From contig NZ_FOQF01000024.1 in NCBI RefSeq assembly GCF_900113655.1, positions 1 to 57,397 on the forward strand: 57,397 nucleotides of DNA, given 5' to 3'. The position numbers and the translations under genes are program-made. Positions within the stretch are counted from its first letter, which is position 1. Each line of letters starts with the position of its first letter. The stretch is from Pseudobutyrivibrio sp. OR37 (lineage in GTDB: Bacteria > Bacillota > Clostridia > Lachnospirales > Lachnospiraceae). The notes below the pieces were generated by a model. The model was given only the letters and a program-made list of their open reading frames with translations, searched no databases and was not told the origin of the DNA. Below, one piece after another: positions 1 to 57,397 of this stretch.

Positions 1-155
1 CTTCCCATACCAATAATTCCTGTAATGACTTTTTCCATAGACAATTTTCTTTTCCGTGAGAAATTTCTTTCAGAATCAATACAGAAAGATTTTGCATTAT
101 CTGCAATTGTTTTAATTTGTGACATCAAAAGTTTCTTTACCATTTGTGGTTTCAT
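1..155 (-). mobile_element. IS4-like transposase, N-terminal part (cut by window edge)
   Basis: The complement reads in frame from an ATG at 155-153 to the window edge, giving 51 residues that begin MKPQMVKKLLMSQIKTI and contain a basic FSRKRKLS stretch followed by MEKVITGIIGMG. This is the pattern I know from the start of IS4-type transposases of Lachnospiraceae, which cut and paste their element with a DDE catalytic domain. The catalytic part lies outside the window. A good ribosome binding site (GGGAGG) sits just upstream. The family call rests only on the N-terminus, so IS4 is likely but not certain. Confidence 0.65.
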
Positions 156-197
156 GTGCGCCTCCCTGAAATTTGTAAATATACTTACAATTTCAAG

Positions 198-242
198 GGC
201 CGCTTTCGCTACCTCTGAAAATAATCAGTAGCGAAAGCGGCC
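198..242. repeat. 15-bp inverted repeat upstream of the IS4-like gene
   Basis: Arms GGCCGCTTTCGCTAC (198-212) and its exact complement (228-242) are separated by 15 bases. The arms are much richer in GC than the surroundings. The repeat lies upstream of the transposase start, so it is probably part of the element's left end or a hairpin that blocks read-through transcription into the transposase. Which of these applies cannot be told without the other end of the element. Confidence 0.6.
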
Positions 243-274
243 GCACTTTTCTGCATTAATGTCAACCCTTTATA

Positions 275-315
275 GAAAAAAGACCCCTGCATCATTCCTG
301 ATGCAGAGATCTTTA
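275..315 (-). terminator. Intrinsic terminator of the PTS IIC-like gene
   Basis: CTGCATCA and TGATGCAG (287-306) form a hairpin with a four-base loop. On the minus strand it is followed by a run of T (complement of the A-run at 276-281). It lies just past the stop codon of the minus-strand membrane protein gene. Confidence 0.75.
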
Positions 316-363
316 TACATCCCTCTTAACTTAATGACATTGCGAAAAAGGGGGAAGCTATTT

Positions 364-1446
364 TTATTCTAGGCGCATATCGCCATCTTTTACCCAACCA
401 AGCTTTACAGCTACCATATTGAATAGTGGGCAGAGCACTGCTGGAAGCACGAAACAGATAAGGATAAGTCCAATCCAATCCATTGCAGTGATTGCTGATT
501 TTGTGCCGGCTGCAATATCATTTACCCAGCCAGTGTAAACACCAATCTGCCCAACAAGTCCGCAGGTACCCATGCCTGATGAAACAGCTGCGCCGTTCAT
601 TTCCATCTTAAACAGGCATGTTGCAAGAGGGCCTGTGATTGCAGAGCAAAGGATTGGTGAAATCCAAATGCGAGGATTCTTGATAATGTTTGGCATTTGA
701 AGCATTGATGTTCCGATTCCCTGTGAAACAAGTCCGCCCCATTTATTTTCCTTAAAGCTCATTACAGCAAATCCTACCATCTGTGCGCAGCAGCCTGCTA
801 CAGCAGCGCCACCAGCAAGTCCGGTAAGTGAAAGAGCTGCGCAAATTGCGGCAGAAGAAATAGGAAGAGTAAGTGCAATTCCTACGATAACTGAAACAAG
901 GATTCCCATGATAAATGGCTGTTTTGTTGTAGCCCACATAATAAGTGTTCCTACAGAGCTTGCCGCTTTACCAAGGGCTGGAGCCCACCAAGCGGAAAGG
1001 GCAATACCAACGCCGATTGTAACAAGTGGAGTAACAAGAATATCTACCTTTGTTTCCTTAGAAACAGCCTTGCCGATTTCTGCAGAAATGATTGCTACAA
1101 AAAGAACTGCAAGAGGGCCACCTGCACCACCAAGGGCGTTTGATGCAAAGCCTACAGTGATAAGTGAAAACAGTACAAGTGGTGGAGCCTGAAGAGCATA
1201 GCCGATGGCAACCGCCATAGCTGGACCACTCATTGCAGTAGCAAGACCGCCAACAGTGTAATCAACACCTGCCACAGTAGCTACAGGCACTGTCAAAAAT
1301 CCAATTCCAAACTGAGTTCCTATTGTATTTATGATTGTTCCAATAAGAAGTGAGCAAAACAAACCTTGAGCCATGGCACCAAGGGCATCAATAAGATAAC
1401 GCTTCACAGAAATTTCGATGTTTTTTCTCTTTAAAAATTCTTTCAT
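364..1446 (-). CDS. PTS system IIC-like membrane protein (PfoR / PTS_EIIC_2 family)
   Basis: The 360-residue product is almost entirely hydrophobic with many Gly/Ala-rich membrane segments, for example GLATAMSGPAMAVAIGYALQ near residue 70 and ITGPLATCLFKMEMNGAAVS near residue 280. This matches the PTS_EIIC_2 family, which includes PfoR of Clostridium perfringens. Members look like the sugar-transporting channel of a phosphotransferase system but usually stand alone, without recognisable IIA or IIB partners, as here. The substrate is unknown. The gene has its own terminator and is transcribed away from its neighbour, so it appears monocistronic. The family is fairly sure; the role is not. Confidence 0.8.
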   Translation of the reverse strand: MKEFLKRKNIEISVKRYLIDALGAMAQGLFCSLLIGTIINTIGTQFGIGFLTVPVATVAGVDYTVGGLATAMSGPAMAVAIGYALQAPPLVLFSLITVGFASNALGGAGGPLAVLFVAIISAEIGKAVSKETKVDILVTPLVTIGVGIALSAWWAPALGKAASSVGTLIMWATTKQPFIMGILVSVIVGIALTLPISSAAICAALSLTGLAGGAAVAGCCAQMVGFAVMSFKENKWGGLVSQGIGTSMLQMPNIIKNPRIWISPILCSAITGPLATCLFKMEMNGAAVSSGMGTCGLVGQIGVYTGWVNDIAAGTKSAITAMDWIGLILICFVLPAVLCPLFNMVAVKLGWVKDGDMRLE

Positions 1447-1545
1447 ACATCTTCTCCTTTTATAGTTGATAACAAATGTATTATAATTGATTTAATCGTG
1501 TCGCAAAAGATTAATTGACCGATTTATGTAATGATAGGAGGCAAT

Positions 1546-1722
1546 ATGAATTTTCCTAAGGACCCAGTGATGCTTTTGTCTGTTGTAAACACAGCACTTC
1601 GTGATTACTACAGCAGCTTTGATGCATTGGTTGATGATAATGAGGTAGACGGTGATGAGATAATTGCAAAGCTTGCAATGATTGATTACCACTATGACCC
1701 AGAAAAAAATAAGTTTAGGTAG
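1546..1722 (+). CDS. DUF4250 family small protein
   Basis: A 58-residue acidic protein starting MNFPKDPVMLLSVVNTALRD and ending DYHYDPEKNKFR. This is the compact DUF4250 pattern found widely in Firmicutes, of unknown function. I chose the ATG at 1546 because a TAGGAGG ribosome binding site stands five bases upstream; an in-frame ATG at 1531 would overlap that site. The gene lies nine bases before the CapA-like gene and is probably cotranscribed with it. Confidence 0.8.
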   Translation: MNFPKDPVMLLSVVNTALRDYYSSFDALVDDNEVDGDEIIAKLAMIDYHYDPEKNKFR

Positions 1723-1731
1723 AGGGAGATT

Positions 1732-2862
1732 ATGAAAAAATTTTTTAAGGTATTAATAAATACGATGCTAGTGATGGTGCTGCTTTGCGCGGCAGGCTGG
1801 TATTTCGTTGGTGATGACATTTTTGAAAAGGCTCTTTTTAAGGAGGAGCAGGCTGCAGCCCAGCCACAGGATACTATCGTAGAAAAGGAAGTGGTTGCAG
1901 AATCGGAGCCTGCAGTGGAACCAGCGCCAGCCCAGACTACTACAAATATAGTATTTACCGGTGACGTTGAAATCAGTGAATATGTCCAGTCTGCTTATAA
2001 TGCAAAAGGAATTGACGGTGTGGCATCTGCAGATGTTCAGTCGCTGCTTCGGGATTCTACATTTACAATGATAAATAATGAATTCTGCTATTCTGAAAGA
2101 GGGCAGAAGGCTCCTGACAAGCAGTACACCTTCAGAGTCAATCCTGGATATGTCAGCATTTTAGGTGACCTGGGTGTGGATATCGCAGGTCTTGCCAACA
2201 ACCACGTGCTGGATTTTGGCCATGATGCACTAACAGACACCTTCACCACCCTGACTAATGCTGAAATTGAATACACAGGAGCTGGCAACAGCTTAGAGGA
2301 AGCCAGCAAGCTTATCATAAAGACTGACGATATGGGAAGAACCTACGGCTTTCTTGCCGCCAGTCACGTTATTCCAGTAGGAAGCTGGAATGTGCTTAAT
2401 TCCCAGCCAGGCGAGTTCTGCTTTTACGACGAGACAGATTTATTAAATGCTATCGCAGCAGCCCGTCCACAGGTGGATTACTTATTCGTAATGGTTCACT
2501 GGGGCGTGGAGCACACCACAGAGCTTACAGACTATCAGGCCAATGACGGACACAAGATGATAGATGCTGGCGCTGATGCAGTAATCGGCATGCACAGCCA
2601 TTGCCTGCAGCCAGTGGAAATGTACAATGGCAAGCCTATTTTTTACAGCCTTGGCAACTTCATCTTTAATCAGTCTATCAAATCAGGTGGCGGCGGAGCG
2701 GTACAGTTTAGTGTTGATGAAAACGGCGCCGTAACCTACCGCATCATTCCTATAACTGCAAGTAATGCATGCACTTCAGTAGACCCAAGCGGATACAGCT
2801 ATGTTGAAAGCATTTCTGGCAATGTTGCTGTGGATGAAAACGGAGTAATTAGTCAAAAATAA
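1732..2862 (+). CDS. CapA-family metallophosphoesterase-like protein, membrane anchored
   Basis: The 376-residue protein starts with a basic tail and one membrane segment (about residues 8-27), then a Gln/Glu/Pro/Ala-rich linker (38-72), then a CapA-type calcineurin-like domain. Visible motifs are FTGDVEIS (G77-D78), GLANNHVLDFG (N156, N157, H158), MVHWGVEH (H256) and GMHSHCLQPVE (H288, H290), the usual metal ligands of the family. CapA in Bacillus takes part in poly-gamma-glutamate capsule export, but no capB or capC lies here. A surface enzyme of cell-envelope metabolism is the safer reading. It is followed by a strong terminator. Confidence 0.8.
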   Translation: MKKFFKVLINTMLVMVLLCAAGWYFVGDDIFEKALFKEEQAAAQPQDTIVEKEVVAESEPAVEPAPAQTTTNIVFTGDVEISEYVQSAYNAKGIDGVASADVQSLLRDSTFTMINNEFCYSERGQKAPDKQYTFRVNPGYVSILGDLGVDIAGLANNHVLDFGHDALTDTFTTLTNAEIEYTGAGNSLEEASKLIIKTDDMGRTYGFLAASHVIPVGSWNVLNSQPGEFCFYDETDLLNAIAAARPQVDYLFVMVHWGVEHTTELTDYQANDGHKMIDAGADAVIGMHSHCLQPVEMYNGKPIFYSLGNFIFNQSIKSGGGGAVQFSVDENGAVTYRIIPITASNACTSVDPSGYSYVESISGNVAVDENGVISQK

Positions 2863-2866
2863 AAAT

Positions 2867-2897
2867 GCACTCAGGGCGACCTGGGTGCTATTTTTTA
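2867..2897 (+). terminator. Intrinsic terminator after the CapA-like gene
   Basis: GCACTCAGG and CCTGGGTGC form a nine-pair stem around GCGA, followed by TATTTTTT. It separates the capA-like unit from the glmS promoter only a few bases downstream. Confidence 0.85.
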
Positions 2898-2899
2898 AG

Positions 2900-2928
2900 T
2901 TGACTTATATATACAGTTCTACTACAAT
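2900..2928 (+). promoter_or_regulatory. Promoter of glmS (-35 TTGACT, -10 TACAAT)
   Basis: TTGACT at 2900-2905 and TACAAT at 2923-2928 are 17 bases apart, a standard sigma-A spacing. Transcription would start near 2935 and run through the glmS ribozyme. The leader before glmS is therefore about 245 bases long. Confidence 0.65.
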
Positions 2929-2987
2929 ACAGTCTATCGTAGATTGAAAATTGAATAAGGCGAAATTCACGTATTTATTCCTCGTTT

Positions 2988-3124
2988 TAGCGCCATGCAC
3001 CAGCAATTGCTGGTTAACGAGGAGGAGGGATTATCGAAAATTCGGCGGGTGCCCTCCCGTGCAGCCTAGTGCGCACGCATTATTAAATATGCAGGTAACT
3101 GCAAAACAGAGATGATGCGATAGG
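2988..3124 (+). ncRNA. glmS ribozyme: glmS ribozyme (glucosamine-6-phosphate-responsive self-cleaving RNA)
   Basis: The segment has the conserved core of the glmS ribozyme: AGCGCC at 2989, then TTAACGAGG, GGGATTATCGA, ATTCGGCGGGTGCCCTCCCG and a 3' part containing GCAGGTAACTGC. It lies directly upstream of the glmS gene. Self-cleavage is expected just 5' of G2990. In known members, glucosamine-6-phosphate acts as the cofactor for cleavage and the cut message is degraded, which turns glmS off when its product is abundant. The 3' boundary is approximate. Confidence 0.92.
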
Positions 3125-3181
3125 CATGTTTTGATTGTAAGCGACAAAGTCGCATTTTATAGAAAGAATGAGGAATTAAAT

Positions 3182-4999
3182 ATGTGTGGAATTATTGGAT
3201 ATATAGGAAATGATGCTTTAGCAAAAATTTTGGATGGACTTGAGCTTTTGGAGTACAGAGGCTATGACAGTGCTGGAATCGCAGTTCGTGAAAAAGGTGA
3301 TGGCCAGTCAGTAATATACAAATGCCAGGGCAGAGTTAATGATCTGAGAGGAATTATTCCTGAATCAGACGTTAATTTTAGCTGCGGCATTGGTCATACC
3401 AGATGGGCTACTCACGGTGGAGTTAGTGATGTGAATGCCCATCCTCATAAATCGGGAAAGGTTACTCTTGTTCATAATGGCATCATTGAAAACTATGCCC
3501 TTTTGAAGGAAGAGTACGAGCTTTCAGAGCAACTTGTATCAGAAACAGATACCGAGGTCGTTGCGGCACTGCTGAACAAATTCTACAAAGGAAATCCTAA
3601 AGAAGCTATCAAAAGAACAGTTTCAAAATTACAGGGAACTTTCGCTCTTGTAATTATGTTTGATGACATCCCAGATACTATTTTTGCTGTTAGAAATGTA
3701 AATCCTGTTGTTGTGACACACACTGGCAATCAGGCTATTTTGGCATCTGACCCAGCAGCGATTTACGCATACTCAAAAGAGTATTTTGTTTTGGATGAAG
3801 ACGTTATTCTTACAATGAATGCATCAGGCTACACTGTTGAAGATTTTGAAGGCAACCCAGTAGATGTTGAATTCACAAAGGTGGATTGGGACACTACTTC
3901 TGCTCAAAAGCAGGGCTATCCATATTACATGGCAAAGGAAATTGATGAACAGCCAAATTGTTTACGCAGAATTCTTAGCAATTATATTGTGGATTCAGAT
4001 GTTAATTTTGGTTTTAATGGTGAAGTTGATAAGGCCCTTAAGCATTTTAGCAGAGTATGTATTGTTGCCTGCGGAACTGCGTTGCATGCTGGTATGGTAG
4101 GCGCGCAGCTTTTGAAAAAATGGTGCGGCATAACTGCTGAAGTAGAAATGGCTTCTGAGTTTATATATTCTGATACAGCTCTTGATGCAGACACTTTATT
4201 CATTGCAGTTTCCCAGTCTGGTGAGACTATCGATACATTGGAAGCATTGAATAGAGCAAAGGAAGCAGGCGCAACATGTGTGGCAATCCTAAATGTTCGT
4301 GGTTCATCTATGTCGAGAGTAGCAGATATGAGCCTTTATACAGATGCAGGCCCAGAAATTGCTGTAGCAAGTACAAAAGCCTACACTACTCAGCTATTGA
4401 TGTTTTACATGCTGGCTCTTAAGGCTGGACTTGTACGAGGAAAGCTATCAGAAGTAGATTATGAGAACGCTATCTCACAGCTAAGACTGGTTCCTGATGC
4501 TATAGCCAGAGTGATTGCTGAAAAGGATAGCATTCACAGACTTTCAAAAGAGGTTATCACCTGCCCAGATTTATTTATGGTAGGTAGAGGCTTGGATTAT
4601 CTGGTTCTTATGGAAGGTGCCTTGAAGCTTAAGGAAATATCTTACATTCACTCTGAGGCTTATGCTGCCGGCGAATTGAAGCATGGCCCTATTGCATTGA
4701 TAACAAAAGGAACACCTGTCATTGCAGCAGTTACTCAGACCAAGCTTGTATCTAAGGCATTATCAAATGTTAAGGAAGTCAAGGCCAGAGGGGCTAACGT
4801 GGTACTTTTGGCAAAGAACTCATTTAAGGCAGATTTTTCTGAAGAATATCATGTAATTGGATTACCTGTTTTAGAGGATGAATATATGACATTCCCTGAA
4901 ATAGCAGCACTTCAGATATATGCTTATTATGTTTCTGCCGATAAGGGCTTAGATGTTGATAAACCAAGAAATCTTGCAAAGGTTGTTACTGTTGAATAG
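3182..4999 (+). CDS. glmS: Glutamine-fructose-6-phosphate aminotransferase (isomerizing)
   Basis: The enzyme makes glucosamine-6-phosphate from fructose-6-phosphate and glutamine, the first step toward UDP-GlcNAc for peptidoglycan. I placed the start at the ATG of MCGIIGYIG because the cysteine after Met is the catalytic N-terminal nucleophile; a TTG start at 3131 would bury it. The 605 residues comprise the glutaminase domain (about 1-220) and two SIS sugar isomerase domains with SQSGETIDT, STKAYTTQ and GELKHGPIALI. The C-terminus PRNLAKVVTVE is typical of the family. The gene stands behind its own promoter and ribozyme, so feedback control is by its product. Confidence 0.97.
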   Translation: MCGIIGYIGNDALAKILDGLELLEYRGYDSAGIAVREKGDGQSVIYKCQGRVNDLRGIIPESDVNFSCGIGHTRWATHGGVSDVNAHPHKSGKVTLVHNGIIENYALLKEEYELSEQLVSETDTEVVAALLNKFYKGNPKEAIKRTVSKLQGTFALVIMFDDIPDTIFAVRNVNPVVVTHTGNQAILASDPAAIYAYSKEYFVLDEDVILTMNASGYTVEDFEGNPVDVEFTKVDWDTTSAQKQGYPYYMAKEIDEQPNCLRRILSNYIVDSDVNFGFNGEVDKALKHFSRVCIVACGTALHAGMVGAQLLKKWCGITAEVEMASEFIYSDTALDADTLFIAVSQSGETIDTLEALNRAKEAGATCVAILNVRGSSMSRVADMSLYTDAGPEIAVASTKAYTTQLLMFYMLALKAGLVRGKLSEVDYENAISQLRLVPDAIARVIAEKDSIHRLSKEVITCPDLFMVGRGLDYLVLMEGALKLKEISYIHSEAYAAGELKHGPIALITKGTPVIAAVTQTKLVSKALSNVKEVKARGANVVLLAKNSFKADFSEEYHVIGLPVLEDEYMTFPEIAALQIYAYYVSADKGLDVDKPRNLAKVVTVE

Positions 5000-5028
5000 A
5001 CTAATTTATATGGAATAAATACGTGGAT

Positions 5029-6078
5029 TTATAGCTCATCTTCAAAATATTCGATAAGTGCATTTACATTCAAATCAGAATGCTCTACCTCTCGTGAATA
5101 TAGGTAGATGGTTTTTGCAAGCTCCTGGCTACTTGCGGCATCTAACATCATCAGCCAGCGGGTGCTTTGAACTGCAATCATGGTGCGGGCGTAGATTTGA
5201 CCATCGTAGACAGCGCCACAGAAGTAGGTATAAAGCAGGCATTCTAGAATCTTTTCAAATATGAATTCTTTTTCAGCTGCTGGATACATGGTAGACTTCC
5301 AGGTGGTGAAGCTTTCTTTATGCTCAAGCCAAAAAGCTTTGGCAGCTTTAATAGAGTCTCGCCATGACTCTTCCAAAACTTCCATTTCGATTAAGGCATC
5401 AAAGCCCTTGATGCAATTATCTAAAGATAGCATAGCGCTGGTGCCTGTAGTTTCAAAGGTGTCATCAGCAGTCACATCATCCATCTCAAAAATATCGCCT
5501 TCATCATAAAGCTCCTGCAATTCTAAGGCCATGCAAGCAATGATATTCATTCGCTCCTGTAGTGGAAGAGTAGTTTCCTTTGCAAGCGCAAACATTTTAT
5601 CTCGGGCATATTCCAGCTTGTCGTAAAGCATAAAATCAAAATCTTCGAATTCCTCAGGATTATCACAGGACTCATCCTCAGTTTCAGTTATCCCAAATTC
5701 AAAGTCAGGCTCCATCATCATCCTAGTCACCTCAGGGCAGGACAGTGACAGCGAATATTCCCTAATATCCTGGAATTCCTCAATGTGTCTTGGGAACAGC
5801 CTGCAGGTATTGCAAAGATAATCCTCTCCAAGCGTAGACTGCAAATCGCAAAGCCCATTATCGTTAAGCATTGCACATCTGGTGGCATTTTGCTTGAAAC
5901 ACTGTACATTGTAATCTATGCCAGCCTTCAGCCTATCAGAAAAATTCCCGGAAGTATTCGTGTATTTATTAACGCTGTCCTCATCAATCACAATTTGCCA
6001 ACCAATGCAGCAGCTCTTCGGACATTTATCAGCTATGCACTTAAACTCATCGTACCCCGTTTGTTTCCTATAAAGCAT
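5029..6078 (-). CDS. FliB-like flagellin lysine-N-methylase (CxxC cluster protein)
   Basis: The 349-residue protein opens with a cysteine cluster (C14, C19, C23, C24 in FKCIADKCPKSCCIGW), followed by CAMLNDNGLCDL and CNTCRLFPRH. This is the pattern of the YkgJ/FliB family, annotated as flagellin lysine-N-methylase, whose members probably bind an iron-sulfur or zinc cluster. Methylation of surface lysines on flagellin is known for Salmonella FliB. No flagellar genes are near, so the target here is inferred only from the family. The gene converges on glmS, leaving 29 bases between the stop codons and no clear terminator. Confidence 0.75.
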   Translation of the reverse strand: MLYRKQTGYDEFKCIADKCPKSCCIGWQIVIDEDSVNKYTNTSGNFSDRLKAGIDYNVQCFKQNATRCAMLNDNGLCDLQSTLGEDYLCNTCRLFPRHIEEFQDIREYSLSLSCPEVTRMMMEPDFEFGITETEDESCDNPEEFEDFDFMLYDKLEYARDKMFALAKETTLPLQERMNIIACMALELQELYDEGDIFEMDDVTADDTFETTGTSAMLSLDNCIKGFDALIEMEVLEESWRDSIKAAKAFWLEHKESFTTWKSTMYPAAEKEFIFEKILECLLYTYFCGAVYDGQIYARTMIAVQSTRWLMMLDAASSQELAKTIYLYSREVEHSDLNVNALIEYFEDEL

Positions 6079-6311
6079 AATAACCTCTTCAATCTATTTT
6101 CTAGAAGGTATTATAACACGAATTTTGGGTGTGTAATAATTGACAAATAATTAACAAAAATACAGAAAAGTACAAAATTAAGAACATTATGGAAAACCAC
6201 TATTTTTTCATAAAAAAGTAGTATCATATCAAGTGGTTTTGAAAAACTAACACTTTGGTTTTACTAGAGGTTAAAATATTACTTTTAAAGAAAGAAAAGA
6301 GGAATTTTAAA

Positions 6312-7295
6312 ATGGCAGGATTTGGAGCTTTAATTGACATCCTTAAAAAGGATCCTAAGAAAATCGTATTTACAGAAGGTACAGATCACAGAATCATCGA
6401 GGCATCTAGCCGTCTTCTTGGTTCTGATTTCTTACAGCCAATCCTTATTGGTAAAGAGGCAGAGGTAAAGGCAGCAGCTGAGGAAGCTGGTTTCAACATT
6501 CGTGGTGCTGTTATCATCGATCCAGATAACTACGATAGATTTGATGAAATGTGCGAGCTTTTCTGCGAGCTTAGAAAGTCTAAGGGTGTTACAATGGAGC
6601 AGGCAGCTGCTACATGTAAGCAGGCTAACTACTTCGGTACAATGCTTGTAAAGATGGGTGTTGCTGATGCACTTCTTGGTGGTGCTACATACTCTACAGC
6701 TGATACAGTTCGTCCAGCTCTTCAGGTTATTAAGACAAAGCCAGGCAACAGCATCGTATCTTCATGCTTCATCATGGTACGTAACTCAGCTACAGGTGAT
6801 AGAGAAGTTCTTGCAATGGGTGACTGCGCTATCAACATTAAGCCAAACGCTGATGAGCTTGCTGAAATCGCTGGTGAGACAGCAGAGTGCGCTAAGATCT
6901 TCGGTGTAGATCCTAAGATTGCAATGCTTTCATACTCAACACTTGGTTCTGGAAAGGGCGAGGATGTTGATAAGATGCGTGAAGCTACAGCAAAGGCTAA
7001 GGAGAAGTATCCTACACTTGATATCGAAGGCGAGCTTCAGTTCGATGCAGCTGTTTCTCCACGTGTTGCAAAGACAAAGTGCCCAGATTCAACAGTAGCT
7101 GGACATGCTAACACATTCATCTTCCCAGATATCAATGCTGGTAACATCGGTTACAAGATTGCACAGCGTCTTGGTGGTTTTGATGCTTACGGCCCAATTC
7201 TTCTTGGACTTAACGCACCAATCAACGACTTATCTCGTGGATGCAATGCACAGGAAGTATACTCAATGGCTATTATTACAGCCGCTCTTGCTTAA
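6312..7295 (+). CDS. pta: Phosphate acetyltransferase
   Basis: The 327-residue protein has the length of single-domain phosphotransacetylases, which interconvert acetyl-CoA and acetyl phosphate. Visible motifs include VFTEGTDHRIIEASSRL near the N-terminus, ADALLGGATYSTADTVRPAL in the middle, and STVAGHANTFIFPDINAGNI and GPILLGLNAPINDLSRG near the end. The start at 6312 follows an AGAGGA site; an upstream frame to 6255 has no such site. Codon use is strongly biased as in a highly expressed gene. Acetate kinase usually follows pta but is absent here. Confidence 0.95.
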   Translation: MAGFGALIDILKKDPKKIVFTEGTDHRIIEASSRLLGSDFLQPILIGKEAEVKAAAEEAGFNIRGAVIIDPDNYDRFDEMCELFCELRKSKGVTMEQAAATCKQANYFGTMLVKMGVADALLGGATYSTADTVRPALQVIKTKPGNSIVSSCFIMVRNSATGDREVLAMGDCAINIKPNADELAEIAGETAECAKIFGVDPKIAMLSYSTLGSGKGEDVDKMREATAKAKEKYPTLDIEGELQFDAAVSPRVAKTKCPDSTVAGHANTFIFPDINAGNIGYKIAQRLGGFDAYGPILLGLNAPINDLSRGCNAQEVYSMAIITAALA

Positions 7296-7301
7296 TATGC
7301 A

Positions 7302-7385
7302 TTAAGGAGGGGCCCAGCTTGCTGGGAGGATTCCTTATTGCCACGACGCAACTCATTGCCGTAGGCAATATTTAAATGTTGCGTC
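7302..7385 (+). ncRNA. Structured RNA downstream of pta: two adjacent hairpins
   Basis: The first hairpin (7303-7337) has an outer stem TAAGGA/TCCTTA, a purine internal loop (GGGG facing AGGAT) and an inner stem CCCAG/CTGGG. The second (7345-7385) pairs GACGCAAC with GTTGCGTC and encloses an inner ATTGCC/GGCAAT hairpin. The pair may serve as the pta terminator, though the T-run after it is poor (TTCCCGTTTTG). The first hairpin has a close relative at 48,393-48,427 with compensating base changes. Confidence 0.5.
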
Positions 7386-7393
7386 TTCCCGTT

Positions 7394-7435
7394 TTGTATA
7401 TTCAACCTTCCCCTAGTATAATAGGGGGAGGTTAT
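7394..7435 (+). promoter_or_regulatory. recJ promoter embedded in a GC-rich hairpin
   Basis: TTGTAT (7394-7399) and TATAAT (7417-7422) are 17 bases apart and give a good sigma-A promoter for recJ. The -10 box forms most of the loop of an inverted repeat, CCTTCCCCTA and TAGGGGGAGG, followed by TTATTTTA. The same bases could act as a terminator for read-through from pta and as a start site for recJ. Confidence 0.55.
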
Positions 7436-7456
7436 TTTAGATTTTGGAGATAATTT

Positions 7457-9223
7457 ATGAGTAAATGGATATTACAACGCAAAGCCGCAGATTACGCTAC
7501 ACTTAGCGGGAAGCTTAAGGTGGACCCAGTTATTGTGCGCCTTATGGTGAATCGTGGGCTTACTACTTATGAGGAGATGGAGGAATATCTTCATCCTACA
7601 TTGAATAATCTGCCTGATCCACATTTGTTTGCAGACATGGACGAAGCCTGTGAGCTCTTGATGGAAGCAATTGATGAGGGGCAGAAGATTCGTGTAGTTG
7701 GGGATTATGATGTGGATGGAATTATGTCTACCTACATCCTTACTACAGCCTTAAGAGAGGTTGGGGCAGATGTGGATTATGCAGTTCCTAACAGAATGAT
7801 AGACGGTTACGGTATCAATCCAGAGATGGTTCAGGCTGCTTATGATGAGGGTGTTAGCTTTATCATCACCTGCGATAACGGTATTGCTGCAGCTCCCGCC
7901 ATCAATCTTGCAAAGGAGCTTGGCATGACATTTGTGGTTACAGACCATCACGAGGTTCCTTTTGAACTGGCAGAAGATGGCATAACCAAAATCCAGATGC
8001 TCCCAAATGCTGATGCGGTAGTTGATCCAAAAAGAGATGATTGTAATTATCCCTTCAAAGGCATCTGCGGTGCCCAGGTGGCATGGAAGCTTGTGGATGT
8101 TCTTTATGAATTTCTTGGCATAGAAAAAGAAAAGGCAGATGCATTTTTACAGTTTGCCAGCATTGCCACTGTTTGTGATGTAATGGAGCTTAAGGGCGAA
8201 AACAGAGCTACTGTTTATCACGGAATAAAGGCCATCGAAAGAACAGACAATATCGGCTTAAATGCTCTTCTTGCCAGAAACGAGCTTAAGGATAAGCCAC
8301 TTAGCTGTTATCATCTTGGCTTTATTATAGGCCCATGCCTTAATGCCAGCGGTCGACTTGATACAGCAGGAAGAGCTATAGAGCTTTTGATGGAGACTGA
8401 TAATGCCAAGGCTCTTGCTATGGCAAACGAATTGGTAGAGCTTAATGCAGAGCGCAAGGCCATGACGCAGACAGGCATCGACAAGGCCAAGGATCAAATC
8501 GAAAACAGTTCACTTAAAAATGACAAAGTGCTGGTAATATATATTCCTGAACTCCACGAAAGCCTTGCAGGAATAGTTGCAGGACGTATACGTGAAAACT
8601 ACTGCAAGCCAGTTCTTGTAATCACTGATGCAGAGGACGGGGCAAAGGGGAGCGGACGCTCAATTCCAGCCTATAATATGTTTGAAGAGCTTACAGCTGT
8701 AAAGGATGTGTTCACTAAATTTGGCGGTCATCCTATGGCAGCCGGTGTTTCACTTCCAAAAGAAAAGATAGATGAATTAAGAACCAGACTTAATCAAAAC
8801 TGCACTCTGACAGAAGATGACATGCAGGAGATTATTAAGATAGATTGCGATATGCCACTAGCCTATATTACAGAGGGGCTGATTGACAGCATTGATTTGC
8901 TGGCACCATTTGGCACAGGAAACAACAAGCCGCTGTTCGCCCTAAAGAATGTTCCAATTCTGAAAATGGCATACATGGGCAAGGATGGTCAGTATCTTAG
9001 AATCACAGTTGAAACTGAAAATGGTGGAAGCATGACAGCCTTAATGTTTAGAGGTGTGGAGGAATTTGAAAAAGCAGTTTCCAATAAATATGGTCAAAGT
9101 GCATGGCAGGGATTGTTCTCGGGCAGCGGCCAGAGCGTGTCCATGGATATTATTTACGAGCCTTCCATCAACGAATTTAGAGGCAATCGTTCTGTTCAAA
9201 TAATTATTGAGAATTTTAAATAG
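7457..9223 (+). CDS. recJ: Single-stranded-DNA-specific exonuclease RecJ
   Basis: RecJ degrades single-stranded DNA from the 5' end in recombination and mismatch repair. The 588-residue protein shows the DHH phosphoesterase motifs VVGDYDVDGIMSTYIL, ITCDNGIAAAPA, VVTDHHEVP and the DHHA1-type GGHPMAAGVSL. LNASGRLDTAGRAIELL is typical of RecJ. The C-terminal part (about 460-588) is the OB-fold region. The length is normal for Firmicutes. It stands alone behind its own promoter. Confidence 0.95.
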   Translation: MSKWILQRKAADYATLSGKLKVDPVIVRLMVNRGLTTYEEMEEYLHPTLNNLPDPHLFADMDEACELLMEAIDEGQKIRVVGDYDVDGIMSTYILTTALREVGADVDYAVPNRMIDGYGINPEMVQAAYDEGVSFIITCDNGIAAAPAINLAKELGMTFVVTDHHEVPFELAEDGITKIQMLPNADAVVDPKRDDCNYPFKGICGAQVAWKLVDVLYEFLGIEKEKADAFLQFASIATVCDVMELKGENRATVYHGIKAIERTDNIGLNALLARNELKDKPLSCYHLGFIIGPCLNASGRLDTAGRAIELLMETDNAKALAMANELVELNAERKAMTQTGIDKAKDQIENSSLKNDKVLVIYIPELHESLAGIVAGRIRENYCKPVLVITDAEDGAKGSGRSIPAYNMFEELTAVKDVFTKFGGHPMAAGVSLPKEKIDELRTRLNQNCTLTEDDMQEIIKIDCDMPLAYITEGLIDSIDLLAPFGTGNNKPLFALKNVPILKMAYMGKDGQYLRITVETENGGSMTALMFRGVEEFEKAVSNKYGQSAWQGLFSGSGQSVSMDIIYEPSINEFRGNRSVQIIIENFK

Positions 9224-9302
9224 AGGTCAAAGCCTTTGTTGAATATAGTGGGTAAATCATTTAAAATGAACTAGAATAATTACCGATATGAGAGGGTTAA
9301 AC

Positions 9303-10247
9303 ATGGAAAATCAAGAGGTTTACACATTTGAATCAAAAGATGGACATTCAATGATACATTGCAGAAAATGGTTACCTGAGGGGGAACCAGTTGCAGTATT
9401 ACAGCTTGTTCACGGAATGGTTGAATATATAGAAAGATATGATGAATTTGCAAGATTTCTTACATCTAAGGGATATGTTGTAGTAGGCCATGATCACATT
9501 GGTCACGGTCAGTCTGTAGATAGCCTTGACGATCTTGGTGTTATGACTAGCACACATCCTGCTGATGATATGGTTGAGGATATTTACACACATTATTCTA
9601 TTACTAAAAAGGCATATCCTAATTTACCATATTTTATTCTTGGTCACTCAATGGGTTCTTACATGCTTCGTAAGTTTTTGGCTGATAAGACAGCTTATTT
9701 GGACGAGCTTTCAGGTGCAGTAATAATGGGAACTGGCCAGGAATCAGCTGGTACATTAAATGCAGGCCTTGCTGTAGTAGCAATCCTTTCTCTTTTCAGG
9801 GGAAAGAAATATCGCAGCGCTTTTGTACAGGGCATGTCTTACAGCAAGCCATATCAGATTTACGATTGTTATGGTAAGGATTACGCTAATTCATGGTTGT
9901 CTAAAAACACCAGAAGCGTTGAAAAGTATTATCACGATCCTTACTGTACATTTATGTTCACATTGAATGCATACAAGGCACTTGCTGAGGGTACAAAATA
10001 TGCATGTTCAAAGGTATGCGCTGGCAAGGTGAGAAAGAGCTTGCCTGTATTCTTTGTTTCAGGTGATGCTGATCCAGTTGGTAACCTTGGCAAAGGAACT
10101 ACAGCAGCATACAATTCCTTGAAGAATGCAGGTGTAAAGGATGTTACACTTAAGCTTTACAAGGGAGACAGACACGAAATTTTAAATGAGTTAGATAGAG
10201 AACAGGTTTTCCAGGACATCTATCAGTGGTTAGAAGCACACAAATAA
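9303..10247 (+). CDS. Alpha/beta hydrolase, lysophospholipase / monoacylglycerol lipase type
   Basis: A 314-residue soluble hydrolase with the nucleophile elbow GHSMGS (Ser116), an oxyanion region LVHGMVEY near residue 36, GHDHIGHG near 63, an acid residue in FVSGDADPVG and the histidine in KGDRHEILNE. This is the serine aminopeptidase S33 / monoglyceride lipase fold; substrates are probably acyl esters. I chose the ATG at 9303 because GAGAGGG lies just upstream. It is followed after 10 bases by the membrane protein gene, so the genes at 9303-12915 look like one operon. Confidence 0.8.
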   Translation: MENQEVYTFESKDGHSMIHCRKWLPEGEPVAVLQLVHGMVEYIERYDEFARFLTSKGYVVVGHDHIGHGQSVDSLDDLGVMTSTHPADDMVEDIYTHYSITKKAYPNLPYFILGHSMGSYMLRKFLADKTAYLDELSGAVIMGTGQESAGTLNAGLAVVAILSLFRGKKYRSAFVQGMSYSKPYQIYDCYGKDYANSWLSKNTRSVEKYYHDPYCTFMFTLNAYKALAEGTKYACSKVCAGKVRKSLPVFFVSGDADPVGNLGKGTTAAYNSLKNAGVKDVTLKLYKGDRHEILNELDREQVFQDIYQWLEAHK

Positions 10248-10257
10248 TGGAGCAATT

Positions 10258-11301
10258 ATGGATTCTTTGGAGCATTTAATTACAAGGTCAATAAAGTCAT
10301 ATTATAAAAGCAAGCTTTATGCTCCTATTATCTTTCTAGTTATTTTGATTGTGCTTGGCATTATTTTCCCAGTTAAGCAATTGCTTGTTCCTAAGATGTA
10401 TCAGGAGGAGCAAATCAGTCTGTACGAGATGTACAATTCCAGGGAGAATTTTGCCAGATTTAATCTTAATAATCTGTATTTTACTGGATATACCAGCAAA
10501 TGGTTGGATACCACCAGGGGCTACTATTACTACACAATGATTAATTCTGAGTGTGTAGTAGTGCTTCTTACCCCTGATACTTGCGAGCAGGGTGCTCCAA
10601 CCATCGATGCTGTTTCTATAAAAGGTGAGATTCTTTACGATTCGGTTGCTACCAGAACACTTCTTACAAATCTTGCCAATGATTTGAATTGGAACGAAAA
10701 AGGAATTCTTTCAACCGTATCCAGCTATTCTATTTCTGAGCCTGATGCGGTAGGAGCCGCTGCAGAGTGTTTTGAATTCTTTTATGTTCTTTTCGGATTA
10801 TATAGCATAGGTGCAATCTTAATTTATTGCATTTATATTGCATTTCCGGTAATTTCGCAGCCAGTTAGAAAGACTAGGGCATACGGTAAGCCAGCAGAAA
10901 TATTGGCTGAGGCTGAGGAAGAATTGGCCACACTGCCACAGCTTGCTACAGAAGATATGTTTATTACGGAGCATTATTTCATCGAGACAAGCAGTTATGG
11001 TGTTGCTATTGTTCCAATTGATGCTATAATTTGGATTTATAAATATTCCACTATGCATAAATTCCTTTGGCATCATTTTTCTATTACATACACTCTGTAT
11101 ATTACAGCCGGCAAGAGACACTACATCAAATGTCCAAAAAATATTAAGAGTGATATAGATGGTATTATTGATTACCTTGCAGAAGCAAATCATGATATTT
11201 TGGTTGGTTTCTCCGAGGAGAATCGATTAAAGGTGGAAGAAATTCAGGATGATTTTGAGATAGTTAGAAAGCTTACAAGCTTTTTATCTAAGAGGGTATA
11301 G
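10258..11301 (+). CDS. Membrane protein of unknown function
   Basis: I do not recognise this 347-residue protein with confidence. It has a hydrophobic segment at about residues 22-42 (IIFLVILIVLGIIFPV), an extracytoplasmic-looking stretch rich in Tyr and Asn, a second hydrophobic pair at about 175-205 and a cytoplasmic C-terminal domain with aromatic-rich beta-type sequence. It may belong to a Lachnospiraceae-specific DUF family. It lies between a lipase-like hydrolase and a methyltransferase with almost no spacing, which suggests cotranscription but gives no function. Confidence 0.6.
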   Translation: MDSLEHLITRSIKSYYKSKLYAPIIFLVILIVLGIIFPVKQLLVPKMYQEEQISLYEMYNSRENFARFNLNNLYFTGYTSKWLDTTRGYYYYTMINSECVVVLLTPDTCEQGAPTIDAVSIKGEILYDSVATRTLLTNLANDLNWNEKGILSTVSSYSISEPDAVGAAAECFEFFYVLFGLYSIGAILIYCIYIAFPVISQPVRKTRAYGKPAEILAEAEEELATLPQLATEDMFITEHYFIETSSYGVAIVPIDAIIWIYKYSTMHKFLWHHFSITYTLYITAGKRHYIKCPKNIKSDIDGIIDYLAEANHDILVGFSEENRLKVEEIQDDFEIVRKLTSFLSKRV

Positions 11302-11302
11302 G

Positions 11303-12046
11303 ATGGAAGCTTACACAGGCTTTGCCTCAGTCTACGATATGTATATGGATAATATTCCATATGATGACTGGGCTAACAATATTAAAACTTTGTTTCAAAA
11401 ATACGATATGCCGATGGAAATCGTATGTGACTTAGGCTGTGGTACTGGTCAGATGACCAGACGCCTTAAGGCTATGGGCTACGACATGATTGGCATAGAT
11501 ATATCATATGACATGCTTATGGAGGCAATGCAGGTTGAGGATTCCGATGGAATCCTTTATCTATGTCAGGACATGAAGGATTTCGAGCTCTACGGAACTG
11601 TGGGAGCGGTGGTTAGTGTCTGCGATAGCATGAACTATCTAAAGGATACAGATGAGCTTTTAACAGTTTGCAAGCTCGCAAATAATTACCTTGATCCAAA
11701 GGGCTTATTCATTTTTGATATTAAGACAGAACACTACTTCAAAAAGCTGGGAAGTAGTACAATTGCGGAAAATCGTGAGGAGGGAAGCTTCATTTGGGAA
11801 AACGATTACAATGAAGAGACCCGGGATAATTTATATTATCTTACTATTTACGAGGAAAACGAAGAGGGCACCTTCGACAGATATGAGGAGGAGCATCTTC
11901 AGCATGCATTTACCGTAGATGAAATAAAGTCTGCAATTGAAAAAAGTGAGTTACAACTTCTTGAAGTGCTGGATGTATCAACCATGCAGGCACCAAAGGA
12001 AGATAGTGATAGATTGTATTTTATAGCAAGAGAGGTAATAAAGTAA
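11303..12046 (+). CDS. Class I SAM-dependent methyltransferase
   Basis: A 247-residue protein with the motif I CDLGCGTGQMTRRL near residue 41, motif II acidic residue in YDMIGIDIS, and VVSVCDSMNYL as the post-II region. These define the Rossmann-fold methyltransferase group, which moves a methyl group from SAM to a small molecule or protein. The substrate cannot be read. It starts one base after the upstream stop codon and its stop codon overlaps the hslO start, so translation is probably coupled. Confidence 0.85.
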   Translation: MEAYTGFASVYDMYMDNIPYDDWANNIKTLFQKYDMPMEIVCDLGCGTGQMTRRLKAMGYDMIGIDISYDMLMEAMQVEDSDGILYLCQDMKDFELYGTVGAVVSVCDSMNYLKDTDELLTVCKLANNYLDPKGLFIFDIKTEHYFKKLGSSTIAENREEGSFIWENDYNEETRDNLYYLTIYEENEEGTFDRYEEEHLQHAFTVDEIKSAIEKSELQLLEVLDVSTMQAPKEDSDRLYFIAREVIK

Positions 12047-12915
12047 TGAGTGATTATATAGTTAGAGGAACAGCAGCAAACGATTCCATTCGCGCATTCG
12101 CCATCACCAGCCATGATATGGTGGAAGAGGCAAGACAGCGCCATAACACATCACCAATAGTAACAGCTGCACTTGGCAGAATGCTTTCAGCAGGCTCTAT
12201 GATGGGCGTTATGCTTAAGGGTGAGGACGATTTAGTAACACTTCAGATTCAGGGAAGTGGCCCACTTAAGGGAATCACAGTTACAGCCAACAGCAAGGGA
12301 GAGGTTAAGGGCTTCCCTAATGTTTCTGTGGTTGATTTACCACCAAAGAATGGCAAGCTTGATGTAGGTGGAGCCATCGACCTTGGTATTATGCGTGTTA
12401 TCAAGGATATGGGCTTGAAGGAGCCATACGTTGGAACAGTAGAGCTTCAGACAGGTGAAATCGCAGAGGATTTAACATATTACTATGCTGTTTCAGAGCA
12501 GATTCCTTCCTCAGTAGGACTTGGAGTTCTTATGAATAAGGACAATACTGTAAATTGCGCAGGCGGTTTCATTATCCAGCTTATGCCATTTACACCAGAG
12601 GATGTAATTGAAAAAATCGAGGAAAATCTTAAGACACTTCCATCAGTTACAGATATGCTTTCAAGCGGTAAGACACCAGAGCAAATGCTTGAAACAGTTC
12701 TTGCAGGACTTGATTTACAGTTTATGGAGACTTATGATACAGCCTTCAAGTGTGATTGCTCAAGAGATAGAGTTATCAAGAGCTTAGCATCTCTTGGTAA
12801 GGAAGACATGGATGAAATCATTGCAGATGGCAAGCCAGTAGAGGTTAAATGTCAGTTCTGTAATGAGGCTTATGAATTTACTATCGACGAACTTAAGAGC
12901 TTTAGGAGGAATTAG
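12046..12915 (+). CDS. hslO: Redox-regulated chaperonin Hsp33
   Basis: Hsp33 is a holdase chaperone switched on by oxidation. The 289-residue protein has the expected N-terminal fold (GTAANDSIRAFA, GSMMGVML, GSGPLKGITV) and the C-terminal zinc switch with CDC and CQFC separated by about 30 residues (FKCDCSRDRV ... VKCQFCNEAY). All four zinc cysteines are present. Its ATG overlaps the stop of the methyltransferase gene. Confidence 0.96.
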   Translation: MSDYIVRGTAANDSIRAFAITSHDMVEEARQRHNTSPIVTAALGRMLSAGSMMGVMLKGEDDLVTLQIQGSGPLKGITVTANSKGEVKGFPNVSVVDLPPKNGKLDVGGAIDLGIMRVIKDMGLKEPYVGTVELQTGEIAEDLTYYYAVSEQIPSSVGLGVLMNKDNTVNCAGGFIIQLMPFTPEDVIEKIEENLKTLPSVTDMLSSGKTPEQMLETVLAGLDLQFMETYDTAFKCDCSRDRVIKSLASLGKEDMDEIIADGKPVEVKCQFCNEAYEFTIDELKSFRRN

Positions 12916-13020
12916 TCAAATAAAGCCTTCCTAAATCAAAAAGTTTAGTTGTTTTTATTTCTTGTTTTCTTGTAAACTAGGAAACGGAATTATTATATAC
13001 TGATAACAGAAGGTAAATTT

Positions 13021-14715
13021 ATGAGTAAACGTAGGAAGAACAGGTTTAAATCATACAGACCTGATAAGAATTTAATTATTAAATGGGCAATTGCTATTTG
13101 CGTTGCATTTATAGTATATCTTTTAGGTAGCTTATACTTTAACAATCACTTTTATATCAGAAGCAAGGTAAATGGTGTAGGCGCATCCTTCCTTGGAGCC
13201 GAGAAAACCTATGATAAGATTGTTCAAAACGCAGACAAATACACAATCACCTTTAAGGATGCAGATGGCAAAGTTGTAAACGAAGTTAGCTCTAGTGACC
13301 TTGGGGTAGATGTTAATTATGATGAAACACAGGTCCAGGACATTCTTGATAAGCAGTCAGGCTTTAACTGGATAGGACGTCTTATCGTTCCAGCAGAATA
13401 TTATACAGCCACAGGAAATGCTTATGATGAAGCAAAGGTAAGGGCAGTAGCTCAGAGCCTTGATTTCAGCGATCAGAAGTCCACAAAGGAATCTGAGGAT
13501 GCATATATTGAATTTAATGGTGATAAATTCGAAATCGTTGATGAAGTCTACGGAGACAGAATAGACGAAGAGGGCGTTGAGGAAGCTATCATTTACGCTG
13601 TAGAGAATCTTGAAAGAGTAATAAGTATTGCAGATGGTTCTTGCTATAACAAGCCAGATGTTAAGGCTGATGACAAGAACATTAAAAATGCAGTTGAAAA
13701 GCTTAACAAGTACATGGATGTAAATATCCACTACGACCTTGGTGAAGGCTTCACCGAAGAAATCCCAGCCAAAACAAAAGCTACTTTCTTCAAGTGGGAT
13801 GATAAATTCAAGGTATCTTTTGATAGAGATGCCATTGGTGAATATGTTAATGCTATGGGTGATAAATACAATACCTACGGCAAGAAAAAGGATTTCACTA
13901 CCACAGAGGGTGAGGAAATCACAGTACCAGCAGGTTCCTTTGGATGGCGTATAGCCTACGAGGGAGAAATCGATGCAATCATTGCAGATCTTAAGGCTGG
14001 CAAGGATGTTAGCAGAGATTTCACTTATCTTTACTACGGAACCAGCCATGGCGAGCATGATTATGGTAACTCTTATGTAGAGGTTAATCTTACTGAGCAG
14101 CATGTGTATGTTTACAAGGAAGGCCAGATGGTCTTTGACACAGCCTGTGTTTCCGGAAAGATTGTAGGAAACCATGGTACACATACAGGTGTTTATCCAA
14201 TAGCTTACAAGCAGACAGAGGCAACACTTAAGGGTGATAATTACGAATCACACGTACATTTCTGGATGCCATTCAACATGGGTGAAGGCTTACATGATGC
14301 CACTTGGCGTAACAAATTTGGCGGTGAGCTTTACAAAACAAGCGGAAGCCACGGTTGTGTAAACCTACCACTTTCATCAGCAGAAAAGATTTACGATATT
14401 GTTGAAGCTGGTTGGCCAGTTATTGTTTTCTATACAGGCAATACAGAGCAGGAGAATTACTTAATCCAGAATCCACAGCTTAAGGTAATTGAGCTTATTA
14501 CACAGATTGGACCAGTTACTAGCCTGGAGCAGGAGCCACAGATAGCAGAGGCAAGAGTTAAGTACGAAGCATTATCTGAGGAGCAGAAGGCTCAAGTTAC
14601 AAATCTCCAGGATTTAGTTAACGCAGAACTAACATTACAGGCACTTAAAGAACAGGCAGCTGCCTCAGCACCAGCTGAGGAGGCTCCTACAGAACAAACA
14701 GTAGTAGCACCATAA
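13021..14715 (+). CDS. L,D-transpeptidase with peptidoglycan-binding domain (YkuD family)
   Basis: This envelope enzyme probably makes 3-3 cross-links in peptidoglycan or attaches proteins to it. A short basic start and one membrane anchor (about residues 21-39) are followed by an extracellular PG_binding_4-type region (about 45-330) and a YkuD catalytic domain. The catalytic signature SHGCVNLP has its nucleophile at Cys446 and histidine at 444. The C-terminal 80 residues are Gln/Glu/Ala-rich and end in a low-complexity tail. The 564-residue length suits this two-domain class. A TATACT -10-like box lies near 12,997. Confidence 0.9.
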   Translation: MSKRRKNRFKSYRPDKNLIIKWAIAICVAFIVYLLGSLYFNNHFYIRSKVNGVGASFLGAEKTYDKIVQNADKYTITFKDADGKVVNEVSSSDLGVDVNYDETQVQDILDKQSGFNWIGRLIVPAEYYTATGNAYDEAKVRAVAQSLDFSDQKSTKESEDAYIEFNGDKFEIVDEVYGDRIDEEGVEEAIIYAVENLERVISIADGSCYNKPDVKADDKNIKNAVEKLNKYMDVNIHYDLGEGFTEEIPAKTKATFFKWDDKFKVSFDRDAIGEYVNAMGDKYNTYGKKKDFTTTEGEEITVPAGSFGWRIAYEGEIDAIIADLKAGKDVSRDFTYLYYGTSHGEHDYGNSYVEVNLTEQHVYVYKEGQMVFDTACVSGKIVGNHGTHTGVYPIAYKQTEATLKGDNYESHVHFWMPFNMGEGLHDATWRNKFGGELYKTSGSHGCVNLPLSSAEKIYDIVEAGWPVIVFYTGNTEQENYLIQNPQLKVIELITQIGPVTSLEQEPQIAEARVKYEALSEEQKAQVTNLQDLVNAELTLQALKEQAAASAPAEEAPTEQTVVAP

Positions 14716-14736
14716 CAGATTTTACGTGAGGCAATT

Positions 14737-15798
14737 ATGACTAAATGGACGAATAATGTTAGAACAGTAGTACCTTACACACCAGGCGAGCAGCCTAAAA
14801 CAAAAGTAATAAAGTTAAACACAAATGAAAACCCATACCCACCAAGTCCTTTGGTGGGTAAAGCTATTTCTAGTGTAGCTATGGATACTCTCAGAAAGTA
14901 TCCTGATCCTAATTGCAGCAATCTTACAGCTGCTATAGCAAAGTACCACGGCTTTGACACTGAAAATGTATTTGTAGGTGTGGGCTCGGATGATGTACTT
15001 GCTATGAGCTTCTTAACCTTTTTCAATTCTACACAGCCAGTATTTTTCCCAGATATCACATATTCCTTTTATGATGTTTGGGCAGATTTGTTTAGAATAC
15101 CTTACGAGACCAAGGCTCTTGATTCACAGTTCAAGATAAATCCAGCAGATTATGATAAAGAGTGTGGCGGAATTGTCATTCCAAATCCAAATGCTCCTAC
15201 TGGTATAGCAGAGCCTGTTTCCTTCTTCGAAGATATTATTTCAAAGCATCCAGAATGCGTTGTTATCATCGACGAAGCCTATGTGGATTTTGGTTCTCAG
15301 TCATGTGTAGATTTGGTTCGTAAATACGATAATGTTTTAGTGGTTAGAACATTTTCTAAATCACGTTCTATGGCAGGCAATCGTATAGGATATGCTCTCG
15401 GTTCTAAGGAGCTTATCAAATATCTATCAGATTGTAAGTTTTCCTTTAATTCCTACACCATGGATGCAATCACACTTGCAGCTGGCGTAGCGTCTATAGA
15501 GGATGATGAATATTTTAATGAAAAGCTTAAAGCTGTTATTAAAACCAGAGAATGGACAAAGCAGGCCCTGACAGAGCTTGGCTTTACCTTCCCTGATTCA
15601 AAGAGCAATTTCATTTTTGCAAAGCACGAATCTGTTGAGGCATCCTATTTATTCCAGGAGCTTAAAAAGAAGGGCATTTATGTGCGCTATTTTTCTAAAC
15701 CACAGCGCATTTCAAATTACTTGCGTATTTCCATCGGTACAGATGATGAGATGCAGAAATTTATAAATGAATTACGAGAGATAATAAAAGGAGTTTAG
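14737..15798 (+). CDS. hisC: Histidinol-phosphate aminotransferase
   Basis: A 353-residue fold-type I PLP enzyme. It starts with the HisC-like NVRTVVPYTPGEQP and LNTNENPYPPSP. The PLP lysine is K208 in TFSKSRSMAGNRIGYALG, and the C-terminus has the arginine region NYLRISIGTDDEM. It transfers an amino group from glutamate to imidazole-acetol phosphate in histidine synthesis. No other his genes are adjacent, so a related aromatic aminotransferase role cannot be excluded. It follows the L,D-transpeptidase after 21 bases. Confidence 0.85.
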   Translation: MTKWTNNVRTVVPYTPGEQPKTKVIKLNTNENPYPPSPLVGKAISSVAMDTLRKYPDPNCSNLTAAIAKYHGFDTENVFVGVGSDDVLAMSFLTFFNSTQPVFFPDITYSFYDVWADLFRIPYETKALDSQFKINPADYDKECGGIVIPNPNAPTGIAEPVSFFEDIISKHPECVVIIDEAYVDFGSQSCVDLVRKYDNVLVVRTFSKSRSMAGNRIGYALGSKELIKYLSDCKFSFNSYTMDAITLAAGVASIEDDEYFNEKLKAVIKTREWTKQALTELGFTFPDSKSNFIFAKHESVEASYLFQELKKKGIYVRYFSKPQRISNYLRISIGTDDEMQKFINELREIIKGV

Positions 15799-15803
15799 TT
15801 TTA

Positions 15804-16274
15804 ATGATTAATTATTTAATAGTGTTTTTTATTTCCATGGTACCTTTGATTGAGCTTAGAGGAGCAATCCCTTACGCAGTTGCAAACAACATGCCACTTT
15901 TACAGAGCTATATCATTGCAATCATAGGTAACATGATTCCTATGCCTATCATTTTCTTCTTCGCAAGAAGAGTTCTTGAGTGGGGTAAGGATAAGCCAGT
16001 TATCGGCGGCTTTTTCACCTTCTGTCTTGAAAAAGGACATAAGGGTGGCGAGAAGCTTAAGGAAAAGGCTGGCAACGGTCTTTATGTTGCATTGTTTTTA
16101 TTCGTAGGTATTCCAGTTCCAGGAACAGGTGCTTGGACAGGTACACTTGCAGCTTCAATTCTTGATATGGATTTCAAGAAGAGTGTTAAGGCTACAATGG
16201 CAGGCATAGTTCTTGCCGGTGTCATTATGGGTGCTGGAACAAAAATCATTATGCTTATTGCAAGCTTATTTTAA
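15804..16274 (+). CDS. Small multidrug export-like membrane protein (COG2426)
   Basis: The 156-residue membrane protein shows ISMVPLIELRGAIPYAVANN at the start and VGIPVPGTGAWTGTLAASIL in the middle, both characteristic of the Sm_multidrug_ex family. About four to five hydrophobic segments are visible. The family name reflects early annotation; actual substrates are not established. It begins five bases after the hisC stop and is probably cotranscribed. Confidence 0.75.
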   Translation: MINYLIVFFISMVPLIELRGAIPYAVANNMPLLQSYIIAIIGNMIPMPIIFFFARRVLEWGKDKPVIGGFFTFCLEKGHKGGEKLKEKAGNGLYVALFLFVGIPVPGTGAWTGTLAASILDMDFKKSVKATMAGIVLAGVIMGAGTKIIMLIASLF

Positions 16275-16286
16275 AGGGTGCTGAAT

Positions 16287-16472
16287 ATGGATACAGTTAA
16301 TATGATAATTAACGTAATTGCGATAATGGCTGGACTTACTATTTACATTGCTATCAGCAATACTAAATGGGGTAAGGCGCATCAGCAGTTTCAATACGCC
16401 ATAATGCTTGGAGCAATTCTCTTGGCAGTTTTCATTGGAGGATTCATTAGATGGCTAATAATTCTAAAGTAA
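16287..16472 (+). CDS. Small two-segment membrane protein
   Basis: A 61-residue protein with two hydrophobic stretches (about residues 6-23 and 38-58) and a short polar loop, starting MDTVNMIINVIAIMAG. I do not recognise a family. The ATG at 16287 is preferred over a GTG at 16278 because AAAGGG stands at a suitable distance before it. Its 3' end overlaps the next gene by 22 bases in another frame. Confidence 0.55.
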   Translation: MDTVNMIINVIAIMAGLTIYIAISNTKWGKAHQQFQYAIMLGAILLAVFIGGFIRWLIILK

Positions 16473-16657
16473 AAAAATCAAGCAGTACAGCTTGCGAATA
16501 TTGTAACAACTTTGTCTGGGATGACGAGGACGAGCAGTATTACTGCGAGATGGACATGGACGAGGATGATTATGTAAGGCTTGTAACAGGTCATTACAAG
16601 GAGTGCCCATATTTTGTAGATGGTGATGAATACAAGGTGGTACGTCATCAGAACTAA
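16451..16657 (+). CDS. DUF6472 family small cysteine protein
   Basis: A 68-residue, strongly acidic protein with four cysteines (CEYCNNF, YYCEMDM, ECPYF) that could bind a metal. The pattern, including WDDEDEQYYCEMDMDEDD, is what I recall as DUF6472, a family confined to Clostridia. Function unknown. It starts inside the end of the preceding small membrane protein gene, so the two are likely translated together. Confidence 0.7.
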   Translation: MANNSKVKKSSSTACEYCNNFVWDDEDEQYYCEMDMDEDDYVRLVTGHYKECPYFVDGDEYKVVRHQN

Positions 16658-16743
16658 ATCACATTGATTTAAGAAATTTTTAGATTAAGAATTATTGATT
16701 TGTGGTACTATAAAAGGGCAAGAATAATTAGGAGGGAAAAATT

Positions 16744-18378
16744 GTGAAAAAGATTAAGGCATCAAAAGCATTTAAGTCATTTGCAGCATTACTTTTAGCT
16801 GTATGTATGACTTTATCTGTTCCTGTAACTGCTAATGCTGCAGGCGCACAAGGAATAGATGTTTCAAAGTATCAGGGGGCAGTTAACTGGGCAGCAGTAG
16901 CACAGTCAGGTGTTTCATATACATTCGTAAAGGTAGGAAGTACAAAGAGTGGAGTTGATCCATTTTTTGCAGCTAATGTACAGGGCGCTCAGGCAGCTGG
17001 CATCCGTACAGGTGTATATATTTATTCTTATGCAACTACAGTAGAGGCAGCTGCACAGGAAGCAGCATTAGTACTACAGTGGATTGAGCCATACAATATC
17101 AACTTCCCTGTAGCATTTGATATGGAAGATAAGACTCAAAAGGGATTGGATCCAAATACATGTACAGCAATTGCTAATACATTCTGTAGCATTATTTCAC
17201 AGGCTGGCTACACACCAATCCTTTATACATACACAAATTTCTACAAGTCACATTTTACATCAGCACTTGCTTGTGATAAGTGGATTGCACAGTATTCAGA
17301 TCACAATGATATCCCAGGTTGGGCTATCTGGCAGTACTCTTCAGGCGGAGCAGTAGCAGGTATCAACGGCAGAGTTGATATGAACCTTGCAGCCAAGGAT
17401 TACAGCGCATACATTCCACAGGTTGGTTTACTTGACCTTGGAGCAGGAAATGTTTATTTCTTTAATAATTTCCGTAGACAGTTTGGTTGGATAGATATTG
17501 CAGGTACTAAATATCACACAGACCCAGCTACAGGTATCGTTACATACGGTTGGTTTGCAGATCCAACAGGAACATATTATTTCGCACCAAAGACAGCTAA
17601 CGCATTAGTTGGTTTAAATACAATTGATAAGGGCATTTACTACTTCAATGAAGTAGGTCAGATGCAGACAGGCTGGTTAGATTTAGGAGGAAACACATTC
17701 TTATTTAACCCAGCAGATAATGGTAAGCTTTTCACTGGCTGGTGGTCAGATCCAGCAGTTGGAACCAGATACTTAGATACAACAGACGGTCACATGGTTA
17801 AGGGCCTTGTTGTTATCGATAAGGATATGTACTTCTTCAATGAGGATGGTTTCTTACAGACAGGATGGGTTGATATCAAGGGCGTTACTTACTTATTCAA
17901 TCCAGCAGACAATGGCAAGCTTTACAAGGGTTGGTGGACAGATGCCACTGGCACATACTATTTAGATGCCAAGGATGCTCACAGAACTACAGGACTTGCA
18001 GCAATTGATGGTAGCGTATATTATTTCAACGAAGCAGGCCAGATGCAGGTTGGTGCTTATGTAGTTAACGGCAATACATACTACTTCGGACCAGACGGAA
18101 AGATGCAGACAGGCTTCCAGCAGGTAGGTAATAACACCTTCTACTTCGCAGAGAATGGCGCAATGGTTAGAGGCGCATTTGCTGCAGCAGATGGTATATA
18201 CTATGCAGATGATAAGACTGGTATCATAGTTCGTAATCAGGTAGTAAAGGTTGGCGGACAGCCATACTTATTTGGAGCTGATGGAAAGGTTGTTAAGAAT
18301 CAGTTAATCCAGGTAGGAAAGATGTTATATCAGACAAATGAAGCAGGTGTTGTAACAGCACAGGCTCCAGTTCAATAA
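16744..18378 (+). CDS. Secreted GH25 lysozyme with C-terminal cell-wall-binding repeats
   Basis: A GTG start follows GGAGGG. Residues 1-33 form a signal peptide ending near VTANAAG. The GH25 muramidase domain (about 34-225) has GIDVSKYQGAVNW with D39 and the catalytic FDMED (D126, E128). The rest (about 230-540) is a series of aromatic repeats such as GIYYFNEVGQMQTGWLD and YYFGPDGKMQTGFQQV, of the choline-binding or glucan-binding type, that hold the enzyme on the cell surface. It probably cuts peptidoglycan during growth or is directed at other cells. It is monocistronic with a strong terminator. Confidence 0.92.
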   Translation: MKKIKASKAFKSFAALLLAVCMTLSVPVTANAAGAQGIDVSKYQGAVNWAAVAQSGVSYTFVKVGSTKSGVDPFFAANVQGAQAAGIRTGVYIYSYATTVEAAAQEAALVLQWIEPYNINFPVAFDMEDKTQKGLDPNTCTAIANTFCSIISQAGYTPILYTYTNFYKSHFTSALACDKWIAQYSDHNDIPGWAIWQYSSGGAVAGINGRVDMNLAAKDYSAYIPQVGLLDLGAGNVYFFNNFRRQFGWIDIAGTKYHTDPATGIVTYGWFADPTGTYYFAPKTANALVGLNTIDKGIYYFNEVGQMQTGWLDLGGNTFLFNPADNGKLFTGWWSDPAVGTRYLDTTDGHMVKGLVVIDKDMYFFNEDGFLQTGWVDIKGVTYLFNPADNGKLYKGWWTDATGTYYLDAKDAHRTTGLAAIDGSVYYFNEAGQMQVGAYVVNGNTYYFGPDGKMQTGFQQVGNNTFYFAENGAMVRGAFAAADGIYYADDKTGIIVRNQVVKVGGQPYLFGADGKVVKNQLIQVGKMLYQTNEAGVVTAQAPVQ

Positions 18379-18383
18379 AAAGA

Positions 18384-18418
18384 GAACCCTTAGTTAATAA
18401 CTAAGGGTTCATTTTTTT
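18384..18418. terminator. Bidirectional intrinsic terminator
   Basis: GAACCCTTAGTTA and TAACTAAGGGTTC form a long near-perfect hairpin followed by ATTTTTTT on the plus strand. On the minus strand it is followed by TCTTTTTATT. It lies between the convergent lysozyme and ECF S-component genes and can serve both. Confidence 0.88.
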
Positions 18419-18428
18419 AGATTATAGA

Positions 18429-18992
18429 TTATGCCAGCTTGTGCAGTAATGGATATAATACAGAAGATATAATTACTCCAAAGATACCTTGAATGATGTT
18501 TGGTATGATTCCAGCGATAGATGCTAGGGCGCCAGCAGAAAGGGTAACATCATTTACAACAGAAAGCATAAAAATTTCAAAAATAAAATATCCTAAAACC
18601 ATGACAGCCTCACCAGCGATTCCACTGATAATAAGTGCCGGTAGGGCTGTTTTTGTATTTAAAAGCTTTCCCACAAGTTTGAAAAGGAAAAAACCGGTAA
18701 GGGCAGTAAGTGCTTTAATAATAAAGGTGGCTGGAACATAAATAAAATATCCACCAATCAAATCTGAAAGAGCAGAACCAAACCCAGCAGCCAAGGCTCC
18801 CCAAGCAGGTCCTAATAGCAGACCTGATAGTAGTACAAATCCATCACCTGGATGTATGTAGCCATTTGTAGGCGTTGGAATTTTGATAATCATTGTGCCG
18901 ATACAAGTAAGTGCAGCAAATAATGCAGCAATTATTGTTTTTCTGGTGGCGTCGGTTCTTAAGGTGTTTGCTGTAAAAGTAGTATCCTTCAT
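18429..18992 (-). CDS. ECF transporter S component, probably for pyridoxine or a related vitamin
   Basis: A 187-residue membrane protein with about six segments and the motif IKIPTPTNGYIHPGDGFVLL followed by GPAWGALAAGFGSALSDLIGG, typical of COG4720 (HmpT/PdxU-like) S components. These bind the vitamin and dock onto a shared ECF energising module encoded elsewhere. The gene is divergent from a MocR-type regulator, and the pair PdxR-like regulator plus PdxU2 S component is known for vitamin B6 uptake. Pyridoxine is therefore the favoured substrate; hydroxymethylpyrimidine is the main alternative. Confidence 0.75.
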   Translation of the reverse strand: MKDTTFTANTLRTDATRKTIIAALFAALTCIGTMIIKIPTPTNGYIHPGDGFVLLSGLLLGPAWGALAAGFGSALSDLIGGYFIYVPATFIIKALTALTGFFLFKLVGKLLNTKTALPALIISGIAGEAVMVLGYFIFEIFMLSVVNDVTLSAGALASIAGIIPNIIQGIFGVIISSVLYPLLHKLA

Positions 18993-19120
18993 TATCTAGT
19001 CCTCCTGTTTCAAGTGAGATTTGAAAAAGCGCTATTTCATTCTTTTTATGTTGAAGCTATAATAACACTAAGCTGTAACTAAAAAAATGCGTAAAACTGA
19101 CAAAATAAAAGGGGACAGAT

Positions 19121-20401
19121 ATGAAGGTATATGAACAAGTCTATAGTTTTTATGTAAAGAAAATCGAGGACGGCAGCCTAAAGACTGGGGATAGAATGCC
19201 CTCTATAAGAGAATCAGAGAGGATTTTGAATGTAAGTAGAACATCAATAGAAACAGCCTATCTACAGCTGGCAGCAGACGGCTATATTTATTCGGTGGAG
19301 AAGGTTGGATATTTTGTTTCTGACATGGTAACCAGATTAGAAGACAAAAAGCGTCATGTAGTTTCAGAGAAAGACCAAGCAAAAAAGAAATATGTCTACG
19401 ATTTAGAAATCATCGGTGAGGATAAAACAGTGTCTTGCCTGCAGCTGTGGAGAAGATATATGAAATCCGCCCTCAGACAGGAGGAAAGATTGCTAAATTA
19501 TCCCAACAATCAGGGGGAGGAAGAATTAAGAATTGAGATAGCGGCTTATGTTAGAAAAACAAGAAATATACTTTGCAGTGCTGATGATATTGTAATCGGT
19601 GCTGGCTTCCAAAGCTTATTGTCTCTTCTTATTCCTCTTATTCCAGGAGAGAAGACTATTTCCTTCCCAACAAAGAATTTTGCAGATGGTGCAGCAATAT
19701 TTAAAAACGCCGGTTATGTAGTTAATTATAGAGATAAGGAAAGCCATGTAATATATGTTACTCCATCCTATATGACAAAATGGGGCGAAGTCATGACCAT
19801 GAAACGACGTCATGAGCTTATAGAGCATGCCAGGGTTAGCAACCATCTCATTATCGAGGATGATTACCAGAACGAGTTTGTATTTTCCAACAAAGCCACT
19901 CCTAGCTTATATGCCATGACAGGAGGGGAGAATATTGCCTTCTTAGGCTCATTTTCAAGAGTATTGCTTCCTAGCGTAAGAATAAGTTATTTGATTTTGC
20001 CAAAGGGGGTTAGAGCTGAATACGAAAAAATAAAGCATCTATATAATCAGACTGCTTCCATGGCAGAGCAGATTGCCTTGGCATCATTTTTAAGAGATGG
20101 TCATCTAAACCGTCACATAAAAAAGATGAGACGTCTGTATGAAGATAAACGAAAGCTTATGTACAAAAGTCTGAAGCATGTATTTGTAAAGAACGCCACC
20201 ATTCTTATGGGAGAAAGTGGGATGGAAATAGGCGTTAAGCTTTCAGGAAGGAATATGGCAGAAAAGCTCAAGGAAAATCAGGTAAGGGTGAAGGTGGTAG
20301 ATATATCAGAGGATATGGCATTGTTTTTAGTGTCTTGCAGTAGGATTGCAATAGAAGACATAGGGGATGCCATAGAAAAATTAAATTATGGTTTACAATG
20401 A
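19121..20401 (+). CDS. MocR-type regulator (GntR HTH plus aminotransferase-like domain), PLP lysine absent
   Basis: The 426-residue protein has a GntR winged helix (about 1-70, GDRMPSIRESERILNVSRTS) joined to a fold-type I aminotransferase-like domain. MocR proteins such as PdxR and GabR use PLP as effector and normally carry a lysine in a GSFSK motif. Here the motif reads GSFSRVLLPSVRISY with arginine (AGA, residue 280) in that place, although EDDY is kept in IIEDDYQNEF. It is divergent from the ECF S component with about 128 bases between, so it probably controls that gene. Lysine loss suggests non-covalent effector sensing or a relaxed subfamily. Confidence 0.85.
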   Translation: MKVYEQVYSFYVKKIEDGSLKTGDRMPSIRESERILNVSRTSIETAYLQLAADGYIYSVEKVGYFVSDMVTRLEDKKRHVVSEKDQAKKKYVYDLEIIGEDKTVSCLQLWRRYMKSALRQEERLLNYPNNQGEEELRIEIAAYVRKTRNILCSADDIVIGAGFQSLLSLLIPLIPGEKTISFPTKNFADGAAIFKNAGYVVNYRDKESHVIYVTPSYMTKWGEVMTMKRRHELIEHARVSNHLIIEDDYQNEFVFSNKATPSLYAMTGGENIAFLGSFSRVLLPSVRISYLILPKGVRAEYEKIKHLYNQTASMAEQIALASFLRDGHLNRHIKKMRRLYEDKRKLMYKSLKHVFVKNATILMGESGMEIGVKLSGRNMAEKLKENQVRVKVVDISEDMALFLVSCSRIAIEDIGDAIEKLNYGLQ

Positions 20402-20402
20402 C

Positions 20403-20420
20403 GCTTTAGTATGCTAAAGT
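20403..20420 (+). promoter_or_regulatory. Palindrome CTTTAG-TATG-CTAAAG upstream of the amino acid ABC operon
   Basis: CTTTAG (20404-20409) and CTAAAG (20414-20419) form an inverted repeat, and a further ACGCTAAAGTG copy lies at 20449-20459. The two flank the probable promoter region of the solute-binding protein gene. The arrangement suggests a repressor binding as a pair of dimers. The regulator is unknown. Confidence 0.4.
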
Positions 20421-20497
20421 ATATACATAACAGTTTAGTACATTATCACGCTAAAGTGTTTCGGACAGTAAACAATAGCTTTATAGGAGATTCTACT

Positions 20498-21337
20498 ATG
20501 AAAAAGAGATTATTAGCAGGAATGCTCACAGGACTTATGATGATTTCCATGGTTGCATGTGGCTCATCGTCTACTACAACAGCTGATGAAAAGCAGGATA
20601 CAAATACTGAGGCAGCAGAAGCTACAACAGATAGCGATTTAGAGTACATCAAGTCAAAGGGTACACTTACAGTAGGTATCACAGACTTTGCGCCTATGGA
20701 TTACAAGGATGAAGATGGCCAGTGGATTGGCTATGATGCAGATTTAGCCAAGAAAGTGGCAGAGAGCCTTGGAGTTGATGTAGAGTTTGTTGAAATTGAT
20801 TGGGATAACAAAATCCTTGAGCTTCAGAACAAATCCATTGATGTGGTTTGGAACGGCATGACACTTACACCAGAGGTTACAAATGCAATGGAGTGCACAA
20901 ATGCATATCTTAACAATGCACAGGTTGTAGTTGTAAACAAGGATGTTGCTGATTCAGTAACAGATGTTGATTCAGCAAAGGAGCTTAGCTTTGCAGTTGA
21001 ATCTGGTTCAGCAGGTGAGGCAGCAGCAGAGGAAAATGGCTTCAACTATGTGGCAGTAAAATCTCAGGCTGATGCTGTAATGGAGGTTTCAGCCGGTACA
21101 TCAGATGCTTGTATCATTGACCTTCTTATGGCAGGCGCAATGGTAGGCGAAGGAACTAGCTACGAGAATCTTACACACACAGTAGAGCTTACTACAGAAG
21201 AATACGGCATCGGCTGCAGAAAGGGTTCTGATTTAGCTGAATACATCAACAATCAGCTTAAGGCTCTTTACGACGATGGCACAATGGAAGAAATTGCAAA
21301 CACCTATGGTGTGCAGGATGCAATCGTAAAACTATAA
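20498..21337 (+). CDS. Amino acid ABC transporter, substrate-binding lipoprotein
   Basis: A 279-residue lipoprotein. The start at 20498 gives a signal peptide with lipobox ISMVAC, and ATAGGAGA lies before it; a longer frame from 20411 has no signal peptide at its front. After a Thr/Glu-rich linker, the SBP_bac_3 domain begins at LEYIKSKGTLTVGITDFAPM and contains DVVWNGMTLTPE, the usual pattern for polar amino acids. Permease and ATPase genes follow. The ligand (glutamine, cystine or another) cannot be told from sequence. Confidence 0.88.
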   Translation: MKKRLLAGMLTGLMMISMVACGSSSTTTADEKQDTNTEAAEATTDSDLEYIKSKGTLTVGITDFAPMDYKDEDGQWIGYDADLAKKVAESLGVDVEFVEIDWDNKILELQNKSIDVVWNGMTLTPEVTNAMECTNAYLNNAQVVVVNKDVADSVTDVDSAKELSFAVESGSAGEAAAEENGFNYVAVKSQADAVMEVSAGTSDACIIDLLMAGAMVGEGTSYENLTHTVELTTEEYGIGCRKGSDLAEYINNQLKALYDDGTMEEIANTYGVQDAIVKL

Positions 21338-21357
21338 AACAACAATAAGGAAATATT

Positions 21358-22014
21358 ATGTTTGCGAATGTAACATTATCACTTTTAGAGGGTTTCTTAG
21401 GAACCCTCAAATTGTTTTCATTAACTTTATTATTTTCACTACCACTTGGACTTATTATTAGCTTTGGCTCAATGAATAAAAATCTGGTAGTTAGATTACC
21501 AATCAGATTCATTATTTGGGTGGTCAGGGGAACACCTTTGATGCTGCAGCTTTTAATAATCTTCTACGGACCGGGAATCTTTTTAGGAGTGAATCTTTGG
21601 GGTGCAGGAGATAGTGGGCGATTTACAGCGGCACTTGTGGCTTTTGTAATCAATTACGCATGCTATTTCAGTGAAATATATAGGGGTGGAATTCAATCAA
21701 TACCAAAAGGACAATACGAGGCAGCGGCAGTACTAGGACTTAACAAAGGCCAAACCTTTTTCAGAATCGTTTTATTACAGGTAATTAAGAAAATTGTTCC
21801 TCCTATTTCAAACGAGGTAATAACCCTGGTAAAGGATACTTCGCTTGCCAGAGTTATTGCCTTCTATGAAATCATTTGGGAGGGCGAGCGATTTATTAAA
21901 AGCGCAGGAATTATCTGGCCACTATTTTATACTGGCGCCTTCTATTTAATATTCAGTGGATTGCTTACACTGTTATTTGGTTATATCGAAAAGAAACTGG
22001 AGTATTTCAGATAA
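21358..22014 (+). CDS. Amino acid ABC transporter permease
   Basis: A 218-residue His/Glu/Gln-type permease with about five membrane segments. IWVVRGTPLMLQLLIIFYG and the EAA loop QYEAAAVLGLNKGQTFFRIVLLQ are characteristic. It forms the membrane channel, probably as a homodimer because only one permease gene is present. It lies between the binding protein and ATPase genes of the same operon. Confidence 0.9.
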   Translation: MFANVTLSLLEGFLGTLKLFSLTLLFSLPLGLIISFGSMNKNLVVRLPIRFIIWVVRGTPLMLQLLIIFYGPGIFLGVNLWGAGDSGRFTAALVAFVINYACYFSEIYRGGIQSIPKGQYEAAAVLGLNKGQTFFRIVLLQVIKKIVPPISNEVITLVKDTSLARVIAFYEIIWEGERFIKSAGIIWPLFYTGAFYLIFSGLLTLLFGYIEKKLEYFR

Positions 22015-22043
22015 TCGATAAATGAATTTTAAGTGAGAATATT

Positions 22044-22799
22044 ATGGCAATTTTAGAAGTACATGAAATCAGAAAAAAATTTGATAAAGAAGAGATATTA
22101 AAGGGCATTTCCTTCAACATGGAAAGAGGACAGACCTTGTCTATAATCGGCAGCTCTGGCTCAGGCAAGACCACCTTGCTTCGATGCCTGAATTTTTTAG
22201 AGGTACCGGATGCGGGGAGCATCACAGTAAATGGTGATGTGCTGTTTTTTGCGAACTATTCCAAGCTGAAGGAAGAGGAGATTAGAAAGAACCGCCATCA
22301 TTTTGGAATGGTGTTTCAACAGTTCAATCTGTTTCCTCAGTATACCGCCCTTGAAAATGTCATTCTGGCTCCAAAGCTTGCAGCCAAATCAAAGGACGAA
22401 ATAGAAGAGATTACCGAAAATGGAAAAGAGCTGCTTAGAAAAATGGGGCTAGAGGATAGGATGGACAACTACCCTCATCAGCTATCAGGCGGGCAGCAGC
22501 AAAGAGTAGCCATAGCTAGAGCATTAGCTTTAAAGCCTGATATCCTTTGTTTTGATGAGCCTACATCGGCCTTAGATCCGGAGCTTACAGGAGAGGTCCT
22601 TAAGGTTATAAAGGAGCTGGCAAAGCAGAAGACTACAATGATTATCGTTACCCACGAAATCGGCTTCGCCAGGGATGTTTCAGATGAAATAATATTTATG
22701 GATGGAGGCGTAATCGCAGAACAGGGCACACCTGAGCAGGTGATAGATAATCCTTCGAATGAGCGAACAAAACAGTTTCTTGCAAACTATCTAAAATAA
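22044..22799 (+). CDS. Amino acid ABC transporter ATPase (GlnQ-like)
   Basis: A 251-residue ATPase with Walker A GSSGSGKTTLLR, Q-loop FQQFNLFP, signature LSGGQQQRVAIARALAL, Walker B ILCFDEPTSALD and switch histidine in IVTHE. It powers the transporter encoded by the two genes before it. The order binding protein, permease, ATPase is standard. Confidence 0.92.
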   Translation: MAILEVHEIRKKFDKEEILKGISFNMERGQTLSIIGSSGSGKTTLLRCLNFLEVPDAGSITVNGDVLFFANYSKLKEEEIRKNRHHFGMVFQQFNLFPQYTALENVILAPKLAAKSKDEIEEITENGKELLRKMGLEDRMDNYPHQLSGGQQQRVAIARALALKPDILCFDEPTSALDPELTGEVLKVIKELAKQKTTMIIVTHEIGFARDVSDEIIFMDGGVIAEQGTPEQVIDNPSNERTKQFLANYLK

Positions 22800-22819
22800 C
22801 AATATGAAGGGAGATTGAA

Positions 22820-24331
22820 ATGGCAACACTAGGAATCGTAATTGCAATCGTGATTTATTTGGCAGGTCTTCTTATTATGGGAGCTACCTTTGCTAAAGAA
22901 AATCACACCGTTGGAGATTATTATTTAGGCGGAAGAAAGCTAGGCCCTTTTGTTACAGCAATGAGTGCAGAAGCATCAGATATGTCATCCTGGCTTCTGA
23001 TGGGATTGCCTGGTATCGCATACGCCAGCGGTATTTGCGATGTTTTTTGGACAGCACTAGGCCTTGGAATTGGAACCTATATGAACTGGTTGCTGGTAGC
23101 AAAAAGACTTAGAAGATATTCGGAAAAGAACAATTCGGTTACTATTCCAGATTTCTTCGAGCATAGATTTAGAGATAAAAGCCACGCACTACTTTTAATA
23201 TCATCACTGATTATCGTGGTATTTTTCATACCTTATGTTGGCTCTGGCTTTGCCGCATGTGGCAAGCTGTTTTCTTCTCTTTTTGGATTAGATTACACAA
23301 TCGCTATGATTGCATCCGCAGCTGTTATCATAGGCTATACAGCTACTGGTGGATTTATGGCAGCATCGGTTACAGATTTTGTCCAGTCAATCATTATGAC
23401 AATAGCTCTTATTGCGGTAGTTTGCTTCGGGCTTGCCAGTGTAGGTGGAATAGATGTAGTTAGTAATTTTGCCACATCCTTGGATGGATATATTAGTGTG
23501 TTGGCTACCCATGATTTTGCAACTGGAAGCCGCGTATCCTACGGCGGAATAATCACCATCATTTCAACAATGGCATGGGGACTTGGATATTTTGGTATGC
23601 CACATATCCTCCTTAGATTCATGGCTATCGAAGACCCAGAAAAGATTAAGCTTAGCCGTAGAATATCAACTGTTTGGGTATTTATCGCAATGGGCGTTGC
23701 AATTTTCATCGGTGTAATGGCTCATACCATGGTAAATGTAGGCGTTCTTGATGAGCTTGCAGATTCAGAAAGAGCAATCGTAATCATCGCCCAGACTCTT
23801 GCAGAGCACAGCTTTGGCGCATCACTACTAGCAGGTGTGATACTTGCAGGTATTTTGGCATGTACCATGTCTACCTGTGATTCGCAGATGCTAGCAGCAT
23901 CTTCATCTGTATCTGAAAACATATTTCACGAGACACTTGGAATTGAGCTTTCAGAGCATATGCAGATGGTAATGGCAAGAATTGTTCTTATCGTTATTGC
24001 TGCAATCGGAATCATTATTGCAAGAGACCCTAATAGTTCAGTGTTTGGCATCGTATCATTTGCCTGGGCAGGCTTTGGTGCAGCTTTTGGTCCGATTATG
24101 CTGCTCGCTCTGTTTTGGAAGAGAGCAAATCGCTATGGTGCTATCGCAGGAATGCTTGGCGGCGGCATTATGATTTTTGTATGGAAGTTCATGATTAAAC
24201 CACTTGGCGGAATTTTTGGAATTTACGAGTTACTTCCAGGCTTCATTGTAGGATTATTGCTATGCGTAGTGGTAAGCCTTTTGACACCTGCTCCAGAGAA
24301 GGAGATAGTAGAGGAGTTCGAATCAATCTAA
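22820..24331 (+). CDS. putP: Sodium/solute symporter, PutP-like (SSS family)
   Basis: A 503-residue protein with about 13 membrane segments. DYYLGGRKLGPFVTAMSAEASDMSSWLLMGLPG near residue 35 and the later ASDMS and GGFMAASVTDFVQ regions match PutP sodium/proline symporters; the usual length is about 500. It begins 20 bases after the ABC ATPase gene and may share its transcript, which would make one unit for amino acid uptake. It ends at the large palindrome that also opens the sulfur island. Proline is the best guess for substrate. Confidence 0.82.
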   Translation: MATLGIVIAIVIYLAGLLIMGATFAKENHTVGDYYLGGRKLGPFVTAMSAEASDMSSWLLMGLPGIAYASGICDVFWTALGLGIGTYMNWLLVAKRLRRYSEKNNSVTIPDFFEHRFRDKSHALLLISSLIIVVFFIPYVGSGFAACGKLFSSLFGLDYTIAMIASAAVIIGYTATGGFMAASVTDFVQSIIMTIALIAVVCFGLASVGGIDVVSNFATSLDGYISVLATHDFATGSRVSYGGIITIISTMAWGLGYFGMPHILLRFMAIEDPEKIKLSRRISTVWVFIAMGVAIFIGVMAHTMVNVGVLDELADSERAIVIIAQTLAEHSFGASLLAGVILAGILACTMSTCDSQMLAASSSVSENIFHETLGIELSEHMQMVMARIVLIVIAAIGIIIARDPNSSVFGIVSFAWAGFGAAFGPIMLLALFWKRANRYGAIAGMLGGGIMIFVWKFMIKPLGGIFGIYELLPGFIVGLLLCVVVSLLTPAPEKEIVEEFESI

Positions 24332-24360
24332 CCAATTGAGAATAAATATCAACAAGACAT

Positions 24361-24410
24361 AATATCACCTATAACCTATTGACTAAGTAGGTTATAGGTG
24401 ATATTTTCTT
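24361..24410 (+). terminator. 18-bp perfect inverted repeat: terminator that encloses the nifS operator and -35 box
   Basis: AATATCACCTATAACCTA (24361-24378) and its exact complement (24388-24405) flank nine bases, TTGACTAAG, and are followed by TTCTTTT. This can terminate the symporter transcript. The spacer carries a -35 box (TTGACT, 24379-24384), with TATTTT 17 bases downstream as a weak -10. The inner part is also one copy of the ACCTA-N9-TAGGT operator. Confidence 0.7.
24374..24407 (+). promoter_or_regulatory. Sulfur operator A and promoter of nifS-iscU
   Basis: ACCTA-TTGACTAAG-TAGGT at 24374-24392 is a member of a family of seven sites in this window. It overlaps the -35 box, so a bound protein would block RNA polymerase. 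The presumed regulator is the Rrf2 protein at 54,465. Confidence 0.6.
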
Positions 24411-24466
24411 TTACATAGTTATTCAATAGGTGAAATCTATTAAAAATGTGAAAGGAAGGAATAGTA

Positions 24467-25672
24467 ATGTTTGTATATGCAGATAATGCGGCGACAACAG
24501 CAGTTAGCAAAAAGGTAGTGGATGCAATGCTTCCATATTTTACAGAAGTATATGGTAATCCATCTAGTTTATATTCAGTTGGCCAGAAGGCAAAAGAAGT
24601 TTTAGAAGAGGCTCGAGAAAGAGTTGCAAAGGTGTTAGGTGCAAAGCCTAGAGAAATATATTTCACATCAGGTGGTAGTGAGGCAGATAATCAGGCCATC
24701 ATCTCAGCTGCAAGAGCAGGTGCCAAGAAAGGCAAGAAGCATATCATATCTTCTAAATTTGAGCATCATGCAGTGCTTCACACATTAGAAGCATTAGAGA
24801 AGGAAGGCTTTGAGATTACACTTGTGGATGTTCATTCTAATGGTGTGGTTGATCCTAAGGAAATTGAGGATGCCATTCGTGAGGATACAGCACTTGTAAC
24901 AATCATGTATGCCAACAACGAAATCGGAACTATCCAGCCTATAGCAGAAATTGGTAAGATTTGCCGCGAGAAGAAGGTATGGTTCCATACAGATGCAGTT
25001 CAGGCCATCAGCCATGTGCACATCAATGTGGAGGAGCAGAATATTGATATGCTTTCAATATCAGCTCACAAGTTCCATGGTCCTAAGGGTGTTGGTGTGC
25101 TCTATGCCAAGGGAGGTATCCCACTTACAAACATAATTAACGGTGGTGCCCAGGAAAGAGGCAAGCGTGCAGGTACAGAAAACCTTGCAGGTATCGTAGG
25201 CCTTACAGTAGCACTTGAGGATGCAGTAGCCCATATCGATGAAAATAACGAAAAACTTTCCAAGCTTCAGGACAGATTAATCAAAGGGCTTTCAAAGATT
25301 CCATACTCAGAGCTTAACGGAGATAGACATGCAAGAGTTACTTCTAATGTAAACTTCTGCTTTGAGGGTATTGAGGGAGAATCCCTTCTTTTATTATTAG
25401 ATGACAAGGGTGTGGCTGTGTCATCAGGTTCGGCATGTACATCAGGTTCGCTGGATCCAAGCCATGTACTTCTTGCAATTGGCAGACCTCACGAGGTAGC
25501 TCACGGCTCACTAAGAATATCACTTGGAGAGGATGCTACAGAAGAGCAGGTTGATTATATCGTAAATGCGGTAACAGAGGTTGTGGAGTACCTTCGTGGA
25601 TTTTCACCTTTCTGGGGTGATCTTGTTAGTGGAAAGCGTCCACATGTATTTGAGGAACATAGTGTAGCCTAA
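24467..25672 (+). CDS. nifS: Cysteine desulfurase NifS/IscS type
   Basis: The enzyme takes sulfur from cysteine for Fe-S clusters and tRNA thiolation. The 401-residue protein begins [12 protein letters not shown], binds PLP at K202 in [12 protein letters not shown] and carries the catalytic Cys324 in [19 protein letters not shown], within the long loop of group I enzymes. A strong AAGGAAGGA site precedes the ATG. The scaffold gene follows after 28 bases, so both form an iron-sulfur assembly unit under the island's shared operator. Confidence 0.95.
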
Positions 25673-25700
25673 TTAATGAGAGTAATTGGAGGAATAAAAA

Positions 25701-26138
25701 ATGGCATTATATAGTGAAAAGGTCATGGACCACTTTAGAAACCCTAGAAATGTAGGAGTTATAGAAGATGCAGATGGTGTGGGCGAAGTAGGTAACCCAG
25801 TCTGCGGCGACATCATGAAAATCTATCTTAAGATAAATGATGACCAGGTAATTGATGATGTTAAATTCGAAACCTTCGGTTGTGGTAGCGCCATTGCATC
25901 ATCTTCAATGGCAACAGAGCTTATCAAGGGAAAGCCTTTAACTGAGGCACTTCAGCTTACAAACAAGGCTGTAACTGAGGCACTTGATGGACTTCCACCA
26001 CATAAGCTTCACTGTTCAGTGCTTGCAGAGGAGGCAATCAAATCCGCTGTAAAGAATTACTACGACAATAACGGAATCGAATACGACCCCGCTGATTTCC
26101 CAGAGGAACACAATTGTGAGGCATGTCACATGCATTAA
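25701..26138 (+). CDS. nifU: Iron-sulfur cluster scaffold IscU/NifU type
   Basis: A 145-residue scaffold with the three cluster cysteines in NPVCGDIMKIYL, TFGCGSAIASSSM and LHCSVLAEEAIK. It receives sulfur from the desulfurase before it and builds clusters de novo. The C-terminus carries an additional short tail with two cysteines and histidines (CEACHMH), seen in Clostridia, which may bind metal. Cotranscribed with nifS. Confidence 0.94.
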   Translation: MALYSEKVMDHFRNPRNVGVIEDADGVGEVGNPVCGDIMKIYLKINDDQVIDDVKFETFGCGSAIASSSMATELIKGKPLTEALQLTNKAVTEALDGLPPHKLHCSVLAEEAIKSAVKNYYDNNGIEYDPADFPEEHNCEACHMH

Positions 26139-26204
26139 TTTGCCAAAAGCAGTTTGAGGAGTTACAATAGTTTCTTTAGAGAGAAATTGAAGGGAAACTA
26201 TTTA

Positions 26205-27515
26205 ATGAGTAATACAAATCAGCAACCAAAACCAAATGCTAAGGCACTTCTTCCTATAGCATTGTTTCTAATATTGTATTTAGGTAATGGAATTTATTTC
26301 CAGTACATATCACCTATTGAAGGGCAGATGGGATTCTACGTAGTATCCGTTGTTCTGTCCTTCACTTTTGCCCTTATTCTGGCGTTCATGCAAAACAGGG
26401 GTAAGAGCTTTGAGGAAAAGATTCATATATGTGCAGAGGGCATAGGAGATGATAATATTGTCACTATGCTTTTCATATTCATACTAGCAGGCGCCTTCAG
26501 TGGAGTAGCAGGTGAGGCAGGTGGTGCATCCTCTACAGCAAATCTTTTGCTTAGTGTTATACCAGGCAGATTTGCAATCCCAGGCTTGTTTATAATAGCT
26601 TGTCTTATTTCCATGGCAATGGGAACAAGCGTAGGTACTATTTCTGTGCTTGTACCAATAGCATGTGCAGTAGCTAAAAATGGCCATATTAATCTTTCAT
26701 TTTGTGTTGGAGTAGTTGTAGGTGGTGCCATGTTTGGTGATAATCTTTCATTTATTTCAGACACAACTATTGCAGCTACAAAGACTCAGGGTATCGCCAT
26801 GAAGGATAAATTTAAGACTAATTTAAAGCTGGCTCTTCCTTCGGCGATTATTACATTAATAATCCTGATTGTCTGCTCCTTTAAAACTGGAGTAACAGCC
26901 ATAGGAACCTTTGATTATAATATTCTTCAGGCGCTGCCTTATTTCATTGTGCTAATACTTTCTATACTTAGCATAAACGTATTCAAGGTACTGCTTTTAG
27001 GTTGCTTTATGTTTATAGTTGTTGGAATGCTTACAGGCTCACTTACATACGTTTCTGGCCTTTCGTCAATGGGTACTGGAATTGCAGGTATGTTTGAGAC
27101 AATGATAGTAACAATCCTTGTTGCATCTGTGGCATCTCTTATTAGAGAGCATGGAGGATTTGAAGCTATTTTGCAGTTAATCAGAAGTAAGGCTGGCAAT
27201 AAAAGAGGCGGAATGCTGGGTATAGCTTTCCTTACTATGTTTATGGATCTTGCCACTGCTAATAACACTGTTGCAATCGTAATTGCAGCACCTATTGCCA
27301 AGCATATTAGTGAGGAATATGGCGTGGAGCCAAAGAAGACTGCATCACTTTTAGATACCTGCTCATGCATTATGCAAGGAATCATTCCTTATGGTGCTCA
27401 GCTTCTTGTAGCTGCTAACATTGCAAAAATAGCCAGTTTTTCACTTATTCCTTGGTTGATATATCCATTTGTTTTGATAATATTTGTGGGTATTTCAATT
27501 TTCAAAGAGAAATAA
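26205..27515 (+). CDS. NhaC-family antiporter, possible sulfur amino acid carrier
   Basis: A 436-residue protein with about 11-12 membrane segments and the motif AMGTSVGTISVLVPIACAVA followed by GGAMFGDNLSFISDTTIAA, typical of the NhaC ion transporter superfamily. I start it at the ATG at 26205 because GAAGGGA precedes it. It follows iscU by 66 bases in a unit with a sulfur operator. Some NhaC-superfamily members (MetT) are predicted methionine transporters in sulfur regulons, so methionine or a related compound is a fair guess; a plain Na+/H+ antiporter is the alternative. Confidence 0.75.
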   Translation: MSNTNQQPKPNAKALLPIALFLILYLGNGIYFQYISPIEGQMGFYVVSVVLSFTFALILAFMQNRGKSFEEKIHICAEGIGDDNIVTMLFIFILAGAFSGVAGEAGGASSTANLLLSVIPGRFAIPGLFIIACLISMAMGTSVGTISVLVPIACAVAKNGHINLSFCVGVVVGGAMFGDNLSFISDTTIAATKTQGIAMKDKFKTNLKLALPSAIITLIILIVCSFKTGVTAIGTFDYNILQALPYFIVLILSILSINVFKVLLLGCFMFIVVGMLTGSLTYVSGLSSMGTGIAGMFETMIVTILVASVASLIREHGGFEAILQLIRSKAGNKRGGMLGIAFLTMFMDLATANNTVAIVIAAPIAKHISEEYGVEPKKTASLLDTCSCIMQGIIPYGAQLLVAANIAKIASFSLIPWLIYPFVLIIFVGISIFKEK

Positions 27516-27520
27516 TAATT

Positions 27521-27561
27521 AGTCAGTTATTAATCAATTTAATAACTGGCTATTATTTTTA
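27521..27561 (+). terminator. Intrinsic terminator after the NhaC-like gene
   Basis: AGTCAGTTATTAA and TTAATAACTGGCT form a 13-pair stem with one T-G pair, followed by ATTATTTTTA. A close copy of this terminator, with the following promoter, occurs at 56,951-56,993. Confidence 0.85.
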
Positions 27562-27572
27562 CTAATTATTAC

Positions 27573-27606
27573 ACCTATTGACTAGATAGGTAAATAAAGT
27601 TATAGT
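27573..27606 (+). promoter_or_regulatory. Sulfur operator B and promoter of the leader/metK operon
   Basis: ACCTA-TTGACTAGA-TAGGT (27573-27591) overlaps the -35 box TTGACT (27578-27583). A TATAGT -10 box lies 17 bases downstream (27601-27606). The transcript would begin near 27,613 and carry the leader peptide, terminator and tRNA-like element. Repression by an Rrf2-type regulator is inferred. Confidence 0.7.
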
Positions 27607-27637
27607 ATCAACAAGTTAAATGAATCAGAAATTACAT

Positions 27638-27660
27638 CTCAGTAGAAACTGACTGCTGAG
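27638..27660 (+). promoter_or_regulatory. Leader hairpin just before the polycysteine peptide
   Basis: CTCAGTAG (27638-27645) and CTGCTGAG (27653-27660) pair around AAACTGA, one pair being G-T. The hairpin ends directly at the ribosome binding site (GGAAAGGAG) of the leader peptide. It may affect translation of the peptide. Confidence 0.45.
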
Positions 27661-27676
27661 GGAAAGGAGCAAGACT

Positions 27677-27811
27677 ATGAGGGCAAATATGGATAGTAAC
27701 TGTTGTTGTATGTGTATGTGTAAAATGCTATACGCTCAGGCAGAGGATGCTACAGAGTGCATGGCTTCTAGTCTTGCACCTGAATCAGATTACTTCGTAA
27801 ATGCGGATTAA
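27677..27811 (+). CDS. Polycysteine leader peptide, 44 residues (candidate cysteine attenuator)
   Basis: An ATG with a strong AAAGGAG site six bases upstream opens a 44-codon frame starting MRANMDSNCCCMCMCKMLYA and ending YFVNAD. It has six cysteines, five of them in codons 9-15 (Cys-Cys-Cys-Met-Cys-Met-Cys), and six Met in all. Seven bases after the stop codon an intrinsic terminator begins. Polycysteine upstream frames act as cysteine-responsive attenuators in mycobacteria, and the same logic fits here, ahead of a sulfur operon. The alternatives are a metal-binding peptide or a RiPP precursor for the downstream radical SAM proteins. Coding is convincing; the mechanism is inferred. Confidence 0.7.
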   Translation: MRANMDSNCCCMCMCKMLYAQAEDATECMASSLAPESDYFVNAD

Positions 27812-27817
27812 TCGATG

Positions 27818-27850
27818 GCCACTGCTTGGGAAACCAGGTGGTGGCTTTTT
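27818..27850 (+). terminator. Attenuator-type intrinsic terminator after the leader peptide
   Basis: GCCAC-TG-CTTGG, loop GAAA, CCAGG-TG-GTGGC, then TTTTT. It lies between the promoter and all genes of the metK operon, so their expression needs read-through or an antiterminator. I could not find an obvious competing antiterminator stem by eye. Confidence 0.8.
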
Positions 27851-27851
27851 G

Positions 27852-27922
27852 GGTGCTATAGCCGCTGGGAGGGCATAGGCGAGGCATCGCTGAAGTTGTT
27901 GGTTCGAATCCATCTAGCACCA
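27852..27922 (+). ncRNA. tRNA-like element with abnormal anticodon arm
   Basis: The segment folds as most of a cloverleaf. Acceptor GGTGCTA/TAGCACC gives seven perfect pairs with discriminator A. T8 and A9 are present. The D arm is GCC/GGC with a GCTGGGAG loop, and the T arm GTTGG/CCATC holds the canonical TTCGAAT loop with one mismatch. The 23 bases between the D and T arms have the normal length, but the anticodon arm does not pair in register: it gives GGCG/CGCT around a six-base AGGCAT, and position 33 is A, not T. No CCA is encoded. It is therefore either a decayed tRNA or a tRNA mimic; its place just after an attenuator in a sulfur operon favours a regulatory role. Confidence 0.6.
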
Positions 27923-27954
27923 GTTCTATCAAGAAAATGTAAAAGGAGAGAAAA

Positions 27955-28098
27955 ATGGCTGAGGTAAAAGAGGTTACTCAAAAACAACTGGCACAAATTA
28001 AGGATTACATTGAGTCAATAAAATATGGCTCCGTTAACATTGTTATACAAGATGGAAAAATAATCCAAATAGATAAGAGTGAAAAAATAAGATTATAA
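27955..28098 (+). CDS. YezD-family (DUF2292) small protein
   Basis: A 47-residue protein, MAEVKEVTQKQLAQIKDYIE at its start and ending GKIIQIDKSEKIRL, preceded by AAAAGGAG. The pattern (helix, then GSVNIVIQDGKIIQID) matches DUF2292. The Bacillus member yezD lies in the sulfur regulon, which fits this position. Function unknown. It stands between two intrinsic terminators. Confidence 0.75.
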   Translation: MAEVKEVTQKQLAQIKDYIESIKYGSVNIVIQDGKIIQIDKSEKIRL

Positions 28099-28120
28099 AC
28101 AGGTCGAACTGACTAGACAA

Positions 28121-28175
28121 ACTAGAGGTTCAAAATCACGGTCTCATTTGCTGTGGTTTTGAGCCTCTTTATTTT
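28121..28175 (+). terminator. Second intrinsic terminator, between yezD-like gene and metK
   Basis: GAGG-T-TCAAAA-T-CAC pairs with GTG-G-TTTTGA-G-CCTC across a loop containing TCTCATTTG, followed by TTTATTTTAT. I see no convincing promoter between this terminator and metK. The operon may therefore be controlled by read-through at this point too. Confidence 0.75.
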
Positions 28176-28215
28176 ATAAATAACCCCAATAAAAAAAGAA
28201 AAGGAGAACAAAAAT

Positions 28216-29457
28216 ATGGGAAAGTTATTCACATCAGAATCAGTAACAGAAGGACATCCAGACAAAATTGCAGATCAAATTTCTGATGCAATCCTTGATG
28301 AGCTACTTGCTCAGGATCCATATTCGAGAGTTGCTGCTGAAACAACAGTTGCAACAGGACTGGCACTTGTAGTTGGTGAAATTACAACAAAGGCGTATGT
28401 GGACATTGCAAAGATTGCAAAGGAGACAATCCGAGAGATTGGATATGTAAACAATGTAGATGGTTACAACGCAGATTCAATAGCAGTGCTTACATCTATC
28501 GACGAGCAGTCAGCAGATATTGCACTTGGAGTTGATAAGGCGTATGAATCAAAGCAGGAAGGAGAGACAAAGGATTTTGGAACAGGTGCAGGAGACCAGG
28601 GAATCATATTTGGATATGCGACAGATGAAACACCAGAGTATCTTCCACCAGCTATTTCATTTGCTCATCGTCTTACTAGACAACTTACAAAGGTTCGAAA
28701 GGATGGAACACTTCCATACCTTAGACCGGATGGTAAGTCTCAGGTAACGGTTGAGTTTGCAGAAGATGGACAGACTGTAAAGAGAGTACATACCATTGTT
28801 ATTTCAACACAGCATTCTGAGGATGTAACTCTTGAACAGATTCGCAAAGACGTAATTGAATACGTCATAAAGCCGGTAATTCCAGAAGAACTCCTAGACG
28901 AAAACACTATTTATTATGTAAATCCAACTGGAAGATTTGTTATCGGTGGTCCACAGGGTGATGCAGGACTGACAGGACGAAAGATAATCGTGGATACCTA
29001 TGGTGGCACAGGTCGTCACGGCGGCGGTGCTTTCTCTGGAAAGGATCCAACAAAGGTTGATCGTTCTGCAGCCTATGCAGCCAGATGGGTTGCAAAGAAT
29101 CTTGTGGCAGCAGGTGTAGCAAAAAGGCTAGAGGTTGAGCTTGCATATGCAATCGGCGTAGCAAAGCCTGTATCTATAGCTGTTGATTCATTTGGAACGG
29201 GGGTAATTGAGGATGAAAAAATTGTTGAAATCATTGAAAAAGTATTTGACCTTAGACCAGCAGCAATCATTGATGCCCTTGATCTTCGTAGGCCAATCTA
29301 CAAGCAGACTGCTGCTTATGGACATTTCGGCAGGACCGACGTGGACTTACCTTGGGAGCATTTAGATAAGGTGGATGAGATTCGTAAATACGTTAATAAG
29401 GCAGATATAAATTTGTCGGTGGAGTTTGTGGCAGAACAAGAAGTGGTAAGAGTATGA
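28216..29457 (+). CDS. metK: S-adenosylmethionine synthetase
   Basis: The enzyme makes SAM from methionine and ATP. The 413-residue protein has all signatures: [31 protein letters not shown] and [18 protein letters not shown]. It is somewhat longer than the usual 380-400 residues. AAAAGGAG lies before the ATG. It is the first enzyme gene of an operon with two radical SAM proteins, 12 bases before the first of them, so it may be a dedicated SAM supply. Whether the genome has a second metK cannot be seen here. Confidence 0.96.
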
Positions 29458-29469
29458 TAGGAGAAAAAT

Positions 29470-30726
29470 ATGGCAAGAGATAAAGAGTGGCGTAAAAAAG
29501 AACCGAGCCTAAAAGATGTCCAGGCTAAATATTCAGACTTACCAAAATCCTGGATTTTAAAAGCAGACATTCAAAGACGTGGACTGACCTACACTAAAGC
29601 GGCAGTAGATAAAATTGATCCCAATATACATGTGGTAAATAGTGATGCTGGGTCAGGATTTAGAAATAATCTTGATTATGTTCCAGAAGGACTTATCTGG
29701 AAAGACGGTTCGTATCTGGTGGCTAATTTTGATTTTGATGAGAATTCAGCACGCGATCCATATGTAATAGATGTTGTGGATGACAAAATAGTAATAACTG
29801 ATGAAGGTGAAATTTTTGATGAGGTCCTTGGGTATTGGGAAAAACCAGACTTTTATAATAAGCGAGCAAGTAATGGAGAACCATTGAGTAGGTATATAAC
29901 TAGTAGACCTCAGAGATTAGACATTTCTGTAAATAAGTATTGTCATTTTTGGGATAAGCCGGGGGACGGCTGTAAGTATTGTCCTCTGACTCCTACATAT
30001 AAATGTTCTGGGGCAACCGAAGAGCAGTATGAGCATAAATATATCAGAGAAGCCTTTGCAGAAGCATTAAAGCAAAAGGGGAGATTTACGCATGTAATGC
30101 TTACAGGAGGTTCAATACTTTCAGGCAAGGAACTGTTGGATGATGAGCTCGAAAGCTATATAGCAATACTAAAAATATTAGGAGAGTTTTTCACAACTGA
30201 TAGGTTTCCAAGTCAGCTTATTGCAACAGCATTTAACGAGCGACAGTTAGAAAGACTTAAGAATGAGACAAAGCTTATGACCTATACCCCCGACATTGAG
30301 GTATTGAATTCTGAAAAATTTGATTGGATATGTCATGGAAAATCTAGGGAAATAGGATATGAGGAATGGAAAAGACGTATATACAAGGCTGTGGATGTAT
30401 TTGGAAAAGGTAATGTTAGTTCAGGAATGGTTTTGGGTGTAGAGCTTGCTACACCAAATGGATTTACGTCAGAAGATGAAGCTTTTAATGTAATTATTCC
30501 TGAGGCCGAGGAAATAATATCTCATGGAGTTGCATTGGCTGCCAATATCTGGAGGCCAGCACCTAAATCAATTCTTCAAGGACAAAAGTCGGCATCCTTA
30601 GATTACTTTGTAAGAGTATATCGTGAATTTGACCGATTGCAAAGAAAGTATTGTCCAAATCCTTATACAGATGATTTTAGAAGATGTGGAGCTCATATTG
30701 GGCTTGATTTAATGCGAACATATTAA
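29470..30726 (+). CDS. Radical SAM protein with CX9CX2C cluster motif (paralog 1)
   Basis: A 418-residue protein. The first 150 residues are a beta-rich domain (YVPEGLIWKDGSYLVA, RDPYVIDVVDDKIVI). The cluster motif is CHFWDKPGDGCKYC with cysteines 158, 168 and 171, wider than the usual CX3CX2C. It is followed by HVMLTGGSILSG, probably the SAM amino-group site, and a TIM-barrel-like region. The C-terminus YTDDFRRCGAH is shared with paralog 2 at 32,257. The exact reaction is unknown. It is followed after 17 bases by a flavin split-barrel gene; the same pairing recurs downstream, so each radical SAM protein probably works with a flavoprotein. Confidence 0.75.
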   Translation: MARDKEWRKKEPSLKDVQAKYSDLPKSWILKADIQRRGLTYTKAAVDKIDPNIHVVNSDAGSGFRNNLDYVPEGLIWKDGSYLVANFDFDENSARDPYVIDVVDDKIVITDEGEIFDEVLGYWEKPDFYNKRASNGEPLSRYITSRPQRLDISVNKYCHFWDKPGDGCKYCPLTPTYKCSGATEEQYEHKYIREAFAEALKQKGRFTHVMLTGGSILSGKELLDDELESYIAILKILGEFFTTDRFPSQLIATAFNERQLERLKNETKLMTYTPDIEVLNSEKFDWICHGKSREIGYEEWKRRIYKAVDVFGKGNVSSGMVLGVELATPNGFTSEDEAFNVIIPEAEEIISHGVALAANIWRPAPKSILQGQKSASLDYFVRVYREFDRLQRKYCPNPYTDDFRRCGAHIGLDLMRTY

Positions 30727-30743
30727 TTAAACGGAGAAGGATT

Positions 30744-31220
30744 ATGGTAAAGATAAATGATGAATTAAAGCAGATATTAGATGAGCCGGAAACACTAAAA
30801 GTATTAGCAGTTAACAATCGTGAAGGTGTTCCTCATGTTGTATTTAAAGGTACACTTCATGCTGAAGATAATCAATTTGTATTCTATGATTTATTGCAAA
30901 GTTCTGAGATAAACAAAAATTTAGTAAATACAATATGGTTTGAGAAAAAGCTGGCAATCAACATATTGTCAAAGGATCGAAGAAGCTTTCACATAGTGGG
31001 GACACCAGTTAAAAGTGTAACGGCAGGAAAATATTTTGAATCAGTTTATGAAAATATTCAGGAGAGGTTTGGAAGGGATACAGATTTAAATGCAATATGG
31101 TATATAGAGCCTGAACAAATACAAGAGGTTTCTTTTGCATATAGGCAAGCTGAGCAAAGGGAAAAATTTCCAATTTTGGCTCATTTAGATCAAATAACAA
31201 GGAGAGATGATGATGAATAA
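30744..31220 (+). CDS. Pyridoxamine 5'-phosphate oxidase-like flavin split-barrel protein (1)
   Basis: A 158-residue protein of the PNPOx-like fold. VLAVNNREGVPHVVFKGTLH is the typical first beta hairpin pair, and INILSKDRRSFHIVGTPV matches the part that holds FMN in the family. Such small proteins bind FMN, F420 or heme and act as reductases or oxidases. It pairs with the radical SAM gene before it. Its 3' end overlaps the ATG triplet of the binding protein gene, so translation is coupled. The cofactor and reaction are not established. Confidence 0.75.
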   Translation: MVKINDELKQILDEPETLKVLAVNNREGVPHVVFKGTLHAEDNQFVFYDLLQSSEINKNLVNTIWFEKKLAINILSKDRRSFHIVGTPVKSVTAGKYFESVYENIQERFGRDTDLNAIWYIEPEQIQEVSFAYRQAEQREKFPILAHLDQITRRDDDE

Positions 31221-32247
31221 AGTAAAAAAAATAATAGGACTAGGATTAGTTTTATCTTTGACACTAGGACTTTTTGGAGGATGTGGACAGGCGAGTGCAA
31301 AAGCGAGTGAGAATAAAAGTGAAGCTGCCGATGCAAATGAACAAAGAGTTATTCGTTTAGGTAATTTCCCGTTTAGTATATGGAATGCACAAATTATTGT
31401 TGCATACCAAAATGGATATTTCGATGAGGTATTTGAAGGGAAAAACGTTGATATTGAGATTACAGATTTTGCCAATGGCCCAGCTGCTAATGAAGCTTTT
31501 GTCGCTGGTGATTTGGATATTATTAATGGTATTGGTGACCAACCTATCGTAGTCGGTATTGCGAATGGAGTTGATACTAAGATATTGTCTGGTGCTGCTA
31601 AGCAAGGAGAAAATATAGGCGTTATTGCACCTGGGGATAGAGGAATCACTTCTGCAGCAGATCTAAAAGGAAAAAGGGTAGGTGTTTATATTGGCACATA
31701 TGTACATAAATCTATCATTGGTATTCTTAATGATGCAGGTTTGAGCGAAGAAGATGTTGAGCTAGTAAATATTTCGTCTACTTCAGATGCGAGCGCAGCC
31801 TTCGCAAGCGGAGATATTGATGCATATTTATCAATGACTGGTGATTATATTCATGAAAAGGTAGATGGGGAAGGGTATGTTGTTGTTAACGATTGTGCAA
31901 ATCATCCAGCATTTTCTTATATAGTGGCGTCTTCAAAGTTTGTTGATGAGAATCAGGATATTTTAGCGGATTTTTACGATGCATTGAATAAGGCTCAAAA
32001 GTTTATAGACGAAAATACAGATGAAGCATATTCAATAATTGCGGAGTTCTCAGATTATGATGTTGATACTGTCAGATATACTATTGAAAATGCAGATATT
32101 CAATTGGCATGGGATGAAGATTACGAACAGAATTTATTAGAAACATACGACTTTTTATTCAGTCATGAAATGATTACAACTGAGCTGTCAGAAGATGATA
32201 TTTTAGACAAAGTGGATACATCAATTATTGATACATACAGTAAATAG
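31213..32247 (+). CDS. ssuA: Sulfonate/taurine-type ABC transporter binding lipoprotein (1)
   Basis: A 344-residue lipoprotein with lipobox LFGGC after a short hydrophobic signal. The mature part has the SsuA/NrtA-type pattern: QIIVAYQNGYFDEVF, INGIGDQPIVVGIANG and LKGKRVGVYIGTYVHK. Family members bind sulfonates, nitrate, taurine or thiamine precursors. Three consecutive ATGs (31207, 31210, 31213) follow AAGGAG; the third has the best spacing. The permease and ATPase genes come after the second radical SAM/flavin pair, so the transporter is split within one operon. Confidence 0.82.
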   Translation: MNKVKKIIGLGLVLSLTLGLFGGCGQASAKASENKSEAADANEQRVIRLGNFPFSIWNAQIIVAYQNGYFDEVFEGKNVDIEITDFANGPAANEAFVAGDLDIINGIGDQPIVVGIANGVDTKILSGAAKQGENIGVIAPGDRGITSAADLKGKRVGVYIGTYVHKSIIGILNDAGLSEEDVELVNISSTSDASAAFASGDIDAYLSMTGDYIHEKVDGEGYVVVNDCANHPAFSYIVASSKFVDENQDILADFYDALNKAQKFIDENTDEAYSIIAEFSDYDVDTVRYTIENADIQLAWDEDYEQNLLETYDFLFSHEMITTELSEDDILDKVDTSIIDTYSK

Positions 32248-32256
32248 GGTGAGAAA

Positions 32257-33525
32257 ATGAGTATAAACGAAAAAACACACTGGAGAGAAAAAGAGCTATC
32301 TTATGACCAGGTAATTGATAAATATCCTGATATTCCTCCAATATTAGCTCTTAAAATAGATGTTAGCCGGAGGGGAATTGCATACACAGATGCTGCATTT
32401 GCAAAGGTGGATCCTAATAAACATCATGTGGAGCCCTTTAATTATATGATAGGGCACGGTAAGCAAATATCGCCAATAGGATTATTTTTGCGGGATGGTT
32501 CCGTTATTTGCCAAGGCCATCAGGAAGTTTATGATTGGACCTATCGTGATCCATATATATTAGATGTGGTGGATGATAAATTGGTTATTGTGGATAACGA
32601 TAGAATTTTTGAAGAAGCAAAATTTTGGGAGAAACCAGATTTTTACGATAAATATACATCAAATGGAACACCTATGAGAGAAATAGCTTCAGCTAGACCC
32701 CAGAGGCTTACAATAGCTCCAGCCACTAAATGTCATTTCTGGGATGTTCCTAAAGAGGGATGTAAATATTGCGCATTGTTCTCTGCCCATAGATCGGCTG
32801 ATGATGAGGGAGACATCAGAGATGACAAGTGGTTTGATGATGTAACAGAAACAGTTAATGAGGCGTTAAAGCAAAAGGGGCGTTATGCATCATTTCACAT
32901 GACAGCAGGATCTACACTAAGTGGAGAAGAAATCTTCGATGACGAAGTTGATTTGTACATAAAAACATTAAAGGCCGCAGAAAAGGTTATTGATGCTAAA
33001 AAGTTCCCTGTTAAACTAGTTGCCAGTGCGTTTTCTAAAAAGCAGTTACAAAGAATGTATGAAGAGACCGCGATTACTACTTATACTACCGATTTGGAAG
33101 TATTAAATAAAAATCTATTTGGTTGGGTATGCCCTGGTAAGAACCGATTAGTAGGGTACGATGAATGGAAGCATAGATTATATGATGCTGTTGAAATTTT
33201 TGGTAGAGGTAATGTGGATTGTGGAATTGTTGGCGGAGTTGAGACTGCACAACCTAATGGCTTTGAGGATGAGCAAGAGGCTTTGAATAATGTATTAACG
33301 GAAGCAGAGGAAATTGCATCTCATGGTGTAAGTTTTGCAGATTGTGTTTGGAATACTTTGCCTGGTGCAATATTTATGAAACAGAAAACCCCTTCATTAG
33401 AGTATTATGTTCAGCTGGCTTTAGGACTTGCAGAAGTTCGAAGAAAAAATGGATTGTATATTTATACAGATGATTACCGCAGGTGTGGAAATCATCCTAA
33501 TACAGATTTGGCGAGAATAGATTGA
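32257..33525 (+). CDS. Radical SAM protein with CX9CX2C cluster motif (paralog 2)
   Basis: A 422-residue paralog of the protein at 29,470 with the same layout: beta-rich N-domain (RDPYILDVVDDKLVIVD), cluster motif CHFWDVPKEGCKYC (C159, C169, C172), FHMTAGSTLSGEE, then a barrel and the C-terminal YTDDYRRCGNHPNTD. The two share long stretches but differ around the probable active site (MLTGGS against HMTAGS), which points to different substrates or to a heterodimer. It starts nine bases after the binding protein gene. The function is unknown; C-S bond chemistry is inferred only from its sulfur-operon setting. Confidence 0.75.
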   Translation: MSINEKTHWREKELSYDQVIDKYPDIPPILALKIDVSRRGIAYTDAAFAKVDPNKHHVEPFNYMIGHGKQISPIGLFLRDGSVICQGHQEVYDWTYRDPYILDVVDDKLVIVDNDRIFEEAKFWEKPDFYDKYTSNGTPMREIASARPQRLTIAPATKCHFWDVPKEGCKYCALFSAHRSADDEGDIRDDKWFDDVTETVNEALKQKGRYASFHMTAGSTLSGEEIFDDEVDLYIKTLKAAEKVIDAKKFPVKLVASAFSKKQLQRMYEETAITTYTTDLEVLNKNLFGWVCPGKNRLVGYDEWKHRLYDAVEIFGRGNVDCGIVGGVETAQPNGFEDEQEALNNVLTEAEEIASHGVSFADCVWNTLPGAIFMKQKTPSLEYYVQLALGLAEVRRKNGLYIYTDDYRRCGNHPNTDLARID

Positions 33526-33539
33526 GGAGGCTATATTAA

Positions 33540-34010
33540 ATGGCAGTCAAAATAAAAAAGGAAATAGCTGATGCAGTTAATAATCCAGACAATATAAAGG
33601 TATTAGCGTCTATTGATAGACATGGGAATGTCCATGTGGTTGCCAAAGGAAGTATAACAGTTACAGAGGATGGGAGAATTAAATATTGGGAGCTTCTTGA
33701 AAGCTCCCAAACAAATAAAAATGTAACTTATGCACTTTGGTTTAATAAAGAAATTGCTATTAATGTTATAACAACTGATAGGAGGAGCTATCAAATCAAA
33801 GGGATACCTAGAGTGAATTTGAATGCAGGCCATGAATATGAAGAAAACTATATAAAAGCTCAAGAAAAAAACGAAGATAATGACTTGGCTGCGGTTTACT
33901 ATATCGAGCCAACAGAAATCATTGAAGAAACATATTCTAGCAGGCTAGCTGAGGAAACGAAAAAGCATCCTTTGTATATGCATCTTGATAGATTGGCGAA
34001 GAAAGAATAA
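33540..34010 (+). CDS. Pyridoxamine 5'-phosphate oxidase-like flavin split-barrel protein (2)
   Basis: A 156-residue paralog of the protein at 30,744, with VLASIDRHGNVHVVAKGSI, SSQTNKNVTYALWFNKEIAINVITTDRRSYQIKG in the corresponding places and YYIEPTEIIEETY near the end. It follows radical SAM paralog 2 by 14 bases behind GAGGAGG. The repeated radical SAM plus split-barrel order implies that each flavoprotein serves its radical SAM neighbour, perhaps as electron donor or as the enzyme for the next step. Confidence 0.75.
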   Translation: MAVKIKKEIADAVNNPDNIKVLASIDRHGNVHVVAKGSITVTEDGRIKYWELLESSQTNKNVTYALWFNKEIAINVITTDRRSYQIKGIPRVNLNAGHEYEENYIKAQEKNEDNDLAAVYYIEPTEIIEETYSSRLAEETKKHPLYMHLDRLAKKE

Positions 34011-34022
34011 AGAGGTACTTTG

Positions 34023-34793
34023 ATGAATAGAGTAAAAAGTTTTATGTTCAAAGTTATTGCGCCTTTATTACTAATCGTAGTGTGGCAGATATTTGGCACA
34101 TTGGGAGTTTTGAATGAACATATTTTACCACCTCCTACAAAGGTTATTTCAACATTTGTTCAATTATTTAAAAACGGCAAGTTAGTGGATAATCTATTTA
34201 TAAGTTTAATTCGAGTGTTTCGAGGTTTTATATTAGGTGCTCTAGCTGGAGTGGTCATTGGTATATTTATGGGGTTATCGCGACCAATTAACAAGATACT
34301 AAGCTCGCTAGTAAGTATTTTTAGACCAATTCCTATGATTGCTTGGATTCCGTTACTTATTCTTGGCTTAGGAATAGGTGAAGAATCAAAGGTAGCAGTA
34401 ATATTTATAGGAACTTTGTGGCCGGTGCTATTAAATACAATTAGTGGGATTCTCTCAGTTGATACTAAACTTATAGAAGTATCAAGAGTTTTAGAAAAAA
34501 GCAAAATAGAAATGCTTATAAAAGTCATTATGCCATCAGCATGGCCAGCAATTTTTACGGGCTTGCGATTGGGAATTAGTACGGCTTGGACATGCGTGGT
34601 TGCAGCAGAAATGATAGCAGCGTCATCTGGAATAGGCTATATGATTATGTATGCCAGAGAATTGTCACAACCTGATGTAGTACTTGTTGGTGTATTTACT
34701 ATCGGATTTGTTGGTCTATTGATTGATGCAATAATTGGTGCGTTGCAAAAGAAGGCTTTGGGTTGGAGCTATATAAATAAAAATGGAAGGTGA
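34023..34793 (+). CDS. ssuC: Sulfonate/taurine-type ABC transporter permease (1)
   Basis: A 256-residue permease with about six membrane segments, starting MNRVKSFMFKVIAPLL. The EAA-like loop LIEVSRVLEKSKIEMLIKVI and PIPMIAWIPLLILGLGIGEESK are typical of the SsuC/TauC/NrtB group. The ATG at 34023 sits six bases after AGAGGT. Its stop overlaps the start region of the ATPase gene. It completes, with the genes at 31,213 and 34,799, one importer. Confidence 0.87.
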   Translation: MNRVKSFMFKVIAPLLLIVVWQIFGTLGVLNEHILPPPTKVISTFVQLFKNGKLVDNLFISLIRVFRGFILGALAGVVIGIFMGLSRPINKILSSLVSIFRPIPMIAWIPLLILGLGIGEESKVAVIFIGTLWPVLLNTISGILSVDTKLIEVSRVLEKSKIEMLIKVIMPSAWPAIFTGLRLGISTAWTCVVAAEMIAASSGIGYMIMYARELSQPDVVLVGVFTIGFVGLLIDAIIGALQKKALGWSYINKNGR

Positions 34794-34798
34794 TGGGA

Positions 34799-35578
34799 AT
34801 GGCTGAGAGTAATGAGGTGCGTTTTGAAAATGTTGATAAAGTATTCCCATTAGATGGGGATTATTTAGAAGTACTAGATACAATTAATCTTAATATTAAG
34901 TCGGGAGAATTTATTAGTATAGTTGGAAACTCTGGCTGCGGAAAAAGCACGCTGCTAAAAATGCTTGTGGGTTTGGATTCCCCAACTAAAGGAAAAATAA
35001 TTGTCGGTGATAGAGTGGTAAGTGAACCTCGCGCTGATGTTGGAATGGTTTTTCAAGAGGCAAGACTATTCCCTTGGCTAAGTATTGAAAAAAATATTTC
35101 TTTTGGTATTGCAAATAATGTTGCCAAAGAAAATCGTCAAAGGATAGTCAAAGAAGCTATTGAGCTTGTTGGATTACATGGTTTTGAAAAAGCATATCCA
35201 GCACAATTATCAGGGGGGATGCAGCAGCGAGCATCTATTGCTAGAGCATTAGTTGGTGAGCCGGAAGTGCTACTATTGGATGAGCCCTTTGGAGCATTAG
35301 ATGCATTTACAAGAATTACAATGCAAAATGAGGTTTTAAAAATATGGGAAAAAGAGAAGAGAACCATGATTTTAGTAACCCACGATATAGATGAAGCAAT
35401 TTTTTTAAGTGATCGAATAGTAATTCTATCTGAAAGACCTGGAAATATCAAAGAAATAATAAATGTGGATTTGCCTCGACCAAGGGACAGAAGTCGACAG
35501 GAATTTTTGAATATAAGGAAAAAAATCTTAACGAGTTTCATTGGAAATACAGGACTAGATGTAGAGTATTATATTTAA
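34799..35578 (+). CDS. ssuB: Sulfonate/taurine-type ABC transporter ATPase (1)
   Basis: A 259-residue ATPase with Walker A GNSGCGKSTLLKML, Q-loop FQEARLFPWL, signature LSGGMQQRASIARAL, Walker B VLLLDEPFGALDAF and switch VTHDIDEAIFLSDR, the SsuB/TauB subgroup pattern. Starts at 34793 or GTG 34790 are also possible, overlapping ssuC; 34799 has the best distance from AAGGTGATGGG. It is the last gene of the metK operon, which ends 34 bases before a strong terminator. Confidence 0.9.
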   Translation: MAESNEVRFENVDKVFPLDGDYLEVLDTINLNIKSGEFISIVGNSGCGKSTLLKMLVGLDSPTKGKIIVGDRVVSEPRADVGMVFQEARLFPWLSIEKNISFGIANNVAKENRQRIVKEAIELVGLHGFEKAYPAQLSGGMQQRASIARALVGEPEVLLLDEPFGALDAFTRITMQNEVLKIWEKEKRTMILVTHDIDEAIFLSDRIVILSERPGNIKEIINVDLPRPRDRSRQEFLNIRKKILTSFIGNTGLDVEYYI

Positions 35579-35587
35579 TCACTTGCA

Positions 35588-35630
35588 GCTATACTTCTAC
35601 AGAGTTATAATAAAGCTATACTTCTACAGA
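35588..35630 (+). repeat. 16-bp direct repeat around the operon terminator
   Basis: GCTATACTTCTACAGA occurs at 35588-35603 and again at 35615-35630, the second copy being the left arm of the terminator hairpin. The duplication looks like slippage or the scar of an insertion next to the following toxin-like module. Confidence 0.65.
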
Positions 35631-35649
35631 AGTATAGCTTTTATTTTTT
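35612..35649 (+). terminator. Intrinsic terminator of the metK-ssuB operon
   Basis: AAAGCTATACTT and AAGTATAGCTTT form 12 perfect pairs around CTACAG, followed by TATTTTTT. It ends the long sulfur operon just before the DUF3990 gene. Confidence 0.88.
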
Positions 35650-35667
35650 GAAAGCAAGGTGGTTTAG

Positions 35668-36321
35668 TTGAGCAAAATAGTTTTATATCATGGTTCAGAT
35701 AAAATAGTAAGCGCTCCTCAGTATGGGTATGGAAAGCCCTTCAATGATTATGGGCAGGGCTTTTATTGCACTAAGCATATAGACCTGGCCAAGGAATGGG
35801 CAGTAGAAGCTGAGAGAGACGGTTTTGTTAATGTATATGAAATAGATGATAAGGGGCTTAAGATTCTAAATCTTAATGATGAAAAGTATTCAATTTTGCA
35901 TTGGATTACACTGCTGATTGAGCATAGAACCTTTAGTATCAACAGCCCACTGGCAAGGGATGGTATTGGGTTTTTGCAGCGAAACTATCATATAGATATA
36001 GATGAATATGATGCAATAATCGGTTATAGGGCAGATGATTCATATTTTTCATTTGCCAGAGCCTTTTTGGCAAATACTATTAGCATTGAACAGTTGGAAG
36101 AAGCTATGCACCTTGGTGAATTGGGACAACAGTTCTTTATAAAGAGTGAAAAGGCTTTTTCAAAGCTTAAGTTTATAGAGGCAAAACAAGTTGATTGCGC
36201 AGAGTATTATCCTAAGAAGTCTGCTAGGGACAGCAAAGCAAGGGAAAGCTATAGTACTATTGCTGATGCAATGGATAAAAAAGGAACATATCTTATTGAT
36301 CTTGTAAGAAAGGAGCAGTAG
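35668..36321 (+). CDS. DUF3990 family protein, probable ADP-ribosyltransferase-like toxin
   Basis: A 217-residue protein with a TTG start behind AAGGTGG. It opens IVLYHGSDKIVSAPQYGYGKP and GQGFYCTKHIDLAKEWA, the N-terminal pattern of DUF3990, a family related to ADP-ribosyltransferase folds and often placed with small helix-turn-helix or DUF3791 partners as toxin-antitoxin-like pairs. Here the next gene, one base on, encodes an HTH protein. The pair interrupts the run of sulfur operons and has a different theme, suggesting an acquired module. Toxicity is inferred from family context. Confidence 0.72.
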   Translation: MSKIVLYHGSDKIVSAPQYGYGKPFNDYGQGFYCTKHIDLAKEWAVEAERDGFVNVYEIDDKGLKILNLNDEKYSILHWITLLIEHRTFSINSPLARDGIGFLQRNYHIDIDEYDAIIGYRADDSYFSFARAFLANTISIEQLEEAMHLGELGQQFFIKSEKAFSKLKFIEAKQVDCAEYYPKKSARDSKARESYSTIADAMDKKGTYLIDLVRKEQ

Positions 36322-36322
36322 A

Positions 36323-36955
36323 ATGGTTCATCCTTATAAAGAAATATATCTTAGTGATGCTATGGCAAATTTAGCAGAAGCATTTCAGGTGGCAGCTTAC
36401 GATTACAAGTTCAGTCTAGATTTTTTTATGAGCCTGTTCATCGTTTCAGGAATAGCAGCACAGTTTGAAGTGGGAAATCCCAAATACATAGTTGGAAAAT
36501 CCGGGGCGGAGCTTACTCAGGAGATAGTCCTTAGAACAAATGCTACAGAACTAAGGCAGATTGATACATCCTTTAAAGCACCTAAAGAGGATTATTGGAC
36601 AGGTTGGGTGTTAGCATATTATCAGTGGTACTCGGCCAAGAGCTTCAAGGAAATACAAAGCATTATTACTCCAGAGGAATTAATGGAGAAGTACAATCCA
36701 TATCATGAAATGGATGAAATGCAGATAGTAGAATATATTAATTCCAAAGTCGACAAAGCAAGAGCGGTAAGCAGGCTTCAGATGTATCGTAAATACTTTG
36801 AAATGTCACAAAGTGAGCTGGCGAAGGAAGCAGATGTTAATTTGCGTACATTGCAGCAGTATGAAATTGGGGCAAAGGATATAGGTAAAGCCTCGGTGGC
36901 TACACTTGAATCTTTATGTAAGGTTTTGAAATGTGACGTAAAGGATTTATTATAG
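36323..36955 (+). CDS. XRE-type helix-turn-helix protein, probable antitoxin partner
   Basis: A 210-residue protein. The N-terminal 150 residues include a DUF3791-like stretch (AYDYKFSLDFFMSLFIVSGIA) and aromatic segments; the last 60 residues are an XRE helix-turn-helix, LQMYRKYFEMSQSELAKEAD then VNLRTLQQYEIGAKDIGKAS. It begins one base after the DUF3990 gene, giving a tight bicistron. Neutralising the DUF3990 product and autoregulating the pair are the likely roles. Confidence 0.7.
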   Translation: MVHPYKEIYLSDAMANLAEAFQVAAYDYKFSLDFFMSLFIVSGIAAQFEVGNPKYIVGKSGAELTQEIVLRTNATELRQIDTSFKAPKEDYWTGWVLAYYQWYSAKSFKEIQSIITPEELMEKYNPYHEMDEMQIVEYINSKVDKARAVSRLQMYRKYFEMSQSELAKEADVNLRTLQQYEIGAKDIGKASVATLESLCKVLKCDVKDLL

Positions 36956-36993
36956 TTAGTATGATAATTAAATAAGTATATTTGATCTGATTT

Positions 36994-37038
36994 GAGGGTC
37001 GGTTATAGATTGAATCTATAACCGGCTCTCATTTTCTT
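36994..37038 (+). terminator. Intrinsic terminator of the DUF3990/HTH pair
   Basis: GAGGGTCGGTTATAGA and TCTATAACCGGCTCTC form a 16-pair stem with two G-T pairs around TTGAA, followed by ATTTTCTTT. The sequence after the stem resembles that after the terminator at 40,827. Confidence 0.88.
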
Positions 37039-37053
37039 TAGGAGCTAGATATC

Positions 37054-37100
37054 TTGTATTTACGGGCTTTGTGACATATAATCCTATCAACCTAGTGGAT
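37054..37100 (+). promoter_or_regulatory. Promoter and sulfur operator C of the YeiH-like gene
   Basis: TTGTAT (37054-37059) and TATAAT (37077-37082) are 17 bases apart. The operator TCCTA-TCAACCTAG-TGGAT (37082-37100) begins at the end of the -10 box and covers the transcription start. It is the most degenerate copy on its right half. It shares the surrounding 60 bases with operator D. Confidence 0.65.
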
Positions 37101-37124
37101 AAATAGTTGAAAGGAGAGAATGAT

Positions 37125-38501
37125 ATGGCGGATATAACAGTAGGAAGAAATCAAGTGAAAAATGATGACATAGTTACTACATCAAAATCACAGATTTCAG
37201 ATTTATGGAAGAAGGAAGATTGGCTTACGATTTGGATTGGAGCAATTCTTATTGCAGTCGCAGCAATAGCAGTTATTACAGGAAGCTTTGATTTTAGCGC
37301 TGCAAAGTTTTCAACCTGGGGAAATGGCGTAAGTGTATTGGAGCAATTAGGGACAGGAAGCTTTTGGATATCCCTTGCAAGAACGTTTCTTGTAACAGGA
37401 GTACTGTTTACAACAGGTGTTAAGCTTAAAGGTGAATCAGTAAAGGATTATATTCCAGCATACTCGGCCCTGTTTTTACTAGCTATACTAGTAAGATTCA
37501 TTTCAGCAGAATATACACTTAACAGATATTTGGAATGGGCTTTCTGGGCACTTATAGTTGGACTTGTAATTTCAAACACAATCGGTGTTCCTAAATGGTT
37601 AAAGCCGGCGGTTCAGACAGAGTACTACATCAAGGCTGGACTTGTAGTAATGGGATTTTCAGTACTTTTCTCAAACATTATTAATTTTGGTTTATACGGA
37701 CTTGGCATAGCATGGATTGTTACTCCAGTGGTAATCATCTTCATGTGGTTCTTTGGAACAAAGGTACTTAAGATTGATAACAAGCCACTTGTTATTACAC
37801 TTGCAACAGCAACATCTGTCTGCGGTACTTCTGCAGCAATTGCAGCAGGTGCTTCATCAAAGGCAAAGAAGACAGATCTTTCACTTGCAGTTTCAATTTC
37901 CATCATTTTTACAGTAATCATGATGGTATTCGAGCCAATTATTATTAAGGCTACAGGCCTTGGAGAGCTTATGGGAGGAGCTCTTATCGGCGGAACAGTA
38001 GATTCAACTGGCGCTGTTACAGTAGCAGGTACAGCACTTGGTGAGACTGCACAGACAGCAGCAGTACTTGTTAAATCTATTCAGAATATCCTTATTGGAT
38101 TTATCGCATTTGCGGTAGCAATTTTCTTTTCGACAAGAGTGGAAAATGGTAATGGAAAGACAAATGTTTCTGCAACAGAAATTTGGTATAGACTTCCAAA
38201 ATTCATATTAGGATTCTTTGCAGCATCACTTATTGCATCATTTGTATTCCTTCCAGCAGTTGGAAGTGAGTCTGTAGCAAGCATTAATGGAGTTTTAGAT
38301 CAGTACAAAAACTGGGCATTCGTTCTTGCATTTACAAGCATTGGTCTTGATACAAACTTTAAGGAAATCAAGGAACAATTTAAGGGAGGTAAGCCACTTA
38401 CTCTTTATGTGGTAGGTCAGCTATTTAATATTGTTCTTACTTTTATAGCAGTATATATACTTCTATCTGGAAAGTTTTTCCCAGTTCCTGTATTGAATTA
38501 A
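37125..38501 (+). CDS. YeiH-family transporter (putative sulfate/sulfur-compound exporter)
   Basis: A 458-residue protein with about 10-11 membrane segments. ATSVCGTSAAIAAGASSKAKKTD, ALIGGTVDSTGAVTVAGTALGE and FVLAFTSIGLDTNFKEI are the family landmarks of COG2855 (YeiH, PF03601). Members are called putative sulfate exporters, and several occur with sulfonate-degrading genes, where sulfite or sulfate export has been suggested. The start at 37125 follows AAAGGAGAG. It sits under a sulfur operator and is followed by a small membrane protein. The transported ion is not settled. Confidence 0.8.
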   Translation: MADITVGRNQVKNDDIVTTSKSQISDLWKKEDWLTIWIGAILIAVAAIAVITGSFDFSAAKFSTWGNGVSVLEQLGTGSFWISLARTFLVTGVLFTTGVKLKGESVKDYIPAYSALFLLAILVRFISAEYTLNRYLEWAFWALIVGLVISNTIGVPKWLKPAVQTEYYIKAGLVVMGFSVLFSNIINFGLYGLGIAWIVTPVVIIFMWFFGTKVLKIDNKPLVITLATATSVCGTSAAIAAGASSKAKKTDLSLAVSISIIFTVIMMVFEPIIIKATGLGELMGGALIGGTVDSTGAVTVAGTALGETAQTAAVLVKSIQNILIGFIAFAVAIFFSTRVENGNGKTNVSATEIWYRLPKFILGFFAASLIASFVFLPAVGSESVASINGVLDQYKNWAFVLAFTSIGLDTNFKEIKEQFKGGKPLTLYVVGQLFNIVLTFIAVYILLSGKFFPVPVLN

Positions 38502-38516
38502 TTATACGAGGAGAAG

Positions 38517-38804
38517 ATGAATATGAAATCTACATTGAGAAAGTTAATGAAAATATTTGGAATAGTTTTTGTAGTAGCGGTTATAGGTCTTGCTGTATAT
38601 ATAATGGCTAATGGACTTGGCTTAGTCGATGGCCTCGATTTTGGTGCTGGCGCATATTATTATGCAGATATCCCGCAATTCGCTAAGTACGTAAATGGAG
38701 AGCATTTTAAATCAGCTTTCCCAATGTGGATTCATATAGTGCTATTTTTAATTTGGGGAGTATTGATGTATAGATTATGGATATGGTTAGATAAAAAATT
38801 ATGA
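38517..38804 (+). CDS. Small membrane protein cotranscribed with the YeiH-like transporter
   Basis: A 95-residue protein with two membrane segments (about residues 12-33 and 70-88) and an aromatic loop GAGAYYYADIPQFAKYVNG. I do not recognise a family. Two ATGs (38517 and 38523) follow GAGGAGAAG and either may be used. The 15-base gap to the transporter gene suggests a partner or accessory subunit. Confidence 0.6.
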   Translation: MNMKSTLRKLMKIFGIVFVVAVIGLAVYIMANGLGLVDGLDFGAGAYYYADIPQFAKYVNGEHFKSAFPMWIHIVLFLIWGVLMYRLWIWLDKKL

Positions 38805-38805
38805 T

Positions 38806-38842
38806 ATAAAAAAAGCCTTCCCCATGAGGGGAAGGTGGCCAA
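38806..38842 (-). terminator. Intrinsic terminator of the FNT channel gene
   Basis: CCTTCCCC and GGGGAAGG (38816-38835) pair around ATGA. Read on the minus strand it is followed by CTTTTTTTATATC. It lies 20 bases past the stop codon of the FNT gene. Confidence 0.82.
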
Positions 38843-38861
38843 AGGCCGGATGATATGTATT

Positions 38862-39476
38862 TTATTTAATCTTCTTACATACATAATTAATGCAGATACC
38901 ACCAACAGTATTTCCAGCAGTGATAACAAGAAGCTTGATTATCGCATTTACGGAATAATTAAATGCCATGTTGTAATAGAACATATCTGCAACGCAGTGC
39001 TCTGTTCCTGCAAGAATAAATCCCATAACGCCAAGGAATATTCCTAGGTATTTGCCAAGCTCATGGCTGTTATTCTTAAATTCATCTACTGCAATAAAAA
39101 TAAAAATGTTGCATAAGATTCCAAGTAAGAACAGGCTCAAGTATGAGTCACCATTCTTAACTTCGCAAAGAGCTGTAGCCTTTTCAGAAACGGCTGCTCC
39201 AACTCTAGTACCTCTTATCATAAGAGCAAGTATTAATGTTCCGATAAAATTTCCAACCCAAATAGATATCATATCAAGTGCAGTAGGGCCGCCTTTATCG
39301 ATTGTATAGCAAACCTTACCAGTGAAAAGATTAAAACCGAAGGTAAGAACTACGAAAAGTCCAACGGAGAAAAGTGCTGAACCAATCACCTTATTTTCCA
39401 GGGATAAATAAATGAGGCCACCAAGTCCGATGGTGAAACCAGCCATAATAGATTTTACAAAAGATTTAGTATTCAT
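38862..39476 (-). CDS. Formate/nitrite transporter family channel (possible sulfite or hydrosulfide channel)
   Basis: A 204-residue protein with about six membrane segments. The family landmarks are visible: the histidine motif GTEHCVADMFYYN, and FNLFTGKVCY in the first half. FNT members carry formate (FocA), nitrite (NirC) or hydrosulfide (the clostridial HSC/AsrD next to sulfite reductase). The start MNTKSFVKS is preceded by AAAGGAGAG. The length is shorter than FocA (about 285). The setting among sulfite-producing and sulfite-reducing genes favours a sulfur anion, but formate cannot be excluded. Confidence 0.75.
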   Translation of the reverse strand: MNTKSFVKSIMAGFTIGLGGLIYLSLENKVIGSALFSVGLFVVLTFGFNLFTGKVCYTIDKGGPTALDMISIWVGNFIGTLILALMIRGTRVGAAVSEKATALCEVKNGDSYLSLFLLGILCNIFIFIAVDEFKNNSHELGKYLGIFLGVMGFILAGTEHCVADMFYYNMAFNYSVNAIIKLLVITAGNTVGGICINYVCKKIK

Positions 39477-39494
39477 ATATAGTCTCTCCTTTAA

Positions 39495-39523
39495 CGGCAA
39501 TATTATATGTATTTTTTTACTTA
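39495..39523 (-). promoter_or_regulatory. Promoter of the FNT channel gene
   Basis: On the minus strand a TTGCTT box and a TATAAT box are 17 bases apart, upstream of the AAAGGAG site of the FNT gene. No clear copy of the 19-bp sulfur operator follows it. Confidence 0.55.
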
Positions 39524-39547
39524 AAAGCAACGAAGTTTAATAGGTAT

Positions 39548-39601
39548 TTGACAAAATACAAAAAAGAAAATAACATAGTATAGCCTATTAAATAGATGGG
39601 T
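39548..39601 (+). promoter_or_regulatory. Promoter and sulfur operator G of the rhodanese-PP-loop gene
   Basis: TTGACA (39548-39553) and TAACAT (39571-39576) are 17 bases apart. GCCTA-TTAAATAGA-TGGGT (39583-39601) follows the -10 box and matches the operator family with one change per half-site. Its spacer resembles that of operator E before metY. Confidence 0.6.
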
Positions 39602-39642
39602 GTAAAAGGATGAGTTGTTTTTTGTTAAAAAATGAGGAGTTT

Positions 39643-40809
39643 ATGAAGGAAATATCATATAAAGAGCTTTTGGAGCTCAGTAAAGATTCATATATATTGG
39701 TTGATACCAGAAATGAGGGAAGTCTTAAATACGGTATGATTCCTGGCGCAGTTAGCATCACTCATGAACTGTTTGAGACAGATTTAGAGGGTGTCTGCAA
39801 TCGTCTGGACAAATCAAAGCAGATAATACTTTACTGCACCAGAGGCGTGGTTTCGGTAGATGATGCTGCTGTTTTATCAGAGCAGGGATTTGATGCGGTA
39901 AGCCTTAAGGGCGGTTATAATAGTTATCTTTCAGCCATGATGGAGGCTCAGGATAATGAGGCAGAGGAAGAGCTTAACGAAAAGACTGCTGAGATAGAAA
40001 AGAGCATCAGAAAGAAATTTCATAAGACATTGTTTTCTCCATTTGCAAGAGCTTGCAAGCAGTATGAGCTTATCAAAGAAGGTGACCATATAGCTGTATG
40101 CATATCCGGTGGTAAGGATTCCATGCTTATGGCAAAGCTTTTTCAGGAGATTAAGAGACATCAGAAGGTTAATTTTGAGCTTACCTTCCTTGTAATGGAT
40201 CCAGGATACAGTGATGTCAATCGCAAGCTCATTGAAAGCAACGCCAAGCTAATGGGAATTCCAATTGTTATATATGAAAGCGATATTTTTGATGCAGTTG
40301 ATACAGTTGATAAGAATCCATGTTATCTGTGTGCCAGAATGCGCCGCGGCCATCTATACTCAAAGGCCAAGGAGTTAGGCTGCAACAAGATTGCACTTGG
40401 TCACCACTATGATGATGTTATTGAAACTATCCTGATGGGAATGCTTTATGGCGCCCAGGTGCAGACTATGATGCCTAAGCTCCATTCTACTAATTTCGAG
40501 GGCATGGAATTAATCAGACCACTGTATCTCATTAGACAGGATGATATTATTGCATGGCAAAGATACAACGGCTTACACTTCCTACAGTGTGCCTGTCATT
40601 TCACCGAGACCTGTGACAGCTGTTCTGTAGATGGAACCAGCGCATCAAAGCGTCTTGAAACAAGAAACTTAATCGCAGAGCTTAAAAAGGTAAATCCTTA
40701 TGTGGAATCAAACATTTTCCGCAGTGTTGAAAATGTAAATCTTGCTACAGTAATTGCATACAAGCAGGATGGTGTGAAGCATCATTTCTTAGATGACTAC
40801 GATAAATAA
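39643..40809 (+). CDS. Rhodanese domain fused to TtcA-like PP-loop sulfurtransferase
   Basis: A 388-residue two-domain protein. Residues 1-105 are a rhodanese with catalytic Cys65 in YCTRGVVS. A charged linker follows, then a PP-loop ATPase of the TtcA type with SGGKDSMLM (155-163), the cysteine pair PCYLCARMRRG and CACHFTETCDSC, which can hold a 4Fe-4S cluster. TtcA enzymes thiolate a tRNA base; the fused rhodanese can pass the sulfur. The ATG at 39643 follows GAGGAG at a short distance; an ATG at 39610 has a poorer site. A sulfur operator precedes it, so it may thiolate something other than tRNA. Confidence 0.78.
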   Translation: MKEISYKELLELSKDSYILVDTRNEGSLKYGMIPGAVSITHELFETDLEGVCNRLDKSKQIILYCTRGVVSVDDAAVLSEQGFDAVSLKGGYNSYLSAMMEAQDNEAEEELNEKTAEIEKSIRKKFHKTLFSPFARACKQYELIKEGDHIAVCISGGKDSMLMAKLFQEIKRHQKVNFELTFLVMDPGYSDVNRKLIESNAKLMGIPIVIYESDIFDAVDTVDKNPCYLCARMRRGHLYSKAKELGCNKIALGHHYDDVIETILMGMLYGAQVQTMMPKLHSTNFEGMELIRPLYLIRQDDIIAWQRYNGLHFLQCACHFTETCDSCSVDGTSASKRLETRNLIAELKKVNPYVESNIFRSVENVNLATVIAYKQDGVKHHFLDDYDK

Positions 40810-40826
40810 TACGTATATACGTTAAT

Positions 40827-40872
40827 AGAGCTAGCTATAAAACTGATTTATAGCTAGCTCTAATTTTATTTA
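40827..40872 (+). terminator. Intrinsic terminator after the rhodanese-PP-loop gene
   Basis: AGAGCTAGCTATAAA and TTTATAGCTAGCTCT form 15 perfect pairs around ACTGA, followed by AATTTTATTT. A small palindrome ACGTATATACGT lies just before it. Confidence 0.88.
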
Positions 40873-40885
40873 GGAACTGGATATA

Positions 40886-40932
40886 TTGAAGTGGGAAGAT
40901 TTATCTGTTATTATCCTATCAACCTAGTAGGT
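40886..40932 (+). promoter_or_regulatory. Promoter and sulfur operator D of the sulfonate/glycyl-radical operon
   Basis: TTGAAG (40886-40891) and TATTAT (40909-40914) are 17 bases apart. TCCTA-TCAACCTAG-TAGGT (40914-40932) lies at the transcription start. The wider sequence CTATCAACCTA-G-TAGGTGAATAG is nearly palindromic, with two mismatches. Confidence 0.68.
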
Positions 40933-40957
40933 GAATAGATTTCAAAGGGGCGTATAA

Positions 40958-41707
40958 ATGAAAAAAATAGGATATGGAATAGAGTATATTTCGTTAGTTG
41001 TGGTGGTAATTGCTATATGGCAAATCATGAATCTTACTGGAGATTTGAATCCGGTGATTTTGCCGGCACCCCTTAAAGTGTGGCAGACATTTATTTCACT
41101 TCTGACCCAGGGAACGCTTTTAACCAATTTGTTAATAAGTGTTAGCAGGGTATTGAAAGGATATGTGCTTGCAATGCTTTTAGGGTTGATACTTGGTATT
41201 TTCATCGGTTTGTTTGACCACCTGAAGAGAATCACAGATTTACTGATACAAATTATAAAACCAATTCCTCCTATAGCCTGGATTCCACTTGTTATTCTTT
41301 GGTTTGGAATAGGGGAGTCTGGCAAGGTTTTTCTTATTTTTCTGGGTGGATTTTTTACCATGCTGGTAAATGTAGTAGATGGAATTAGACAAGCAGATAA
41401 AAAATTGCTAGAGGTATCTGAAACTGTTGAAACACCATTTATTAAGCATGTGTTTAGAGTAATAATCCCTGGGGCAGCGCCAAATATTTTCACTGGATTT
41501 AGAGTAGGTTTAAGCTCCTGTTGGATGTGTGTGGTGGCCGCCGAATTAGTATCAAGTAACACTGGTTTGGGATTTATGATAATGAATGCAAGACAGTTTG
41601 GGCAGACAGACGTAGTAATCGTAGGAATGCTGATTATTGGATTAATAGGAAAAATCATGGATTCTTTACTAAAACTAATTGAAGGCAGGGTAATTAAATG
41701 GGCGTAA
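40958..41707 (+). CDS. ssuC: Sulfonate/taurine-type ABC transporter permease (2)
   Basis: A 249-residue permease with six predicted segments, IKPIPPIAWIPLVILWFGIGESGKVFLIFLG shared with SsuC-type permeases, and EAA-like loop LLEVSETVETPFIKHVFRVI. AAAGGGG precedes the ATG. It opens the operon whose third gene is the binding protein and whose fourth is the glycyl radical enzyme, so it imports that enzyme's probable substrate. Its stop overlaps the next start by ten bases. Confidence 0.88.
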   Translation: MKKIGYGIEYISLVVVVIAIWQIMNLTGDLNPVILPAPLKVWQTFISLLTQGTLLTNLLISVSRVLKGYVLAMLLGLILGIFIGLFDHLKRITDLLIQIIKPIPPIAWIPLVILWFGIGESGKVFLIFLGGFFTMLVNVVDGIRQADKKLLEVSETVETPFIKHVFRVIIPGAAPNIFTGFRVGLSSCWMCVVAAELVSSNTGLGFMIMNARQFGQTDVVIVGMLIIGLIGKIMDSLLKLIEGRVIKWA

Positions 41708-42477
41708 GTAGTGATTATTTAAAGATAACAGGCTTAAATAAGTATTTTGAAAAGGATGGAGAACGATTTCAAGTTCTTAAAGATATCAACCTTTCTGTGA
41801 GGGAAGGGGAATTTATTTGCATTGTAGGAGCTAGTGGCTGTGGTAAGAGTACACTGCTTAGAGCCATAGCAGGTCTCGATACAGAACATGAGGGGGAGGT
41901 AGTTGTAGATGGAAAAAGAGTTACAAAACCAGAAAAAACTAGAGGAATGGTATTTCAGGAGCATCGCTTATTTCCTTGGCTAAATGTGGAAGACAATATC
42001 AGCTATGTGCTAAATGAGGGATCAAAAGAAGAAAAGAAAAAGAAGGTTGAAAAGCATATAGAGCTTGTTGGCTTGAAAGGTTTTGAAAAGGCTTATCCCA
42101 AGCAGCTGTCGGGAGGGATGGCACAACGAGCAGGAATTGCAAGAGCATTGGTTAATCAGCCGGAAATATTGTTATTGGATGAACCATTTGGTGCTTTAGA
42201 CGCATTTACAAAGATTCAGATGCAGCAGGAGGTTAAGCGAATACATCATACCGAAGGGAAAACGATGATTTTAGTTACCCATGATATTGATGAGGCAGTT
42301 TATCTTGCAGATAGAATTGTAATTATGTCTTCAAGACCTGGAACGATAAAGCGTGTTGTTAATGTGGAGTTGGCTGAGCCAAGAAATAGAAATAATGAAG
42401 AGTTTCTAGCAATTAGAAAACTGATATTTAATGAATTCTTTGCTGAGCAACAAATAGATTTGGACTATGTCATTTAG
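41698..42477 (+). CDS. ssuB: Sulfonate/taurine-type ABC transporter ATPase (2)
   Basis: A 259-residue ATPase with Walker A GASGCGKSTLLRAIAGL, FQEHRLFPWLNV, signature LSGGMAQRAGIARAL, Walker B ILLLDEPFGALDAF and VTHDIDEAVYLADR. The start overlaps the permease gene. It is clearly paralogous to the ATPase at 34,799, so the island holds two complete sulfonate-type importers. Confidence 0.9.
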   Translation: MGVSSDYLKITGLNKYFEKDGERFQVLKDINLSVREGEFICIVGASGCGKSTLLRAIAGLDTEHEGEVVVDGKRVTKPEKTRGMVFQEHRLFPWLNVEDNISYVLNEGSKEEKKKKVEKHIELVGLKGFEKAYPKQLSGGMAQRAGIARALVNQPEILLLDEPFGALDAFTKIQMQQEVKRIHHTEGKTMILVTHDIDEAVYLADRIVIMSSRPGTIKRVVNVELAEPRNRNNEEFLAIRKLIFNEFFAEQQIDLDYVI

Positions 42478-42489
42478 GAGGAGAAAAGG

Positions 42490-43542
42490 ATGAAGAGAAA
42501 ATTATTAAGCTTACTGATTGTAACAGGTTTAGTGGCAGGACTTACTGTGGGATGTGGTTCTGGTGAAGCTGCAGGTACATCAAGTCCATCGGAACAAGCT
42601 TCTGTAGAGGACAATGATGCACAGACAACAGCAGATGGAAGTAAGACAGTCAACATAGCAATACAGCCTTCAGGAGCATTTATCCCACTTATTATTGCAA
42701 GAGAGGAAGGCTGGCTGGAAGAAGAGCTGGCTGAATATGGGGTAGAGGTTGTGTGGAACGATTTTGAGTCAGGTCCACCTATCAATGAATCAATGGCTGC
42801 AGATTTATCTGATATCGGAACATTGGGCGATGTTCCAACAGTTTCTGCTATTGCAGCAGGTCAGGACAATCAAGTGATTCTTATAGCAGCAGAGGGTGAG
42901 AGAGCATATGCGATTTTGACAGCGGCAGACTCTGATATTAAATCAATTTCAGATTTAAAGGGAAAGACAATTGCAACCACTCTTGGTTCGACAGGACATA
43001 ATTTATTTGAGAAGGCTTTATCTTCAGAGGGCCTTAGCTTTGATGATGTAAATCTCATAAACATATCTGCAGGTGATGCAGGCACAGTTTTATCTACAGG
43101 TGAAGCAGATGCTGTAGCGATTTGGGAGCCAAACGTAACAAGACTTGTTGAAAATGGTACAGCAAAGGTTCTTACATACGGTGGTGACGTAGGATTGCTT
43201 GGGGTTAATCCATTAGTAGCTGATCGTAAATATGTAGAGGAAAATCCTGAGGTTATAAAGGTAATTATCCAGCAATATGCAAGAGGCGTAGCAGAAATTG
43301 AAAACATTTCAGATGATACATTAAAGGCAGTTGCAGACTATCTCTCTCTTGACGAGCAGCAGGTTTTAACAGTTGCTTCAAATTGGGATTATACAGTAGA
43401 TATTACTGATGCAGACAAGGCAGGACTTCAGGATACAATCAGCTTCCTTGTTAAAATCGGAACTCTTGGAGAGGAATATTCCATTGAAGATTATATCAAT
43501 ACAGATTTGATTTCTCAGGTGGATTTGAGCCAGTACAAATAA
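42490..43542 (+). CDS. ssuA: Sulfonate/taurine-type ABC transporter binding lipoprotein (2)
   Basis: A 350-residue lipoprotein with lipobox LTVGC and a Ser/Glu/Asp-rich linker. The binding domain shows IIAREEGWLEEELAEYGVEV, DIGTLGDVPTVSAIAAGQ and LKGKTIATTLGSTGHNLFEKAL, as in SsuA-type proteins. It lies 12 bases after its ATPase gene and 19 before the glycyl radical enzyme gene, which links its ligand to that enzyme. An alkanesulfonate such as isethionate or taurine is the likely ligand. Confidence 0.88.
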   Translation: MKRKLLSLLIVTGLVAGLTVGCGSGEAAGTSSPSEQASVEDNDAQTTADGSKTVNIAIQPSGAFIPLIIAREEGWLEEELAEYGVEVVWNDFESGPPINESMAADLSDIGTLGDVPTVSAIAAGQDNQVILIAAEGERAYAILTAADSDIKSISDLKGKTIATTLGSTGHNLFEKALSSEGLSFDDVNLINISAGDAGTVLSTGEADAVAIWEPNVTRLVENGTAKVLTYGGDVGLLGVNPLVADRKYVEENPEVIKVIIQQYARGVAEIENISDDTLKAVADYLSLDEQQVLTVASNWDYTVDITDADKAGLQDTISFLVKIGTLGEEYSIEDYINTDLISQVDLSQYK

Positions 43543-43561
43543 AACTTTAAGGGGTGTATAA

Positions 43562-46033
43562 ATGGGAAATGTATTACTGTCTCCGCAGGAAGAGAGACTA
43601 GAAAAGAATAATGGACGTGTGGAGCTATCTGGTAGAGAAAAACGTATATACGATAGTTTTCAAAAATCAAAATCAGTAGTTGATGTGCAAAGAGCAAAGT
43701 ATTTCACAGAATCTTTTAAAGAGACAGAGGGGCAGGCATTGTCCTTGAGATGGGCGAAGGCACTATATAATATTGCTGAAAAAATAGATGTAGTTATTGA
43801 TGATGCGCAACTTATAGTTGGAAGGGGAGGAAAGCCTGGTAAGTATGGAATAATCTATCCTGAGTTAGACGGATGCTTCCTAAAACAATTTGTGAAACAG
43901 GCCAGCAGTAGAGTAGAATCTCCTTTTGAGATTGATGAAGAAGATATAAAGGTAATTGAGGAAGAGATTGCACCATATTGGCAGGGTAAAACCTATTATG
44001 AGGATTTTGCTCATGCAATGCCTAAGGACGTATTAAAAATTACTTATGATCCAAAGGATTTATTTTCTTCCAGATTTATATTAAATGAATCATCATCCAT
44101 GCGTTCAGCTTTGCAGTGGGTACATGACTACAAAAAAGGAATCGATTTAGGCTTTGAGGCCATCAAAAAAGAGGCTGAAAAAGCATTGGATAATCTGGAT
44201 GAGTATGACCCTAGAGACACAGTGGATAAAGCTGAGTTTTATGAAAGTATTATCATCGTCAGTGACGCCATTATCCTGTGGGCCAAGAGGCATGGTGATG
44301 AGGCTTTGAGACTGGCAGAACTTGAAGCGGATGAGACAAGAAAAAAGGAATTGTTAGAGATTTCGAGAATTTGCTACAAGGTGCCAGCAAAACCAGCAGA
44401 AACATTTCATGAGGCCTTACAATCACAGTGGTTTATCCAAATGTTTTCAAGACTAGAGCAGAAAACTGGTGCGACTATTTCAAACGGAAGAATGGATCAA
44501 TATCTGTATCCATATTACAAAAAAGATTTAGCGGAAGGCAGAATTACACCTGCCAAGGCCAAAGAACTGTTTAGATGTGTATGGCTTGCAATGGCACAAT
44601 ATCAGGATTTATTTGTAAGTCCAGCAGGAGTTAAATTCCACGAAGGCTATGCACATTGGGAGGCTGTCACAATTGGTGGTGTTGATGAAAATGGATATGA
44701 TGCTACAAATGACCTTTCGTATTTATTGCTGGAGGATAAGCGAGAATTTCCTCTTAATTATCCGGACTTGGCTGCTAGAATCCATTCAGGTTCGCCAGAA
44801 AGATTTTTGCGTGAGATAGCTACCACTATAAAAGATGGTTCAGGCTTTCCAAAGCTTATCAATGATGAGGAAATTATACCTATTCTTGTATCTAAAGGGG
44901 CAGATTTCGAATCGGCAAATGATTATGCAGTATCAGGATGTACGGAAGTTAGAATGCCTAATTTGGATACCTTTACAACGCCATGCCCATTTATTAATCT
45001 GGCAGCGATTTTGGAGCTTACTCTTTATAACGGAAGAATGCCAAAGTATGGTGAAGAGCTTTTAACAATTGAAACAGGAGATGTAAAGCAGTTTAAGACA
45101 TATCAGGATTTGGAGGACGCTTTTGTAGAGCAGGAAAAATATCTTCTTAAGCAAGCTCTGCGTCAGCAGTTTGTTGCCAATAGGACCAGACCAAAGCATT
45201 TTGCATCTCCACTTGGCTCATCACTTCACAAGCTTTGCATGAAAGCAGGAAAGGACTTGCATAGTGAAACGATAGAAGGGGGATTTGATGCAGGCTTCTT
45301 TGACTTCATCGGTTTTGGAACAGTTGCAGATTCTTTAGCAGCTATTAAGAAGTGCGTGTATGATGACAAAACAATTAGCTGGGAAGAATTAATTCAAGCT
45401 CTTAATAATAATTTTGAAGGTGCCGAGGCTATACGTCAAAGATTATTGAATTCACCAAAATATGGAAATGATGATGAGTATGTTGATTCTATAGCAAAGC
45501 GCATTGATAAAGAAGCAGTAAGCTTTGTAAATAAGTATGCTAAAAATATTGGAATATATATGGACTTGAGATATGTATCTCAATCTGTAAATGTTCCATT
45601 TGGAACAGTGGTAGGAGCAACACCTAACGGAAGATTTGCAGGAACAGCCCTTTCTGATGGTTCATCTGCATCTCAAGGGGCAGACGAGCATGGTCCAACA
45701 GCTGTGCTTCTATCAAATTACAAGACCAAAAACACAAATTATAATAACAGAGCTGCTCGATTACTTAACATCAAGCTTACTCCGGCAAGTGTAGCGGGAG
45801 ATATTGGCACAAGAAAGCTGGTACAGTTTATCAAAAGCTGGAGAGATTTAAAGCTATGGCATCTACAGTTCAATATTATCAACAAGGAAACTTTGTTAGA
45901 TGCACAGGCGCATCCTGAAAACTATAGGAGTCTACTTGTGAGAGTGGCAGGATATAGTGCTTACTTTGTAGAGCTTTCAAGAAATCTACAGAATGATGTT
46001 GTAAACAGAACAGCCCATGATGAGATTGCATAA
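43562..46033 (+). CDS. Glycyl radical enzyme, probable isethionate-type sulfite-lyase
   Basis: An 823-residue glycyl radical enzyme. The thiyl residue and base are C460 and E462 in SGCTEVRMP, and the glycyl loop is RVAGYSA with G797. The setting between a sulfonate importer and sulfite reduction genes points to C-S cleavage releasing sulfite. As I recall the published numbering of isethionate sulfite-lyase (R189, Q193, W374, C468, E470, R678, G805), this protein has R181, Q185, W366, C460, E462, R670 and G797, all offset by eight. One recalled aromatic (F682) would correspond to Gln674, so the substrate may differ, for instance another alkanesulfonate. The activase gene follows after two bases. 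Confidence 0.82.
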   Translation: MGNVLLSPQEERLEKNNGRVELSGREKRIYDSFQKSKSVVDVQRAKYFTESFKETEGQALSLRWAKALYNIAEKIDVVIDDAQLIVGRGGKPGKYGIIYPELDGCFLKQFVKQASSRVESPFEIDEEDIKVIEEEIAPYWQGKTYYEDFAHAMPKDVLKITYDPKDLFSSRFILNESSSMRSALQWVHDYKKGIDLGFEAIKKEAEKALDNLDEYDPRDTVDKAEFYESIIIVSDAIILWAKRHGDEALRLAELEADETRKKELLEISRICYKVPAKPAETFHEALQSQWFIQMFSRLEQKTGATISNGRMDQYLYPYYKKDLAEGRITPAKAKELFRCVWLAMAQYQDLFVSPAGVKFHEGYAHWEAVTIGGVDENGYDATNDLSYLLLEDKREFPLNYPDLAARIHSGSPERFLREIATTIKDGSGFPKLINDEEIIPILVSKGADFESANDYAVSGCTEVRMPNLDTFTTPCPFINLAAILELTLYNGRMPKYGEELLTIETGDVKQFKTYQDLEDAFVEQEKYLLKQALRQQFVANRTRPKHFASPLGSSLHKLCMKAGKDLHSETIEGGFDAGFFDFIGFGTVADSLAAIKKCVYDDKTISWEELIQALNNNFEGAEAIRQRLLNSPKYGNDDEYVDSIAKRIDKEAVSFVNKYAKNIGIYMDLRYVSQSVNVPFGTVVGATPNGRFAGTALSDGSSASQGADEHGPTAVLLSNYKTKNTNYNNRAARLLNIKLTPASVAGDIGTRKLVQFIKSWRDLKLWHLQFNIINKETLLDAQAHPENYRSLLVRVAGYSAYFVELSRNLQNDVVNRTAHDEIA

Positions 46034-46035
46034 TT

Positions 46036-46971
46036 ATGGATAATACAAAGGGAATAATTTTTAATATTCAAAGGTTTTCAGTTCACGACGGTCCAGGCAT
46101 AAGGACCGTCGTTTTTGAAAAAGGATGTCCTCTAAGATGTAGATGGTGCGCTAATCCGGAATCGCAAATACAGACACCACAGCTTGCATGGACCAAAAAC
46201 AAATGTATAGGCTGCGATAATTGTGTTAATTCTTTGCTGGGGTGCAAACCATATTTTTTGGATGGTGCCTTATATTGGGGAAAATATGATGAGGCTGAAA
46301 GGGAAGCAATAGAAAAAGTGTGCCCCTCCACAGCATTACATATTATTGGATATGAAACTACAGTGAGTCAGGTGATTAAGCAGATTGGTAGGGATGAGAT
46401 TTTTTATGGTGATGAAGAAGGTGGTCTTACTATAAGTGGAGGAGAGCCCTTGATGCAGCCCAAATTTACTTATCATTTGTTAAAGGCGGCTAAAGACATT
46501 GGGATAAATACTGCGATAGAAACAACAGGCTATGGAGAACCATCGGATTTTGTGAAAATTGCAGGGAAGCTGGATTACCTTCTTATGGATATTAAGACAT
46601 TAGATGATTCAGTGCATCAAAAAGTGACTGGCGTTAGTAATGAGCTTATACTTAACAATTTTAATCTGATTAGAAAAATATATCCTAATCTTCCAATTCA
46701 GGTAAGGACTCCTGTGATTCCAGGTGTGAATGATACAGAGGAGGCTATTGGCAGTATAGCTGATTTTATTGGAAAATGCCGAAACGTCAGATATGAATTG
46801 CTTAGATATCACAGGCTCGGTGAAGCTAAATATACATCATTACACAGGACCTACCCAATGGGTGATATTGAACTAGATATAAGCCAATTTGAGAGTCTGA
46901 AAAAGTATGAATTTAATAATATAGGCTCACAGCTTGCAGATGAAGGTTGGCAGAAAGGCTATGGTATATAG
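46036..46971 (+). CDS. Glycyl radical enzyme activase (radical SAM)
   Basis: A 311-residue activating enzyme. HDGPGIRTVVFEKGCPLRCRWCANPES holds the SAM cluster motif CX3CX2C (C31, C35, C38). An inserted ferredoxin-like part, CIGCDNCVNSLLGC and a further Cys near residue 95, is usual for activases of this class but here seems reduced. GGLTISGGEPLMQP binds SAM. It installs the glycyl radical on the enzyme encoded two bases upstream. No strong ribosome binding site is seen, so translation is likely coupled. Confidence 0.92.
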   Translation: MDNTKGIIFNIQRFSVHDGPGIRTVVFEKGCPLRCRWCANPESQIQTPQLAWTKNKCIGCDNCVNSLLGCKPYFLDGALYWGKYDEAEREAIEKVCPSTALHIIGYETTVSQVIKQIGRDEIFYGDEEGGLTISGGEPLMQPKFTYHLLKAAKDIGINTAIETTGYGEPSDFVKIAGKLDYLLMDIKTLDDSVHQKVTGVSNELILNNFNLIRKIYPNLPIQVRTPVIPGVNDTEEAIGSIADFIGKCRNVRYELLRYHRLGEAKYTSLHRTYPMGDIELDISQFESLKKYEFNNIGSQLADEGWQKGYGI

Positions 46972-47022
46972 ATATTAATAATATTGATAGCTGGGGATAA
47001 ATTTATTGTATAACCCACTATA

Positions 47023-47085
47023 TTGCTATGTTAAAGGCATATAGCTATAATATCATCAACAATAAAACCTACTAAAAAGATAGGT
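47023..47085 (+). promoter_or_regulatory. Promoter and sulfur operator E of the metY operon
   Basis: TTGCTA (47023-47028) and TATAAT (47046-47051) are 17 bases apart. ACCTA-CTAAAAAGA-TAGGT (47067-47085) lies in the early transcribed region, 15 bases past the -10 box, with perfect half-sites. Confidence 0.68.
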
Positions 47086-47104
47086 AATGAATGGGGGATA
47101 CTAC

Positions 47105-48325
47105 ATGAATTTTAATACTAGACTTCTCCATGAAGGAGTGAAAAAAGAGCCCAATGGGGCAACGTTTCCTCCTATATTTCAAAGTAGCGCATTTGCTCAG
47201 GAATCAGCAGAGGATTTGGCTGGAATATTTGCCAATAAGAAAATGGGATATTGCTACACTAGAGTGGCAAATCCAACAATAAGCGCTTTTGAAGAGAGAA
47301 TTACAAAGCTTGAAGGTGGAATAGGATCAGTTGCTTGCGCATCTGGAATGGCTGCCCTTTCGATGGCGCTATTAAATATTCTACAGGCTGGAGATGAAAT
47401 AATCTCAAGTGCCAGTCTTTATGGCGGTTCAATAGATTTATTCAGAGACATTGAGGCGTTTGGAATAAAGACCAGATACGTGGAAAACAACAACTGGGAA
47501 GAGATAGAGGGGGCTTTTAACGAGCACACCAAGGTGGTATTTGCAGAGACCATCGGCAATCCCTGTTTGGACGTAACAGATATTGATAAGCTTGCAGAAA
47601 TTTCTCATAGGCATGGCACGCCACTTGTTATAGACAACACCACAGCAACACCATATCTGGTGAGGGCCATAGAGCATGGGGCGGACATAGTAGTGAATTC
47701 ATCTTCTAAATATATAAATGGAAGCAGCAATTCTATCAGCGGTATTCTTACAGATAGCGGCCATTTCAAATGGACAAAGGAACGCTATCCGGTATTAGGA
47801 GAATATATAAAGTATGGGCCATTTGCATATATATCGAAAATGCGAAGTGGACTGTATAGAAATATGGGTACCTGTCTTTCTCCATTTAATGCATATTTGA
47901 ATGTGATAGGACTGGAAACCCTTGGACTAAGAATGGAAAGACAATGCTCTAATGCATTAGCGCTAGCTCAGTGGTTAGAAGAAAATTATGATGATATAAC
48001 TGTAAACTATCCTGGGCTTAAATCAAGCAAATGGAATGGTATCGCAAATACGATATTAAAGAATGGTTATGGCGCCATCCTCACCATCAGAGTAGGAACA
48101 AAGGAACGAGCCTTCGAAATCATGAACAAGCTAACCATTCCGTACATCCTATCAAACATAGGAGACACTAAAACCCTGGTCGTGCACCCATCATCAACGA
48201 TTTCGTTGCACAGTACCGAAAAAGAACTAGCGGACGCCGGCGTCTACGACGACCTCATTAGAATCAGCGTAGGTATCGAAGACGTGGAAGACCTCATCGC
48301 AGACTTCCGTACCGCAATAAGCTAG
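47105..48325 (+). CDS. metY: O-acetylhomoserine sulfhydrylase (aminocarboxypropyltransferase)
   Basis: A 406-residue Cys/Met-metabolism PLP enzyme. It starts MNFNTRLLHEGVKKEPNGA, has the family motif YCYTRVANPTISAFEERI and a PLP lysine in NSSSKYINGSSNSISG. It joins sulfide, or a protein thiocarboxylate, to O-acetylhomoserine to give homocysteine. The start at 47105 follows GGGGGA. Genes for sulfite reductase, a ThiS-like carrier, an E1-like enzyme and a JAMM protease follow, the set known for the thiocarboxylate route. The last 200 bases are unusually rich in C-ending codons. Confidence 0.9.
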   Translation: MNFNTRLLHEGVKKEPNGATFPPIFQSSAFAQESAEDLAGIFANKKMGYCYTRVANPTISAFEERITKLEGGIGSVACASGMAALSMALLNILQAGDEIISSASLYGGSIDLFRDIEAFGIKTRYVENNNWEEIEGAFNEHTKVVFAETIGNPCLDVTDIDKLAEISHRHGTPLVIDNTTATPYLVRAIEHGADIVVNSSSKYINGSSNSISGILTDSGHFKWTKERYPVLGEYIKYGPFAYISKMRSGLYRNMGTCLSPFNAYLNVIGLETLGLRMERQCSNALALAQWLEENYDDITVNYPGLKSSKWNGIANTILKNGYGAILTIRVGTKERAFEIMNKLTIPYILSNIGDTKTLVVHPSSTISLHSTEKELADAGVYDDLIRISVGIEDVEDLIADFRTAIS

Positions 48326-48345
48326 ATTTTCATAATAACTATTAA

Positions 48346-48475
48346 GAGTCGCAACACAACCTTGGCAAGCGCGAGCAAGAGGGTCCCATGTAGTTAAGGA
48401 GGGACCCTTTAGGGAGGTTTCCTTGACTGCGATGGGAGATGGCTTGCGGGAGCACGAAGCACTTGGATGCGACTC
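48346..48475 (+). ncRNA. Structured intergenic RNA closed by GAGTCGCA/TGCGACTC
   Basis: The 130-base segment between metY and the sulfite reductase gene is closed by an eight-pair stem (48346-48353 with 48468-48475). Inside, GCAAGC (48365-48370) can pair with GCTTGC (48442-48447). An inner hairpin at 48393-48427 has stem GTTAAGGA/TCCTTGAC, internal loop GGGA/AGGTT and tip CCC-TTTA-GGG. An alternative GGGTCCC/GGGACCC pairing competes with it. The inner hairpin closely resembles that at 7303-7337. It may be a regulatory RNA of the operon or a small mobile repeat. Confidence 0.5.
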
Positions 48476-48493
48476 ATTTATAAAGGAGTAAAT

Positions 48494-49375
48494 ATGGCAG
48501 AGAAGATAGATTATAAGGCTTTGAAGGCTGGCGGCTTCATGAGCCAGAAACAGAAGGGATATGGATCACTTCGACTTGCAGTTGTAGGTGGCAATTTAGA
48601 TGCAAACGCCATCAAAACAGTGGCAGAAGTGGCAGAAAAGTATGGTCATGGCTATATTCACATGACTAGCCGTCAGGGAATCGAAATTCCATTTATTCAT
48701 GTGAATGATTTGGAAAAGGTGAAGGAAGAACTGAAAGCTGGCGGTGTGTATACCGGCGTGTGTGGCCCAAGAGTTCGTACAATTACAGCCTGCCAGGGCT
48801 CAGAAATTTGCCCAAGTGGCTGTATAGATACATATACTTTGGCGCAGGAATTAAATGACAGATATTTTGGTAGAGAGCTGCCACATAAGTTTAAGTTTGG
48901 TGTAACTGGCTGCCAGAACAACTGCCTTAAGGCTGAAGAAAATGATGTAGGTGTCAAGGGCGGTATGACAGTTGAGTATAAACAAGAGGATTGTATTTCC
49001 TGTGGTGTATGCGTAAAGGCTTGTAGGGAGCAGGCGCTTACAATGAAGGATGGCAAGGTAGAAATCGACAACGCAAAGTGTAACAACTGTGCACGCTGTG
49101 TAAAGAGCTGTCCTACCGATGCATGGGTAGGAACACCAGGTTATATCGTATCCTTTGGTGGTACCTTTGGAAACAAGATTTATAAGGCTGAGCAGATGTT
49201 GCCAATCATCCGTGATAAGGAAACCTTATTCCGCGTCACAGATGCAGCCATCGATTATTTTGAGGCCAACGCAAAGCCATCTGAACGCTTCCGTGCCACC
49301 CTCACCCGCCTCGGCGACGAAGGCCTACGCACCGCCGTCGAGGCCGCATATCACAGCGGGAGCACGGAACACTAG
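48494..49375 (+). CDS. Siroheme sulfite reductase with ferredoxin domain (AsrC-like)
   Basis: A 293-residue single-polypeptide reductase. The coupled siroheme-4Fe-4S motif is present as CQGSEIC (C100, C106) and CQNNC (C140, C144). A two-cluster ferredoxin segment follows (C167, C170, C173, C177; C196, C199, C202, C206). It reduces sulfite by six electrons to sulfide, and resembles AsrC or small clostridial enzymes rather than CysI. The start at 48494 follows AAAGGAG. Siroheme-pathway genes hemC and cobA-hemD lie 3.5 kb downstream. The last 90 bases are strikingly GC-rich. Confidence 0.88.
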   Translation: MAEKIDYKALKAGGFMSQKQKGYGSLRLAVVGGNLDANAIKTVAEVAEKYGHGYIHMTSRQGIEIPFIHVNDLEKVKEELKAGGVYTGVCGPRVRTITACQGSEICPSGCIDTYTLAQELNDRYFGRELPHKFKFGVTGCQNNCLKAEENDVGVKGGMTVEYKQEDCISCGVCVKACREQALTMKDGKVEIDNAKCNNCARCVKSCPTDAWVGTPGYIVSFGGTFGNKIYKAEQMLPIIRDKETLFRVTDAAIDYFEANAKPSERFRATLTRLGDEGLRTAVEAAYHSGSTEH

Positions 49376-49408
49376 GATTGAGTCTCTACTATATTAAGGA
49401 GGTTAAAT

Positions 49409-49657
49409 ATGAGTGAAGTATTGGAATTTGATGAACAGGTAGATATTACAGATAAGGTATGCCCACTCACTTTTGTTACAGCAAAGGTGGCAATCGAGGA
49501 GCTTGATGATGGGCAGGTTTTGGCGATTCGCATGAATGACGGCGAGCCAGTGCAGAACGTCCCTCGTTCTTTTAAGGAGGACGGACACAAGATATTAAAG
49601 CTTAATGACAATGAGGATGGAACATATACATTGTTTGTAAGAAAGGTGGAGGAGTAG
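49409..49657 (+). CDS. TusA-like sulfur-transfer protein
   Basis: An 82-residue protein with ITDKVCPLTFVTAKVAIEELDDGQ, in which Cys18 stands where TusA/SirA proteins carry their persulfide cysteine, followed by the usual Asn/Asp-rich loop and NVPRSFKEDGHKIL. Such proteins relay sulfane sulfur. TAAGGAGG precedes the ATG. It is two bases from the thioredoxin gene in an operon making homocysteine, so it probably carries sulfur toward the ThiS-like carrier or from the reductase. Confidence 0.82.
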   Translation: MSEVLEFDEQVDITDKVCPLTFVTAKVAIEELDDGQVLAIRMNDGEPVQNVPRSFKEDGHKILKLNDNEDGTYTLFVRKVEE

Positions 49658-49658
49658 T

Positions 49659-49976
49659 ATGGCTGAAAGAATATATACAGATGATTTTGCTAGTAAGGTA
49701 CTTAATAGTACAGTTCCAACTATAGTAGATTTTTATTCTGATTCATGTATCACCTGCAAAAAGCTTGCGCCAACTCTTTGCGATATAGAGGAAGAATATG
49801 AAGGCAAGCTCAATGTTTTTAAGGTTAATACCAATTATGATACAAAGCTTGTTGAGGATTATGAAATTAAATCTAATCCAACCTTGATTTTATTTAAGGA
49901 TGGCAAGGCTATTGGTAAGCAGATTGGTCCAAGAGATTATGAGGATTTAGTAGATTGGATAGATGATTTAATTTAA
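49659..49976 (+). CDS. Thioredoxin-family protein
   Basis: A 105-residue thioredoxin fold with active site SCITCK (C30, C33) and cis-proline in SNPTLILF. The ITC replaces the standard GPC, so the redox potential and partners probably differ from ordinary thioredoxin. Its place between the TusA-like and ThiS-like genes suggests that it reduces persulfide or carries electrons within the sulfur relay, or donates them to the sulfite reductase. A GGAGG site precedes it. Confidence 0.85.
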   Translation: MAERIYTDDFASKVLNSTVPTIVDFYSDSCITCKKLAPTLCDIEEEYEGKLNVFKVNTNYDTKLVEDYEIKSNPTLILFKDGKAIGKQIGPRDYEDLVDWIDDLI

Positions 49977-49994
49977 AGTTAGGAGGATAATGCT

Positions 49995-50201
49995 ATGTTA
50001 ATTACAGTTGCGGGAGAAAAGAAGGAATATAAGGATGGCTTGACACTTCCAGAGCTAATTGAGCTTGAGGATGTGGAGACTCCTCAGTATGTGACAGTAT
50101 CAATTAATGATGAGTTTGTGCTTACAGAAAATCGTGATACCACTGTTCTAAAAGAAGGTGATAGCGTAGAGTTTCTGTACTTCATGGGAGGTGGCTGCTA
50201 A
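49995..50201 (+). CDS. hcyS: ThiS/MoaD-like sulfur carrier with C-terminal Gly-Gly-Gly-Cys
   Basis: A 68-residue ubiquitin-like carrier ending VEFLYFMGGGC. The working end of such carriers is Gly-Gly, which is adenylated and turned into a thiocarboxylate. Here a final Cys68 covers it and must be removed first, for which the JAMM protease gene at 51,027 is suited. This arrangement resembles HcyS/HcyD of Wolinella and QbsE/QbsD of Pseudomonas. Its stop codon overlaps the E1 gene's start by one base. Thiamine-pathway ThiS is the alternative, but no thi genes are near. Confidence 0.85.
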   Translation: MLITVAGEKKEYKDGLTLPELIELEDVETPQYVTVSINDEFVLTENRDTTVLKEGDSVEFLYFMGGGC

Positions 50202-51040
50202 TGGCAATGACAGATCAGCAGATTGAACGCTATAGCAGACATATCATCCTAAAGGAAGTTGGAGCTAAAGGGCAAAAGAAGCTACTAAATGCAAGCGTAC
50301 TTATTATTGGAGCAGGTGGACTTGGCGCTCCAGCAGCTATGTATCTGGCCGCAGCAGGTGTAGGAAAAATTGGTATTGTAGATGCAGATGAGGTGGATTT
50401 ATCAAATCTGCAGCGCCAGATAATCCATAGTACAGCAGATATTGGAAAGCCAAAGGTAAAATCTGCCAAGGAAACAATGAATGCTATGAACCCTGATGTA
50501 GAGGTGAAAACCTATCATAAATTTGTGGATTCAACAAACATCAGAGAATTAATTCGTGAATACGATTTTATTATTGATGGAACTGATAACTTCCCAGCGA
50601 AGTTTCTAATCAATGATGCCTGCGTAATGGAAAAGAAACCATTTAGTCATGCAGGAATTATCCGTTTCAAGGGTCAGCTTATGACATACGTACCTGGGGA
50701 AGGCCCTTGCTACAGATGTGTATTCAAAAACCCACCACCAAAGGATGCAGTACCTACCTGTAAGCAGGCTGGCGTTATTGGTGCTATGGGTGGAGTGATT
50801 GGTTCACTTCAGGCCATGGAGGCAATCAAATATATTGTAGGTGTAGGTGATTTGCTTACAGGAAAGCTTCTTACTTACGATGCAGTAAATCAGGAGTTCA
50901 GAAAGATAAAACTCCCTCATGACACTAGCAAATGTCCTGTATGCGGAGCCAATCCAACTATCACTGAGCTTATTGATTATGAGCAGGAAGTGTGTGAAGA
51001 AACTGCCGGCAGATTCGAGGTAAAAGATGAAAATAATTAG
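50201..51040 (+). CDS. hcyF: E1-like sulfur-carrier adenylyltransferase (ThiF/MoeB/HcyF type)
   Basis: A 279-residue enzyme with the nucleotide loop LIIGAGGLGAPAAMYLAAAG, the arginine finger region NLQRQIIH, zinc cysteines CYRC and CPVC, and a candidate thioester cysteine in VPTCKQAG. It activates the C-terminal Gly of the carrier encoded before it so that sulfur can be added. It overlaps both neighbours. ThiF and MoeB look alike; gene order decides for a methionine-pathway role. Confidence 0.87.
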   Translation: MAMTDQQIERYSRHIILKEVGAKGQKKLLNASVLIIGAGGLGAPAAMYLAAAGVGKIGIVDADEVDLSNLQRQIIHSTADIGKPKVKSAKETMNAMNPDVEVKTYHKFVDSTNIRELIREYDFIIDGTDNFPAKFLINDACVMEKKPFSHAGIIRFKGQLMTYVPGEGPCYRCVFKNPPPKDAVPTCKQAGVIGAMGGVIGSLQAMEAIKYIVGVGDLLTGKLLTYDAVNQEFRKIKLPHDTSKCPVCGANPTITELIDYEQEVCEETAGRFEVKDENN

Positions 51041-51458
51041 AATCCATTATCGTATATACGATGAGCTTGTAGCATACGCTAAGGAACATCTTCCAGAGGA
51101 GGCCTGTGGGCTGATTGCAGGTATTGAAAACGATGGTAATATCGAAGTAAAAAAGATATACTATTTGGAAAATAAGGATCATGCTACAGATCATTTTACA
51201 TTGGACCCAAAGGATCAGATGGAGGCCATAAAGGATATGAGGGCAGAAGGATTAAAGCCTCTTGGTAATTGGCATTCTCATCCTGAATCGCCTTCAAGAC
51301 CATCAGTTGAGGATATAAAGCTTGCCTACGATTCAAAGGCCAGTTACATGATTCTTTCGTTGATGGCAGAAAATCCAGTACTTAATAGCTTTCACATAGA
51401 AGCTGTGGAGTACGAAAAGGAAGATTTACGAATCTATTCAGATGAATACTATTTTTAA
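51027..51458 (+). CDS. hcyD: JAMM/Mec-type metalloprotease for the sulfur carrier
   Basis: A 143-residue JAB domain protein. LPEEACGLI provides the conserved glutamate (E25), and NWHSHPESPSRPSVED gives the zinc ligands H83, H85 and D96 with the usual x10 spacing. In Wolinella HcyD and mycobacterial Mec, such enzymes trim the carrier's C-terminus and release homocysteine or cysteine from the carrier. The 14-base overlap with the E1 gene supports joint function. Confidence 0.87.
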   Translation: MKIIRIHYRIYDELVAYAKEHLPEEACGLIAGIENDGNIEVKKIYYLENKDHATDHFTLDPKDQMEAIKDMRAEGLKPLGNWHSHPESPSRPSVEDIKLAYDSKASYMILSLMAENPVLNSFHIEAVEYEKEDLRIYSDEYYF

Positions 51459-51470
51459 GGAGAATTTACA

Positions 51471-52043
51471 ATGAAGTTGACAACTAAGGAGATTACATTT
51501 ACAGGATTATTCGCGGCACTTATTGCTGTGGGAGCATTTATTAAAATCGATATTCCACTACCACTATACACAATGCATTTTACATTTCAGTGGTTGTTTG
51601 TATTATTAGCAGGATTCATTTTAGGAAAAAAGTTAGGTGCTCTTAGTGTAATCACATATATAATCGTAGGCCTTGCAGGTGTTCCGGTATTTGCAGCAGG
51701 CGGCGGAATCGGATATGTACTTCGCCCAGGTTTTGGCTTCCTACTCGGCTTTATTTTGGCAGCATACTTAATCGGTCTATATACAGAAAAGCTTCCATCT
51801 AGAAAATTAATATACCTTATTGTCCCAGCGACAATAGGACTTATTGCATATTATAGCGTAGGTGCGGTATATTTTTATTTGATAAAGAATCTATATGTTG
51901 GAGAAGCTGTTTCATTTGCCGTTGTTGTTGTGCAGTATTGCTTAATTACAGTTTTACCGGATTTTATCCTTTGTGTTTTGGCGGCAAGCCTTTCAGCACA
52001 GCTTATTCCAGCATTTAAGAAATTAGTTTTAGTAAATGCATAG
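51471..52043 (+). CDS. bioY: Biotin transporter BioY
   Basis: A 190-residue membrane protein with six segments and the BioY pattern IKIDIPLPLYTMHFTFQWLF and GGIGYVLRPGFGFLLGFILAAYLIG. It is the S component for biotin, used alone or with the ECF module. AAGGAGA precedes the ATG, 12 bases after the JAMM gene. Biotin contains sulfur, and biotin synthase consumes an Fe-S sulfur, which may explain its place in a sulfur operon. Confidence 0.88.
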   Translation: MKLTTKEITFTGLFAALIAVGAFIKIDIPLPLYTMHFTFQWLFVLLAGFILGKKLGALSVITYIIVGLAGVPVFAAGGGIGYVLRPGFGFLLGFILAAYLIGLYTEKLPSRKLIYLIVPATIGLIAYYSVGAVYFYLIKNLYVGEAVSFAVVVVQYCLITVLPDFILCVLAASLSAQLIPAFKKLVLVNA

Positions 52044-52051
52044 GAGTAGGA

Positions 52052-52957
52052 ATGGATATTAAAATAGGAACTCGCGGTTCTAAGCTGGCATTGGCTCAGG
52101 CAAATTATGTGTTAGACACTCTTAAAAGTAGCTTCCCTGATAATAATTACGAGATAGAAGTTATTAAAACCACCGGTGATTTAGATCAACACAGACCACT
52201 GGATGCTATTGGTTCCAAGGGAATATTTACAGATGAAATAGAGGATGCTCTTTTATCTGGTAGGATTCAGCTGGCAGTTCATTCTATGAAGGACATGCCA
52301 GATACCCTGAAGGATGGGCTTACATTTGCAGACCCATGGGATAGGGAAGATGCAAGAGATGTTTTGATACTTAATCAATACAAATCACTAGATGATTTGC
52401 CACAGGGGGCCAAGGTTGCTACAGGAAGCAAGCGGCGTTCCTATCAGCTATTGGCAATTCGCCCGGATTTAAATATTTATCCAATTAGAGGTAATATTGA
52501 CACTCGAATAAGAAAGCTACGGGAAGGGCTTGCAGATGGTACAAAATTAGATGGCATAGTTCTTGCAGCAGCAGGTCTTAAAAGACTGGGATTGTCTAAT
52601 GAAATATCAGAATATTTTAATGTAGATGACATGATTCCTGCACCTGCGCAAGGTACTTTAGCTATTGAGCTAAAATCCGATAACTATGAGCTTCTTGATA
52701 TGGTGAATTCACTATCAGATAGTGCTATTAGAGACATCACATTTTTGGAGAGAGGCTTTCTAAAAAAGATAGGTGGAGATTGCCATCTGCCAATAGGGGC
52801 TTATGCTTCTGCTACAGCTGAAGGCTATGAACTGAGAGCTTTGTTTGGAACAGAGGATGGCAGTAAGATTGCAAGAACAAATCAAATTGGTTTAAATGCT
52901 AATGAAGAATTGATTGACAGAGCTGTTGCGGATATAAGGCAGCAGTTGGAGAGATAA
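52052..52957 (+). CDS. hemC: Hydroxymethylbilane synthase
   Basis: A 301-residue enzyme that joins four porphobilinogens. It begins KIGTRGSKLALAQANYV, and shows AVHSMKDMP and the dipyrromethane cysteine in GGDCHLPIGAYA. Length and motifs are normal. It lies nine bases after bioY and three before cobA-hemD, so it supplies the siroheme branch for the sulfite reductase of this operon. Confidence 0.96.
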   Translation: MDIKIGTRGSKLALAQANYVLDTLKSSFPDNNYEIEVIKTTGDLDQHRPLDAIGSKGIFTDEIEDALLSGRIQLAVHSMKDMPDTLKDGLTFADPWDREDARDVLILNQYKSLDDLPQGAKVATGSKRRSYQLLAIRPDLNIYPIRGNIDTRIRKLREGLADGTKLDGIVLAAAGLKRLGLSNEISEYFNVDDMIPAPAQGTLAIELKSDNYELLDMVNSLSDSAIRDITFLERGFLKKIGGDCHLPIGAYASATAEGYELRALFGTEDGSKIARTNQIGLNANEELIDRAVADIRQQLER

Positions 52958-52959
52958 AA

Positions 52960-54468
52960 ATGAGTGGAAAAGTTGTTTTGCTTGGAGCAGGTCCTGGAGA
53001 ATGGGGCCTGCTCACTTTAAAAGGAGCAGAAATCTTAAAGAAGGCCGATTGTGTAATCTATGACAGATTACTAAATGCTAAGTTTTTAGAATTGGCACCA
53101 GTAGGCTGCGAAAAGATTTTTGTAGGAAAAGAAAATCATTTTCATGTAATGCCACAGGAGGAAATTAACCAGCTGTTATTACAAAAGGCCAGGGAGCATC
53201 AGCTGGTGGTTCGCCTAAAGGGTGGTGATCCTTATGTTTTTGGAAGAGGTGGCGAGGAGGCATTATATCTTCTTGAAAATGGTGTAGAAGTGGATGTGAT
53301 TCCTGGAATCAGTTCTTCCATTGCTTCACTTACAGCTGCAGGAATTCCAATAACTCACCGCGGATTATCAAAGGGGTTTCAGGTAATCACTGCCCACAGC
53401 AGAAAGGATAAGGTTTCGGATATAGATTATAGTAAGCTCACCGATGAATCTGTTACTTTAGTATTTTTGATGGGTTTATCCCATGTGGGGGAAATCGCTG
53501 AAGGCTTAATTGATGCAGGCAGAAGTAAATCCACAAAGGTTGCCGTAATTTCAAATGCCACCACAAATCATCAAAAAAAATGTGTAGGCACCCTGGAAAA
53601 TATTGCTAAGCTTGTTGCAGCAGCCAAGCTTGAATCTCCTGCAACTATTGTAGTGGGAGAGGTAGTAGCCTTAAATGAAACGTTGGCATTTTTTGAAAGC
53701 CGACCACTATTTGGAAAGACATTCTTTTTGCCTAAAATCAAAAGCTTTGAGTATGGTTTAAAGGGCAGTGAGTCGCCTGTTTCAAACGAATTAGAGGTTA
53801 GACTAGAAGAGCTTGGAGCAGAAGTGATTTCTTATGTGGCAGGGCAGATTGTTCCTAAGAAAGTGGATGTTTCCTTTTTGGAAAACGCCAGCGAATCAGA
53901 TGTAATAGTATTTACAAGCGCAAATGGAGTGAAGTCTTTTTTCTACAATCTTTTTGAAGGAGCCAGAAAGGATTTAAGATATATTCCTAATTGCCATTTT
54001 GCAGTAGTGGGAAAGAAGACCTTTGATACACTGGCATCCTTTGGAATTATTGCTGATATTATTTCTACAAAGCAAAGTGGTGCAAATCTTGCGGAGGTCA
54101 TTAATAAAAGGGTGCCAGATGACTCGAATGTGTATTGGCTATGCGCTAAAAAGGTTTCCGGGGGATTTGAAGAAAGCCTGGATGCTAGATTTAATCTTAG
54201 CAAGTTCGTAAGCTATGAGAACATATCAACTGATGCACCTATTGATGCCAGAATAAAAGAGAAAATCGCTGCCTGCGATGGGGCAATATTCACCAGTGGT
54301 AATACAGCATCAGTTAGTATCGATGCCATTGAAGGCGATTTACCTGACTTTATCTATTCAATAGGGGAAAGCTGCAGCAAAGAAATACGAAAAAAAGGAT
54401 ATGATAATATCGCAGAAGCTAAGATATCATCATATCCTGGAATAATTGATTTATTATTGGCAAACTAG
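52960..54468 (+). CDS. cobA-hemD: Uroporphyrinogen-III C-methyltransferase / synthase fusion (CobA-HemD)
   Basis: A 502-residue fusion. Residues 1-245 are SUMT: VVLLGAGPGEWGLLTLKGAE, VRLKGGDPYVFGRGGEEAL and VIPGISSSIASLTAAGIP. Residues 260-500 are HemD, weakly conserved as usual, with VIVFTSANGVKSFF and AIFTSGNTASV. Together they turn hydroxymethylbilane into precorrin-2, the siroheme precursor. Dehydrogenase and ferrochelatase functions must lie elsewhere. Its 3' end overlaps the convergent rrf2 gene by four bases. Confidence 0.93.
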   Translation: MSGKVVLLGAGPGEWGLLTLKGAEILKKADCVIYDRLLNAKFLELAPVGCEKIFVGKENHFHVMPQEEINQLLLQKAREHQLVVRLKGGDPYVFGRGGEEALYLLENGVEVDVIPGISSSIASLTAAGIPITHRGLSKGFQVITAHSRKDKVSDIDYSKLTDESVTLVFLMGLSHVGEIAEGLIDAGRSKSTKVAVISNATTNHQKKCVGTLENIAKLVAAAKLESPATIVVGEVVALNETLAFFESRPLFGKTFFLPKIKSFEYGLKGSESPVSNELEVRLEELGAEVISYVAGQIVPKKVDVSFLENASESDVIVFTSANGVKSFFYNLFEGARKDLRYIPNCHFAVVGKKTFDTLASFGIIADIISTKQSGANLAEVINKRVPDDSNVYWLCAKKVSGGFEESLDARFNLSKFVSYENISTDAPIDARIKEKIAACDGAIFTSGNTASVSIDAIEGDLPDFIYSIGESCSKEIRKKGYDNIAEAKISSYPGIIDLLLAN

Positions 54469-54866
54469 CTATTTACTAAATCGCTGAGCTTTTTGCCATA
54501 GAAGAAATCTCTTTCAAGTAAATAGAATTCAGTCCACATTGGGAGTGTTTTGCAAACTCCCTCACGAGGGCAGTCTTTTGCACCGTCGGCCAGGCAGGCT
54601 ACAGGTGAAAGGCTGCCCTCTAATAATTCTATTATCTCTCCAACGGAGTATTCATCTGGGTTCCTGGTAAGCTTATATCCGCCACCCTTGCCGCTGACAC
54701 CAGTAACCAGGCCTCCCTTTACAAGCTCTTTAACAATAATCTCCAAATATTTCTTTGAAATATCCTGACGCTCAGCAATATCCTTAAGAGGAATATAATC
54801 CTCAGAATGCTGCTGCGCCAAATCTATCATTACACGTAGTGCGTATCTACCTTTTGTACTAAACAT
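54465..54866 (-). CDS. Rrf2-family regulator with three cluster cysteines (IscR/CymR-like)
   Basis: A 133-residue Rrf2 protein. The winged helix covers about 1-70 (MFSTKGRYALRVMIDLA, IAERQDISKKYLEIIVKEL, GGGYKLTRNP). Cysteines 91, 99 and 105 are close to the IscR pattern, so an Fe-S cluster is likely. It is the only evident candidate in the window for the shared ACCTA-N9-TAGGT sites, and its own promoter carries two TAGGT half-sites. AGGAGG precedes its ATG. It may sense Fe-S status or cysteine. Direct control of the island is inferred. Confidence 0.88.
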   Translation of the reverse strand: MFSTKGRYALRVMIDLAQQHSEDYIPLKDIAERQDISKKYLEIIVKELVKGGLVTGVSGKGGGYKLTRNPDEYSVGEIIELLEGSLSPVACLADGAKDCPREGVCKTLPMWTEFYLLERDFFYGKKLSDLVNS

Positions 54867-54923
54867 ACTCCTGACCTCCTAATATATGCGGGAAAGCGCA
54901 CATTTGGCCCCTCCTATTACCAT

Positions 54924-54953
54924 ATTATAAGATAGGTAAGTAGGTAAATGCAA
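54924..54953 (-). promoter_or_regulatory. rrf2 promoter with two operator half-sites (autoregulation)
   Basis: On the minus strand, TTGCAT (54953-54948) and TATAAT (54929-54924) are 18 bases apart. TAGGT occurs at 54933-54937 and 54941-54945 as a direct repeat eight bases apart, within the spacer. This placement would let the regulator block its own promoter. Confidence 0.6.
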
Positions 54954-54967
54954 GGATATTATAATCG

Positions 54968-55300
54968 CTATAGATTATCCTCTCCCCATTTTTTTAATTG
55001 TAGTAGGATAGGGATTAAACTCTTAGCTTGATCGGTCAGAGTGTATTCCACTCGTACTGGCATTTCATCATACTGGGTGCGGTGAACCAGGCCATCTGCT
55101 TCTAATTCCCTCAGAGACTGGGCTAGCATGGTATTGGTGATACCGAACACTGAGCGTCTTAAATCTCCATAGCGGGCAACATCATTATTGTCGATGACGC
55201 AGAGAATCATGATTTTCCATTTGCCACCTATGATATTTAATACTTTCTTTAATCCGCAGCCCTTACCTGCGATTTCTTCACATAAAGGTTCTTTTTTCAT
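54968..55300 (-). CDS. HxlR-family transcriptional regulator
   Basis: A 110-residue HxlR winged helix protein. KVLNIIGGKWKIMILCVI, DLRRSVFGITNTMLAQSLRELEADGLV and RVEYTLTDQAKSLIPIL are characteristic. Cysteines at about residues 7 and 15 precede the DNA-binding part, as in members that react to oxidants or aldehydes. It is divergent from the Fe-S protein/NapH-like operon at 55,415 and probably controls it. AACCTAGTAAGG, resembling half of the sulfur operator, lies in its leader. Confidence 0.88.
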   Translation of the reverse strand: MKKEPLCEEIAGKGCGLKKVLNIIGGKWKIMILCVIDNNDVARYGDLRRSVFGITNTMLAQSLRELEADGLVHRTQYDEMPVRVEYTLTDQAKSLIPILLQLKKWGEDNL

Positions 55301-55348
55301 AGTCAGTTTTTCCTTACTAGGTTAATAAAAATTGCGTACTTGATATAT

Positions 55349-55371
55349 TTTTCTTACCACATATAATAAGC
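55349..55371 (+). promoter_or_regulatory. Promoter of the ferredoxin/NapH-like operon
   Basis: TTGATA and TATAAT are 16 bases apart in the divergent region between the HxlR gene and the ferredoxin gene. No certain operator was recognised; HxlR sites are usually short inverted repeats around such promoters. Confidence 0.5.
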
Positions 55372-55414
55372 GTATCGTTGATAAATAACAAGTAAAATGT
55401 AAAAGGAAGTTGAT

Positions 55415-55621
55415 ATGGCAAAAAGATTAGCAAATGTAGATACAAGCAGATGCGTAGCTTGTGGCGTATGTAGATTGCAATGTCCCAAAGAGGCGATAGC
55501 TATTTACAAGGGCTGCTATGCAACGGTAGATTCTGAAAAATGTGTTGGTTGTGGCTTATGCGCGAAGGCTTGCCCTGCTGGCGCCATCAATGTAATGGAA
55601 AGGGGGCAGGAAAATGGCTAA
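55415..55621 (+). CDS. Two-cluster 4Fe-4S ferredoxin-like protein
   Basis: A 68-residue protein with two CX2CX2CX3C motifs, CVACGVCRLQCPKEA and CVGCGLCAKACPAGA, each able to hold a 4Fe-4S cluster. It carries electrons between redox partners. AAAAGGAAG precedes the ATG. It overlaps the NapH-like membrane protein gene by eight bases, so the two probably form a membrane electron-transfer pair. Confidence 0.9.
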   Translation: MAKRLANVDTSRCVACGVCRLQCPKEAIAIYKGCYATVDSEKCVGCGLCAKACPAGAINVMERGQENG

Positions 55622-56225
55622 TAAAAAGAAGCATTGGTATAACTATCTTTGGATATGGTCAATCATTTATTTTGCGCTTGGTTTTTTCAATATACTATTT
55701 GCATGGCTTGGGATGATTGATTTTATTCTTCCATTGATATTTGCAATAGTAGGTGGAAACAAGTGGTTTTGTAACAATATGTGCGGAAGAGGGCAGCTGT
55801 TTTGGGTGCTTGGAAGAAATGTGGGATGTTCTAGGAAAAAGCCAGCGCCAAAGTGGCTTTCATCTAAATGGTTTAGATACGGCTTCTTAGCATTCTTCTT
55901 AACCATGTTTGGCACAATGGTATTTCAGACTTATCTGGTATTTTCTGGCGTTGGCACACTAAGAAAAGCTATCAAGCTGTTTTGGACATTTAAGGTACCT
56001 TGGCAGTGGGCATATTCAGGCAGTGCTTTCCCTGATTGGGTAGCCCAATTCGGATTTGGATTCTACAGCCTGATGCTCACTTCCACTTTGATTGGACTGA
56101 TAGTAATGGTACTATATAAAGAAAGAACCTGGTGTACATTTTGCCCAATGGGAACCATGACTCAGGGTATATGTAAAATAAAAGCAAAAGGAGATAAAGG
56201 AAATGACAATAGAAGAAAGAGCTGA
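55614..56225 (+). CDS. NapH/NosR-like membrane 4Fe-4S electron-transfer protein
   Basis: A 203-residue protein with about four membrane segments. Cysteine groups lie at FCNNMCGRGQLFWVLG and WCTFCPMGTMTQG, the latter like the CxxCP-type motif of NapH/NosR/MauN proteins that take electrons across the membrane to periplasmic or soluble Fe-S carriers. Unlike NapH it lacks an extended C-terminal ferredoxin; that role may fall to the small protein encoded just before it. Its end overlaps the next gene by 23 bases. Confidence 0.75.
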   Translation: MANKKKHWYNYLWIWSIIYFALGFFNILFAWLGMIDFILPLIFAIVGGNKWFCNNMCGRGQLFWVLGRNVGCSRKKPAPKWLSSKWFRYGFLAFFLTMFGTMVFQTYLVFSGVGTLRKAIKLFWTFKVPWQWAYSGSAFPDWVAQFGFGFYSLMLTSTLIGLIVMVLYKERTWCTFCPMGTMTQGICKIKAKGDKGNDNRRKS

Positions 56226-56598
56226 TTTAGCAGCTAATTTAAAGGCAACAGGCCAGTGCAACTGCACACAGTCTGTACTTAAGGCATTTGAGGATAAAAT
56301 TGATATCGCTCCAGAGGAGCTTTCAAAGCTTGCAGCTGGTTTCGCAGCAGGCATGGGATGTATGGAAAGCACCTGCGGAGCCCTCATCGGTGCAGTAATG
56401 ACAGCAGGAATGCTCACAGATGGCAAAGGCACTCCTAGATATTCAAAGGAAATGGTGGCTAAGTTCAATGAAAAATGTGGCGCGACAATCTGCAAGGATC
56501 TTAAAGGAATAACTACAGGCCAGGTACTTTGCGAATGCCCAGAATGCGTACGAAATGCAGTATTAGTTTTAGGCGAGACTTTGGGAGTAGAAGATTAA
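56203..56598 (+). CDS. C_GCAxxG_C_C family redox protein
   Basis: A 131-residue protein with GQCNCTQSVLKAF, GMGCMESTCGALIGAVM and later cysteines (GATICKDL, LCECPECV), matching the C_GCAxxG_C_C family. Members probably bind a cluster or redox metal and are often found with electron-transfer membrane proteins. AAAGGA precedes the ATG, inside the NapH-like gene. The three genes at 55,415-56,598 form one unit; the electron acceptor is unknown. Confidence 0.82.
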   Translation: MTIEERADLAANLKATGQCNCTQSVLKAFEDKIDIAPEELSKLAAGFAAGMGCMESTCGALIGAVMTAGMLTDGKGTPRYSKEMVAKFNEKCGATICKDLKGITTGQVLCECPECVRNAVLVLGETLGVED

Positions 56599-56950
56599 GC
56601 TTTAAAGCTCCTGGGCAACCAAAGGCATCTAACAAATTGGTTCATGTGGTGTTTATTATCGGAGGATTACATTAAATATTAAAGAAAATAGATTATTCCC
56701 GTATTAAATAGAAGATAATTACATGAATAATTGTGATATTGCATATTATATGGTAATTATTCAATGTGCCTTCATAGTGTAATACTCATGTATTACATGA
56801 GTGAGTAGAAGTTATGCCACACTCCTTGTAAAGCCTACGGAAATATCCTAAGATTATATAAAACTTATGTAATTTTTAGAAAACCAAAGCTTCATAGAGT
56901 TTAAATCTTAAATAAAGTGACAAAGAAAACTATTAATATTTCAAGTAACA
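56599..56950. other. Non-coding stretch with AT-rich palindromes
   Basis: No credible coding frame was found here. Two palindromes stand out: GAATAATT/AATTATTC (56725-56762, 22-base spacer) and ACTCATGT/ACATGAGT (56784-56102 region, exact span 56784-56802). The sequence resembles decayed intergenic DNA next to the IS110 insertion. I see no RNA gene that I can name. Confidence 0.4.
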
Positions 56951-56993
56951 ATAGCCAGTTATAAATCAATTTGATAGCTGGCTATTATTTTTT
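56951..56993 (+). terminator. Copy of the nhaC terminator, no gene directly before it
   Basis: AATAGCCAGTTAT and ATAGCTGGCTATT form a hairpin around ATCAATTTG, followed by ATTTTTTATAATT. The sequence is nearly that of the terminator at 27,521-27,561, including the loop ATCAATTT. The nearest plus-strand gene ends 350 bases earlier, so it is probably a relic of a duplicated block. Confidence 0.7.
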
Positions 56994-57004
56994 ATAATTA
57001 TAAA

Positions 57005-57038
57005 ACCTATTGACCTAGTAGGTAATAAGATTTAATAT
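57005..57038 (+). promoter_or_regulatory. Sulfur operator F with promoter, no intact gene downstream
   Basis: ACCTA-TTGACCTAG-TAGGT (57005-57023) contains the -35 box TTGACC (57010-57015), with TAATAT 17 bases on (57033-57038). The inner ACCTA-G-TAGGT is an exact palindrome. The transcript would run straight into the IS110 element, whose transposase is read the other way, so the target gene of this promoter was probably cut off by the insertion. Confidence 0.65.
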
Positions 57039-57121
57039 ATGTCACATAACAACAAGAAAGACTAACTATTAAAGATTGTCAATAAAAAATGATTTGAAAC
57101 AGAAATGTTTTAAATAGAGCG

Positions 57122-57190
57122 ACGATGGCTTTTCATCGTAATCAGTACCTTGAAAACTGCATGACAAATAGAGCATCATCTGAGATGCTC
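57122..57190. repeat. Two small hairpins beside the IS110 transposase end
   Basis: ACGATG/CATCGT (57122-57139) and GAGCATC/GATGCTC (57171-57190) lie just past the transposase stop, with CAGTACCTTGAAAACTGCAT between them. In IS110/IS1111 elements a guide (bridge) RNA is encoded in one non-coding end, so this segment is a candidate for such an RNA or for the element's right end. It cannot be confirmed without the full element. Confidence 0.4.
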
Positions 57191-57216
57191 ATTAAAAAAG
57201 ATTTGTATGGAATTAG

Positions 57217-57397
57217 TTAAACGGCTTTGTTGTATGACTGACGAGTTTTCTCAAGCTGATATATCAGTCGCACGAGCTTCTTCGTGGCATGAGATACGGC
57301 AACATAATAATGCTTTCCTTCAGCACGCTTTCTGGCAAGGTAAGCATTGAACGTCGGATCCCAATGGCAGACAAAGATAGTGGCGTTAAACAGAGCA
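57217..57397 (-). mobile_element. IS110-family transposase, C-terminal part (cut by window edge)
   Basis: The complement gives 59 residues in frame up to a TAA at 57219-57217, reading ALFNATIFVCHWDPTFNAYL then ARKRAEGKHYYVAVSHATKK and ending RLIYQLEKTRQSYNKAV. The pattern of FNAYLARKRAEGK and AVSHATKKLVRLIY is typical of the end of the Transposase_20 domain in IS110 recombinases. The catalytic part lies outside the window. Confidence 0.75.

Follow-up and report, generated by a model that had tools for sequence, protein, structure and literature searches.

A variant radical SAM and split-barrel protein pair in a probable anaerobic organosulfur-scavenging operon of Pseudobutyrivibrio

Introduction

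The two-component flavin alkanesulfonate monooxygenase SsuD/SsuE, which is encoded beside the class of importer considered here, depends on oxygen. Anaerobic sulfonate assimilation has been described in Rhodobacter capsulatus, where it involves IsrBHDK together with SsuCAB and where the radical SAM protein is needed for growth (PMC11423573); the cysteine pattern of the Isr proteins and an arginine of IsrD were published in the same study. For the methylthio-alkane reductase MarBHDK, excerpts of PMC12552129 place NifB motifs in MarB and cofactor ligands in MarD.

Operon layout and leader

We analysed a stretch of 57,397 nt (hereafter the window) from Pseudobutyrivibrio sp. OR37 (GCF_900113655.1, contig NZ_FOQF01000024.1), an anaerobe of the Lachnospiraceae from a rumen lineage. 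Eight genes occupy positions 28216-35578, all on the + strand, with successive spacers of 12, 17, -14, 9, 14, 9 and -4 bases from metK to the ATPase gene, confirming the gene order and single operon proposed in an earlier note on this DNA:

28216-29457, + strand: metK, SAM synthetase (TIGR01034, 580 bits), a second genomic copy in addition to that at G000:C22
29470-30726, + strand: rSAM1, variant radical SAM protein with CX9CX2C (NF045502, 159.2 bits, cut-off 125; alignment A2)
30744-31220, + strand: SB1, remote split-barrel (PNPOx-like) protein by family (family alignment A1; PNPOx_N matches of the family; hhalign; PDB match HupZ)
31207-32247, + strand: SsuA-like substrate-binding lipoprotein (TIGR01728 SsuA_fam, 154.3 bits, cut-off 163.5; PF09084, 73.6 bits)
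32257-33525, + strand: rSAM2, variant radical SAM protein with CX9CX2C (NF045502, 184.4 bits; alignment A2)
33540-34010, + strand: SB2, remote split-barrel protein (basis as for SB1)
34020-34793, + strand: ABC permease, SaoP/SsuC-like (PF00528, 96 bits; NF040733, 177.5 bits, and SsuC, 167.4 bits, both under cut-off)
34790-35578, + strand: ABC ATPase, SaoA/TauB/SsuB-like (PF00005, 125.7 bits; NF040729, 254.6 bits, under cut-off)
35612-35641, + strand: terminator-like hairpin 3' of the operon (13 pairs plus T tail)

No gene of this operon matched an SsuD/SsuE-type monooxygenase in Pfam and curated profile searches. Elsewhere, the window encodes the sulfonate lyase HpsG (1412.6 bits) with an HpsH-like activase (43562-46971), as well as AsrC-like, OAH-sulfhydrylase-like, ThiF, TusA and ThiS proteins. 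The region upstream of metK contains the following elements:

27573-27591, no strand assigned: operator-like palindrome ACCTATTGACTAGATAGGT (ACCTAN9TAGGT), one of four perfect copies in the window vs. 0.02 expected
27677-27811, + strand: poly-cysteine leader peptide of 44 codons (read from the sequence)
27817-27846, + strand: terminator-like hairpin 3' of the poly-Cys leader, an attenuator candidate (13 pairs plus T tail)
27852-27922, + strand: tRNA-Cys-like element (Rfam tRNA, 34.7 bits)
27955-28098, + strand: DUF2292/OscA-like small protein of 47 aa (PF10055, 67.6 bits, cut-off 22; OscA NF033785, 29 bits, cut-off 85 not reached)
28106-28175, + strand: conserved RNA element CUGACUAGA..ACUAGAGGUU plus terminator (no Rfam match; terminator-like stem 28124-28168 of 19 pairs)

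The operator and the polycysteine leader of the earlier note are real. The operator at 27573 overlaps the -35 box (TTGACT) of a promoter-like site at 27578-27606, a type of site that is not above chance in the window overall (26 vs. 28.4). At the tRNA-Cys-like element ARAGORN called no tRNA, and the excerpted text of the tRNA review PMC7609411 does not describe such an element; its counterpart in locus L053 is called as tRNA-Cys (gca) by ARAGORN (Rfam 51.6), and those in L079, L080 and L083 reach Rfam scores of 35.7-37.8. Of 19 regions upstream of metK, four contain cysteine-rich leaders (window, L079, L080 and L083), and both the poly-Cys leader and the tRNA-like element are absent from L001 and L002, the nearest SB-type relatives, which counts against our main reading. 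A known riboswitch before metK was rejected, as Rfam (E up to 1, 27540-28230) yielded the tRNA and one weak opposite-strand match. With its poly-Cys peptide, tRNA-Cys-like element and un-catalogued RNA, the leader is a regulatory lead in its own right.

The radical SAM and split-barrel families

Both radical SAM proteins of the earlier note were confirmed, as rSAM1 and rSAM2 exceed the cut-off of NF045502 (variant_rSAM), a model for which no function is stated. PF04055 (Radical_SAM) matches rSAM1 at 26.3 bits, under the cut-off of 29.5, and does not match rSAM2; a protein of L076 in which rSAM and SB are fused exceeds it (32.6 bits). The three cysteines of a CX8-9CX2C motif are invariant in all 25 aligned rSAMs (alignment A2), the canonical motif being CX3CX2C. 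Similarity to the TIGR04043 MSMEG_0568 family is weak, at 25.4 and 41.8 bits vs. a cut-off of 303.7, and neither window rSAM matched glycyl radical enzyme activase models (TIGR02494-type) up to E 1. A NifB/MarB-type identity was rejected, since no such model matches. In the rSAM tree, which omits matches of ≤90 bits, ≤280 aa or ≥520 aa as well as identical sequences (among those left out are the L076 fusion, L067, L069, L070 and cut copies), the SB branch and the branch associated with nitrogenase-like HDK genes form separate supported groups. Plasmid searches returned 487 records for the variant rSAM of L057, mostly MSMEG_0568-type among the 20 listed, and two records, both from Streptomyces, for rSAM2; an SB-like neighbour was named in neither of the two plasmid regions read around rSAM relatives.

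Taken singly, SB1 and SB2 matched nothing credible in Pfam or NCBIfam-type profile libraries. However, six of the 16 SB family members, SB1 and SB2 not among them, match PNPOx_N (best E 2.3e-6), and hhalign of the family against five PNPOx proteins gave E values of 2.6e-6 to 3.3e-4, compared with 0.06 or worse for 14 control profiles. The identification of two split-barrel proteins in the earlier note thus holds at the family level, where sequence comparison places them as remote PNPOx-like relatives, but not for the two window proteins individually; flavin binding by them is putative.

The earlier note had also proposed to check whether the split-barrel protein always neighbours the rSAM. An SB is present at 20 of 20 loci of the SB-type rSAM branch (once as the L076 fusion), six of whose genomes came from later searches with the rSAM as sole query. 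SB matches across 26 hand-chosen, non-random genomes (18 matches in 14 genomes) were confined to SB-branch loci. Distances among rSAM and among SB proteins correlate (Mantel r 0.74, 0/5000 permutations, n = 22), in a test that omits the near copies L001 and L005 and L072_9604 (no adjacent SB) and pairs L003_8010 by hand with a non-adjacent SB2. Some loci are non-independent: L001 is 95.7% identical to the window, and L004 and L005 are from one species. Since L053 has only an rSAM1/SB1-type pair, the two pairs of the window, rSAM1/SB1 and rSAM2/SB2, most likely work in parallel, each on a substrate of its own.

Importer, extra metK and distribution

Among curated models, those of Sao, Ssu, taurine and nitrate type come closest to the permease and ATPase, and the binding lipoprotein is nearer to SsuA; all three miss the curated cut-offs, which weighs against our main reading. 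An Ssu-type importer is found at 17 of the 20 SB-branch loci, although importer, metK and HDK labels, apart from those of individually named proteins, rest on profiles built from the loci themselves, and L058, which lacks one, is a further point against that reading. The sulfonate-type importer of the earlier note is thus Ssu-like by nearest models and at most loci, but falls short by curated cut-offs. The Sao selenoprotein system was rejected, SaoP and SaoA being the best permease and ATPase models but under cut-off; no rSAM of the window type is named for it in the excerpted text of PMC13188914.

With the metK of the operon, the window genome has one copy more than the usual single gene's worth elsewhere in the genome. 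Among hand-chosen genomes, at least two metK genes were present in 16 of 16 with an intact metK in the cluster and a single one in 8 of 8 without, and the additional copy suggests bulk use of SAM. Occurrence of the system is patchy (6/200 family genomes, 5/398 phylum genomes); every match above 300 bits was taken in and some weaker ones were left out (G417, G1126 and second contigs of G590, G736 and G811). Broken genes comprise an rSAM frame with two stops (genome G713), a split ATPase gene (L075 and L005) and a split lipoprotein gene (L053).

Sister modules in the same genus

In four genomes of the same genus, a window-type front end, whole or in part, runs to the end of metK and is followed by nitrogenase-like HDK genes and an rSAM of the sister branch. 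Alignment with the window begins upstream of the operator in L080, at the tRNA-like element in L079 and L083, and at the OscA-like gene in L078, with 81-89% DNA identity; beyond metK the likeness stops, ATPase pieces excepted. The HDK proteins largely carry the Isr pattern, i.e., one P-cluster Cys in D with Pro/Ser at the third position and three Cys in K, but the clostridial D subunit has Asp/Ser at the position of the Arg in IsrD, which counts against our main reading; the likeness to Isr is read from the HDK cysteine pattern. Rfam S-boxes lie upstream of the nifH-like gene in L057 and L059 and of two rSAM genes in L057. A plasmid search with L057 NifDK gave two good relatives, which served as controls only. 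A nucleosidase gene is present at 1/20 SB loci vs. 5/9 HDK loci, a further point against our main reading. A SuyAB-like pair is encoded in the L074 cluster, in keeping with a sulfur context, and a double-cubane reductase was seen in L073.

The window genome, one of the hand-chosen genomes searched for NifDK, contains no homologue of these proteins (no PF00148 match up to E 1e-10). Nitrogenase-like genes occur somewhere in nine of 15 SB-type genomes, an observation that counts against our main reading; the six without them include the thiamin-type genomes G405 and G607. Because the front end is common to HDK modules in the genus and NifDK is missing from the window genome, rSAM and SB together look like a substitute for the Isr module that does without HDK and serves the anaerobic assimilation of organosulfur compounds, probably sulfonates. 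The organosulfur scavenging postulated in the earlier note is supported indirectly, in that within this genus a window-type front end also drives a module of Isr type.

Proposed function and alternatives

We consider it probable that the operon serves to scavenge organosulfur compounds anaerobically and that its rSAM/SB pair fills the place of the Isr-type HDK and sister rSAM of same-genus relatives. At low cysteine, a repressor would leave the operator and transcription would pass the poly-Cys leader and its terminator. The Ssu-type importer would bring in a small organosulfur anion, probably a sulfonate given the similarity of the binding protein, while the extra MetK would supply SAM in quantity. 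The conserved motif of each variant rSAM presumably holds a [4Fe-4S] cluster; the enzyme would cleave SAM, and the resulting substrate radical would shed its sulfur group. Its split-barrel partner, probably flavin-bearing, would donate one electron to, or accept one from, the rSAM or the product. Sulfite set free could be reduced and fixed by the AsrC-like, OAH-sulfhydrylase-like and TusA/ThiS/ThiF proteins whose genes follow later in the window.

Two divergent members of the family, L055 and the fused L076, belong to operons under TPP riboswitches that also encode YkoF and an ECF-type importer, including a YkoE-type PF09819 permease. As judged from this gene context, their branch apparently serves thiamin/HMP, and the rSAM/SB family is therefore not confined to sulfur. 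A family function unrelated to sulfur, which the earlier note had named as a refutation of its proposal, thus apparently applies to these two members. Rfam found TPP riboswitches neither in the window nor at the 17 other main-branch loci. The window pair might likewise salvage a thiamin-related or other heterocycle rather than a sulfonate, the lipoprotein with its match to the NMT1/THI5-like PF09084 binding a pyrimidine-type ligand that rSAM/SB opens or trims. We regard this as rather unlikely in view of the riboswitch distribution, the closer similarity of the lipoprotein to SsuA, the long branch of L055 in the rSAM tree, the metK, operators and sulfur genes surrounding the window pair, and the Rfam S-boxes near L058, L059 and L072.

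Sulfite splits thiamin, leaving a pyrimidine sulfonate. We tentatively suggest, as a possibility well short of our main reading, that rSAM and SB constitute a two-component radical C-S lyase of a new class, with SAM supplied as a bulk co-substrate by its own MetK. The rSAM rather than HDK would then be the substrate enzyme in Isr-type modules too, with HDK, SB and the L073 double-cubane reductase as exchangeable electron partners, and the TPP branch would apply this chemistry to a compound derived from thiamin, such as this pyrimidine sulfonate.

Alternatively, the rSAM could be a maturase or activase, like NifB or a glycyl-radical activase, with SB as target or scaffold and the C-S cleaving enzyme elsewhere. 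The excerpts of PMC12552129 treat MarB as a maturase resembling NifB, and activation of IsrHDK by IsrB was left open in PMC11423573. This is nonetheless unlikely, given that NifDK homologues are absent from the window genome, that the extra metK points to bulk SAM use, and that up to four rSAM copies accompany one HDK set (four in L060, three in L057), several adjoining importer genes, which better fits substrate enzymes. Among PDB profiles the rSAM matches biotin synthase, a sulfur-inserting enzyme, best (E 0.0085). This would suit an operon that imports a precursor and uses it to build or alter a cofactor or metabolite containing sulfur, and that breaks no organosulfur nutrient; the match is weak and generic, however, and control elements that fit sulfur scarcity, the patchy distribution and the cassette exchange with Isr-type HDK make this quite improbable. 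Anaerobic haem or porphyrin salvage is hardly credible: rSAM and split-barrel proteins do pair in haem utilisation (HutW/HutZ), and HupZ is the best PDB match of the SB profile (E 0.0079), but the window rSAMs matched nothing of the HutW type in curated profile searches up to E 1, the importer is nearer to the Ssu type and the control is sulfur-type.

Comparison with known systems

The literature searched contains no description of an rSAM and SB pair in such an operon. Its place in a sulfur-type operon, at a position filled by a nitrogenase-like enzyme in close relatives, suggests a new oxygen-free way of taking sulfur from organic compounds. The statement of the earlier note that no pathway of this exact composition is described stands in that sense, but the locus is less isolated than it implied, IsrBHDK with SsuCAB (PMC11423573) being a close functional precedent. 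If the organosulfur-scavenging reading is correct, rumen-type Lachnospiraceae would be able to assimilate sulfur with neither oxygen nor a nitrogenase-like enzyme, a function could be given to an rSAM family that is uncharacterised and has an unusual cluster motif, and SAM would be shown as a bulk reagent. Moreover, a sister rSAM that shares the front end and the class of importer, in a genome without NifDK, would make the question of IsrB versus IsrHDK directly testable.

The glycyl-radical sulfite lyases HpsG/HpsH and IslA/IslB perform the radical C-S cleavage of sulfonates that we propose for the operon, but the operon encodes no glycyl radical enzyme and its rSAMs match no activase model. 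MarBHDK, as far as the excerpts of PMC12552129 describe it, likewise has an rSAM gene and obtains sulfur by cleaving C-S bonds anaerobically, whereas the NifB motifs of MarB and the cofactor ligands of MarD are both absent from the window. The Isr system and the window operon have in common an Ssu-type importer, a radical SAM protein and, if our main reading holds, the assimilation of sulfonates under anaerobic conditions; in contrast to Isr, the window genome lacks a NifDK-like protein, and the operon carries a split-barrel protein instead, together with a metK of its own.

Variant radical SAM proteins and their probable split-barrel partners

The order given in the earlier note (metK, radical SAM protein rSAM1, small partner SB1, binding lipoprotein, rSAM2, SB2, permease, ATPase) holds, all eight genes lying on one strand with spacers of -14 to 17 bases. 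Both radical SAM proteins pass NCBIfam NF045502 'variant_rSAM', a domain model without stated function (rSAM1 159.2 bits, rSAM2 184.4 bits, cut-off 125), and a search of the window genome up to E 0.001 found no further match to it. Under Pfam Radical_SAM, rSAM1 scores 26.3 bits, below the cut-off of 29.5, and rSAM2 is unlisted. Their cluster motif, CX9CX2C for the window pair and CX8-9CX2C family-wide, is an unusual one, and all 25 aligned sequences keep the three cysteines of the motif. Directly after the operon (35668-36955) lie two genes resembling a toxin-antitoxin-type pair (DUF3990-like and HTH, named by reading).

The previous assignment of the SB proteins to the split barrels stands fairly well at the family level; singly, SB1 and SB2 gave no credible match in family model searches. 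PNPOx_N is matched by 6 of 16 family members (best E 2.3e-6). Among seven PDB matches of the SB profile up to E 10, the best three are HupZ (E 0.0079 to 0.013), the fourth is pyridoxine phosphate oxidase (0.18), the fifth a beta propeller (0.61), and oxidases follow once more in sixth and seventh place; HupZ and pyridoxine phosphate oxidase are split barrels. Loci with nitrogenase-like NifHDK-type genes (HDK loci) supplied five PNPOx-type proteins, of which one was tested and matches PF01243; against these five, hhalign gave E 2.6e-6 (global) and 4.9e-5 and 3.3e-4 (local), with probabilities of 77, 68 and 38%, whereas none of 14 control profiles did better than E 0.06 and all stayed at <1%.

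Loci were chosen by rSAM, independent of neighbours. An rSAM above 300 bits with the SB-branch profile occurred in 20 of 44 sources examined, and all 20 loci carry an SB: it is a separate gene in 19 and fused in L076 (579 residues; rSAM 10-406, SB C-terminal at 430-578). The fused SB part scores 20.8 bits, weak but correctly placed, and ends in the family's HLD motif. Six of these genomes (G713, G607, G1275, G1108, G1064, G1090) provide a fair test of the pairing, since the SB alignment already existed when their rSAMs brought them to light. Altogether the SB-branch loci hold 27 rSAMs and 26 SBs (fused copy included), L072 having a third rSAM without an SB of its own; the long-branch outgroup L077 (203 bits) has no SB at its locus. 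With the SB alignment as query (E up to 1e-8), a set of 26 chosen genomes yielded 18 matches in 14 genomes; 17 matches are known partners, and the remaining one is a piece of 106 positions that lies 2.8 kb further on in the G366 locus. Of the 12 genomes without a match, 11 lack an SB-branch rSAM, and in G607 the SB is the fused copy.

Distances among rSAMs and SBs are correlated (Mantel r 0.74, n=22; 0 of 5000 permutations as high, largest 0.42), to which common descent contributes. One locus, L003, retains SB2 although its rSAM2 sits behind the ATPase. Because the L053 locus combines an importer with a single pair, of rSAM1/SB1 type, one pair seems to be a working unit. The pair is rare: rSAM matches occur in 6 of 200 family genomes (>260 bits), 4 of 392 order genomes (>370 bits) and 5 of 398 phylum genomes (>370 bits), the window genome included each time.

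Control elements

The palindrome ACCTAN9TAGGT, proposed before as a sulfur operator, recurs in the window in four perfect copies against 0.02 expected; with two mismatches there are 35 against 21.2, and 0 of 100 shuffles reached as many.

24374, operator copy before a NifS-like gene (named by reading)
27573, operator copy before the rSAM/SB operon
28106-28175, conserved RNA box CUGACYAGAMARCURGAGGU and terminator, before metK
35612-35641, terminator-like hairpin behind the operon
47067, operator copy before an OAHS-like gene (named by reading)
54465-54866, Rrf2/CymR-like gene (by reading)
57005, operator copy near the window end

Among 19 metK upstream regions, 4 have a Cys-rich leader and 5 a T-arm of tRNA type. 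ARAGORN reports a tRNA-Cys in the L053 leader and no tRNA at the leader element of the window, L079, L080 and L083; Rfam tRNA matches are present in all five (L053 51.6, window 34.7, L079 35.7, L080 37.8 and L083 35.7 bits). The anticodon loop of the tRNA-Cys-like element in the window (27852-27922) is apparently closed by extra pairs (GCGA/TCGC), as is that of L080 by GTGC/GCAC, L053 having a normal tRNA-Cys there.

The RNA box and terminator at 28106-28175 have no Rfam match and are a candidate for a new attenuator or riboswitch. A pattern search with CTGACYAGAMARCTRGAGGT, which misses the window copy as this has one extra base, found 7 sites in 4 of 391 class genomes: two in G313, ahead of mtnN-like; in G318 ahead of nifH-like and rSAM genes, 50-odd bases behind an S-box; in G025 ahead of an unknown gene with an ABC set and also ahead of a nifH-like gene; and in G364 behind an oscA-like gene. 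Rfam S-boxes precede genes of the HDK-type modules in two loci:

L057, 958-1064, 10328-10438 and 16851-16957, directly before a nifH-like and two rSAM genes
L059, 11593-11700, directly before a nifH-like gene

Because S-boxes precede these genes, they are predicted to be under SAM control, as methionine genes are.

Proposed SAM supply and by-product removal

Of the 20 SB loci, 14 carry a metK gene, as do 6 of the 9 HDK loci. Copy counts in 25 chosen genomes gave at least two metK in 16 of 16 with an intact cluster metK, and one in G470 and G1090, whose cluster is without metK, and in six control genomes without the cluster. In G336, the locus metK is a broken remnant only, with two intact copies elsewhere; this remnant (L059, G336:C13:79952-80260) has two stops, and its locus has both HDK-type and SB-type modules. 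We infer that the extra metK serves heavy SAM use. Nucleosidase/phosphorylase genes, found in 5 of 9 HDK loci vs 1 of 20 SB loci (families tested for two), could remove 5'-deoxyadenosine.

Sulfur and thiamin contexts

Within the window, HpsG scores 1412.6 bits (cut-off 1000), an AsrC-like protein 154 bits, under its cut-off of 324, and ThiF passes the TIGR02356 cut-off; TusA and ThiS are also encoded. The region 40958-46971 holds a second importer (by reading), the HpsG-type (2S)-3-sulfopropanediol glycyl radical enzyme and an HpsH-like activase. Elsewhere, the L074 cluster (11105-12581) has a SAF (97 aa) and GD_AH (387 aa) pair between rSAM and binding lipoprotein, the layout of sulfolactate sulfo-lyase SuyAB; L073 (4259-7484) has double-cubane-like reductase genes (250.5 bits, under 350) inside its metK-rSAM-SB importer operon; and S-boxes lie near L058, L059 and L072.

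Counting against a sulfur-only substrate are L055 (6224-11616) and L076 (8575-14256), operons preceded by a TPP riboswitch (72.5 bits in L055, 65.2 bits in L076) and encoding YkoF (PF07615), an ECF-type transporter (PF09819 permease), and rSAM and SB; Rfam found no TPP riboswitch in the 18 other SB-type sources. PMC5037267 places ykoEDC under a THI box and describes YkoF as thiamine-binding. Because of the riboswitches, YkoF and the permease, the family includes a thiamin-linked branch, possibly one of thiamin salvage. The earlier note would have counted a known function of the family unrelated to sulfur as refuting its reading; the thiamin-linked L055 and L076 go partly in that direction. Sulfonate import with radical C-S cleavage is the best reading of the operon and a reasonably likely one. 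Searches of the open-access literature (subscription papers and preprints being outside this scope), judged by titles and abstract starts, brought up no description of an rSAM/split-barrel sulfur system.

Cassette exchange and the sister module

Four loci of the same genus (L078, L079, L080, L083) match the window DNA at 81-89% identity up to 29381-29390, near the metK end. The match starts at 27525 in L080, taking in operator and leader, at 27845 in L079 and L083 (tRNA-like element) and at 27935 in L078 (OscA-like gene); past that point the resemblance is limited to pieces of the ATPase gene, and HDK and sister rSAM genes come next. The leader is not common to all nearest SB-type relatives, the L001 match starting at 27988 and that of L002 covering the operator region and resuming at 27941. 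Exchange with an Isr-type (isethionate reductase) module is shown at sequence level, as are the composition, pairing and control elements. Fifteen SB-type genomes were searched for PF00148 up to E 1e-10: nine have matches, and the window genome, G392, G508, G404 and two of thiamin type, G405 and G607, have none.

With its 57 rows, the rSAM tree divides into the SB branch and a sister branch; NifDK-like genes are in view for 16 of the latter's 22 rows and absent from view for the other six. Families were tested directly in L057 (NifH TIGR01287, 375 bits; NifDK PF00148); HDK labels elsewhere come from profiles. Up to four rSAM copies accompany one HDK set (four in L060, one of them truncated where the locus ends; three in L057), and several of these copies adjoin importer genes, from which we infer that the rSAMs may be the substrate enzymes. 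Arylsulfotransferase-like genes occur in the variant-rSAM loci L057, L060, L078 and L082, mostly HDK-type (PF05935 tested in L060).

Of the three P-cluster cysteines, a single one is retained in 8 of 9 D subunits (L088 keeps three), with Asp/Ser at the first position and Pro/Ser at the third; two further cysteines, kept by four control pairs, are missing in 9 of 9. Two control pairs are on Treponema plasmid pTS2, one is on a Chlorohelix plasmid, adjoining an annotated nifB, and one is in G025. The T. saccharophilum pTS2 locus (L100), close to a type I-C CRISPR set, encodes an ABC importer and NifX-like proteins along with its two pairs of nitrogenase component 1. K subunits keep three cysteines in 8 of 8, at positions 12, 37 and 100 (L056 numbering).

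Among known systems, isethionate reductase (IsrBHDK) offers the comparison; PMC12330013 applied IsrBHDK models to mouse gut genomes. In the part of PMC11423573 describing these residues, IsrD has one P-cluster cysteine, with Arg and Pro/Ser in the other two places, and IsrK has Cys12, 37 and 99. Judged by these cysteine patterns, the clostridial HDK sets match the Isr pattern closely except at the first D place, where they have Asp/Ser and IsrD has Arg.
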